Source: Fidelibacterota bacterium (GTDB taxonomy: Bacteria; Fidelibacterota; UBA8477; JABMPR01). Taken from it: a DNA stretch of 37,504 nucleotides. The position numbers were made by a program, and so were the translations under genes. The notes beneath the pieces were generated by a model. It saw only the letters and a list, made by a program, of their open reading frames with translations, made no database searches and had not been told where the DNA came from. Within the stretch, counting starts at the first letter, position 1; the number at the start of each line of letters is the position of its first letter. Positions 1 to 37,504 of this stretch are shown one piece after another. The stretch is taken from NCBI GenBank assembly GCA_013202495.1, contig JABMQQ010000028.1, positions 1 to 37,504 on the forward strand, given 5' to 3'.

Positions 1-1
1 A

Positions 2-1222
2 CAATTGGGTATTTTTGCCAATGGTTACTGGGGACATCCCGCCATGAAATTACCACCAGAGGTCAATCTGATCGCAGCAGCTCATTATCTGGAAGCCTTC
101 GAGATCCAGAGAAAAGCAAACCAGATCACCACCATCCTGGGTTCAAAAACACCCCATATCCAGAATATGGCTGTGGGTGGTGTTTCCAATCCCATCAATC
201 CAGATAGTCAAGCTGCTCTCAATATGGAACGTCTCCAGATGGTCAAGGATCTTATGAATCAGTTGAAATCCTTTATCTACAATGCCTATATCGTGGATGT
301 TGCTGTGGTTGCTTCATTTTATCAGGACTGGCTGGGTTATGGCTCGGGTGTGATGGATTATCTATCTGTACCTGATTTCCCAACTGATACTAAGGGAACC
401 CAATTTGGAACTCCTGGTGGATATATACCTGGTGGAGATATTAGTAAACTCAAACCAATCACCTCTTTCCAGGACAAATATTTCCGTGACGGTGTCAAAG
501 AAAGTGTCAAACACTCCTGGTATGAAGGTGAGAGTAACTTGCATCCGTATAAGGGTGAAACTGAGCCCCATTACACTGATTTTGAAGACGATGGAAAATA
601 TAGTTGGGTGAAAGCGCCAACCTTCCTGGGCAAACCAGCCCAGGTCGGTCCTCTGGCAAACGTGTTGAACATGTATGCCCAAGGCCATGAGACAACCCAG
701 AAAGTAGCTGGAGTTGCTTTTGCCAAGATCAAAGCCATCACCAAATCCAAATCTGATATACCAATCAGCGTTCTGCATTCAACACTGGGTCGTCATGCTG
801 CCCGCGCTATCAGAACAGCAGTGCTGTTTGAAGAACTCGAGAAAAACTACAATCTCCTGATTAACAACATCGCCGGTGGCGATATGACAACCTTTAACCC
901 ACCAGTCTTTCCCAAGGGTGAGCAACAGGGTTTTGGTTTTCATGAAGCACCTCGTGGTGTTCTCTCTCATTGGATTGTTATCAAGAATGGTAAAATCGAG
1001 AATTATCAAGCAGTGGTTCCTTCTACCTGGAACGCCGCACCACGGAATGATGATGATGCAATAGGTCCTTATGAAGCTTCACTCGTGGGCAACCCCATTG
1101 CAGATGAAGAAAAACCACTTGAGGTCCTACGGACGGTTCACTCCTTCGATCCCTGTCTAGCATGTGCTATCCACCTGCATGACAATAAGCGGAAGGATAT
1201 TTCGAAAGTCCATGTCCTCTAG
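2..1222 (+). CDS. hybC: [NiFe] hydrogenase large subunit, HybC-like (5' truncated by window edge)
   Basis: This is the catalytic large subunit of a group 1 (membrane-bound, HybC/Hyd-2-like) [NiFe] hydrogenase, which oxidises or evolves H2 at a Ni-Fe(CN)2CO centre. Only about the last 405 residues are present. The frame is open to the left edge and family members are roughly 560-600 aa, so the N-terminal third with the first CxxC pair, and probably the small-subunit gene, lie outside. Seen directly: the family block GGHP-like/KLPPEVNLIAAAHYLEA near the start, HSTLGRHAARA in the middle, and the C-terminal nickel motif DPCLACAIH. After that His follows a 15-residue tail ending VHVL, which resembles the E. 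coli HybC tail (ending VKVL) that the maturation protease removes. The stop overlaps the protease gene. The TTG at 5 is not a real start. Identity is very secure; the exact subgroup is less so. Confidence 0.96.
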   Translation, partial: QLGIFANGYWGHPAMKLPPEVNLIAAAHYLEAFEIQRKANQITTILGSKTPHIQNMAVGGVSNPINPDSQAALNMERLQMVKDLMNQLKSFIYNAYIVDVAVVASFYQDWLGYGSGVMDYLSVPDFPTDTKGTQFGTPGGYIPGGDISKLKPITSFQDKYFRDGVKESVKHSWYEGESNLHPYKGETEPHYTDFEDDGKYSWVKAPTFLGKPAQVGPLANVLNMYAQGHETTQKVAGVAFAKIKAITKSKSDIPISVLHSTLGRHAARAIRTAVLFEELEKNYNLLINNIAGGDMTTFNPPVFPKGEQQGFGFHEAPRGVLSHWIVIKNGKIENYQAVVPSTWNAAPRNDDDAIGPYEASLVGNPIADEEKPLEVLRTVHSFDPCLACAIHLHDNKRKDISKVHVL

Positions 1223-1703
1223 CCCCGAGGTGGTCGTCCTCGGTCTGGGCAACATCCTCATGGAAGATGAGGGTATTGGTGTTCATGCCGCAAACCATCT
1301 CCAGGAGCACTATCACTTTAAGCCAGAAATCGAGATCGTTGATGGGGGAACCAGCGGTCTCGATCTTCTGACTTTTTTTGGGCCGGAAAAATCCATCCTA
1401 ATCATTGATGCAGTTAATTTTGATATGGAACCGGGTACCGTTGCCAAGCTTGAAGACGGTGCCATACTCACTCAGCTCGACCCCAAAGTTTCCCTTCATC
1501 ACCTTGGCTTATCGGATCTCATCAGTGTGGCTGAGCTTACGGATAGAAAAGCCAAACGAATGACGCTTCTCGGTATTCAACCGGAGTCCATGGAGAATCT
1601 GGATCTGGAAATGACTCCAACGATAAAAGGGGTATTTGACAAGGTTATCGAAAACGCACTGCGTATTCTTGAGGAGTGGGGAATAGAGAACCAAAAGCAC
1701 TAA
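1212..1703 (+). CDS. hybD: Hydrogenase maturation protease (HybD/HycI family, peptidase M52)
   Basis: This endopeptidase clips the C-terminal tail off the hydrogenase large subunit after nickel insertion. Its substrate is almost certainly the gene just upstream. The family signature GLGNILMEDEGIGVH is at residues 10-24, followed by VDGGTSGLDLL, IIDAVNF and SLHHLGLSD. The nickel-sensing acidic residues and histidine of the family fall in the DEGIG, DAV and HH positions. The length (163 aa) is typical. I chose the ATG at 1212 rather than the upstream TTG at 1164, because 1212 gives the standard N-terminus just before the GLGN motif and overlaps the hybC stop by only 11 bases, a translational-coupling arrangement. 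A GGAAGGA-like ribosome site lies about 13 bases upstream. Confidence 0.95.
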   Translation: MSSSPEVVVLGLGNILMEDEGIGVHAANHLQEHYHFKPEIEIVDGGTSGLDLLTFFGPEKSILIIDAVNFDMEPGTVAKLEDGAILTQLDPKVSLHHLGLSDLISVAELTDRKAKRMTLLGIQPESMENLDLEMTPTIKGVFDKVIENALRILEEWGIENQKH

Positions 1704-1762
1704 TCCATATTCTTGAGTCTGCTGCTAAATACCTTGGCGTGATATTTGAACGCTTGAGAATC

Positions 1763-2167
1763 ATGAAAATTTTTAAAAATATTCCACTTTTTCAATTACT
1801 GCTATATCTCATAGCCCTGCATTCATTTTGCGTGGGTATTGCACTTATTGTCCTTCCATTTGGCGTCCTCTCCTGGTTTGGATTTACGATTGATCCATAT
1901 CGCTTCTTTTCTACTCAGGGAGGAGTCTTTCATGTCGTCATGAGTATTGGCTATCTACTGGCGGCTAAGAATCCTCTAGCAGAGAAGAGTCTGATAATTT
2001 TCATCATTCTTGCCAAGTGGATCGCCTTCTTTTTCCTGGGTTTCTATTTTCTGTTTTCAGAAATGGTTCCAGTCATTGCTATTTCAGCCATCAGCGACGG
2101 TTTGATGGGATTGATGGTCATGGTGTTTTTCCTCGAATTGTTCACTGAGGAGAAAACGGGTGACTGA
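1763..2167 (+). CDS. Small four-helix integral membrane protein, function unknown
   Basis: This protein of 134 aa is almost entirely hydrophobic, with four likely transmembrane helices: about residues 8-32, 45-63, 70-95 and 100-125. I do not recognise the family. There are no conserved catalytic or metal-binding motifs and no cysteine pair. The frame is open upstream to an ATG at 1676 inside hybD, but the ATG at 1763 (MKIFKNIP) gives a normal N-terminus 59 bases after the hybD stop, so I prefer it; its ribosome site is weak. The 3' end overlaps the GTG start of the next gene by 8 bases. It is therefore probably co-transcribed and coupled with the epimerase-like gene, and travels with the hydrogenase operon. 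Confidence 0.75.
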   Translation: MKIFKNIPLFQLLLYLIALHSFCVGIALIVLPFGVLSWFGFTIDPYRFFSTQGGVFHVVMSIGYLLAAKNPLAEKSLIIFIILAKWIAFFFLGFYFLFSEMVPVIAISAISDGLMGLMVMVFFLELFTEEKTGD

Positions 2168-3698
2168 CAACACCCTCCCCAGAATTGTTATTACTGGGGC
2201 ATCTGGATTTATTGGTAGAAACTTTATAGAAGCCTACCAGGATGAATATCAGATTTTCGCCATTGCCCGACGGAGTCAGCAAGAAGTTGGGATACCCCGA
2301 CACAAAAATATAACCTGGTTTCTAGTTGATGTGGCCGAACCTGAAAATGTTCGCGATGCCATGGACGAAATACAGGGGGGAGGTGGTGCCGATTATTTTA
2401 TCCACCTCGCCGCCTTTTTTGATTTTTCAAATGAACCCAATAAGGAATACGAACGCACCAATGTAAACGGCTCAAAACTGATCTTTGAGGCAGCAGCAAA
2501 TCTGGGCCTTAAAAGATTTATTTTCGCCAGCTCTCTGGTCGTCTCAGAATTTCCTCAAAATGGCGATAAACTCACCGAGGAAAGTTCCCTGGATGCCGAC
2601 TTCCCATATGCAGTCACCAAGATTGCAGGTGAAGCCATGGCAAAAGAATGGTCTAAATACTACCCCTGTACGGTGGTCAGATTTGCCGCTGTATTCAGCG
2701 ATTGGTGTGAATATGGACCATTATATAAGTTTTTAGACACCTGGTCCTCTCGCTCCTGGAAATCAAGAGTACTTGGAGGGAGAGGCGAATCAGCGGTTCC
2801 CTACATTCACATAGTTTGCCTTGTCAGAATGTTGAGGACCATACTTGATAAGACAGAAAAGCTGAAACCCTTTGATGTGCTCATCGCCAGCCCGGATGAA
2901 AGCACCAGTCACCAGGAACTTTATGATTTAAGTACACGATTTGTCTTTGGCGAAAAACGCAAGGCTATTCATATACCAGCTATCCTGGCCAGACTGGGTG
3001 TCTCCCTCATGGATTTAGCAGGCCGACTCATTGGTCGCCGTCCTTTTGAACGTCCCTGGATGATGAAGTATATCGATGAATGCATGGATGTGGACGCTGG
3101 ATATACTAGAAAAGAGTTAGACTGGAATGTTATTCCAAGATACCGACCAGAGCGTAGAATTCTACACGTGATTGAGCATATGAAAACCTACCCCAACGAG
3201 TGGCACCATAAGAATACCCTGGCTTTATACAAGAGCCCTGAAAGACCGAATCTTGAGATTTCTGAGGCGCTGGTCCATCAGGAAGAAGCAATTCTCACCG
3301 CTTTACTCGATCGAATTATGAACGTTGAAGACCCCACTCGATATCATTCCTATAAGAAAATGGATCCAGAAAAACTGTCCTGGTATCTTGGGATAGTGTA
3401 CAATTTATTAAAGGTTTCTGTACGGACAGGTGATCGCTTATCCCTGGCCAACTATGCACGATTTATTGCTAGTATTCGTATCCATGAAGGTTTTAAGTTA
3501 GCTGAGGTCGTTGATGTCTACCAAACTCTCTCTGATCTAGTCATTCAGCAGCTTCTCGAATTTGATTCTGCTAAGCATCTTGAGCAACGCATCCGCGACG
3601 ATATTGACCTGACCATTCAAATGGCAGTCGATGAAATCGAAGACGCATATGATATCGCTCAAGCTCCGACCTCCTACATTCGATTTCACAACAGATAG
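2160..3698 (+). CDS. NAD-dependent epimerase-like protein with RsbRD-like C-terminal helical domain (copy 1)
   Basis: This 512-aa protein has two parts. Residues 8-330 are an extended SDR (epimerase/dehydratase) domain: the dinucleotide motif GASGFIG is at 13-19, a DV acid region near 57, HLAA at 82-85, Ser124/125 in FASSL, and the catalytic YxxxK pair is Y150/K154. This part resembles 3-beta-HSD/dihydroflavonol-4-reductase-like SDRs. Residues about 365-505 are all-helical, with the pattern R-I-H-E-G-F-x-L-A-E-V-x-x-x-Y-x-x-L that recalls the RsbRD N-terminal domain of stressosome-type regulators. This second assignment is pattern-based only. The start is a GTG preceded by GAGGAG and overlaps the upstream stop. 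A paralogue follows directly. The substrate is unknown, and its presence behind a hydrogenase maturation gene is unexplained. Confidence 0.85.
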   Translation: MTDNTLPRIVITGASGFIGRNFIEAYQDEYQIFAIARRSQQEVGIPRHKNITWFLVDVAEPENVRDAMDEIQGGGGADYFIHLAAFFDFSNEPNKEYERTNVNGSKLIFEAAANLGLKRFIFASSLVVSEFPQNGDKLTEESSLDADFPYAVTKIAGEAMAKEWSKYYPCTVVRFAAVFSDWCEYGPLYKFLDTWSSRSWKSRVLGGRGESAVPYIHIVCLVRMLRTILDKTEKLKPFDVLIASPDESTSHQELYDLSTRFVFGEKRKAIHIPAILARLGVSLMDLAGRLIGRRPFERPWMMKYIDECMDVDAGYTRKELDWNVIPRYRPERRILHVIEHMKTYPNEWHHKNTLALYKSPERPNLEISEALVHQEEAILTALLDRIMNVEDPTRYHSYKKMDPEKLSWYLGIVYNLLKVSVRTGDRLSLANYARFIASIRIHEGFKLAEVVDVYQTLSDLVIQQLLEFDSAKHLEQRIRDDIDLTIQMAVDEIEDAYDIAQAPTSYIRFHNR

Positions 3699-3744
3699 TC
3701 CGTTACTACCGTTTGATCCAGGGGATCAAACTTTGATAGAAAAA

Positions 3745-5262
3745 ATGGGACTTCAAAATACCAATAAGACCGTCCTTATCACAGGTGCCTCAGGGTTCAT
3801 AGGTCGCCATCTCGTAAAACACCTGTGCCCAAATCACCATGTGATTGCTTTTGCCCGTCGGGCACAGAAGGAAGTTGGACTTGACCCTCACCCCAATCTG
3901 GAGTGGGTCCTGGTGGACCTTATGGATGCGGTACAACTTGAAAAAGCCTTTCGGACTTCGACAAACAAACACGATCTGGATTATATTTTTCACCTCGCTG
4001 CCTATTATGATTTTGGGGATCAGGTTTTCTCTGAAATTTATGAAAAAACCAATGTTGCAGCCACCCAACAGCTGTTAGAACTTGCCAACAAAACAAAGAT
4101 AAAACGCTTTATTTTTACCAGCTCACTCGTTGCCAGCAAATTCCCTGAACCCGGGGATCTGGTCTATGAAAGAAGTATTCCGAATGCAGACTATCCATAT
4201 GCTATCACTAAACGCAAGGGTGAAGAGTTTGTTAAGATCGCTTCACAGAATTTCCCCTGTTCCATTGTCAGATTGGCAGCCGTGTGTAGTGACTGGTGTG
4301 AATATGAACCCCTTTATCATTTTCTCAAAATCTGGTTGTCAGATCGCTGGGATTCGCGCATCCTCCCTGGATATGGATCTATGGCCATCCCGTACATCCA
4401 TGTGTGTTGCGTCATCGCCTTATTTGCCAGAATAATGGAAAAAAGTGAGCAGCTGGAAGACTTCAATATATTTTTAAGCAGTTCTGACAAACCTATGTCG
4501 TTGAAAGAACTCTTTCGTATTTCCACCAGACATTATTATGGCAAGGAAAAAGTTCCCATATTTATTCCCAAGCTGATAGCCCGAATCGGTGTCCAGGTCA
4601 GAGATCTCTGGGGTCGATTGATTGGACGGCGTCCCTTTGAAAGATTATGGATGACTGAATATATTGATAAGTCTTTTCCAACAGATTGTTCATACACCAG
4701 AAATACACTGGACTGGATACCCAAAGCAAGGCATGAATTAGATAGACGATTACTACATCTCATTGAGAATCTAAAAACTCGACCTGACAAATGGCACAGA
4801 ATGAATGTTGATAGAATAAGTCGCTTTCAACGTAATAGGCCAGCATTGATTCTAGCCGAAGAAATGGTTCGTATGCATGAGGAATTGGTTGAGAAAGTAT
4901 TTCAAACAATCAGGAGTCCTTATAATAAGACCCGCTTGAGCTATTATCAGGAAATGCCTGTTGAAGATCTGAGATGGTACATCAGTGTTGTGTATAATCA
5001 TTTGCTAACATCAGTCAGACATGGAGATCGGTCGATAATGATCACTTTTGCACGAGATTTGTCACACCGTCGAATGGAAGAAGCAGTCAGCCTGGAGGAA
5101 CTATGTGGAGCGTTGACAGATACTCGAGATGTGATCACACACTTACTATACAATAATCCCAAACTGGTGAGCATTAAGTTGCTGGTGCATGATTATATCA
5201 CTCTGGCTATTCAACTGGCAATCGATGAAATTAAAGACGTTTATGAAAACGTACCTCGGTAG
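3745..5262 (+). CDS. NAD-dependent epimerase-like protein with RsbRD-like C-terminal helical domain (copy 2)
   Basis: This is a tandem paralogue of the preceding gene with the same two-part architecture, 505 aa from the ATG at 3745. The SDR part has GASGFIGRH near residue 15, HLAAYYDFGD, FTSSLVASKF and YAITKRKGE (Y and K of the catalytic pair). The distinctive block GRLIGRRPFER is shared almost exactly with copy 1. The C-terminal about 150 residues are helical and align with copy 1 (WYISVVYNHLLTSVRHGDR against WYLGIVYNLLKVSVRTGDR). The open frame extends upstream to an ATG at 3631 inside copy 1, but the start at 3745 places the nucleotide-binding motif at the normal distance from the N-terminus. 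The gap to copy 1 is 46 bases. The two copies have diverged along their full length, so this is an old duplication. Confidence 0.84.
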   Translation: MGLQNTNKTVLITGASGFIGRHLVKHLCPNHHVIAFARRAQKEVGLDPHPNLEWVLVDLMDAVQLEKAFRTSTNKHDLDYIFHLAAYYDFGDQVFSEIYEKTNVAATQQLLELANKTKIKRFIFTSSLVASKFPEPGDLVYERSIPNADYPYAITKRKGEEFVKIASQNFPCSIVRLAAVCSDWCEYEPLYHFLKIWLSDRWDSRILPGYGSMAIPYIHVCCVIALFARIMEKSEQLEDFNIFLSSSDKPMSLKELFRISTRHYYGKEKVPIFIPKLIARIGVQVRDLWGRLIGRRPFERLWMTEYIDKSFPTDCSYTRNTLDWIPKARHELDRRLLHLIENLKTRPDKWHRMNVDRISRFQRNRPALILAEEMVRMHEELVEKVFQTIRSPYNKTRLSYYQEMPVEDLRWYISVVYNHLLTSVRHGDRSIMITFARDLSHRRMEEAVSLEELCGALTDTRDVITHLLYNNPKLVSIKLLVHDYITLAIQLAIDEIKDVYENVPR

Positions 5263-5278
5263 ATTTTCAGATTTAGAG

Positions 5279-5797
5279 CTATTTTAATTGAATTTTGCAG
5301 CTACGGCAAAATTGATCAGATTTTTGATCCATTTCCTCAACATAAGTTGTGGAAACCATGACACATCCTGGCAAGAGGCAATGTTTCAAACCAAAAGCAT
5401 GTCCCAATTCATGAATGATGCATTTCAGGAGTCTTTCAGAGAAAAGTTTAGGATCATCGGCCAAACCGTAGCGGGCATTGACCAAGCGATGTCCGGAAAC
5501 CAGAGCCACAGAACCGCCAAGATAGGCTTGTCCAAAAATATAACTCAAAACAGGAATAAACAAATCTAGGTCTGTAACGCCTACAATCTTATCACCTTCA
5601 TCAACCAGAGGAACCATTTTCTGAATGATATCGTTGGCATTGTATTGGGATCGAACGGGATTAAAAAAGGGAGTCAGATCCATTCGGTGTGTGCTGACTA
5701 AAGTTTCTATTTTGAACCGTGCACTGATGAGGGGAAGCATTTGCTCCAACACCTCAACTCCTGCGAATTGCAGAGGGATGATTTTGATCCGGGACAT
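5279..5797 (-). CDS. amzA: Archaemetzincin (zinc metallopeptidase, family M54)
   Basis: This 172-aa protein carries the complete archaemetzincin signature near its C-terminus: HELGHAFGLKHC (HExxHxxGxxH plus C), then CVMVSTTY with the metzincin Met, and a terminal CxxC (CRSC) expected to bind a second zinc. Length and motif spacing fit the family. It is predicted to be a cytoplasmic peptidase because there is no signal peptide; substrates of the family are unknown. The start is the ATG at 5797, with AGGA about 9 bases upstream and 20 bases after the response regulator stop, so it is probably the last gene of the minus-strand redox operon. It converges with the epimerase gene, leaving 16 bases between the two stops. 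The family is common in archaea and patchy in bacteria. Confidence 0.93.
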   Translation of the reverse strand: MSRIKIIPLQFAGVEVLEQMLPLISARFKIETLVSTHRMDLTPFFNPVRSQYNANDIIQKMVPLVDEGDKIVGVTDLDLFIPVLSYIFGQAYLGGSVALVSGHRLVNARYGLADDPKLFSERLLKCIIHELGHAFGLKHCLLPGCVMVSTTYVEEMDQKSDQFCRSCKIQLK

Positions 5798-5817
5798 TTA
5801 ATTAGTCCTGAACGACT

Positions 5818-7158
5818 TTATTTGTTTTTCTCGATTTTGTATTTCTTGATTTTACTATATAAAGTTACCCGATCCACTCCCAGCGCTTTGGCAGACCTTG
5901 ATATATTCCAGTCATATTTCTCCAAGATGCCCTGGATGTGATGGTATTCCATCTCCTGAATGGATTCCCAGGTGGGTTTCGCTGCGACATGATCCAGTGG
6001 CAAGTCTTTGAGTTGAACCGTATCACCTGTACCGATAACGATAGCTCGTTCGATCAGGTTTTCCAATTCACGAACATTGCCTGGGAAATCATAATTGTTC
6101 AAAGCCTTAGCGGCACGTCTTCCAATATGTTTTGTTCCCTTGTTCATCTGCTCGGCATAGAACTTTACGAAATGCTCAGAGAGAGGTTTGATGTCTTCGG
6201 TTCGCTCTCGCAAGGGTGGAATTGTGATTGAAAATACATTTAAGCGGTAGAATAAATCTTCCCTGAACTCTCCGGCATTCACCATTGCCTGAAGGTCACG
6301 GTTGGTGGCGCAAATCACACGGAAATCTGACTTGAATTCCCTATTTCCCCCTACTCGTGTAAACGTTTTGGCTTCCAGAACCCGTAATAGTTCAATCTGC
6401 ATCTTCATTGATATGGTAGAAATTTCATCCAGGAACAAGGTTGCCCCATCGGCCATTTCAAATTTACCCTTTCTGGCATATTGAGCACCGGTAAAGGCAC
6501 CCCGCTCATGCCCGAACAACTCACTCTCCATGAGATTTTCAGCAATAGCCCCACAATGAACGATTACCATTGGAAAAAAGCGTCGGGAGGAATTCATGTG
6601 AATAGCTTTAGCTATAAGCTCCTTACCCGTACCACTATCACCATTGATGATAACTGTAGAATCTGTTCCAGCTACTACTCTGACTTGTTCCAGGACTTTG
6701 AGAATACCTTCACTTTCACCAATGATATCCTCAACATTAACCAGGCTTTTAATTCGATCCTGGAGGGAAATGTTTTCCTGACTCAAGTGAATAGTTTTAC
6801 TGGCGTTACGAATGATGTGAGTGATAGCATCTGGATCAAAAGGTTTGCATACATAATCATAGGCACCATCCTTTAAAGCCTGGACGGCAGAATCCACGGA
6901 TGCAAAAGCGGTCATGATGATCACTACTGCTTCGTCATTGATGGATTTGATTCTGCGGTTTAACTCGAGCCCGTCCATACCTGGAAGCTTGATGTCAACC
7001 AGAATGATGTGAAAATTAAAAGCTTCAATTTTTTTCAGTGCGACTTTAGCATCTTCAGCAGTGTCAACAGAATAGCCATCTTCTATGAACCAGTTTGAGA
7101 GCGAATCACGCACTGAGAGCTCATCATCAACAATTAGAATGGAGAGATTATTGTCCAT
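5818..7158 (-). CDS. Sigma-54-dependent response regulator (NtrC family)
   Basis: This 446-aa cytoplasmic transcription activator has three domains. The receiver domain has DDE at 11-13 and phospho-acceptor D55 in ILVDIKLPGMDG. The AAA+ domain has Walker A GDSGTGKE at 173-180, the sigma-54-contacting GAFTGA loop at 220-225, and FLDE as Walker B. The C-terminal Fis-type helix-turn-helix contains SRSAKALGVDRVTLYSKIKK. I chose the ATG at 7158 because GGAGGA sits 7 bases upstream and the start overlaps the kinase stop by 11 bases; a longer frame from a TTG at 7185 lacks this. It is coupled to the histidine kinase, its obvious partner. Its likely target is the -24/-12 promoter at 13287-13302 at the head of the same gene cluster; that link is inferred. 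Confidence 0.95.
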   Translation of the reverse strand: MDNNLSILIVDDELSVRDSLSNWFIEDGYSVDTAEDAKVALKKIEAFNFHIILVDIKLPGMDGLELNRRIKSINDEAVVIIMTAFASVDSAVQALKDGAYDYVCKPFDPDAITHIIRNASKTIHLSQENISLQDRIKSLVNVEDIIGESEGILKVLEQVRVVAGTDSTVIINGDSGTGKELIAKAIHMNSSRRFFPMVIVHCGAIAENLMESELFGHERGAFTGAQYARKGKFEMADGATLFLDEISTISMKMQIELLRVLEAKTFTRVGGNREFKSDFRVICATNRDLQAMVNAGEFREDLFYRLNVFSITIPPLRERTEDIKPLSEHFVKFYAEQMNKGTKHIGRRAAKALNNYDFPGNVRELENLIERAIVIGTGDTVQLKDLPLDHVAAKPTWESIQEMEYHHIQGILEKYDWNISRSAKALGVDRVTLYSKIKKYKIEKNK

Positions 7159-8824
7159 CTTCGGATCCTCCGTATGAAAGTTCAAAATTAAATTTTATTG
7201 AAGTACCTTTACCTGGTGCCGAGTCTACGTAAACTTTTGCATTGTGCTGCTCCAAAATGCCATAGGTTACAGCTAACCCCAGCCCTATACCTGACATTTC
7301 CTTCTTACTGGAGAAGAAGGGCTCAAACATATGCTCCTTGTCTTCAGCAGAGATCCCAATTCCATTGTCTTTGATTTCAATGGTGATATGCTGCATATCA
7401 GGATTATAACTTCGGTAGGTGACCAGACCATCTCCACCTTCGTCGACTGCCTCCAAGGCATTGGTTAACACGGCCAGGCAAGCTTGAATTACCTGATTAC
7501 CATTGGCTTGGACCTGGTCTCTAGATGCTGAAAAATCTGTAACCAGTCTGACATCAGAGATTTGAAAACTGTGTTGAATAAGTCGTGCTGTTTCACCCAG
7601 CACCTCATTCACATTGAGAGAATCAAATTTTTGACTACTATCCATGGAAAAATTAAGCAGACCTTTAACAATGTTTCCACATCTGGTGGTCTCAGATTGA
7701 ATCATATCAAGATGTCTTAAGACAGCTTCTCTTTTCTCTTCTGTGAGCTCTGGATTTTGGAGAATCCGGGAGACCAGCTTGGCATAGGTAAGCACACCGG
7801 CCAGGGGATTGTTAATTTCATGGGCTACAGATGATGATAGTCGGCCTAATGAAGCAAGGCGCTCGATCTGATAGATTTCATTTTGCGATCGAGCCATATC
7901 CTCGGATTTGGTTCTGACCATGTTTTCCAGGTCATTGGACCACTGATGCATTTCCCGATTACTTTGATTGATGGATTCCAACATGGTATTCAAAGCCATC
8001 CCAACCTGGTGGACATCTCTGAGTTCATTTTTGGCGACATCCACGCGAACTGATAGATTTCCAGCAGTTACGGATCGACTCACATCCACAATGCGCTTTA
8101 AAGGCCGATTAACCCATCGCTCAATGAAGAATAGAAGGGTAGCCATGAGCAGAAAGAGGAAGAGCATGATGATGCCAAAATATTCATAGAGAATGTTACT
8201 CAGGGCTTTATCCAGCTCCGTGAGAGGAAGTTTAATTTCCATGAAACCCAGGACTTCAGAGTCTTCGTTGGTCTGGTGGCAACCTGAGGAACGACACTCT
8301 GGTGTAGACATAATAGGAGATAAAACAATCATGGTACGACCCTCCGCACCCTGGATGTTATATACACAAGTTTCAGGCATACCCCATTGACCCGGATCCA
8401 CGGATGAATGGCAATGCGTACATGGCAACATGGAATCCTCTTCATGGCCACCATTCATAGCACCGGGAGAGTGATGTTTGATGTCGCCCTCATCATTGAA
8501 AATGGTGATAGCACTGACCCCAGGTACTCCTTGAACTTTTGCAAGTGCTTCTGTCAGCTCTGCGTGGTCCTCACTAATCATGCTACTGCGGATTGTGTGA
8601 TCAATTACCGTAGACATCCGCTTCCCAAACCTTTTGGTGACATTTTCGAGATAATTATTTGACATTGAGAATATGAGCCAGGCGAGAAATGCAAATAATA
8701 GCAAAGACATGGAGGACAACAGTATGACCAGATGGCCATAAAGCGAGTTGGGTCTTTTTAGGTTGTCCCAGATGGTTGCACGTTTTGTCTGAGTTGGTGA
8801 AAAATGTTTATCCCTTGAACTCAT
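7148..8824 (-). CDS. Sensor histidine kinase with periplasmic c-type haem motifs
   Basis: This 558-aa membrane kinase has a transmembrane helix at about 31-53, a periplasmic domain at 54-210, a second helix at about 211-236, a HAMP region, a coiled coil, HisKA with SVAHEINNP (phospho-acceptor H335) and an HATPase domain with DNGIGIS and GIGLGLAV. The unusual part is the periplasmic sensor: it has one canonical CxxCH haem site (C135-T-H-C138-H139) and a CX4CH site (C177 to H183). These suggest one or two covalently bound c-type haems, hence redox, NO/CO or oxygen sensing. The ribosome site GGAGGGG precedes the ATG. It overlaps the NtrC-type regulator, so the two form a two-component pair. The gene lies downstream of the HybA/HybB/GcvH-like genes and probably senses the state of that electron-transfer chain. 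Confidence 0.94.
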   Translation of the reverse strand: MSSRDKHFSPTQTKRATIWDNLKRPNSLYGHLVILLSSMSLLLFAFLAWLIFSMSNNYLENVTKRFGKRMSTVIDHTIRSSMISEDHAELTEALAKVQGVPGVSAITIFNDEGDIKHHSPGAMNGGHEEDSMLPCTHCHSSVDPGQWGMPETCVYNIQGAEGRTMIVLSPIMSTPECRSSGCHQTNEDSEVLGFMEIKLPLTELDKALSNILYEYFGIIMLFLFLLMATLLFFIERWVNRPLKRIVDVSRSVTAGNLSVRVDVAKNELRDVHQVGMALNTMLESINQSNREMHQWSNDLENMVRTKSEDMARSQNEIYQIERLASLGRLSSSVAHEINNPLAGVLTYAKLVSRILQNPELTEEKREAVLRHLDMIQSETTRCGNIVKGLLNFSMDSSQKFDSLNVNEVLGETARLIQHSFQISDVRLVTDFSASRDQVQANGNQVIQACLAVLTNALEAVDEGGDGLVTYRSYNPDMQHITIEIKDNGIGISAEDKEHMFEPFFSSKKEMSGIGLGLAVTYGILEQHNAKVYVDSAPGKGTSIKFNFELSYGGSEDGQ

Positions 8825-8887
8825 GTCCCCTCCAAATATGCTTCCTGAGCTTGCGTCGTGTGGTTAAGGGTGCAGAATATGTGCCAG

Positions 8888-9595
8888 TTAGCACATGTAG
8901 GCATGATTGTCGCTGATTTCTAGTAAGTATTTAGAGAGCTCATTTTTTGGAAGCTGGAATTTTCTTGTGAGCTGGAGCGACTTCTCATCCTCCGGTATTT
9001 GAACAAGGGTATTCAACTTTTCCAGATCTAAACGAGTTTGGGTAAGGTATTCATCCTTGGGATGATATTCCAGCCGGGTGGATCTTTCGGAGGATTCCAG
9101 TTCCACAAACCAGAGATCTTGTGCTGGTGTGAGATAGAGATGACTATCCGAAACATCATGAGCCAGGAAGAGTGGATTCGATTGGATGATCTGTCCTGGA
9201 ACAGGTGTACGCAGATAGATAATACCATCTTCTAATTGCAGCCAGCTGAAACACTGATCCTCAACCAATGTGGTATTTATCTCCGGGGTAATTATTTTGT
9301 GCGCTGAGACGAACAAATGCCAGAGAAAGCCATCTATCCCCAGGCGAATCCGACGTTCACTCACACGCTTATACCAGAAATGGCGATTGATAAACTGAAG
9401 TCCTGGTGTGAACTCAGCTACTGATTCACCAGGATTTCGAATGGTTATATCAGAAGTATTATTCTGGGAAACCATAGTGCGGCAACCTCTCATCATTTCC
9501 TTATAGAAATCGCAAATGTCACAGTTTTGATTTAATGGACAGAGTTGATAGTCTACAGACCCTGCCTCCATCCAGATGCATTTTTTTGTGTCCAT
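8888..9595 (-). CDS. Cys-rich GcvH-like protein (third H-protein homologue of the cluster)
   Basis: This 235-aa soluble protein has no signal peptide or membrane segment. The N-terminal 40 residues are rich in Cys (C6, C19, C25, C28, C38) in the pattern KKCIWM...LCPLNQNCDICDF, suggesting a metal or Fe-S site. Residues from about 65 resemble the glycine-cleavage H-protein fold: RHFWYKRVSERRIRLGIDGF parallels the HxW...G-x-x-x-V-G-I-x-x-F block of H proteins and of the two other GcvH-like genes in this operon. The region where the lipoylated lysine should sit (around SDSHLYLTPAQ) has no lysine, so lipoylation there is unlikely. I recall similar Cys-headed GcvH-like proteins from deltaproteobacteria, but no function is known to me. 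The ribosome site is weak, and a 96-base gap with an inverted repeat precedes the gene. Confidence 0.72.
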   Translation of the reverse strand: MDTKKCIWMEAGSVDYQLCPLNQNCDICDFYKEMMRGCRTMVSQNNTSDITIRNPGESVAEFTPGLQFINRHFWYKRVSERRIRLGIDGFLWHLFVSAHKIITPEINTTLVEDQCFSWLQLEDGIIYLRTPVPGQIIQSNPLFLAHDVSDSHLYLTPAQDLWFVELESSERSTRLEYHPKDEYLTQTRLDLEKLNTLVQIPEDEKSLQLTRKFQLPKNELSKYLLEISDNHAYMC

Positions 9596-9628
9596 TGTAG
9601 TTCCGCAGCCTGTTTACTTGTCAATTCT

Positions 9629-9665
9629 GGGAGGGGAACCTGGGATGTTCCAGAAGGCTCCCCTC
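9629..9665 (-). repeat. Inverted repeat between the second and third GcvH-like genes
   Basis: A GAGGGG arm at 9631-9636 pairs with CCCCTC at 9660-9665, and a smaller inner pair (AAC/GTT, 9637-9639 with 9647-9649) lies in the loop. On the minus-strand transcript this would be a stable hairpin 34 bases before the ATG of the Cys-rich gene. No U-run follows, so it is more likely a processing or translation-modulating element, or chance, than a terminator. Confidence 0.35.
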
Positions 9666-9691
9666 ACAATTTGTCTCAGTGACCTGTAATA

Positions 9692-10387
9692 CTAACTTTT
9701 TACAGCATCAATGAATTCACTCTGAAATTCTTCCCAAATCTCGGGGGACATTGACCCAAGCACCTGGTCTACTATCTCACCACCTTCCTGTAGCAGGACG
9801 GGTTGATCGTTCAGATTGTATTTGAGCTCTGCAAAAGCGAGTACATCGCGAAGTCGGGCATGTTCTTGTCGAATCCAGTCCTGTGCTTTTTCACCCATGA
9901 TTAGCATGGATTTTTCGATGTCCCAGCGTTTGGGTTCCATATCAAACAGCCAATTCTCTGTGAATTCATTATTTGTACGCTTACTGAATATTTTCAAGGC
10001 TGATTTGTTGATAGATTTCAGTGTTCCGCTTACAGGTGAGTATATCTTTAAACTTTTTTCGTCTCCCATCAGGGTTGCGATATGTTCACCACGTTTTATA
10101 GTCTCACCACGGTGTATATTGAGTTTTAGGGTCACCGGTCCTGTGAGTGCAGTCAAAAAATCATCTATCCCAACTCTGATCTTTCCGGCGGTTTCCAAAT
10201 ACGCCCAGGTATGGGTCGCATCAAAATAAACTCCCCGGGGTAAACGAACTGCAGATAGGGAAAGCCTTGGCATTTCAGTTTCCTTGAGCAATCGCCAGAA
10301 GGGAATAACAACAATAAAAAAGCCGATGACGATGAGGTACTCAACACCTTTTGTAGAAAATATATTTAGATAGCTAAATCCATCCAT
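9692..10387 (-). CDS. Membrane-anchored GcvH-like protein (copy 2)
   Basis: This 231-aa protein begins with one hydrophobic anchor (about residues 15-33) followed by an H-protein-like domain (about 48-170). ATHTWAYLE and GKIRVGIDDF match the conserved N-terminal blocks of GcvH, and IYSPVSGTL matches the IYAPVSGEI block after the lipoyl hairpin. In an ungapped alignment to E. coli GcvH, the lipoyl-lysine position is E110, and a lysine (K111) sits one residue later. A C-terminal extension of about 60 residues contains LLQEGGEI, shared with copy 1 and absent from normal H proteins. The gene starts 6 bases after the HybB-like gene with AGGAG upstream. No glycine decarboxylase or aminomethyltransferase gene is in the window, so a role in glycine cleavage is unlikely. 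It is probably a structural or electron-carrier component of the HybA/HybB-like complex; this is inference. Confidence 0.82.
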   Translation of the reverse strand: MDGFSYLNIFSTKGVEYLIVIGFFIVVIPFWRLLKETEMPRLSLSAVRLPRGVYFDATHTWAYLETAGKIRVGIDDFLTALTGPVTLKLNIHRGETIKRGEHIATLMGDEKSLKIYSPVSGTLKSINKSALKIFSKRTNNEFTENWLFDMEPKRWDIEKSMLIMGEKAQDWIRQEHARLRDVLAFAELKYNLNDQPVLLQEGGEIVDQVLGSMSPEIWEEFQSEFIDAVKS

Positions 10388-10393
10388 GATTCC

Positions 10394-11632
10394 TTAACTC
10401 CTCTCAATGTTTTGGGATTTGACGACTTCTTCTATTGGGCGTAACACAGGTAAGCGATGTAAAACCCAACGAAATATCCATATCTCCAGGAATAGGACAG
10501 CAAAGGTGACTTCAAACTCCATCCAGGTTGGAATGTAGCGATCCACGGTCATCCAATTAAAACCGATGACTGATATATTTAGTCGGTTCAGGATAATTCC
10601 GATGAGTGTCATAAGTGAGGCGATTTTGATGATGAGGGGCTCGCCTGTTTTGACGCCCCTGATAAACAGAAACATGGGTATCATGACAAAGCCGATTATT
10701 TCAACAAGATACCAGGCTCCCCAGGATGTGAACAAATGGCTCAGATGATGACCATGGACCAGATCTAGGATCTTCAAAAACAAATACGCAAACATTGCCA
10801 CAGAACATATTTTGGCAAGTCCACGCAGAATTTGATCATGGCTTTTATGATTACCCTTTGCCAACTGGTGGGAAAAAACACGATGGGTAATTGAACCCTC
10901 AAAGATGACCATAGATAGTCCAGCAAAAATACTGGATACGAAAAAGAGAATGGGGATGAATTCTGAATACCACAGCGGATGAATCTTGCCCTTGGCCATG
11001 AGAAATAGTGCCCCCAACCCAGATTGATGAAGGGTTGATAGGGTGATCCCGAATATGACTGCTCCAATAGTAAGACTTTTTAGTATCCTGCGTGCTCGCT
11101 CAGCACCAAGCCATTCAGCGATTGCCGGGGAAAATTCAATGAGCTCAGCCAGCATATAGAGCATAAAATGCCAGGCCACCAGGAATAGAACACTGCTGGT
11201 CCCAAAGGAATTGCCAATTATCGGGTTGATAACATTCCATGGGCGTCCTAAGTCCAGTAAAAGCGCTCCAGCATAAAATAAATAGGCCAGAAAACCATTG
11301 AGGACTGTGACTCTTACAATTGAGTGATACTTCTCCATTCTGAGGATGTAAACCATAAAAGTTAGCACATATGCCCCTCCGGCAAAGGCCACTCCGGTGA
11401 CCACATCAAAACCTATCCATAAACCCCAGGGGACCTCCTGAGAAAGATTGGTAATTGAAGATAGACCTTTCCAGAACCTGATAATGATCAACACCAGACC
11501 GAGCAGGATGACAGGTACAGAAATAATATTGAAAGGGGTGAGCAGTTTCCCTTTAGGCTTTAATTCACCCAGTAGGAATTTCCAGCGATTCGTTTTTGGT
11601 TGTAGATCTTTGCTAAGAATGTGCTCACTCAT
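10394..11632 (-). CDS. hybB: HybB/NrfD-family quinone-reactive integral membrane subunit
   Basis: This 412-aa polytopic membrane protein with about ten helices belongs to the NrfD/PsrC/HybB family, which passes electrons between periplasmic Fe-S subunits and the quinone pool. Recognisable features are the early PWGLWIGFDVVTGVAFAGGA segment and the following helices with acidic and aromatic residues (LLDLGRPWNVINP) typical of HybB. It overlaps the HybA-like gene by four bases (ATGA), so the two are translationally coupled and surely form one complex. The symbol reflects similarity to HybB. Because the hydrogenase large subunit at the left edge is on the opposite strand and about 9 kb away, I cannot tell whether this pair serves that hydrogenase or a separate complex with the GcvH-like proteins. 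Confidence 0.9.
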   Translation of the reverse strand: MSEHILSKDLQPKTNRWKFLLGELKPKGKLLTPFNIISVPVILLGLVLIIIRFWKGLSSITNLSQEVPWGLWIGFDVVTGVAFAGGAYVLTFMVYILRMEKYHSIVRVTVLNGFLAYLFYAGALLLDLGRPWNVINPIIGNSFGTSSVLFLVAWHFMLYMLAELIEFSPAIAEWLGAERARRILKSLTIGAVIFGITLSTLHQSGLGALFLMAKGKIHPLWYSEFIPILFFVSSIFAGLSMVIFEGSITHRVFSHQLAKGNHKSHDQILRGLAKICSVAMFAYLFLKILDLVHGHHLSHLFTSWGAWYLVEIIGFVMIPMFLFIRGVKTGEPLIIKIASLMTLIGIILNRLNISVIGFNWMTVDRYIPTWMEFEVTFAVLFLEIWIFRWVLHRLPVLRPIEEVVKSQNIERS

Positions 11633-12498
11633 TCTTCCACCTCCAGCTCATTGTTTTCAGGTTCACGTTTTGTGGCTTCTCTTAATCCGAGCAAGAGGGC
11701 AGGCCAGAGCACGAATACAGAAGGGACGCTATACAAGAAGCCTTTGGTCAGCTCTGGATATGGTTTGTGGTCCATACTTGTGTTAAATCCAAGTTCCTCG
11801 AAGGGAACAGGTGATATATTTAGCCAGGAGGTTCCACCTGCTTCAAACTCGCCATACACATGATCAACATAATTGCTGGGATCATCCAGGATTCTGCGAT
11901 GAGCTTCTCTCAATATTTCACTACGTTTTCCAAAGATGAGAGCTTCTGCAGGACAGTTCTCCACGCAAGCTGGAATTTCACCCTCTGTTAGTCTGGAGAA
12001 GCACATCTGGCATTTACCGATCTTTGGATTGTTACTATCATACTCGAATTTTGGCATATTGAATGGGCAAGAGAGCATGCAGAAACGACAGCCCATACAT
12101 TTGTCTCCATCCCAGGTAATGGGTCCCTCCTCATGCTTTTCCATTGCTTTGGTTAGACAGGCTGAGGCACAGGCGGGTTGGGCACAATGCATACATTGTT
12201 GTTTTGTATACACCTCACCAATACTGGTTTCCACGGCATTGATTACAGAGTATTGATCAGGTTTCAATTTTCGTTTTACTTCACTATCCGGATAATCAGA
12301 AGGTTCTGGCAAGCTGTTGGCAACGGCACAGGCAAACTCGCACTCCTGACAACCTTCACAGAGCGTGATATCATGCAGGATAGCATAAAACTCTTCAGAG
12401 TGAGACTCAGGTTTAGATTGGCCTAGTGCAGAAACACCGCTCAGGCTGGCGCCAGCGACACCAAGGGTTTTAAGAAATTCTCGTCGATCTATAGACAT
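11629..12498 (-). CDS. hybA: HybA-like Tat-exported ferredoxin subunit with four [4Fe-4S] clusters
   Basis: This 289-aa periplasmic electron-transfer protein starts with a twin-arginine signal, DRREFLKTLGVAG. Four cysteine groups follow: CEGCQECEFAC, CMHCAQPACASAC, CMGCRFCMLSC, and CQMC with CVENC, enough for four cubane clusters, as in HybA/DmsB/NrfC proteins. Near the C-terminus, GFLYSVPSVFVLWPALLLG is a probable membrane anchor, also found in HybA. It is coupled by a 4-base overlap to the HybB/NrfD gene. AGAGAGGA lies just upstream of the ATG. The expected role is to carry electrons between a periplasmic catalytic partner and the membrane subunit. No catalytic subunit is encoded in this operon, so the partner is either the hydrogenase at the left edge or unknown. 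Confidence 0.93.
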   Translation of the reverse strand: MSIDRREFLKTLGVAGASLSGVSALGQSKPESHSEEFYAILHDITLCEGCQECEFACAVANSLPEPSDYPDSEVKRKLKPDQYSVINAVETSIGEVYTKQQCMHCAQPACASACLTKAMEKHEEGPITWDGDKCMGCRFCMLSCPFNMPKFEYDSNNPKIGKCQMCFSRLTEGEIPACVENCPAEALIFGKRSEILREAHRRILDDPSNYVDHVYGEFEAGGTSWLNISPVPFEELGFNTSMDHKPYPELTKGFLYSVPSVFVLWPALLLGLREATKREPENNELEVEE

Positions 12499-12543
12499 GC
12501 TGTATCCTCTCTTCTATAGGGAATTATTCAATACACACGACAC

Positions 12544-13254
12544 TCAAGTATTTTCTTTGAGCTCAAGATTAGCTTGATCAAGAATGAGCTTTTGAAAGGA
12601 GCCCCAGAGGCCTCTACCCGCAAAAGCCATCGCTCCTTCAGCGATATCCCCTCCCTCTTGTAACAAGACAAGACCACTTACAGAATCTGGTGGAGCGAAT
12701 GAGTACGCAAAGAAATCACGGATTCGAGACATTTCTGCTTTTAACCAGGTTGTTGTTTGTTGACCAAGATACAAACGCTTGGTCTCAAGTTCCCAGTTGC
12801 TGGGAGTCATTTCAACCAGCCAACCAGTTGAATAAGGATCACGATGAGTCATCCGCATGTTTTGAAGGGCCTCGGAATTGATCCCCCTGACCTTGCCAGA
12901 CACAGGAGCAGAGATGACCAGCTTTTTTCCTTTGTGTAACATGGTGAAGATGGGGTCACCCTGTTTGACGGATGCTCCCTCCTCTGGAACCTGTATACCA
13001 GTAAGAATCCCCGTCAGACCATGCAGAAATGAATCCACGCCGACTCTGGCTCGACCATTGGTTTGCATATGTGCCCAGCTATGGGTTGGGCTGAAATATA
13101 TTCCTGCAGGAATGCTCAAATTCTCCAATTTGAATTGATAAGCCTGCTTTTTTACTATGGGAGAAAGACTAAGAACGCGATTGCGTCGTATACCTTGATA
13201 CCAGGATAACAAAATCGCGAGTGCTACAAAAAAAACGACGAGAAAGATGACCAT
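12544..13254 (-). CDS. Membrane-anchored GcvH-like protein (copy 1, first gene of the operon)
   Basis: This 236-aa protein has an N-terminal membrane anchor (about residues 2-19), then an H-protein-like domain: IYFSPTHSWAHMQ, GRARVGVDSF, EEGASVKQGD and APVSGKV. The lipoyl-lysine position in an ungapped alignment with GcvH is G109, with lysines at 110 and 111 instead. The C-terminal extension contains LVLLQEGGDIAEG, shared with copy 2. The start has a strong AAAGGAGG ribosome site, and a sigma-54-type promoter lies 33-48 bases upstream, so this heads the operon. The anchor is followed by basic residues (GIRRNR), which by the positive-inside rule argues for a cytoplasmic domain, whereas HybA is periplasmic; the topology is not settled by the sequence. 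Function unknown; probably part of the HybA/HybB-like redox complex. Confidence 0.82.
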   Translation of the reverse strand: MVIFLVVFFVALAILLSWYQGIRRNRVLSLSPIVKKQAYQFKLENLSIPAGIYFSPTHSWAHMQTNGRARVGVDSFLHGLTGILTGIQVPEEGASVKQGDPIFTMLHKGKKLVISAPVSGKVRGINSEALQNMRMTHRDPYSTGWLVEMTPSNWELETKRLYLGQQTTTWLKAEMSRIRDFFAYSFAPPDSVSGLVLLQEGGDIAEGAMAFAGRGLWGSFQKLILDQANLELKENT

Positions 13255-13286
13255 AGTGAACCTCCTTTGTTGTTCACCTCATCTAT

Positions 13287-13302
13287 TTCAATAGCGGTGC
13301 CA
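13287..13302 (-). promoter_or_regulatory. Candidate sigma-54 (-24/-12) promoter of the GcvH/HybAB operon
   Basis: Read on the minus strand the sequence is TGGCAC-CGCTA-TTGAA, against the consensus TGGCAC-N5-TTGCA. The -24 half is perfect, the spacing is exact, and only one base of the -12 half differs. It would start transcription about 20 bases before the AAAGGAGG ribosome site and ATG at 13254. An NtrC-type sigma-54 activator is encoded in the same cluster, which supports the call. Confidence 0.68.
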
Positions 13303-13598
13303 GAAAATATTACACCATATAAGCATATATTTAACAGCTAGATAGATGTGGAAACCTTTTTGGGGACAAAAAAATATAAGTGTATAGATATTCATCACAC
13401 ACACTTGGGTACCGGCCAAAACGTGTCTCACACCCATTCTTCTAGAGTGCTGAAAAATGCAACAGTTGTTTAGAATCCTTACAGCGCTGAAGGAAGAGGG
13501 AATATCAACATAGCATGATGATAATATTGATGTTAGTATGATTTATTAGGAATAATATTCCTTGAGAAGAATAAGAGAACACAATAATTAGCATGCCG

Positions 13599-13622
13599 AT
13601 TATTGAATTATTGAATTATTGA
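13599..13622. repeat. Three tandem copies of an 8-bp unit (ATTATTGA)
   Basis: Three exact head-to-tail copies of ATTATTGA are followed by ATTTTT. It is a short AT-rich microsatellite in the intergenic region, with no evident function. Confidence 0.8.
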
Positions 13623-13811
13623 ATTTTTAAACACCTCTACCATCAAGTAAAACCATCTTCGAGGTAATAATGCAAGCATAACGAGCATAACACGGATGTA
13701 AAGTGAGAATAAACAATATAATGACCTTGTATATGTATGAGCAAATATCTGTTGAAAATGTAAACAGCTCCCATAGTACAGCTAATCTCTGCATGAGTTT
13801 AACAGCTCGAG

Positions 13812-13830
13812 GTGATTTTGACAAAATCAC
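13812..13830. promoter_or_regulatory. 19-bp perfect palindrome, candidate operator upstream of the nuclease gene
   Basis: GTGATTTTG-A-CAAAATCAC is a perfect 9-bp inverted repeat around one base, 72 bases before the GTG start of the S1/P1 nuclease gene. It encloses a TTGACA hexamer (13818-13823), but I see no matching -10 at 16-18 bases. The symmetry suits a dimeric repressor or activator. The factor is unknown. Confidence 0.42.
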
Positions 13831-13902
13831 ACATTTTGTTTGGGAGTTTAATTCTATCTCAGTTTAGATTCTTGGACAAAAAATTTGTTAGGAGAGTTCA
13901 TC

Positions 13903-14649
13903 GTGCGACAGTTTATCATCATTCTTGTAACTGCCAGTGTCTTGTTTGGCTGGGGAAAAAACGGGCATCGGGTTATCGGTAAAATTGCTGAAGAGAATCT
14001 TACACCCCAAGCGAAAGAGCAAATATCACAATTATTGGGACACACTGATCTTGCTAGCATAGCAAATTGGGCAGACGAGATTAAATCAGATCCTGCCTGG
14101 GATCATTCACATGACTGGCATTATTGTACCATCCTTGAAGGCCATGAATATGAAGGTCCAGAAGCAGGTGGTTACGCCGTAAAGAAGGTGACTGAATTTA
14201 CCTCCTTGCTTAAAAAAGGTACGCTAGGGACGAAGGATCAACTTGATGTCTTTCGTTTTATCGTTCATATCGTTGGAGATTTACATCAACCACTCCATGT
14301 CGGTAATGGGACTGACAGAGGTGGAAATGATGTGAAAGTGACCTGGTTTTGGGATGAGACCAATCTGCATAGAGTCTGGGATTCCCAAATGATAGATGGT
14401 ATGCAATACAGCTATACAGAATATGCCCAGCAGATTCAGCTTGGTCTATCCGAAGCCGATAAGCAGTCCATGCTCGATCCAAACGTCTTAAGCTTTGTAA
14501 ATAACTCCCGCGCCGTTCATGACCAGGTCTACGATATTGGTGAGGGTAAACTGTCATACGAATATGTGTACAAAAATAGAGAATTGATGGAAGATCGGCT
14601 GATGAAGGCAGGTTACCATCTCGCAGCTATTCTGAATGAGATTTTTTAA
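13903..14649 (+). CDS. Secreted S1/P1-type nuclease
   Basis: This 248-aa zinc-dependent nuclease/phosphodiesterase cleaves single-stranded nucleic acids and is exported to the periplasm or outside. A short signal peptide (RQFIIILVTASVLFG) is followed by WGKNGHRVIGKIAEE. In this family the mature N-terminal Trp is itself a zinc ligand, and the WG..GH pattern is exactly placed. Further ligands are in the DWHY region and in FIVHIVGDLHQPLHVG (HxxxD with a following His), plus NLHRVWD. I chose the GTG at 13903 because AGGAGAG lies 7 bases upstream and the signal peptide then begins properly; a TTG at 13885 is in frame but poorly placed. It is followed after 4 bases by a patatin-like gene, so the two are likely one transcript, perhaps for nutrient scavenging. 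Confidence 0.93.
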   Translation: MRQFIIILVTASVLFGWGKNGHRVIGKIAEENLTPQAKEQISQLLGHTDLASIANWADEIKSDPAWDHSHDWHYCTILEGHEYEGPEAGGYAVKKVTEFTSLLKKGTLGTKDQLDVFRFIVHIVGDLHQPLHVGNGTDRGGNDVKVTWFWDETNLHRVWDSQMIDGMQYSYTEYAQQIQLGLSEADKQSMLDPNVLSFVNNSRAVHDQVYDIGEGKLSYEYVYKNRELMEDRLMKAGYHLAAILNEIF

Positions 14650-14653
14650 ATAA

Positions 14654-15658
14654 ATGATACACCTGCGTCACTCAATCCAATTATTTATTTCAACATGTCT
14701 TTTGTTGGGGACAATATTTGGAGCATCACCCAATTCAACAGAAATAGAGAAAAAGTTTAAGCTAGTTCTAGATGGGAAGGCAGAGCAGGATTTTACCGTA
14801 GGTTTAGCTCTGGGTGCAGGTGCTGCCAAAGGCTTTGCTCATATTGGAGTATTAGATGCTCTAGAAAAAGCAGGTATCAGGATTGATATGATTGCTGGCA
14901 GTAGTATGGGTGCCATCATTGGCGGTGGATACGCAGCAGGTCTCAGTGTTGATTCATTATCAGATGTTGCATTGAATTCGGACTGGTTAGATGTATTGAA
15001 TCTTCTGGATCCGGTTTTCCCAACCAGGGGGTTTATTGATGGTCAAAAAATTCATGCTTTTCTCGATGAATTATATCATCATCAAAACATAGAAGATTTA
15101 GCTATTCCATTTGCAGCTACCACAGTTGATATCCTGAGAGGTGACTTATTTGTCCTCAATGAGGGCAATCTGGCCAACGCCGCCCGGGCCAGCTCGTCCA
15201 TTCCCATCATCTTTAACCCCCTGGCCATTGATGATCAGGTTCTGGTTGACGGCGGTATGATTGATCCGGTGCCAATAGATGTCGTTCGATCCATGGGCGC
15301 TGACTATATCATTGCAGTGAACGTGCTGGCATTTTCTGAAGACCATATGGATAAACCAGCCTTCCAGTATATGAACGCAAATGAATTAAAGAATAGCCGC
15401 TCCATCTGGCGACTCCCAAAAGCTGATGAAGCCTGGTACCAGGCAGGGAAGCCAAATATGGTTGAGATCGCCCATGAAACAGTCATTCTTTCCATGGCAT
15501 TGATTGCAGCTAATCAAGTGGAGTTGGCTAACCCCAATATGATTATCAATGTGAGCACCGGTCTGGCGGCCTGGAATTTCCTGGAAGCAGAAATTGCCAT
15601 CCAAAAGGGTTATCGAGAAACCATCCTGCAATTGGAGCTGGCTAAACAAAAACACTAG
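14654..15658 (+). CDS. Patatin-like phospholipase (RssA-type), exported
   Basis: This 334-aa serine lipase/acyl hydrolase uses a Ser-Asp dyad. It has an N-terminal signal peptide (about residues 1-24), the oxyanion-hole block GAGAAKGFAHIG, the nucleophile elbow GSSMG in IAGSSMGAIIGGGYAAG, and the catalytic Asp in VDGGMIDPVP. These are the four standard patatin motifs. Length and order resemble the stand-alone bacterial patatins near NTE/RssA. The C-terminal third (from about residue 225) lacks recognised motifs. The ATG lies 4 bases after the nuclease stop. It probably acts in the periplasm or at the outer membrane. The substrate lipid is unknown. Confidence 0.92.
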   Translation: MIHLRHSIQLFISTCLLLGTIFGASPNSTEIEKKFKLVLDGKAEQDFTVGLALGAGAAKGFAHIGVLDALEKAGIRIDMIAGSSMGAIIGGGYAAGLSVDSLSDVALNSDWLDVLNLLDPVFPTRGFIDGQKIHAFLDELYHHQNIEDLAIPFAATTVDILRGDLFVLNEGNLANAARASSSIPIIFNPLAIDDQVLVDGGMIDPVPIDVVRSMGADYIIAVNVLAFSEDHMDKPAFQYMNANELKNSRSIWRLPKADEAWYQAGKPNMVEIAHETVILSMALIAANQVELANPNMIINVSTGLAAWNFLEAEIAIQKGYRETILQLELAKQKH

Positions 15659-15741
15659 AATCTCTGTCTGCCTGCAATATTAGTCACAACTTTTATTCAG
15701 GTTTTAGTTGACTCAGTCAATGGTCTGTTGAAATTAAATCC

Positions 15742-17184
15742 ATGCGAAAAACACCCTTCTTCAAACACGCAATGAAGATATGGATCATCCTCCTCATTCT
15801 GAGTGTGATGTGGTCATGTAGTTTTTTTGGTGACCGGAAAAAGGGTCAATACATTCCTGTGGAATTTGATCTTCAGAAGGAAGTCGGACCCTTCGAGGGT
15901 CTTGGCGCCAATGTTCCTCTCAGTTTTTACAGTCGTAGGATGAAAGTGCTCCAGACCTTCAATGAGTTGGGTATCAAATATATCCGTGTTAAACGTGAAG
16001 ATGAAAATTGGGATGATATTCTGGCTCTACGTGCTTCAACGTCACGCCTTGGAATTAAATGGATTTACAGTCTGGATGCTATCCCTATTGAATTCCTGGA
16101 TGACTATGGGAAACTAGCTGATGTGAAAGGCTTTGCAGGTTGGTGGGCAGAGGAAGTGGATGAGCTGCTCTATCAAGATGTCCCGGCTGATTATATTGAA
16201 CTATTAGATACTCCCGATATACTTAGAGGAGATTCCCTGGCCCTCACCTCCGACTTGTTTAACGAATTGATTCATGCTACTCGTACTGAACTTGATCTGC
16301 GTGATTTTCAGAATGTAGAAATAGTGGGACCGGGACTCTCGTCCCCTGCTTATGGCGGCGACCTGGAAACCTGGTATATGGATCTTGATCAAGCTGGTTT
16401 TGAAATATTACCATTTTGGACAGTTCAGAGCTGGGAAAACAAGCTTGAAGGTGGTCAGGTAGGTCCTGCATTGGGGAACTTCTTTGAATACCTGGATCGG
16501 ATTGAATCGAGGAAACCGCTTTTGGTCACTTCATTTGCTACCTCTGAGACAAAATTTAACGATATCCAGTATCCAGATCCCAATCAGTACGACCTTTTGG
16601 GAAACTTGAATACATTTGAAACATATTACTACAGTGCAACATTCACTTTACCATACGCATTGCGGGTTTATTCCAATACCTTAGATTTATTAAAACATAA
16701 ACAAGTCGTGCCTTTCCTCTATCAACTTTATGATGCTCCTGCTGATGTGAAATACAAAAAAAGATCCTGGGGACTGTTGGATCTGAATGGGGGCGAGAAA
16801 CCTGTATTTTCTGTGCTATCTCAGCTGATGAAAAGGGTTCCCAAGCAATCGACAATCATTGCAACCCTCGATCCGACTCAAGATGGATTAAATGCCCTGA
16901 CCTTCAAGAATTCAGAGGAAGTGCTCGTTACAGTATTAAATGAAGGTCTGGAGTCTAAATCTATCCAGGTAAGTCTGCGGGGAGTAGATCGCAGATTGGA
17001 AATTAAGAGCGCTGAAATTCACTTTGCCCTTAATATCTTTCCTCCTGAGCAAGGTAAAAAAGATATTGTCCAAACCGAAGAGCTGGAACTAAAACTACGT
17101 TCCGACGGCCCCAACGACAGCTACGTGTTTACTCTGATGCTCAAACCTCAATCCATTTTTGCAGGTGTATTTCAATACAAATAG
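15742..17184 (+). CDS. Lipoprotein with clan GH-A glycosidase-like fold, probably non-catalytic
   Basis: This 480-aa protein has a lipoprotein-like signal peptide (hydrophobic stretch then SVMWSCSFFG). The body looks like a TIM-barrel glycoside hydrolase of clan A (GH30/GH39/GH5-like) followed by a beta-rich C-terminal domain from about residue 370. Seen: FEGLGANVPLSFYS near the start, FNELGIKYIRVKRED (the early strand of such barrels), and GPGLSSPAYGG. The normal acid/base motif NEP appears as LDTPD in YIELLDTPDI, and the nucleophile strand (usually TEFG-like) appears as LVTSFATSE, so both catalytic glutamates seem replaced. The fold call is from pattern only. It may bind rather than cut glycans. 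It stands between a patatin and a flippase gene on the same strand. A second ATG (MKIWIILL) may be the true start. Confidence 0.6.
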   Translation: MRKTPFFKHAMKIWIILLILSVMWSCSFFGDRKKGQYIPVEFDLQKEVGPFEGLGANVPLSFYSRRMKVLQTFNELGIKYIRVKREDENWDDILALRASTSRLGIKWIYSLDAIPIEFLDDYGKLADVKGFAGWWAEEVDELLYQDVPADYIELLDTPDILRGDSLALTSDLFNELIHATRTELDLRDFQNVEIVGPGLSSPAYGGDLETWYMDLDQAGFEILPFWTVQSWENKLEGGQVGPALGNFFEYLDRIESRKPLLVTSFATSETKFNDIQYPDPNQYDLLGNLNTFETYYYSATFTLPYALRVYSNTLDLLKHKQVVPFLYQLYDAPADVKYKKRSWGLLDLNGGEKPVFSVLSQLMKRVPKQSTIIATLDPTQDGLNALTFKNSEEVLVTVLNEGLESKSIQVSLRGVDRRLEIKSAEIHFALNIFPPEQGKKDIVQTEELELKLRSDGPNDSYVFTLMLKPQSIFAGVFQYK

Positions 17185-17274
17185 GGTCCCCCAGCCAATT
17201 CAGGCTGATTATTCATCATTCCAAATGAAAGTATCTTGAACAATTCTACCAAGTTGGTCTAGATTGAGCGTGAT

Positions 17275-18573
17275 ATGGATAAATTGACTGCCAGGAAGAT
17301 ATTCAGGTTTTGGTTACCTCTTGCTGGGACATGGCTCATGATGTCCCTTGAGGGACCCTTTATTGCAGCCATTATTGCCCGTCTTGTAGACCCAAAATTC
17401 AACCTGGCTGCCTACGGTGTTGCCTTCTCATTTGCCCTCATTGTGGAAGCACCGGTTATCATGATGATGACTGCCTCCACATCGCTGGTCAAAGATTACA
17501 AATCACTGCGAAAACTTCGTCAATACACCTGGATATTGAATGGCTGTATAACTGTGGCCATGCTGATTCTCATCATACCAAAGATATTCTTTTTTATTAC
17601 CCTGGACTTAATTGGGCTTCCAGAGAATGTGGCGCATTTGACCCATGTCGGCACCATCATCTTATTGCCCTGGCCTGCGGCCATTGGCTTCCGCCGATTC
17701 TATCAGGGCGTATTGATCCGGAACCATGCAACTCGACGGGTTGCTTATGGAACCGTCATTCGCCTCTTTTCCATGGTCTCAACTGCACTTGGTCTATTTG
17801 TTTTCACCAAACTCCCAGGTGTATATATCGGTACGGCTGCATTGTCGGTGGGTGTAAGCGTTGAAGCGATTAGTACTAGAATCATGGTCAGGAAAATTTT
17901 ACACAGGATCAAAACAGCCCAGGATGCGGAAGAAGAACAAGTAGAATCTGCCGTGCCACTGACCTTCCAGTACATTAATAAATTTTATTACCCTTTGGCG
18001 CTGACATCCATGCTCACACTTGGTGTTCATCCACTGATTACCTTTTTTATTGGCAAAAGTCACATGGCTCTGGAATCTCTGGCTGTCCTGCCTGTGGTGA
18101 GTTCATTCGTATTTTTGTTCAGAGGAGTAGGACTCTCATTTCAGGAAGCGGCTATTACCATGCTGGGGTCCAATAAAGAGAATGATAGAGTGATCTATAA
18201 ATTTGCCGCTGTTTTAGGACTTACTCTTGCTTCAGCACTTATTATCACTGCCATTACACCACTGTCAAAGTTATGGTTCTCAAATGTGAGTGGGCTGAGC
18301 GCAGAATTAACTGGATTAGCCCTGACACCCCTGCTCATCATGGGACTATTTCCAGCCTCAACGGTATTGATTTCCATGCAGCGGGCTATCCTGGTTAAAG
18401 GGGGGCAGACTAGTCCTATAACAAAAGCCACAATTATTGAAGTTTTGACCATTATTAGTGTTCTATACATCAGTATTATTCATTTATCTGCAGTAGGTGT
18501 GGTGGCAGCAGCTTCAGCCTTTTTGTCAGGACGATTGGCAGCCAATACCTACCTGTATTTTAAAACGAGATGA
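17275..18573 (+). CDS. MOP-superfamily (MATE/flippase-like) membrane transporter
   Basis: This 432-aa protein has about twelve hydrophobic helices. The N-terminal half (KIFRFWLPLAGTWLMMSLEGPFIAAIIARL) and a related second half (YYPLALTSMLTLGVHPLITFFI) give the two-repeat plan of the MATE/MurJ/Wzx/ANK superfamily. The closest look-alikes I can think of are bacterial ANKH (progressive ankylosis)-like transporters, but I cannot confirm this. The substrate is unknown: drug, lipid-linked sugar or small anion are all possible. It has no signal peptide. The ribosome site is weak (GAGCG). It follows the glycosidase-fold lipoprotein by 90 bases and may share its transcript. Confidence 0.72.
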   Translation: MDKLTARKIFRFWLPLAGTWLMMSLEGPFIAAIIARLVDPKFNLAAYGVAFSFALIVEAPVIMMMTASTSLVKDYKSLRKLRQYTWILNGCITVAMLILIIPKIFFFITLDLIGLPENVAHLTHVGTIILLPWPAAIGFRRFYQGVLIRNHATRRVAYGTVIRLFSMVSTALGLFVFTKLPGVYIGTAALSVGVSVEAISTRIMVRKILHRIKTAQDAEEEQVESAVPLTFQYINKFYYPLALTSMLTLGVHPLITFFIGKSHMALESLAVLPVVSSFVFLFRGVGLSFQEAAITMLGSNKENDRVIYKFAAVLGLTLASALIITAITPLSKLWFSNVSGLSAELTGLALTPLLIMGLFPASTVLISMQRAILVKGGQTSPITKATIIEVLTIISVLYISIIHLSAVGVVAAASAFLSGRLAANTYLYFKTR

Positions 18574-18715
18574 GCGATATCCATCAAATTGTTATAGTGG
18601 ATAGTTAGAACTCCATAGATAAGACCTTGATACCTTTGCTGATAGAACGTATTTTCGCCATGCCAAACCGTGAAAATCTGGAAGACCTCAGAAAGGACGC
18701 ACAATTAAAGCGAGA

Positions 18716-20620
18716 TTGTGGCCATTTGTTAAATCCGGGCTAATTCTAATGTTACTGGCATTTCAAATTGTTAGTTGTTCTAGTGGAACTCCTTCGAATC
18801 CAATTGCCAGAAATGGGATTCTTGATCTTCGGGATCATGAATTCATCAGTCACCTCCGGCTAGATGGTGAATGGAGATTTGTCTGGCGGGACACAAGCAC
18901 TTCAGGTATTGCACCTTCTGATGACCATATAAATATCGAGGTCCCTGATTCCTGGAAGGGCTATCGCTATAGTGGGGTGAAGCTTCCTGGACATGGTGCC
19001 GGAAGTTATTTTCTCACTATTCTCATCCCGGAACGATCTGAATCATATGCTATAAAAATCTCAACAGCTGGCACAGCCTACAATCTATTTGTTAACGATG
19101 ATCTTGTGGGAAGTGTGGGTATCTATTCTGTCGATTCAAGTATGTCTCGGCCACTGTATGAACCAAAAATATTCAATCTTGGCCCCCTCTCAAATCAATT
19201 GACGCTGAGATTCGATGTATCCAATTATGATCATCGACTGGGAGGACTCTGGGAGTCCATTACCTTTGGGACGACTGAAGAAATTTACGAATATCGGGAA
19301 AAACAGGTCGCCATGGCACTGTTTATGTTCGGAACCATTTTTGTCATGGGTATTTATCACCTCGGTGTATTCTCATTAAGCACCCGCGGGACGCCTGCCC
19401 TATATTTTGGAATTTTCTGTTTAATTATCGGATTGAGAACCCTGACCACCGGTGAAATATTCATCCACCAAATCTGGCCGTCCCTTTCATGGCAAACGCT
19501 GATCAAACTTGAATATCTCACATTTTTCACAGGCATCCCCATTTTTTTCCTGTTTGTGCGCCAGCAGTTCCCAGATGAACTCAATGCGCGGGTCAGCCAT
19601 GCCGTTGTTGGAATCTCATCCCTGTTCGTGTTATTGGTTCTGTTTACCCGGGTGGACACATTTTCAGCATCATTGACTTACTTCCAACCCCTGAGTCTAA
19701 TCATTATGCTATATGTCATCTATGGTCTTGTCCTGGCATTTATCCGTGGTGAAGAGGGGTCTACAATGGTCCTGGTGGGATTCCTGACCCTCGTAATCAC
19801 TTTCATGAATGATATGCTTTATGTGGCAAATGTCCTGCATACTGGTCATCTCATCTCACTTGGTCTATTGATTTTTATTTTAACTCAGGCCTTCTTGATT
19901 TCGATCCGCTTCTCAAAAGCATATACCACGATTGATCTTCAACGTACCAAACTTGAGCGAACCAATACAGCCTATCAGGCTGAAATTGAAAGTCGAAAAT
20001 CAGCCGAACAGGAAGTACTTCAGCATAAGGAAAATCTTGAGGAATTGGTTGAGGACCGTACTGCTGAATTGCAGATAGCCAATAAACGTCTAGAAGAATT
20101 ATCCCGAGTTGATGGCTTAACCGGAATAGCCAATCGCCGTCGTCTCGATGAAGAACTGGATCGCGAATGGAAACGTATGCTCCGTGAAAAACGTCCCCTC
20201 AGTGTGGTGCTGTGCGATATTGACCACTTCAAGCTCTACAATGATACCTATGGTCATCAGGGTGGTGATGAATGCCTCATTCGCGTAGCCAATGCCATAA
20301 AAGATTCCGTTAACCGACCTGGTGATTTAACAGCCCGCTATGGTGGCGAAGAATTTTGTCTGGTTTTGCCAGAAACCAGTGGTATAGGAGCCATGAAGAT
20401 TGCAGAACTGGTCCGGAAGAATGTGTTTGAGCTAAATATGGAGCATAAATCGTCACCCATGGCCGAGGTAGTTACACTCAGTTTAGGAGTTGCTACACTT
20501 ATCCCGGATATTGGAAGCCATCCCAGTGTTTTACTGGAAGCTGCTGATAGAGCGCTTTATCAGGCTAAAGGCAATGGTCGCAATAGGGTCGAGCAAAATC
20601 TGATCGAGGCACCAGACTAA
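18716..20620 (+). CDS. Membrane diguanylate cyclase (7TM-DISM sensor plus GGDEF)
   Basis: This 634-aa protein makes cyclic di-GMP. Order: signal or lipoprotein-type N-terminus (about 1-22, LLAFQIVSCSSG), an extracellular jelly-roll-like region (about 25-190, with LDGEWRFVWRD and GAGSYFLTI) as in 7TMR-DISM sensors, seven helices (about 195-400), a coiled coil (KENLEELVEDRTAEL), and a GGDEF domain (about 455-625). The active-site motif is GGEEF, and the inhibitory RxxD site (RPGD) lies five residues before it, so the enzyme is probably active and product-inhibited. The start is uncertain: the TTG at 18716 gives a complete signal peptide, while an ATG 11 codons later gives a shortened one. The N-terminal sensor domain probably binds a carbohydrate or related ligand. 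Confidence 0.93.
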   Translation: MWPFVKSGLILMLLAFQIVSCSSGTPSNPIARNGILDLRDHEFISHLRLDGEWRFVWRDTSTSGIAPSDDHINIEVPDSWKGYRYSGVKLPGHGAGSYFLTILIPERSESYAIKISTAGTAYNLFVNDDLVGSVGIYSVDSSMSRPLYEPKIFNLGPLSNQLTLRFDVSNYDHRLGGLWESITFGTTEEIYEYREKQVAMALFMFGTIFVMGIYHLGVFSLSTRGTPALYFGIFCLIIGLRTLTTGEIFIHQIWPSLSWQTLIKLEYLTFFTGIPIFFLFVRQQFPDELNARVSHAVVGISSLFVLLVLFTRVDTFSASLTYFQPLSLIIMLYVIYGLVLAFIRGEEGSTMVLVGFLTLVITFMNDMLYVANVLHTGHLISLGLLIFILTQAFLISIRFSKAYTTIDLQRTKLERTNTAYQAEIESRKSAEQEVLQHKENLEELVEDRTAELQIANKRLEELSRVDGLTGIANRRRLDEELDREWKRMLREKRPLSVVLCDIDHFKLYNDTYGHQGGDECLIRVANAIKDSVNRPGDLTARYGGEEFCLVLPETSGIGAMKIAELVRKNVFELNMEHKSSPMAEVVTLSLGVATLIPDIGSHPSVLLEAADRALYQAKGNGRNRVEQNLIEAPD

Positions 20621-20653
20621 TTGTAGCAGCATCTTGTTATTTGCCGATTTTCT

Positions 20654-22129
20654 TTATTCGAGAACTTTCCACTCAAAATCCCACTTCCATTTATCAAAAT
20701 ACAGGTTACCACCTGACCACTCGACTTCACCCCTTTGACTATCTACGGTCTCTGAGCGAAAATGTTGCTTGGCGGGAGTAAAGGGCTGACTGATGTCATC
20801 ATTAAAAATAATCCGATAGCTATCCATACCACTGAGATAGAACCAGTGAAGCTGGGGATCACTGCTTTTCCGTAAACCATAGGTGACATCCATTGGAACC
20901 CAGCCATAGGGCTCAAAATAGATCATCCCCCAATCATGCATGCTGTCATCAGGTGGTTGCAATTCCCAGCCCGATTGCCAGCGAGCGGGTATGCCACTGA
21001 TTCGACAGAGCGTGATGAAAAACAGGGTCTGTATACCACAATCACCATGATGATTCTGGAGGGCATACTCAGGAATACAGGGGATGCTGGAATATTCTCT
21101 GGCAGATGCCCAGGGTGTATTGTTATCAACCCAGGCGAAGAGGAGTTGGGCTTTGAGGTAAGGGTTTTGTTCATCTCCCACAATCTCTTGTGCCAGCGCT
21201 TTCAGATCCTCTGTAAAAACGATGTGGGGAGCATCCTCTTCGAGATACTTGCTCAAACTTACTTTATCTTTTATCCTGGTGACCTTATCCGCATTAATCG
21301 CCTGGAAAACGCCATGGGAGGTAAACTCATATTCGACTGAAAATATTGTGGATTCACCAGCTATTGCCGGTTTCTCCATATACACGGTTCGTTGTAGAGC
21401 ATCTTGATCTGCCAACTGGTGTTCAAGTGGTAAAGTTTGAATCAGATCTATGTTCACCTGACGACCCTCAATATAGCGGGGGTAGGGTATCCAGCATTTG
21501 ACCATCTCACCAGACGGGACTTCATCTGCCAGGACTTCCACACTCTGTTTGATGTGCAGTCGTTGTGGTTCTACAAAAAGTTTTTGTGAGTTGTTGGCTG
21601 CCTTGATAATCTGAGCATTGTGAACATCCAGGATCAGCTTGGCTCCTGAACCTGAGCTGATTTCGTCCTCGGGATGTTGAGCGATCCAGATCTTTTTCAT
21701 ATCAGCGTTGATTCGGAAGAGATTGCGGCCTGCATAGGTGAAATAACGCTTTTCTCCATCGATAATTTTAAACTCCAGAGATTTCTCAGTATCCCAGCGC
21801 TCCATGTCTGCCGCAGTCACCTCGGGATAATATTTTTTGATATAGCTCAAAACTTCTTCTGGAGTCTCAGTAAAATCAGCTTTTACTCGGCTCAAGCGTT
21901 CTTGTTCAAAGGTGTAAATCTGGCGATCCTGTTCTGATAGCGTTGCTTCATCCAGATATTGAGTGATCAATTGAGTAGCTGCTGTAAATTCTCCATTCCT
22001 AACGGCCCGATCTATTTGGTCCTTCATAGTTATTGAATCCTCAATCATATTTTGACTACTGCACATACCAATTACTCCCAAAGTCAAAACTATGAGTCCT
22101 AACTTCATGTAGCTCATTTTTCCTAGCAT
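20654..22129 (-). CDS. Transglutaminase-like lipoprotein
   Basis: This 491-aa protein has a lipoprotein signal (MKLGLIVLTLGVIGMC) and a C-terminal transglutaminase-like (papain-fold) domain. The Cys of HHGDCGIQTLFF, the His of MHDWGMIYF and the Asp of PMDVTYG form the catalytic triad in the expected order and spacing. Residues 35-150 are helical and partly repeated in character; residues 185-290 look like the beta-rich domain that often precedes such folds. Its likely role is protease or cross-linking activity in the envelope; the substrate is unknown. Three ATGs lie within the first eight codons (22129, 22117, 22108), and the one at 22117 has AGGA just upstream. It lies 65 bases after the acyltransferase gene, probably in the same operon. 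Confidence 0.88.
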   Translation of the reverse strand: MLGKMSYMKLGLIVLTLGVIGMCSSQNMIEDSITMKDQIDRAVRNGEFTAATQLITQYLDEATLSEQDRQIYTFEQERLSRVKADFTETPEEVLSYIKKYYPEVTAADMERWDTEKSLEFKIIDGEKRYFTYAGRNLFRINADMKKIWIAQHPEDEISSGSGAKLILDVHNAQIIKAANNSQKLFVEPQRLHIKQSVEVLADEVPSGEMVKCWIPYPRYIEGRQVNIDLIQTLPLEHQLADQDALQRTVYMEKPAIAGESTIFSVEYEFTSHGVFQAINADKVTRIKDKVSLSKYLEEDAPHIVFTEDLKALAQEIVGDEQNPYLKAQLLFAWVDNNTPWASAREYSSIPCIPEYALQNHHGDCGIQTLFFITLCRISGIPARWQSGWELQPPDDSMHDWGMIYFEPYGWVPMDVTYGLRKSSDPQLHWFYLSGMDSYRIIFNDDISQPFTPAKQHFRSETVDSQRGEVEWSGGNLYFDKWKWDFEWKVLE

Positions 22130-22194
22130 ACCTTATCCCCAAATTTTTAGAAATTCTGATGGCAAATATATTGATTGAGAAACGATTACCCTAA

Positions 22195-22926
22195 CTATTG
22201 ATCAGGTTGTTTTCCAGCTTCAAAAGGCTCCAAGCCATTATAAATAGCATTGTAGGTAGCAGATAGAACATCATCCAGTTCCATGTCAGCTATGGTTTCA
22301 GCGCGGATAATCGGTTGAAAACGAACGATGATAGGACCTGGGTTTAAATGCAAAGACTCTTTGTTCTTAATGTTAAATACACCTGAAAAGGACATGGGTA
22401 CGATATGGGCCCCACTTTCTTTGGCAAAACGAAAAACAAGGCGCTTAAATGGGGTAAGCTGACCATCCTTTGATCTTCCACCCTCAGGGAGAACCACAAT
22501 GGGGAAGCCTTCCTGAAGTTTCTGTTTGGCCAGATTAAAACTTTTCAGCGAGGCGCGGATGTTTTCTCTTCGGATAGGGATATTTCCCATCCGTTTCACC
22601 AGGGAACCATATACGGGGTAGTTTGTATGATTCTCGGCGAGCATCCCGACATAGTATTCTGGAACAATTGCTTTTAGAAGTGGGAGATCCATGAGGCTGC
22701 TATGGTTAGCCATGAATATGAGGGGTTCTCCTGTAGGCAGAGCCTCGGCATACTCAATCTGTAAATCACAATTTAATATCTTAAACAGCACTAAGGTGCG
22801 ACGTCGAATCCAGGCATCATAGGTTTGAGGTGGTTGAAAGTAGGATCGAAAAAATAGAATCAGAAGGACGGGGCCATAATAAACCCAGCCAATTGTCCAA
22901 TAGTAGAGGGATAGTAGTGCTCTCAT
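22195..22926 (-). CDS. plsC: 1-acyl-sn-glycerol-3-phosphate acyltransferase (PlsC family)
   Basis: This 243-aa membrane-associated acyltransferase adds the second acyl chain to lysophosphatidate to make phosphatidate, or acts on a related lysolipid. Motif I is ANHSSLMDLP (HX4D), motif II is GNIPIRREN, and motif III is VLPEGGRSKDG, all in the right order. An N-terminal hydrophobic segment (about 5-27) anchors it. Its ATG overlaps the stop of the DagK-like gene by four bases, so the two are translationally coupled. That pairing points to one phospholipid pathway, in which the kinase makes phosphatidate-type lipids and the acyltransferase remodels them. Confidence 0.93.
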   Translation of the reverse strand: MRALLSLYYWTIGWVYYGPVLLILFFRSYFQPPQTYDAWIRRRTLVLFKILNCDLQIEYAEALPTGEPLIFMANHSSLMDLPLLKAIVPEYYVGMLAENHTNYPVYGSLVKRMGNIPIRRENIRASLKSFNLAKQKLQEGFPIVVLPEGGRSKDGQLTPFKRLVFRFAKESGAHIVPMSFSGVFNIKNKESLHLNPGPIIVRFQPIIRAETIADMELDDVLSATYNAIYNGLEPFEAGKQPDQ

Positions 22927-23813
22927 TTCCAGAAAACATCAATTGCTTGTTTCAAACAATTGACCTCCAGGGGGGTAGTTCCCATGAGTTCACCATCTGG
23001 TGTCAAAACTTTGGGGATGTTTGTTTCAATCCGAATTTTACTGGCCTGGAAACAATCCACCTCTTCCATATGGATATGCTCACCAGTGATGATCTTGGGA
23101 AAACTCCTCATCAGACCGATTCTACTCTTGGGTCCCAGGATGGTTATATCCAGCAGACCATCATCAGTTTTAGCAGCAGGAGCCATGAGATAATTACCAG
23201 TATAACGGGAATTTGAGATTTCTACAAACACGTTTTCTCTTTCGATGAGCAGACCATCTAGATCCAGTTTGACCTGGAAGGTTTTTAATCGCAGAATATG
23301 ATAGAAACTCCCCAGGGTATATGAAATACTTCCCAGGGATTTCAGCTTATTTGCTGTGGCAACAATATCGGCCACCAGACCAACACCCAGGATGTTCAAG
23401 TAAAACCAGGTTTGTCCCTCGTTGGCAAACTGTCCCACATCAAATTTTTGAGTCTTTCCTGCTTTAATGATGTCTAGAGCAGGTTTCCAATCATGGTCAT
23501 GTAATTCCATATCTTTAACAAAAGCATTGCTTGTTCCCACCGGAATTACACCGATGGGTATGCGCACAGGAGAATCATTCCCAAAGTAACCGTTGATAAC
23601 CTCGAACAGAGTGCCATCTCCCCCAGCCGCAATAACAGCGCCATAATGACTAAAGTCAGCTTCTTTCACTAATTCTATCCCATGACCGTGGTGGTCTGTG
23701 ATCAGAATGTCACTGGCTAAGTCAATTTCCTGAAGGTATGCTTCAATCTGAGGTAAAAGTTTACCGGCCCGTCCGCGGGCAGCCCATGGATTATAAATAA
23801 TGAGATTTTTCAT
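22923..23813 (-). CDS. Diacylglycerol kinase-family lipid kinase (YegS/DagK-like)
   Basis: This 296-aa soluble lipid kinase phosphorylates diacylglycerol or a related lipid using ATP. Seen: NPWAARGRAG (the first nucleotide-binding loop), the diagnostic GGDGTLFEVINGYFG, and GVIPVGTSNAFVKDM. The family normally has GTxNDFA; here GTSNAFVKDM replaces the Asp-Phe-Ala, a small departure. The beta-sandwich C-terminal half (PAAKTDDGLLDI) is present. It is the first gene of the minus-strand trio with plsC and the transglutaminase-like gene. A second, clearly different DagK-like kinase lies at 26815-27735, so the two are not a recent duplication. Confidence 0.92.
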   Translation of the reverse strand: MKNLIIYNPWAARGRAGKLLPQIEAYLQEIDLASDILITDHHGHGIELVKEADFSHYGAVIAAGGDGTLFEVINGYFGNDSPVRIPIGVIPVGTSNAFVKDMELHDHDWKPALDIIKAGKTQKFDVGQFANEGQTWFYLNILGVGLVADIVATANKLKSLGSISYTLGSFYHILRLKTFQVKLDLDGLLIERENVFVEISNSRYTGNYLMAPAAKTDDGLLDITILGPKSRIGLMRSFPKIITGEHIHMEEVDCFQASKIRIETNIPKVLTPDGELMGTTPLEVNCLKQAIDVFWK

Positions 23814-23997
23814 CGGATCCGTTCATTCATTTTTTTACAAGATAATCGATTCAATATAGTTGAAAAAACGTTTCATCTTTGCAGATATTTCAGTGAGATG
23901 GCAAGATGCAGGACTTGATTGTAGTGGGCTCTTCATTTAGTTTTCATGGCTCCATCAACTCTGATGAAGCAAGCTTGATTTAAACGAAGGAACAACA

Positions 23998-25428
23998 ATG
24001 GATCTACAAACAATACTTTCTGGTATTGACGTCAGAGCTGATTGGATCGGTCTGCGTTATGTAAAGGAAAATACAGGATTTCGACTGGTCAGGGATGGAA
24101 AACCCGAGACCAATACAAGAGAATCAAAGCAAGGTGTCATGGTAGAAGTACTGGTAAATGGCCAGTTCGCCTACTATGGAACCAGCCGTCTCGATAAACC
24201 TGGTATACAGGCTGCTGCCGAGCGTGCTGTTAAGTTAGCGACTGCAGCTTCCAAATTTAGCCTGCACTCCTTTGGTATTGAGGCCCGACCTGTGGCGAAG
24301 GGGAGTTACAGTTCACCCTTTCAAACTGCCGCTGATGCATTCTCTCCAGGAGAACTATCAGATTTACTTATTAAGGCGACTGCAGAATTAAAAGTCTCAG
24401 ATAAAGTGGTTACCACCAATGCCATGGCACGAACTGTGGAAACTGAATCTCATTTTGTAGCTTCAAATGGAAGCGATGTCGAACAGAAATATCTCATGGT
24501 CTCAGCAGACTATTCTGCTATCGCCCATGAAGGCAGCGTGACACAAAAACGGACCGATGGTGGTCTATTGGCCAAAAGCTATCAGGCCGGTATGGAAGTA
24601 TTCAATGAAGCTGATGTGCTGGCACGCTGTCGCAATATCGGTGCAGAATCGGTTGAACTGCTCACAGCTGAAGAGTGTCCTACAGGCACCATGGATCTCA
24701 TCCTGGCCCCTGACCAGATGATGCTGCAGATTCACGAAAGTGTGGGTCACGCTTTGGAGATTGATCGAATTCTCGGTGATGAGCGGAATTATGCGGGATG
24801 GAGTTTTGTCCGATTGGAAGATTTTGGTAAGCTGCAGTATGGTTCGCCCCTCATGAACATCACCTTTGATCCCTATGTGGAGGGTCAATTTGCCTCTTAT
24901 GCCTATGATGATGGCGGCTTGAAAGCTGAGAAGGAGTTTCTTATCAAAGATGGTCTCCTGATTCGCGGTCTGGGTGGCATGGAGAGCCAATTACGCTCTG
25001 GCATAAATGGTGTGGCCAACTTCAGGGCCAGTTCCTGGAACCGTGCTCCCATTGATAGAATGGCCAACCTCAATCTGGAACCAGGCAATTCAACTCAGGA
25101 TGAGATGATTGCATCTGTTGAGAAGGGTGTCTTTATGACCTCCAATCGATCCTGGTCCATTGATGACTACAGAAACAAATTTCAGTTCGGTTGTGAATAT
25201 GGAAAGCTCATTGAAAACGGGAAACTGACCAAAACGGTTAAGAATCCCAATTACAGAGCCATTTCAAATCCATTCTGGCGCAGTCTGAAAATGTTGGGCA
25301 ATAGAGCCACCTTTGAAGTTTATGGAACTCCATTCTGTGGTAAAGGTGAACCCAATCAGATCATTCGTGTCGGACACGCCAGCCCATTGTGTCTGTTTGA
25401 TAGTGTGGAAATATTCGGTGGGGCTTAA
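23998..25428 (+). CDS. tldD: TldD-family metalloprotease subunit
   Basis: This 476-aa protein is the catalytic half of the TldD/TldE protease, which in E. coli matures microcin B17 and degrades CcdA. The zinc motif is H246ESVGH250 in QIHESVGHALEIDR, matching the HExxxH family pattern, with the following Glu. The conserved C-terminal block QIIRVGHASPLCLF has the Cys typical of the family. GAAGGA lies just before the ATG. The partner gene follows 57 bases downstream. The 184-base gap on its left is shared with the divergent DagK operon and shows no clear promoter. Confidence 0.93.
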   Translation: MDLQTILSGIDVRADWIGLRYVKENTGFRLVRDGKPETNTRESKQGVMVEVLVNGQFAYYGTSRLDKPGIQAAAERAVKLATAASKFSLHSFGIEARPVAKGSYSSPFQTAADAFSPGELSDLLIKATAELKVSDKVVTTNAMARTVETESHFVASNGSDVEQKYLMVSADYSAIAHEGSVTQKRTDGGLLAKSYQAGMEVFNEADVLARCRNIGAESVELLTAEECPTGTMDLILAPDQMMLQIHESVGHALEIDRILGDERNYAGWSFVRLEDFGKLQYGSPLMNITFDPYVEGQFASYAYDDGGLKAEKEFLIKDGLLIRGLGGMESQLRSGINGVANFRASSWNRAPIDRMANLNLEPGNSTQDEMIASVEKGVFMTSNRSWSIDDYRNKFQFGCEYGKLIENGKLTKTVKNPNYRAISNPFWRSLKMLGNRATFEVYGTPFCGKGEPNQIIRVGHASPLCLFDSVEIFGGA

Positions 25429-25485
25429 ACGCTGCCCAAATGCATCTGCAATTCTAACAGCTGATAATACTTATTGAGGTACCAT

Positions 25486-26808
25486 ATGGAAAAATTATTT
25501 AAACAAATTAACCAGACAATTATGGCTGAGCTCCGCGATGGAGAATATTTGGGGCTAGGTTTTGGAGGCGAGCAATCCACCTTCACTCGCATCAATGCAG
25601 CTAAAGTCAGACAAATAGGCAATGTGGATGAAGCCGATCTCGGTTTCAATCTCATTCTTAATGGCCGACGAACCACTGGCAGCATCTCGCTTTCTGGTGA
25701 TCTGGATGAAGATCTCAGCCGAGCCAGAGGAGAACTGGAACGATTGAGAGCTGAAGTCGTTCAGCTTCCTGAAGATCCTTATCTGGTGCTTCCTGAAAGC
25801 AAAGAAACCAGTCGCAGTGAAAAGCATGGCAATCTGCCTGACGCCGAATCGATTCCTGAAATACTATTGCCTGCCATGGGTAATGTAGATCTCACAGGAA
25901 TTTGGGCATCTGGTCGTGTTTATCAGGGCAATGCCAATTCAGCAGGTGGATATCACTGGTTTGCTTCAGATTCGTTCTCACTGGATTATTCACTCATTAC
26001 GCCTTCCGAAAAAATGGTCAAAGCAACCTATGCAGGCACTGAATGGGATCAGAAGGCCTATGAGGCGTTTCTAGCCGATTCGATTACCAAGCTGGAACTC
26101 ATGTCTCTGGCGCCTAAGAAGATCGAACCTGGCGATTACAGGACCTTTATTGCAGCAGCTGGTGTATCTGATATTCTGTCTATGTTCTCATGGGGTGGAG
26201 TTTCTGAGGCTGCGATTCGTCAGAGTGAGAGCTGTTTGGGAAAAATGCGCAATGAAAATGTCAAATTGAGCAGTTTGTTCTCTTTTTCAGAAGACTTTAG
26301 CTCCGGTTTTGCCCCTCGTTTTAACGGAAATGGGGAAGTGGCTCCTGAAAAGACCACCCTCATCGCTGGGGGTGAACTCACCAATACTCTGGTCAGCACC
26401 AGAACGGCCAAGGAATATGGTGTTGAATCGAATTTTGCATCAGAGGGTGAGAGTATGCGCGCTCCCTCAATGTCAGCAGGCTCATTAGAGGAGTCTGACG
26501 TTCTGGAAGTTCTGGGTACCGGTGTGTATCTCTCAAACCTCCATTATTTGAATTGGAGTGATATGATTGGTGGGCGGATTACTGGTATGACTCGCTATGC
26601 CTGTTTCTGGGTGGAAGATGGCAAAATTGTGGCTCCCATTGAGAACATGCGTTTTGATGATAGTATTTACAGCTTTCTGGGTGAAAACCTGGAAGCAGTT
26701 GCTGAGAAGTTGCAAATCAACCCTGATGTTGGAACCTATGAAGGACGGGAACTCAGTGCTATCGTTTGTCCTGGGATTTTGCTAAAATCATTTTCATTAA
26801 CCTTATAG
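25486..26808 (+). CDS. tldE: TldE/PmbA-family protease partner subunit
   Basis: This 440-aa non-catalytic partner is predicted to pair with TldD to form the protease cavity. It lacks any HExxxH motif, as expected. The family-like C-terminal region includes TGVYLSNLHYLNWSDMIGG, RYACFWVEDGKIVAPIENMR and a strand resembling that of TldD. The N-terminal beta-rich domain matches TldD only loosely. The start is the ATG at 25486, with GAGG 7 bases upstream; an in-frame TTG four codons earlier is less likely. The stop is six bases before the ATG of the next gene, so tldD, tldE and the lipid kinase form one operon. Confidence 0.9.
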   Translation: MEKLFKQINQTIMAELRDGEYLGLGFGGEQSTFTRINAAKVRQIGNVDEADLGFNLILNGRRTTGSISLSGDLDEDLSRARGELERLRAEVVQLPEDPYLVLPESKETSRSEKHGNLPDAESIPEILLPAMGNVDLTGIWASGRVYQGNANSAGGYHWFASDSFSLDYSLITPSEKMVKATYAGTEWDQKAYEAFLADSITKLELMSLAPKKIEPGDYRTFIAAAGVSDILSMFSWGGVSEAAIRQSESCLGKMRNENVKLSSLFSFSEDFSSGFAPRFNGNGEVAPEKTTLIAGGELTNTLVSTRTAKEYGVESNFASEGESMRAPSMSAGSLEESDVLEVLGTGVYLSNLHYLNWSDMIGGRITGMTRYACFWVEDGKIVAPIENMRFDDSIYSFLGENLEAVAEKLQINPDVGTYEGRELSAIVCPGILLKSFSLTL

Positions 26809-26814
26809 GTGCCT

Positions 26815-27735
26815 ATGCCCGAATCCACATCTAAACATCGCTATTTACTGATTGTCAATCCAGAGGCCGGAAGTCGCTCTACCATGAAAGCCCTGCCAGA
26901 GATTGAACGTCTCATGCGGGAACGCCAGGTAGAATTTGAATTCCACTTTACGAAAGAACGTGGTCATGCTACAGAATTGGTGAAGGAAGTTGGCTCCGGA
27001 TTCGATGTGGTAGTTTCGGTGGGGGGAGATGGCACGATCAATGAGATTGTGAATGGAATGCCAGATATTGATAAGCCTATGGGGATTTTGCCCATTGGTA
27101 CCGGTAATGATTTTGCTAGGAGTTGTTCAATAAAAACAGGTGATCTGGAATCTGCGGTGGATGTACTGCTGGCCCACGATGTTAAAAAGATTGATGTGGG
27201 GGAAGTGAATGGCCGAAGATTTATCAATGTCATGGGTCTGGGCTTTGAAGGGAGGGCAAATGATATAGGGAAATTGTTAGCCTTTCTGCATGGCACTCCA
27301 AAATACCTTATCGCTATTGGAGGTACCTACCTGACATACCGACGTATGCAGCTGGAAATCATGTTTAATGATGTGATCATTGACGAAAAGGTTTTTCTAC
27401 TCAGCATTGGTAATGGATGGAATGTGGGTGGTGGATTACAATTGACTCCAAAAGCAGTTTTAGATGATGGTGTCTTTGATGTAGGGTATCTGCAAAACAT
27501 CACTCGCTTCAGGATTCTTCAAGTATTTTCCAAACTATATGATGGTACAATTGATACGGTTCCAGAAGTTGAGATGTTTCAGACCAAGGAATTGTCAATT
27601 AGAAGTGATCGACCTATACCGGCCCATATAGATGGTGAATCATTTGATCCGGTCCAAAAGGAGTTTAAAGTAAGTTTGATTCCAAAGGCCATAGAGATCA
27701 TTGGAAATTGGTCAGCGGATTCGAGATTTAATTGA
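26815..27735 (+). CDS. Diacylglycerol kinase-family lipid kinase, second copy
   Basis: This 306-aa lipid kinase has the complete family signature: IVNPEAGSRSTMK at the N-terminus, VSVGGDGTINEIVNGM, and GILPIGTGNDFARS. Unlike the copy at 22923-23813, it keeps the GTGNDFA motif. The C-terminal half carries NGWNVGGGLQLTPKAVLDDG, with the Asp-Gly typical of the beta-sandwich. The ATG at 26815 is preferred to the GTG at 26809. It is tightly packed behind tldE; the reason for linkage to a protease is not obvious. The last bases run close to the next gene, 40 bases away. Confidence 0.92.
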   Translation: MPESTSKHRYLLIVNPEAGSRSTMKALPEIERLMRERQVEFEFHFTKERGHATELVKEVGSGFDVVVSVGGDGTINEIVNGMPDIDKPMGILPIGTGNDFARSCSIKTGDLESAVDVLLAHDVKKIDVGEVNGRRFINVMGLGFEGRANDIGKLLAFLHGTPKYLIAIGGTYLTYRRMQLEIMFNDVIIDEKVFLLSIGNGWNVGGGLQLTPKAVLDDGVFDVGYLQNITRFRILQVFSKLYDGTIDTVPEVEMFQTKELSIRSDRPIPAHIDGESFDPVQKEFKVSLIPKAIEIIGNWSADSRFN

Positions 27736-27775
27736 TAGATTATGCAATAACCATATAGGATCAGAGGTGATTTTA

Positions 27776-28675
27776 ATGAAACGTTTATTTATCGTAACAA
27801 TGGTGTTGGTAGTAGTAAGTAGTATGCTTATCGGCCAAGAGTTAAAGCCATATACCATGGGTGCGCAGAGTTCCGAAGCGCTGGATGTGGTTCGCGAAAA
27901 GACCAGTCGGGCACTTGTGGCTGCTGGTTTTACTATCCTGGGTGAATATCAACCTGCTATGGATGAAATGAGATGGGTTTACGTTGTTAATTCCTCTGAG
28001 ATGATCGAGGCTGTTCAAGAAATTGGTGAATTAGCGGGATTTGCTGCCGCCCTACGGGTAGGTCTCACTGTTGAAAATGACACTGTAAATATTTCATATA
28101 CAAACCCCATCTATCTGGGGAATGCCTATTTCCAGAAGAATTTTTCAGATGTTGAAGATAAATTTCTCATGGTTCAGGATAAACTGAAGCAAGCCATGGC
28201 TGAATTAGGGACGGTAAAGGATGAAGCTTTTGGTGCAGAAGAGGGTATGACACCAAAAGAAATTAGTAAGTATCATTATATGTTCGGTATGGAATACTTC
28301 CAGGATGTGGTTGAGCTCACTAAATTTTCCAGTTATTCCGTGGGGAAGAGCATTATTGAATCCAAAATATCTAAAGGTGGAGACACAAAGCTTGTCTATG
28401 CCTATGAAGTGCCAGGTCAGGATTTAAAACTTTATGGTATTGCCTTGAGTGGGGAAACTGGTGAAGAACATTTCCTACCCATTATTGATATCAGCACGCC
28501 AAAGCATACGGCGTTCTTGCCCTACGAAATACTTCTGAAGGGAAATACTGCTATCATGATGCATGGTCGCTATCGGATAGCTCTGGCTTTCCCTGATCTG
28601 ACCATGACTACCTTTTCCAAAATTATGTCTACTCCTCGCAATATTGAAGACTTGATGCGTTCAGTTACTGAGTAG
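27776..28675 (+). CDS. Secreted protein of unknown function, possible DUF302-like domain
   Basis: This 299-aa protein has a clear signal peptide (MKRLFIVTMVLVVVSSMLIGQ). The mature N-terminus has a pattern (VREKTSRALVAAGFTILGEY) like DUF302-type alpha/beta domains, in which a helix leads into AAGF and a beta strand. No catalytic motif or cysteine is visible. The middle (PIYLGNAYFQKNFSD) and C-terminal parts (YEVPGQDLKLYGIAL) are unfamiliar. I chose the ATG at 27776 because GAGGTGA lies upstream and the signal peptide starts there; the frame extends 25 codons into the kinase gene. It is followed by a strong terminator, so it ends the tldD operon. Confidence 0.78.
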   Translation: MKRLFIVTMVLVVVSSMLIGQELKPYTMGAQSSEALDVVREKTSRALVAAGFTILGEYQPAMDEMRWVYVVNSSEMIEAVQEIGELAGFAAALRVGLTVENDTVNISYTNPIYLGNAYFQKNFSDVEDKFLMVQDKLKQAMAELGTVKDEAFGAEEGMTPKEISKYHYMFGMEYFQDVVELTKFSSYSVGKSIIESKISKGGDTKLVYAYEVPGQDLKLYGIALSGETGEEHFLPIIDISTPKHTAFLPYEILLKGNTAIMMHGRYRIALAFPDLTMTTFSKIMSTPRNIEDLMRSVTE

Positions 28676-28698
28676 ACCAATATTATATTTCACTCGAT

Positions 28699-28736
28699 AA
28701 CCTGCCTCGTTTTGGATTCAAAACGGGGCAGGTTTT
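28699..28736 (+). terminator. Intrinsic terminator after the tldD-tldE-kinase operon
   Basis: A 16-base arm (28699-28714) pairs with 28719-28734 around a four-base loop with only one non-Watson-Crick pair, a G-T wobble in RNA. The stem has a GC-rich lower part (CCTGCC/GGCAGG) and runs into TTTT. It is the clearest terminator in the window. Confidence 0.88.
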
Positions 28737-28752
28737 AAATGGGGACATAATT

Positions 28753-29694
28753 ATGCAATATACAACACTGGGAAAACGTGGACCAAAGATCTCTACAGTC
28801 GGATTTGGAGCCTGGGCCATTGGTGGGATGAACTGGGGACCTACAGATGATGAGGTTTCGCTAAAGGCTCTCCACATAGCTATGGATGAAGGCGTTACCT
28901 TTATTGACACAGCTGATGTATATGGCTTTGGCCATTCAGAGGATCTCATTGCTAAAGTCTTAAAAGAACGTGGAAAAGGTGATCTCATCATTGCCACCAA
29001 GGCAGGGAATGACTTTTACTATGCCGGCCAGGAAACCGATAACGGTTATGGTGCCATCCAACAAAACTATAAAAAGGAATATCTCATTGAGGCAGCTGAG
29101 AAAAGTCTTAAGCGTCTCGGTGTGGAAACTCTGGATATTCTGCAACTCCACAGCCCCGATATTGAAAAACTGGAGTGGGATGACCCCTGGGAGGCATTGA
29201 CCAGGTTGAAGGAGCAGGGCAAGATTCAACATGCCGGACTCTCCATTCAATCTTTCAAAGAGTCGGAGCAGGCCTACCTCCTTGAACGACATCAGGATCT
29301 ACTGGATGTGATCCAGGTTCGCTATAACCTGCTAGAACGCAAGGCTGAAAAATTGCTCTTCCCTGAAGCCCTTAAATATGGAGTCGGTGTGATCGTCCGC
29401 ATTCCCATGCTGTTCGGATTGCTCAGTGGAAAATTTGATCGTAAAAGTGTCTTTGAAGGTGACGATCATCGACGATTTAATCTGGATACAGAGAAGTTGG
29501 ATAGCTATCTCACTAAAATGGAGTCCATGGACAATTTATACGACCGCTATGCAGAATGGAGCCCGGCTCAAATTGCTTTACGCTTTGGAATTTCCCATCC
29601 TGCCTGTCATGTATCTATTCCTGGTGGAAAGACACCTGATCAGGTCAAAGAGAATTGTGGTGCTTCGGATATGCCTGAAATCACATTGAAATAA
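28753..29694 (+). CDS. Aldo/keto reductase
   Basis: This 313-aa NAD(P)H-dependent oxidoreductase has the TIM-barrel AKR pattern. GFGAWAIGG is near the N-terminus, the catalytic Asp and Tyr lie in FIDTADVYG, the Lys in IIATKAG and the His in ILQLHSPD, completing the AKR tetrad. The C-terminal cofactor block SIPGGKTPDQVKENC is also typical. Length is normal. GGGGA lies upstream of the ATG. The stop is 12 bases before the next gene, an SDR, so the two are probably co-transcribed. The substrate cannot be told from sequence. Confidence 0.93.
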   Translation: MQYTTLGKRGPKISTVGFGAWAIGGMNWGPTDDEVSLKALHIAMDEGVTFIDTADVYGFGHSEDLIAKVLKERGKGDLIIATKAGNDFYYAGQETDNGYGAIQQNYKKEYLIEAAEKSLKRLGVETLDILQLHSPDIEKLEWDDPWEALTRLKEQGKIQHAGLSIQSFKESEQAYLLERHQDLLDVIQVRYNLLERKAEKLLFPEALKYGVGVIVRIPMLFGLLSGKFDRKSVFEGDDHRRFNLDTEKLDSYLTKMESMDNLYDRYAEWSPAQIALRFGISHPACHVSIPGGKTPDQVKENCGASDMPEITLK

Positions 29695-29706
29695 TTGAGG
29701 GAAAAA

Positions 29707-30522
29707 GTGGGGATTAAAAACAATAAAATCTTTATCACTGGTGCCAGTACCGGGATCGGGAGACAATTGGCTTTAGATTATGGCAAAGCTGGTGCCGAGT
29801 TGTGGCTCCTGGCAAGATCCGAAAGAAAATTAACCGATCTCGCAAGAGAAATTCAGAAGGCAGGTGGACAAGCCCATATCCTGATCTGTGATGCCACAGA
29901 TGAACCAGTCTTCCTCAAAGCACTGGGGATTGCTCAAGAGGAATCCGGTGGTTTTGATCTGGTGATTGCCAATGCGGGCTGGGGTGGCAGAATGCAGTAT
30001 CCTGGAGACAAAAATATAGAAGTTCTGAATCAGGTTATTGATTTAAACTTTCGGGCCGCGACTCAAACTTTGGAGTTTTTCGCAAAGTTTATGGTGATTG
30101 CAAGACATGGTCATCTCGTTGGAGTCTCCAGTATTGCAGGTTTCAGAGGTGCTCCCAGCGCTGCGGCTTACAGTGCCACCAAGGCTGCTTTAATTTCCTA
30201 TCTCGAATCACTCCGGTTCTCGTTGAGTCCCTTTGGAGTTTTTGTGACTGATATTCGGCCTGGTTTTGTGAGAACCCCCATGACAGATAGGAATGTGGTC
30301 CCCATGCCTTTCCTCATGGAAGTGGATAAGGCCAGCCACAAAATCAGAAGAGCTATCGCGAGAAAAAGAAAACGATTCACATTCCCCTGGCAAATGGCAG
30401 TGTTTCTCCATCTCGTAAAAGCTGCTCCCGACTTTCTCTATGATTGGGTAGCAGGTCTCACATTTGGAAAACAGGCTGTGTCGGGTCGCACAGGTAAGGC
30501 AGAATCGAACACCCCTGCTTAG
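29707..30522 (+). CDS. Classical short-chain dehydrogenase/reductase
   Basis: This 271-aa NAD(P)-dependent oxidoreductase has the cofactor motif TGASTGIG at the N-terminus, NAGWGG, the catalytic Ser in GVSSIAGFRG, and YSATKAAL (YxxxK). The C-terminal 60 residues carry basic and hydrophobic stretches (RAIARKRKRF) seen in membrane-associated SDRs that act on lipids or steroids. The GTG at 29707 is chosen because GAGGG lies 5-6 bases upstream; the TTG at 29695 abuts the preceding stop. The substrate is unknown. Confidence 0.92.
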   Translation: MGIKNNKIFITGASTGIGRQLALDYGKAGAELWLLARSERKLTDLAREIQKAGGQAHILICDATDEPVFLKALGIAQEESGGFDLVIANAGWGGRMQYPGDKNIEVLNQVIDLNFRAATQTLEFFAKFMVIARHGHLVGVSSIAGFRGAPSAAAYSATKAALISYLESLRFSLSPFGVFVTDIRPGFVRTPMTDRNVVPMPFLMEVDKASHKIRRAIARKRKRFTFPWQMAVFLHLVKAAPDFLYDWVAGLTFGKQAVSGRTGKAESNTPA

Positions 30523-30572
30523 ACAAACCTAGACTGTGTGCTTAGGGTGGTTCGACGAAGGGGACTAGCAAA

Positions 30573-30971
30573 ATTACGAGTGAGTTAACAAAATCCCGGG
30601 GGCAAAAACACGATGAATTAGCGCCCTATTGGGCTTCAGGTCTATTTGTTTGTGGAGCAACAGGTCTAGCAACTGTATGGATAAATCTGGGGCAATTTTG
30701 GTCTGGCTATGTTTTGGATATGGTGGGTCCGGCCTGGAATTACATTTTGATTAGAGGACTATTTACAACATACACTCAAAATGTATGGACACGATTCTTC
30801 ACACCCTTAAAAACAGTGACCATCTTTCTTCTCGTGTGCTTTGGGATAGAAATTGCACAACTTTTTAACCTATATGACTCTACTTATGATCCCTGGGATT
30901 TTTTAGCCTACGTATCAATTCTGGTTCCCATGTTTATCCTGGATTCATACACTTCGAGTAAGCACCTCTAA
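30573..30971 (+). CDS. Small VanZ/DUF2809-like membrane protein with probable ATT start
   Basis: This protein of about 132 aa has three to four helices. The hydrophobic, coding-looking frame continues well upstream of the first standard start (TTG 30714, ATG 30720): YWASGLFVCGATGLATVWI reads as a first membrane helix in the same frame. There is no ATG, GTG or TTG there before the in-frame TAG near 30545. An ATT at 30573 lies 9 bases after AAGGGG and would give MTSELTKSR. The later part (FGIEIAQLF plus DPWDFLAY) recalls the E-x-x-Q and D-x-x-D/N patterns of VanZ/DUF2809 proteins. It could instead be a gene with a damaged start codon, or begin at 30714 and lack helix 1. Function unknown. Confidence 0.6.
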   Translation: MTSELTKSRGQKHDELAPYWASGLFVCGATGLATVWINLGQFWSGYVLDMVGPAWNYILIRGLFTTYTQNVWTRFFTPLKTVTIFLLVCFGIEIAQLFNLYDSTYDPWDFLAYVSILVPMFILDSYTSSKHL

Positions 30972-31021
30972 AAATTCATCTTTCTTATAGACTCCCTCCC
31001 AATCAATCCTATACTTGAACG

Positions 31022-32395
31022 ATGTTTAAAACCTTAGATAAATACGTTTTTAGGGAATTACTAACCCCCTTTTTGTATTCATTGTTGGTCCTGACAATGA
31101 TCTTTCTGGTGAATTTTATTATTCGGGCCATGGACCGAATTTTAGGCAAGGGGCTTTCCTTTCTGGTCATCCTAGAGTATATCATTCTCAATCTGGCCTG
31201 GATCCTGGCTTTGGCAATCCCGCTCTCGGTTTTGGTAGCGGTCCTGCTGGCGTATGGACGCCTTGCGACTGATCATGAGGTAACTGCCATGCGATCAGGT
31301 GGAATTTCACTTCCCCGTATCATGGCACCTGCTTTGGTATTCGCTATCCTGGTGGGGAGTTTTACCCTCTATTTCAATACAACCATTCTACCAGATGTCA
31401 ACCATCGCGCCCGACTTCTAGGGTCAGATATCTATCGTAAACGACCCGATATGGACATCGTCCCTGGATACTTTATTGATGACCTGCCAGACTATAATAT
31501 TCGTGTAAATGAAGTCACCGAAGAGGGTCTCAGCGGTGTCGTCATTTTCTCAAAAAGTGATCTCAGAGAACAGGTTTCTATTTTTGCAGAGACAGGTCGT
31601 ACTGAAACCATTGGCGGTCAAATCATTTTCACCCTTTACAACGGTGAAAAGCACCTCCTGGATCTGGATAAGCTGGATGATTATCAGCGGGAGTATTTTG
31701 ACTCTACCCGCCTCACGGTGAAGGTTAATAATCTTGAATTAAAGCGTCGGGAATCGGCCGTCAGGGGCGACCGTGAAATGACACCAGCCATGATGTATGT
31801 CAGGATTGAAGAGAACAAAAAAAGATTTAATAGAACCATTGATAGAATGAATAGCATCAGGCTCAAAAGTCCAGTCTTTAATGGTGATTCACTGGTGGAT
31901 ATGATGGCTTTGATGGATACAATTAAACGCATCCCTATCCCCAAAAAAACACCGACAGAAGCCAGAACCAGGGTCTGGAATCGTACTGTTGATAAACTGG
32001 AGAGCCAGGAGCGCCTCCTGAATAGCTATTTGAAGCAGGTAAATAAGTATCTCGTGGAAATTCATAAGAAATATGCCATGGCAGTTACCTGTATCGTGTT
32101 TGTCTTGGTAGGTGTACCCCTCGGCATCATGACCCGTAAATCCAGTGGTACTATCGGTGTGGCCATTGGTATGTTTTTCATCTACTGGGCGGCTTTGATT
32201 GCCGGGGAGGAGTTGGCTGATCGCCGATACATGGATCCTGTCCTGGCCATGTGGGCTCCCAATGGGATTATGGCTGTGGTGGGAATATGGATCAGCTTCC
32301 AGGTTTCAAGGGAAAGAACTGTCATCAATATCCTCTGGTTGAAGACATTTTTGAATCCCCTGAATTGGAAAATTATTCCAAGTAAAAAAACTTGA
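31022..32395 (+). CDS. LptF/LptG-family lipopolysaccharide export permease
   Basis: This 457-aa inner-membrane subunit belongs to the LptB2FG transporter, which moves lipopolysaccharide toward the outer membrane. The N-terminus (KTLDKYVFRELLTPFLYSL) and the block YGRLATDHEVTAMRSGGIS are strongly characteristic. Three N-terminal helices, a large periplasmic beta domain (about 130-235, then a charged helical insert about 245-340) and three C-terminal helices are visible. Whether it is LptF or LptG cannot be told, as no second copy is in the window. The insert rich in Lys and Arg is longer than in E. coli. Its presence implies an outer membrane with LPS. The ribosome site is weak. Confidence 0.93.
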   Translation: MFKTLDKYVFRELLTPFLYSLLVLTMIFLVNFIIRAMDRILGKGLSFLVILEYIILNLAWILALAIPLSVLVAVLLAYGRLATDHEVTAMRSGGISLPRIMAPALVFAILVGSFTLYFNTTILPDVNHRARLLGSDIYRKRPDMDIVPGYFIDDLPDYNIRVNEVTEEGLSGVVIFSKSDLREQVSIFAETGRTETIGGQIIFTLYNGEKHLLDLDKLDDYQREYFDSTRLTVKVNNLELKRRESAVRGDREMTPAMMYVRIEENKKRFNRTIDRMNSIRLKSPVFNGDSLVDMMALMDTIKRIPIPKKTPTEARTRVWNRTVDKLESQERLLNSYLKQVNKYLVEIHKKYAMAVTCIVFVLVGVPLGIMTRKSSGTIGVAIGMFFIYWAALIAGEELADRRYMDPVLAMWAPNGIMAVVGIWISFQVSRERTVINILWLKTFLNPLNWKIIPSKKT

Positions 32396-32406
32396 CAAAG
32401 TAAGCA

Positions 32407-32435
32407 TTTACAAAAGTGAGGTATCAGTCTATATT
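32407..32435 (+). promoter_or_regulatory. Candidate housekeeping promoter for etfB-etfA-acyl-CoA dehydrogenase
   Basis: TTTACA (32407-32412) and TATATT (32430-32435) are separated by 17 bases. Transcription would start near 32442, shortly before the AGGAGAG ribosome site at 32454-32460 and the etfB ATG. Position and spacing fit a vegetative sigma promoter. Confidence 0.55.
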
Positions 32436-32467
32436 GCCTCAAATTGACTGCTTAGGAGAGATGGCTA

Positions 32468-33367
32468 ATGTCACTTCACACAATAGTTTTAGTTAAACAA
32501 GTTCCAGATACTTCAAATATTTCTGGTGACGTCATGCGTCCTGATGGAACTGTAAATAGAGCAAGACTCCCTGCTATTTTTAATCCTGAGGATCAAGAAG
32601 CTCTGGAGCTGGCCCTGCGTTTAAAAGATAAGCATGGTGGTAAGGTGACTGCCTTGACCATGGGTCCTCCCAATGCTGCCAACATGCTCCGTGAATGTTT
32701 ATACATGGGAGCAGATCGTGCAATATTGGTAAGTGATCGTCGATTTGCAGCTGCAGATACATTGGCTACCTCATATGCCTTACATAAAGCAGTTCATCGT
32801 ATTGGTGAATATGATCTCATCTTTGGTGGGCGTCAGGCCATTGATGGTGATACTGCTCAGGTGGGTCCACAAACCGCTGAAAAATTGGGCATTCCTCAGA
32901 TTACCTATACTTTAGAAGTTCAAAATCTGGATTTGAAGAAGAGGACAGTTCGCGCCAAACGAGCTATCAAAAATGGGTATGAGATTCTTGAAGCTCCATT
33001 GCCTGTCCTGCTCACCGTCACAAAAGATGCAGCAGAACCACGTCCCTTCGATGTAAGAAGATTGTGTACTTACAAACGGGCACAGTCCAGATTCGAAATT
33101 GAAGCTACCGTGGATGACAGCCATGATCTGGTGTGGATGGATGAACTTATGGAGAAAATTAAAGCTGACGATTTACTCATCGAGACCTGGAATATTGAAG
33201 ACATCGATGCAGATGTTCAATGGTGTGGACTGGCTGGATCTCCTACCAAGGTGCATAAGGTGGAGAATGTGATACTCAGTGGAGCAGAATTTAAAAAAGT
33301 TCCAGCCACCCCAGAGGGTATGAATGATATGATTACTGAACTGATGCAAGATCACATCTTTGGATAA
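32468..33367 (+). CDS. etfB: Electron transfer flavoprotein beta subunit
   Basis: This 299-aa ETF subunit carries electrons from acyl-CoA dehydrogenases with its alpha partner. The N-terminus (HTIVLVKQVPDTS), the nucleotide-binding blocks (GGKVTALTMGP, LYMGADRAILVSD) and the strongly conserved GRQAIDGDTAQVGPQTAEKLGIPQ are all present. It is about 40 residues longer than the common 250-260 aa type, through a C-terminal tail ending TPEGMNDMITELMQDHIFG, as found in many anaerobe ETFs. Whether the pair can bifurcate electrons cannot be decided by eye. It starts an operon with etfA and the dehydrogenase; an unusual palindromic repeat separates it from etfA. Confidence 0.95.
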   Translation: MSLHTIVLVKQVPDTSNISGDVMRPDGTVNRARLPAIFNPEDQEALELALRLKDKHGGKVTALTMGPPNAANMLRECLYMGADRAILVSDRRFAAADTLATSYALHKAVHRIGEYDLIFGGRQAIDGDTAQVGPQTAEKLGIPQITYTLEVQNLDLKKRTVRAKRAIKNGYEILEAPLPVLLTVTKDAAEPRPFDVRRLCTYKRAQSRFEIEATVDDSHDLVWMDELMEKIKADDLLIETWNIEDIDADVQWCGLAGSPTKVHKVENVILSGAEFKKVPATPEGMNDMITELMQDHIFG

Positions 33368-33382
33368 TAAATGAAATTTTCC

Positions 33383-33455
33383 ACAACGAATTTAACGAAA
33401 ATTACGAATACAGCTTTTAATTGCCTCAATTCGTGAGGTTCGTCTCGTTCGTTGT
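33383..33455. repeat. Palindromic ACGAA repeat element between etfB and etfA
   Basis: The left arm (33383-33409) carries ACGAA three times with exact 9-bp period (33386, 33395, 33404). The right arm (33429-33455) carries the complement TTCGT three times with the same period (33430, 33439, 33448). The arms start and end with ACAACGAA/TTCGTTGT, and the four-base spacers do not pair. The 19-base loop is AT-rich. It looks like an interspersed element; a partial second copy is at 37332-37387. Confidence 0.72.
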
Positions 33456-33533
33456 AAAAACTAAAAAGATCGAAGCGATGAAAAAAAAGATTATTAATAA
33501 CGCGATACAACCACAAGAGCACGAGGGTGAAGT

Positions 33534-34556
33534 ATGCGTTCACAATTAAAAGATATGGTGTGGGTGTTTGCTGAGCAAACTGATGGGGTCATGGCTGATG
33601 TGAGTCTGGAATTACTTCATAAAGCCAGAACCCTGGCAGAGAAAATGAACTCCCAGGTAAGTGCTGTTCTACTCGGAGATAAGGTTGAGGGACTCTCTAA
33701 GACTTTGTTCGCCCACGGTGCAGACAATGTCTATCTCCTGGATGATGCGGAACTCAAAGATTTTCGCAGTATGCCTTATGCAAACCTTATAACCAATCTG
33801 GTTGAAGAAAAAAGACCCCGAGTCGTGCTATTTGGTGCCACGCATATCGGTCGTGATATTGCGCCTCGTGTTGCCTCACATACACGTTCAGGACTTACTG
33901 CAGATTGTACAGAATTGAAGATTAAAACTTTGACTATTAGGAAGGTTGAACACGAAGATTTACTCTTGCAGATTCGACCAGCCTTTGGCGGTAATATCAT
34001 CGCCACCATTATTTCACCTGACGTGGAAATTCAAATGGCTACCATCCGTGAAGGTGTAATGGAGATGGGTGAGCCCGATGCATCTCGGAAGGGGATCATC
34101 ATTCCTGTAAAGGTTGAGCTGGATCCCGTCGAGGTTGCGGTAAAGATTATTGAGAAACATCAGGAAGCTTCCAGCGTCAATCTCAAAGGGGCTCCAATTA
34201 TTGTGGCCGGGGGTTATGGAGCAGATACACCTGAAAAATTTCAATTAATTAAGGACCTGGCTAAAGTACTTGGCGCTGAAGTAGCGGGTTCACGTGCTGC
34301 AGTGGATGCAGGTCTGATTGATTCTGAGCGTCAGGTGGGACAGACCGGTACAACCGTAAGACCCAAATTGTACATTGCTGTTGGAATTTCAGGAGCTATT
34401 CAACATCGTGCAGGTATGCAGGAATCTCAAAAAATTATTGCCATCAACAGTGACGCAGAAGCTCCCATTTTTCAGGTTGCGCATTATGGGATCCATGGTG
34501 ATCTGACAGATGTGATACCCAAGCTAATCGCTGCTTATAAGAGCCAGTTGCATTAA
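33534..34556 (+). CDS. etfA: Electron transfer flavoprotein alpha subunit
   Basis: This 340-aa partner of EtfB binds FAD through its C-terminal domain. The diagnostic blocks are clear: GGYGADTPEKFQLIKDLAK, VAGSRAAVDAG, QVGQTGTTVRPKLYIAVGIS, GAIQHRAGM and INSDAEAPIFQVAHYGIHGDL. The length is near the family mean. There is no extra ferredoxin domain at the N-terminus. GAGGGTGAAGT precedes the ATG. It is 166 bases after etfB, an unusual gap for this pair, and 46 bases before the acyl-CoA dehydrogenase. The ETF pair probably takes electrons from that dehydrogenase and hands them to a membrane quinone oxidoreductase encoded elsewhere. Confidence 0.96.
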   Translation: MRSQLKDMVWVFAEQTDGVMADVSLELLHKARTLAEKMNSQVSAVLLGDKVEGLSKTLFAHGADNVYLLDDAELKDFRSMPYANLITNLVEEKRPRVVLFGATHIGRDIAPRVASHTRSGLTADCTELKIKTLTIRKVEHEDLLLQIRPAFGGNIIATIISPDVEIQMATIREGVMEMGEPDASRKGIIIPVKVELDPVEVAVKIIEKHQEASSVNLKGAPIIVAGGYGADTPEKFQLIKDLAKVLGAEVAGSRAAVDAGLIDSERQVGQTGTTVRPKLYIAVGISGAIQHRAGMQESQKIIAINSDAEAPIFQVAHYGIHGDLTDVIPKLIAAYKSQLH

Positions 34557-34602
34557 GGCGCAGGATCATTTAATAATATTCATCATGAAGCGAGAATAGT
34601 GT

Positions 34603-36330
34603 ATGTCAAATTTTTTCAATGAAAACGCTGATATTCAATTTCAGTTCAATCGTATTGATCTCGAAGAGATCATCAGAATACGGGAAGATGACTATAAGCA
34701 GGCCCAGCAGTATTCTTTTGCCCCTCGCGACTATGAAGATGCCAAAGACAATTTTAAACGCATCCTAGAGGTTGTTGGAGATATCTCGGGCAATTTTGTA
34801 GCTGAACGTGCCAGAGAAGTTGATGCATTAGGCTCCACCTTTGAAGATGGTGTGGTAACCTATGCCAAAGGTCTGGAAGAGGCCATGACCCGTCTGAATC
34901 AAGCTGGGCTCATGGGTTTTCTTCTGGAACGTAAATATGGTGGATTAAACCTACCCATATCTCTGTATATCTTCGCCATTGAGATGGTCTCTCGAGGTGA
35001 TGCATCCCTTATGAATCTTTTTGGACTCCAGGATATATCTGAAACCATTGAGAACTACGCCTCTGACGAGATTAAAGACGAATATCTCCCAAAATTCAGC
35101 AGTGGTGAAGTGACTGGTGCCATGGTTCTCACAGAACCAGATGCCGGTTCAGATTTACAGGCAGTCAAGACACGCGCGTATCAGGATGAAAATGGGAATT
35201 GGTTTCTCAGTGGAGTCAAACGTTTCATCACCAATGGTAATGCAGATGTCAATCTGGTGTTGGCTAGGTCTGAAGAAGGAACCCGGGATGGACGTGGTCT
35301 TTCATTGTTTGTCTGTTATGGAGACGATACGGTTCAGATCAGACGTATTGAACACAAATTGGGTATCAAAGGATCACCCACCTGTGAAATGCAGTTCCAT
35401 GATACGCCAGCTCAGCTAATTGGGTCAAGGAAACGTGGTCTGATATCATACGTCATGGCGCTCATGAATGGTGCCCGTCTTGGTGTAGCAGCTCAGGCTC
35501 TGGGAATTGCTCAGGCAGCGTATGTTGAAGCCAGACGATATGCCCAGGAACGTGAGCAATTCGGTAAACCCATATTGAATTTTCCTGCTGTTGCTGATAT
35601 GCTCATCAAGATGAAGGTAGATCTTGAAAGCTCCAGAACCCTGATATATGCCACAGCCCGCGCGGTTGATATGCATAAGGTCAGTGGAATGGAGATGACA
35701 AGATTAAAGGAAGCCGGTGAGCCATTTGCAGAGATGAAAGCCCAGGTAAAACATTGGAAAGCCATGGCTGACTTTCTGACACCCCTATCAAAATTTGTCA
35801 TCTCCGAAAAAGCCAACCGTATTTGCTATGATGCCATCCAGATTCATGGTGGTACTGGGTATATGCAGGAATTTAACGTAGAGCGACACTATCGTGATGT
35901 GCGCATTACCAATATTTATGAAGGTACCTCACAACTTCAGGTCATCGCAGCTATTGGAGGTGTGATCAAAGGGGTTTGTGACGATCAATTCGATGCTTTC
36001 GAAGCCCGTGAATATCGCCATGAAGCCCGACAGCTCGCCAATAAGCTGAAAAAGATTCGTACACTCCTAGAAAAATGTAAAGTTCATGTTCTGGATAAGG
36101 AGGACAAGGCCTACCAGGAATTGCATTCTGCTGAACTGGTGGAAATGTATGGCTCCATCTATGTGGGTTATCTGATTCTTGAGGAAGCATCCGAAGATTC
36201 ACGGAAAATGTTGATTGCTAAAAAATACATCATGGACGCTCTGGCCACAGCTATGCACCACACTGAATCGGTCACCCGTGGTTTTGATACCCTGTTTGCT
36301 GATGTGGAACAGATACTAACCAAAGAATAA
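34603..36330 (+). CDS. Acyl-CoA dehydrogenase (long form)
   Basis: This 575-aa FAD enzyme oxidises acyl-CoA to trans-2-enoyl-CoA and passes electrons to ETF. Seen: TEPDAGSDLQAVKT and FITNGNADVN (FAD/substrate region), REQFGKPILNFPAVADM, IQIHGGTGYMQEFNVERHYRD, and NIYEGTSQLQ with the catalytic Glu. It is nearly 200 residues longer than the 380-aa short and medium-chain enzymes. The extra C-terminal part (about 450-575) is helical, as in VLCAD/ACAD9-like and related bacterial long enzymes. The N-terminus has an extra charged helix (LEEIIRIREDDYKQAQ). It is the last gene of the etfBA operon, so it is the likely electron donor to that ETF. Chain-length preference is unknown. Confidence 0.95.
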   Translation: MSNFFNENADIQFQFNRIDLEEIIRIREDDYKQAQQYSFAPRDYEDAKDNFKRILEVVGDISGNFVAERAREVDALGSTFEDGVVTYAKGLEEAMTRLNQAGLMGFLLERKYGGLNLPISLYIFAIEMVSRGDASLMNLFGLQDISETIENYASDEIKDEYLPKFSSGEVTGAMVLTEPDAGSDLQAVKTRAYQDENGNWFLSGVKRFITNGNADVNLVLARSEEGTRDGRGLSLFVCYGDDTVQIRRIEHKLGIKGSPTCEMQFHDTPAQLIGSRKRGLISYVMALMNGARLGVAAQALGIAQAAYVEARRYAQEREQFGKPILNFPAVADMLIKMKVDLESSRTLIYATARAVDMHKVSGMEMTRLKEAGEPFAEMKAQVKHWKAMADFLTPLSKFVISEKANRICYDAIQIHGGTGYMQEFNVERHYRDVRITNIYEGTSQLQVIAAIGGVIKGVCDDQFDAFEAREYRHEARQLANKLKKIRTLLEKCKVHVLDKEDKAYQELHSAELVEMYGSIYVGYLILEEASEDSRKMLIAKKYIMDALATAMHHTESVTRGFDTLFADVEQILTKE

Positions 36331-36341
36331 ATCTATTATTA

Positions 36342-36368
36342 ATAACGAGGTTGACTAACCAGCGTTAT
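36342..36368. terminator. Hairpin between convergent genes, possible bidirectional terminator
   Basis: ATAACG (36342-36347) pairs with CGTTAT (36363-36368), and GGTT/AACC pairs inside around a GACT loop. It lies between two convergent stops and overlaps the end of the reductase gene. The minus-strand side is followed by an AT-rich run, and the plus-strand side is not. Support is moderate. Confidence 0.4.
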
Positions 36369-37140
36369 CTTCCCCACCATCAATACCAATAACATTACCT
36401 GTAATCCAGGTACTCATGCCTGAAAAGGTGAGTACGGCTTCGGCAACATCATCAGGAGTAGTAAGACGACCACCTGGATTCACCTGTAAAGCCCTGGCAA
36501 TCATTTGCTCGTTGCCTGGAATTTTTCTCAAGGCAGGTGTGTCAGTTACACCGGCTCTCAGCGCATTGGCTGCAATATTTTTGGGGGCGAGTTCAAATGC
36601 AATCTGACGAGTGTGAGCTTCCAGGGCTGCTTTGGCAGCCGAAACGGCTCCATAATTGGGCCATGCTGTGTGTCCACCTGAACTGGTCATACAGAAGATG
36701 TGTCCACCCTCTTTCATGAGTTTGTGTCCAACTACGTCCTGGGTCCAATAAACGAGGGAGTGTCCCATGACATCCAGAGTCATATCCATCTGGTTTTTAT
36801 GAACCACACCACCTTGACCGGGATTGAAAACAACAGGAAGGAGGGTACCAAAAGCCAGGGAGTGAACCAGTACCTGAATCGTACCAGCTTCATTGGAAAA
36901 GGTCTCTTCCATAATCCTGATAGCCTCTTTTCTGGCCCGAGTATCCGCAGCATTAATATTGAAGAAAAGAGATTTTGCACCTGCGGCTTCAATGTCAGCC
37001 TTAATAGCGACCACATTGTGCATGGTTGCTTTGCGATCGAGGTGAACCCCGAAAATATTATACCCATTGGCGGCCAGTTTTCTGGAGATTGCTCCACCGA
37101 ATCCACTTGATGCGCCTAAAATTAATGCCCATTTCTGCAT
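36355..37140 (-). CDS. FabL-like enoyl-ACP reductase / short-chain dehydrogenase
   Basis: This 261-aa NAD(P)H-dependent reductase has the cofactor motif GASSGFG at the N-terminus like classical SDRs. The catalytic pair is spaced as in enoyl-ACP reductases: PNYGAVSAAKAALEAH is Tyr-x6-Lys rather than YxxxK. The region after it (ELAPKNIAANALRAGVTDTPAL, then NPGGRLTTPDDVAEAV) resembles FabL of Bacillus (VDT, GR and DGG at the end). It could complete the fatty-acid elongation cycle or act on another enoyl substrate. A Tyr-x6-Lys SDR that is not FabL cannot be excluded. It converges with the acyl-CoA dehydrogenase. The ribosome site is GAAAGGGACG just before the ATG. Confidence 0.85.
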   Translation of the reverse strand: MQKWALILGASSGFGGAISRKLAANGYNIFGVHLDRKATMHNVVAIKADIEAAGAKSLFFNINAADTRARKEAIRIMEETFSNEAGTIQVLVHSLAFGTLLPVVFNPGQGGVVHKNQMDMTLDVMGHSLVYWTQDVVGHKLMKEGGHIFCMTSSGGHTAWPNYGAVSAAKAALEAHTRQIAFELAPKNIAANALRAGVTDTPALRKIPGNEQMIARALQVNPGGRLTTPDDVAEAVLTFSGMSTWITGNVIGIDGGEDNAG

Positions 37141-37299
37141 AGTCGTCCCTTTCCTGAGTCAACGTTTAACACGACGGTGAATATAGATTTTGCGAAAGCG
37201 ATGAAAAGTGATTTTATTGGTGACAGGTAATGTCATGTTAATTGGAGCTGAGTCTGAGCGAAAGCTAAGGACCACTAAGCATGGTGCACTAGTGAGGTT

Positions 37300-37326
37300 T
37301 TCTACATTCTACATTCTACATTCTAC
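37300..37326. repeat. Tandem heptamer array TTCTACA, 3.9 copies
   Basis: The unit TTCTACA is repeated exactly three times, plus six bases of a fourth copy. It is a low-complexity intergenic array directly before the ACGAA element. Confidence 0.9.
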
Positions 37327-37331
37327 TTTTT

Positions 37332-37387
37332 ACAACGAATTGAACGAAGTTAACGAAAAGAGCTTTTTTTGTTCCATTTGTTGTGAA
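37332..37387. repeat. Second copy of the ACGAA element (degenerate right arm)
   Basis: The left arm has ACAACGAA and ACGAA at 37335, 37344 and 37353, the same 9-bp period as the copy between etfB and etfA. The right arm is shortened and altered: TTTGTTGT (37377-37384) faces ACAACGAA, but the internal TTCGT repeats are missing. Confidence 0.65.
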
Positions 37388-37393
37388 GATTTT

Positions 37394-37435
37394 CACTTTT
37401 CACTTTACACTTTTCACTTTTCACTTTTCACTTTT
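37394..37435. repeat. Tandem heptamer array CACTTTT, six copies
   Basis: There are six head-to-tail copies of CACTTTT; the second has one substitution (CACTTTA). It is AT-rich, on the right of the ACGAA element, with no open frame through it. Confidence 0.9.
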
Positions 37436-37504
37436 AACTCCTCAACCCAAGGGCTCTCTTTCCTTAATATCCGCCCTTTTTCTGAAGTTGGATCATCCCA
37501 CCAC

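Follow-up and report, generated by a model that had tools for sequence, protein, structure and literature searches.

A HybA/HybB (HmcB/HmcC-like) pair is flanked in one operon by three proteins assigned to the fold of the glycine cleavage H protein (GcvH), one of them from a low-confidence model, and this association recurs across phyla with GcvH-like proteins that have lost the lipoyl lysine. It is probable that the operon encodes a redox-regulated quinone/multiheme-cytochrome oxidoreductase of the Hmc/HybAB type, in which lipoate-free H-protein domains would serve as cytoplasmic docking or gating subunits. The proteins match models named 'glycine cleavage H protein' and could for that reason be filed under amino-acid metabolism, whereas in the loci examined their genes belong to an operon of respiratory type that has a switch of its own.

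Gene content of the operon

The window, which is the whole 37,504-nucleotide stretch of DNA that was analysed, carries the operon as eight minus-strand genes, given here in order with two predicted promoters and two neighbouring hydrogenase genes:

12544..13254, minus strand: GcvH_A (A), with an N-terminal transmembrane (TM) helix, a lipoate-less GcvH domain and a C-terminal LLQEGGDI region; Pfam GCV_H 1.4e-15
11629..12498, minus strand: HybA/HmcB-like protein, with 16 Cys and a Tat signal; Fer4_11 1.6e-20
10394..11632, minus strand: HybB/HmcC/NrfD membrane subunit; NrfD 1e-12, the family profile showing 10 hydrophobic segments
9692..10387, minus strand: GcvH_B (B), with a TM anchor weakly similar to HmcD, a lipoate-less GcvH domain and an LLQEGGEI region; GCV_H 5.8e-10
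8888..9595, minus strand: GcvH_C (C), soluble, with an N-terminal Cys motif C-x12-C-x5-C-x2-C and a diverged GcvH domain recognised by fold search
7148..8824, minus strand: sensor histidine kinase, with HAMP, HisKA and HATPase_c domains; its sensor region contains a CXXCH and a CX4CH motif
5818..7185, minus strand: NtrC-type sigma-54-dependent response regulator, with Response_reg, Sigma54_activat and HTH_8 domains
5279..5797, minus strand: archaemetzincin (Amz) zinc protease; Peptidase_M54 1.6e-22, NF033823 146 bits (cut-off 145)
13287..13302, minus strand: predicted sigma-54 promoter of gcvH_A, TGGCACCGCTATTGAA, starting 48 bases upstream of the ATG; 10 of 11 consensus positions, conserved
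8871..8886, minus strand: predicted second sigma-54 promoter, upstream of the kinase gene, TGGCACATATTCTGCA; 10 of 11 consensus positions
2..1222, plus strand: 3' part of a [NiFe] hydrogenase large subunit gene (context, outside the operon); NiFeSe_Hases 2.9e-151
1164..1703, plus strand: hydrogenase maturation protease HycI (context); HycI 3.8e-30

The five ORFs singled out by the initial annotation, the three GcvH-like genes and the HybA/HybB pair, were all recovered where it had placed them. The same operon runs on from these five genes into those for the kinase, the regulator and the archaemetzincin. GcvP and GcvT, which had been reported missing from the window, were indeed not among its 32 ORFs scanned with Pfam, and a true gcvH lies immediately upstream of a GDC-P gene elsewhere in the host genome, a Marinimicrobia relative (contig C142). 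No multiheme cytochrome gene adjoins the operon in the window.

HybA has the 16 cysteines originally counted, from which four 4Fe-4S sites are expected, and a Tat motif, RREFLK. Its best NCBIfam match is HmcB (317.5 bits, below the equivalog cut-off of 420), and HybB scores 394.1 bits against HmcC, below the equivalog cut-off of 550. When the HmcD profile was applied to 10 B proteins, three exceeded the cut-off (L097, L098 and L127), five matched weakly, including that of the window (E 0.069), and two (L132 and L139) gave no match. With an HmcD-like anchor on B in several copies, the order HybA-HybB-B appears to parallel HmcB-HmcC-HmcD, which provides a likely counterpart for a setting that had been left unnamed. 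In the window HybB, 17 of the 25 quinone-site and half-channel residues compared with E. coli HybB, as given in Table 2 of PMC8076601, are kept: Asp58, Asp109, Ser129, Tyr77, Tyr84, His85, Arg89, Tyr99, Tyr141, Glu148, Glu155, His184, Ser186, Lys198, His200, Glu291 and Arg329. It differs at Ser105, Glu133, Ser190, Thr63, Ser95, Ser187, Arg265 (Lys) and Glu268 (Asp), and only three of the six proposed quinone-site residues (Asp58, Asp109 and Ser129) are retained. The conserved residues suggest that HybB is an NrfD-like quinone/proton subunit.

H-protein domains without the lipoyl lysine

A and B score above the Pfam GCV_H cut-off (57.7 and 39.6 bits versus 22.2), and neither reaches the NCBIfam gcvH cut-off of 115.85 bits (A 55.1, B 35.4), for which C has no match. 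C is without a convincing Pfam family, its sole match being unrelated (E 0.036), and it aligns to A with 29.6 bits. Its predicted structure (mean pLDDT 55, low confidence) retrieved 22 PDB chains at E≤1e-3, all 22 of them H-proteins or GcvH-like proteins, and the low-confidence model of A (pLDDT 46) likewise retrieved 22 of 22. Profile searches thus did not place these proteins outside the GcvH fold, with A and B assigned by Pfam and C provisionally by its model. The C-terminal LLQEGG(D/E)I extension described at the outset as common to A and B lies within an alignment of 34% identity over 187 amino acids. Positive charges follow the TM helix of A, so its GcvH domain is predicted to be cytoplasmic.

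All 10 reference rows have the lipoyl lysine, and none of the 63 aligned GcvH-like rows does, the window's own A, B and C included; A has a glycine at this position. The lysine-bearing references form one separate clade in the tree (100/99). Lipoate carriage was the first idea considered for these proteins and was rejected on the lysine count, which indicates that they are not lipoate carriers. The sHdr system, cited as a precedent for redox use of the GcvH fold, is therefore a precedent for the fold and not for lipoate binding. The suggested membrane redox complex, with H-protein-like subunits as structural, docking or cofactor-carrying parts, keeps its redox setting and loses the cofactor-carrying role in the lipoate sense; the H-protein domains may act in structure, docking or signalling.

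Regulation and recurrence

Upstream of the operon, 23 of 28 regions have a sigma-54 site matching at least 9 of 11 consensus positions, where the expected frequency is 2.9%. Five more regions, from the four loci L135, L140, L141 and L142, lack such a site, giving 23 of 33 overall. A second site at the same threshold precedes the kinase gene in all 11 genus loci checked and in none of 16 others. The upstream site matches the operon's own NtrC-type regulator and RpoN is encoded in the genome; the -24/-12 promoter and the activator together suggest that the operon is sigma-54 regulated. CX4CH occurs in 23 of 24 kinases and CXXCH in 18 of 24, and these are putative c-heme motifs. C is next to the kinase or regulator gene in the home genus and in L091, L092, L097, L098, L127, L128, L131, L132, L134 and L136, and adjoins Amz in L130. 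The C-kinase-regulator-Amz module also stands without HybAB, beside NuoEF-like genes, in L095 and L137.

The neighbourhood survey that had been proposed shows that the linkage is not unique to this genome. In the home genus, 16 of 19 genomes have a match to A with E≤1e-100, and the arrangement is conserved. Outside it, 18 genomes carry 19 loci in which HybB is accompanied by GcvH-like genes; 12 of these genomes are not from the phylum, and for five of them the phylum is demonstrably a different one. A further 10 genomes from three of those phyla show the same combination. Multiheme cytochrome genes adjoin many copies of the operon. Among 33 NrfD loci outside the phylum (147 genomes), compared by hand, a GcvH-like gene lies within 10 kb in 13, and the other 20 have none at that distance among the matches listed. 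GcvH-like genes also occur without HybAB (L139, L133 and L137), so HybAB and the GcvH-like genes are separable. A scan of genome contigs yielded four MAG loci and the viral contigs scanned held no relatives. The plasmids searched gave no match to C, and their 15 records matching HybB (27.8-29.8% identity, hybB where annotated) added no new operon copies.

Mechanism, alternatives and known systems

How might these parts work together? The complex would be quinone-reactive and probably electrogenic, with its own redox-sensing regulator. A periplasmic HybA with four 4Fe-4S clusters would relay electrons to or from the HybB quinone site, its donors or acceptors in the periplasm most likely being multiheme c cytochromes, and HybB would move protons via its conserved N-side half-channel. 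The Tat signal is missing from HybA in seven loci in which the predicted orientation of HybB is unchanged; this counts against a periplasmic HybA, a model that leaves it unexplained. An inverted HybB in the Tat-less loci was also considered, and loop charges gave it no support. Single-helix anchors would hold A and B with their H-protein domains toward the cytoplasm, the anchor of B replacing HmcD. Having lost the lipoyl lysine, these domains would carry no lipoyl arm; most likely they cover HybB on its cytoplasmic side and offer surfaces for docking or gating. The soluble, four-cysteine C would belong with the kinase, regulator and Amz. The kinase may sense the periplasmic redox state via c-type hemes, and the regulator would activate the predicted sigma-54 promoter of gcvH_A and, in the genus, also the one upstream of the kinase gene.

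The GcvH-like proteins could instead form a sensory limb, in which A and B sense from the cytoplasmic side what state HybB is in (quinone or proton motive force) and relay it via Cys-rich C to the kinase and regulator, with Amz trimming a signalling partner. The adjacency of C to kinase, regulator or Amz in the genus and many other loci, the module without HybAB, and the four cysteines of C, invariant in two 7-row alignments, would all fit. However, the kinase already has a putative heme-type sensor, the C-like gene is apart from the kinase gene in L135, a separate C is missing from L142 and L143, the C proteins of G224 and G222 have one or no Cys in their first 70 residues, and nothing observed points to contact between A/B and C; we regard this explanation as unlikely. 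A different proposal is that the GcvH-like proteins are functional carriers of lipoate, or of another acyl or sulfur group, like sHdr LbpA, using a neighbouring lysine, with the complex linking quinone redox to dithiol/disulfide chemistry. The residue after the lost site is lysine or arginine in 17 of 21 A/B rows (lysine in A and B of the window), and related genomes hold sHdr-type clusters with lysine-bearing LbpA-like proteins. Yet 8 of 21 A/B rows have Arg, Met, Gln, Asn or Glu at this neighbouring position, none of the 12 C rows has Lys or Arg there, a lipoate ligase gene is present in the sHdr-like cluster L056 but absent among the eight operon genes, and the lysine-bearing references stand in their own clade, all of which makes such carriage highly improbable.

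The nearby [NiFe] hydrogenase raises the further alternative that the operon is a duplicated HybAB part of that enzyme, with the GcvH-like genes as its assembly factors. In the two genus genomes examined for this (L145 and L146), the end of the operon is separated by about 4 kb from a HybO-HybA-HybB-HybC-HycI operon, the last part of which falls within the window. That hydrogenase operon has its own HybA and HybB (L145-L147), and no hydrogenase large subunit was noticed, in ORF tables inspected by eye, beside the GcvH-type HybAB clusters of other phyla. We give this origin very little credence.

The oxidoreductase reading can be taken further, into a conjecture that is tentative and rather doubtful: an ancient, phylum-crossing respiratory complex in which a lipoate-stripped H-protein fold, anchored on the proton-entry face of NrfD, gates proton uptake or reports the quinone pool to a heme kinase/sigma-54/archaemetzincin circuit. 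A carrier protein of central metabolism would in that case have gained a second, regulatory role that needs no cofactor. If the oxidoreductase reading itself is right, these loci would establish NrfD complexes with cytoplasmic subunits as a class of their own, give lipoate-free H-protein relatives a testable role, and link archaemetzincin to bacterial redox regulation.

A description of this gene set was not found in the open-access literature searched. The core idea is shared with the FeS/NrfD and multiheme cytochrome modules proposed as quinol oxidoreductases in MBNT15, with Melioribacter cited there; H-protein-like subunits are not mentioned in the available text of that source (PMC9386147). 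GcvH H-protein and sHdr LbpA are alike in fold, but the operon proteins lack the lipoyl lysine, which in the available text of PMC6067878 is strictly conserved in LbpA, and have a membrane anchor and a DGG-type extension; an Hdr-like gene was not found among the eight operon genes. E. coli hydrogenase-2 HybA/HybB likewise pairs a 4x[4Fe-4S] Tat protein with an NrfD-like quinone/proton subunit with common channel residues, whereas the operon has GcvH partners and no hydrogenase subunit, and its HybB is 29% identical to the E. coli records. The gene order is reminiscent of the Hmc complex of sulfate reducers. That complex is composed of HmcABCDEF, and in the operon HmcB- and HmcC-like proteins are followed in the same order by an anchor that is HmcD-like in several copies, with multiheme cytochromes near many copies. 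Unlike Hmc, the operon scores below the HmcB and HmcC equivalog cut-offs, has no HmcE- or HmcF-like gene among its eight genes, and combines a GcvH domain fused to the anchor with a second anchored GcvH protein.

Operon layout and genomic setting

Eight co-directional genes occupy positions 13254 down to 5279 on the minus strand of the window, in this order:

12544-13254, minus strand: GcvH_A (A), GcvH-fold protein
11629-12498, minus strand: HybA
10394-11632, minus strand: HybB
9692-10387, minus strand: GcvH_B (B), GcvH-fold protein
8888-9595, minus strand: GcvH_C (C), GcvH-fold protein
then to 5279, minus strand: sensor kinase, sigma-54-type response regulator, archaemetzincin

The HybA and HybB genes share 4 bases, a 6-base gap separates HybB from B, and the kinase and regulator genes also overlap. 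The coordinates and domain calls of the initial annotation for the first five ORFs were correct, C counting as an H-protein only through its predicted fold and a weak alignment. The closest named relative is Candidatus Neomarinimicrobiota MAG isolate BS150m-G71 (L037, 96% for A), which points to a Marinimicrobia origin of the window. A true gcvH, encoding 125 aa and retaining the lysine, sits on a separate contig of the genome immediately upstream of a GDC-P gene. The stretch 18716-36330 of the window encodes a 7TMR-GGDEF protein and carries two genes each of the YegS/DAGK lipid-kinase-like and PmbA/TldD types, along with ETF genes and an acyl-CoA dehydrogenase.

In two genomes of the genus, a [NiFe] hydrogenase operon, HybO-HybA-HybB-HybC-HycI, adjoins the GcvH operon (L145, L146, L147; window 2-1703). 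The hydrogenase HybB encoded on contig C187 of the window's genome shares 70% identity with the GcvH-type HybB from genome G224, whereas hydrogenase HybBs of relatives reach 38% at best against HybBs of the system, which suggests replacement or recombination.

Recurrence of HybAB with GcvH-like genes

Matches to A at E<=1e-100 were found in 16 of 19 genus genomes, its own counted, and gene order among the genus loci listed is the same up to the contig ends. Through C-type relatives, six further HybB-bearing copies were reached in the phylum: L053, L091, L092, L097, L098, and the pair L093/L094, which are two contigs from the same genome and are taken as one copy. The 392 genomes searched, 147 of them outside the phylum, contain many GcvH-type matches. 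From 15 of the 147 we examined 18 stretches, chosen for strong or multiple matches, and 13, from 12 genomes in 12 families, carry HybB with GcvH-like genes:

L127 and L128 (one genome), L130, L131, L132, L134, L135, L136, L138, L140, L141, L142, L143

Among the remaining stretches, L129 combines HybA with a GcvH-like gene but showed no HybB; C, kinase, regulator and archaemetzincin occur without HybAB in L133 and L137; L139 has two GcvH-like genes and, within the stretch, no HybAB; and L144 showed neither GcvH-like gene nor HybAB. Besides the home genus, the total is 19 loci in 18 genomes. Within the stretches examined, the kinase is present in 18/19 (absent from L053, about 11 kb away in L140), the regulator in 15/19 and archaemetzincin in 10/19, the contigs of L094, L131 and L134 stopping before these counts are complete.

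Searches around genomes G301, G258, G348, G264 and G268 gave non-overlapping sets, and because of this separation we count them as five different phyla by database labels. A/B-type matches at E<=1e-30 occur in 1/1, 1/1, 2/2, 8/9 and 3/3 genomes of these sets, respectively. HybB lies beside a GcvH match in 10/10 additional genomes from the phyla of G348, G264 and G268, the GcvH gene of L183 being placed by profile-match coordinates; the ORF table missed L189's HybA and one GcvH gene of L190.

The reverse count, with an NrfD model made from system members and thus biased toward them, gave 33 loci at E<=1e-30, spread over 23 of the 147 outside genomes; compared by hand among the matches listed, a GcvH-like gene lies within 10 kb in 13 and in none of the other 20. 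By ORF tables, eight of the latter group (L149-L155, L158) have HybAB-like genes and no clear GcvH-like neighbour. In L151 these adjoin a 16-heme cytochrome, and in L149, where the table missed HybB, a 197-aa ORF is a weak GcvH match (7e-4).

Multiheme genes occur close to the cluster in L042 (8, 12 and 4 motifs), L043 (8), L097 and L098 (13), L136, L138, L142 and L143 (4 to 14) and L181-L189 (4 to 14), and none was seen near it in L190 or the window.

C, kinase, regulator and archaemetzincin also form a separable module without HybAB (L095, L096, L137, L133). In L095 and L137 it adjoins NuoE/NuoF-like genes, with an Fe-hydrogenase-type gene downstream in L095; L096, a shorter contig, has the same genes around C as L095 and no kinase on the contig. 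The two GcvH-like genes of L139 (5675-7249) are lipoate-less and of the system type, and the HybAB cluster of that genome is on another contig (L140).

Lipoyl lysine, membrane anchors and Tat signals

A single alignment contained 63 GcvH-like proteins, namely 11 A, 10 B, 12 C and another 30 taken from outside loci, a few of these 30 coming from loci that lack HybAB. It also contained 10 references, true GcvH and sHdr-type proteins resembling LbpA, the lipoate-binding GcvH-like protein of sHdr sulfur oxidation. The lipoyl column is lysine in 10/10 references versus 0/63 GcvH-like rows. One column further on, 17/21 A/B rows have K or R; 8/21 have a residue other than K, and a lipoyl site shifted there is therefore unlikely. 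The references form one clade (100/99), the remaining tree being poorly resolved because alignment columns are few. A permissive [DE]G[GA] pattern past residue 140 occurs in 54/63 rows, including 21/21 A/B rows, and was not found in the window's C. Related genomes also contain sHdr-like clusters (L051, L054, L056; EtfAB-like, CCG/Fe-S protein and lipoate-ligase domain, Pfam-checked in L056 only), which include an LbpA-like GcvH protein that bears the Lys.

In most rows the N-terminal TM helix of A is followed by basic residues, and its domain is therefore predicted to be cytoplasmic. In B a short segment precedes the TM helix, and the basic trend recurs, although several rows show it unclearly or not at all. 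Compared with HmcD, an anchor family of the Hmc complex, the B anchor scores above cut-off in 3/10 B proteins and weakly in 5/10 (window's E 0.069), with no match in L132 and L139.

Among loci outside the genus, HybB is directly followed by an anchored GcvH gene in 9/10 with Tat-type HybA versus 1/7 without a Tat signal (Fisher p 0.004, with no correction for kinship), a comparison that counts L097 (RK) and L098 (RN instead of RR) as Tat-type and omits loci of one genome where HybA or HybB was incompletely readable. The Tat-type exception is L142; the Tat-less locus with such a gene is L093, whose anchor looks A-like. In L131 an anchored GcvH domain and HybB share one 646-aa frame (L131 1869-3809). 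In HybB both termini and alternate loops are basic, with no difference between Tat and Tat-less loci. HybA lacks a Tat signal in L053, L093, L130, L136, L138, L141 and L143, with the predicted HybB orientation kept (L141's HybB lies outside that test), a combination that a model with HybA on the quinone side does not account for.

Regulation and relation to known complexes

A -24/-12 sigma-54 site scoring at least 9/11 lies in 23/28 upstream regions, 12/12 in the genus and 11/16 elsewhere (the 16 including two each from L136 and L143), versus 2.9% of Markov-shuffled regions; at least 10/11 is reached in 17/28 versus 0.34% expected. None of five further regions (L135, L140, L141, two of L142) has a site of at least 9, for an overall tally of 23/33. 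The regulators of L142 and L143 are short (263 and 245 aa) and, judged by length, seem to lack the sigma-54 domain, so the absence of a site there is as expected; in L135, L140 and L141 no site was found despite full-length regulators, contrary to expectation. Against 1.2 expected, the window has three sites of at least 10, of which one immediately precedes gcvH_A and another the kinase. The window's genome encodes RpoN. A pre-kinase site is found in 11/11 genus loci and 0/16 others. The kinase sensor region has CX4CH in 23/24 and CXXCH in 18/24, putative c-heme-binding motifs.

From its sequence, the operon appears to encode a recurrent variant of the Hmc/HybAB-type quinone-linked electron-transfer complex that includes H-protein proteins free of lipoate and has a dedicated redox switch. 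Within the open-access papers searched, such a variant with H-protein proteins is undescribed. The physical existence of the complex is inferred, as are its partners and the function of its H-protein domains. Compared with E. coli HybB, the window's HybB differs at eight of 25 listed residues and keeps 17. The kept residues include four at which substitution reduced hydrogen oxidation (Arg89, Tyr99, Glu148, His184) and two that belong to the quinone site (Asp109, Ser129), as described in the E. coli study (PMC8076601).
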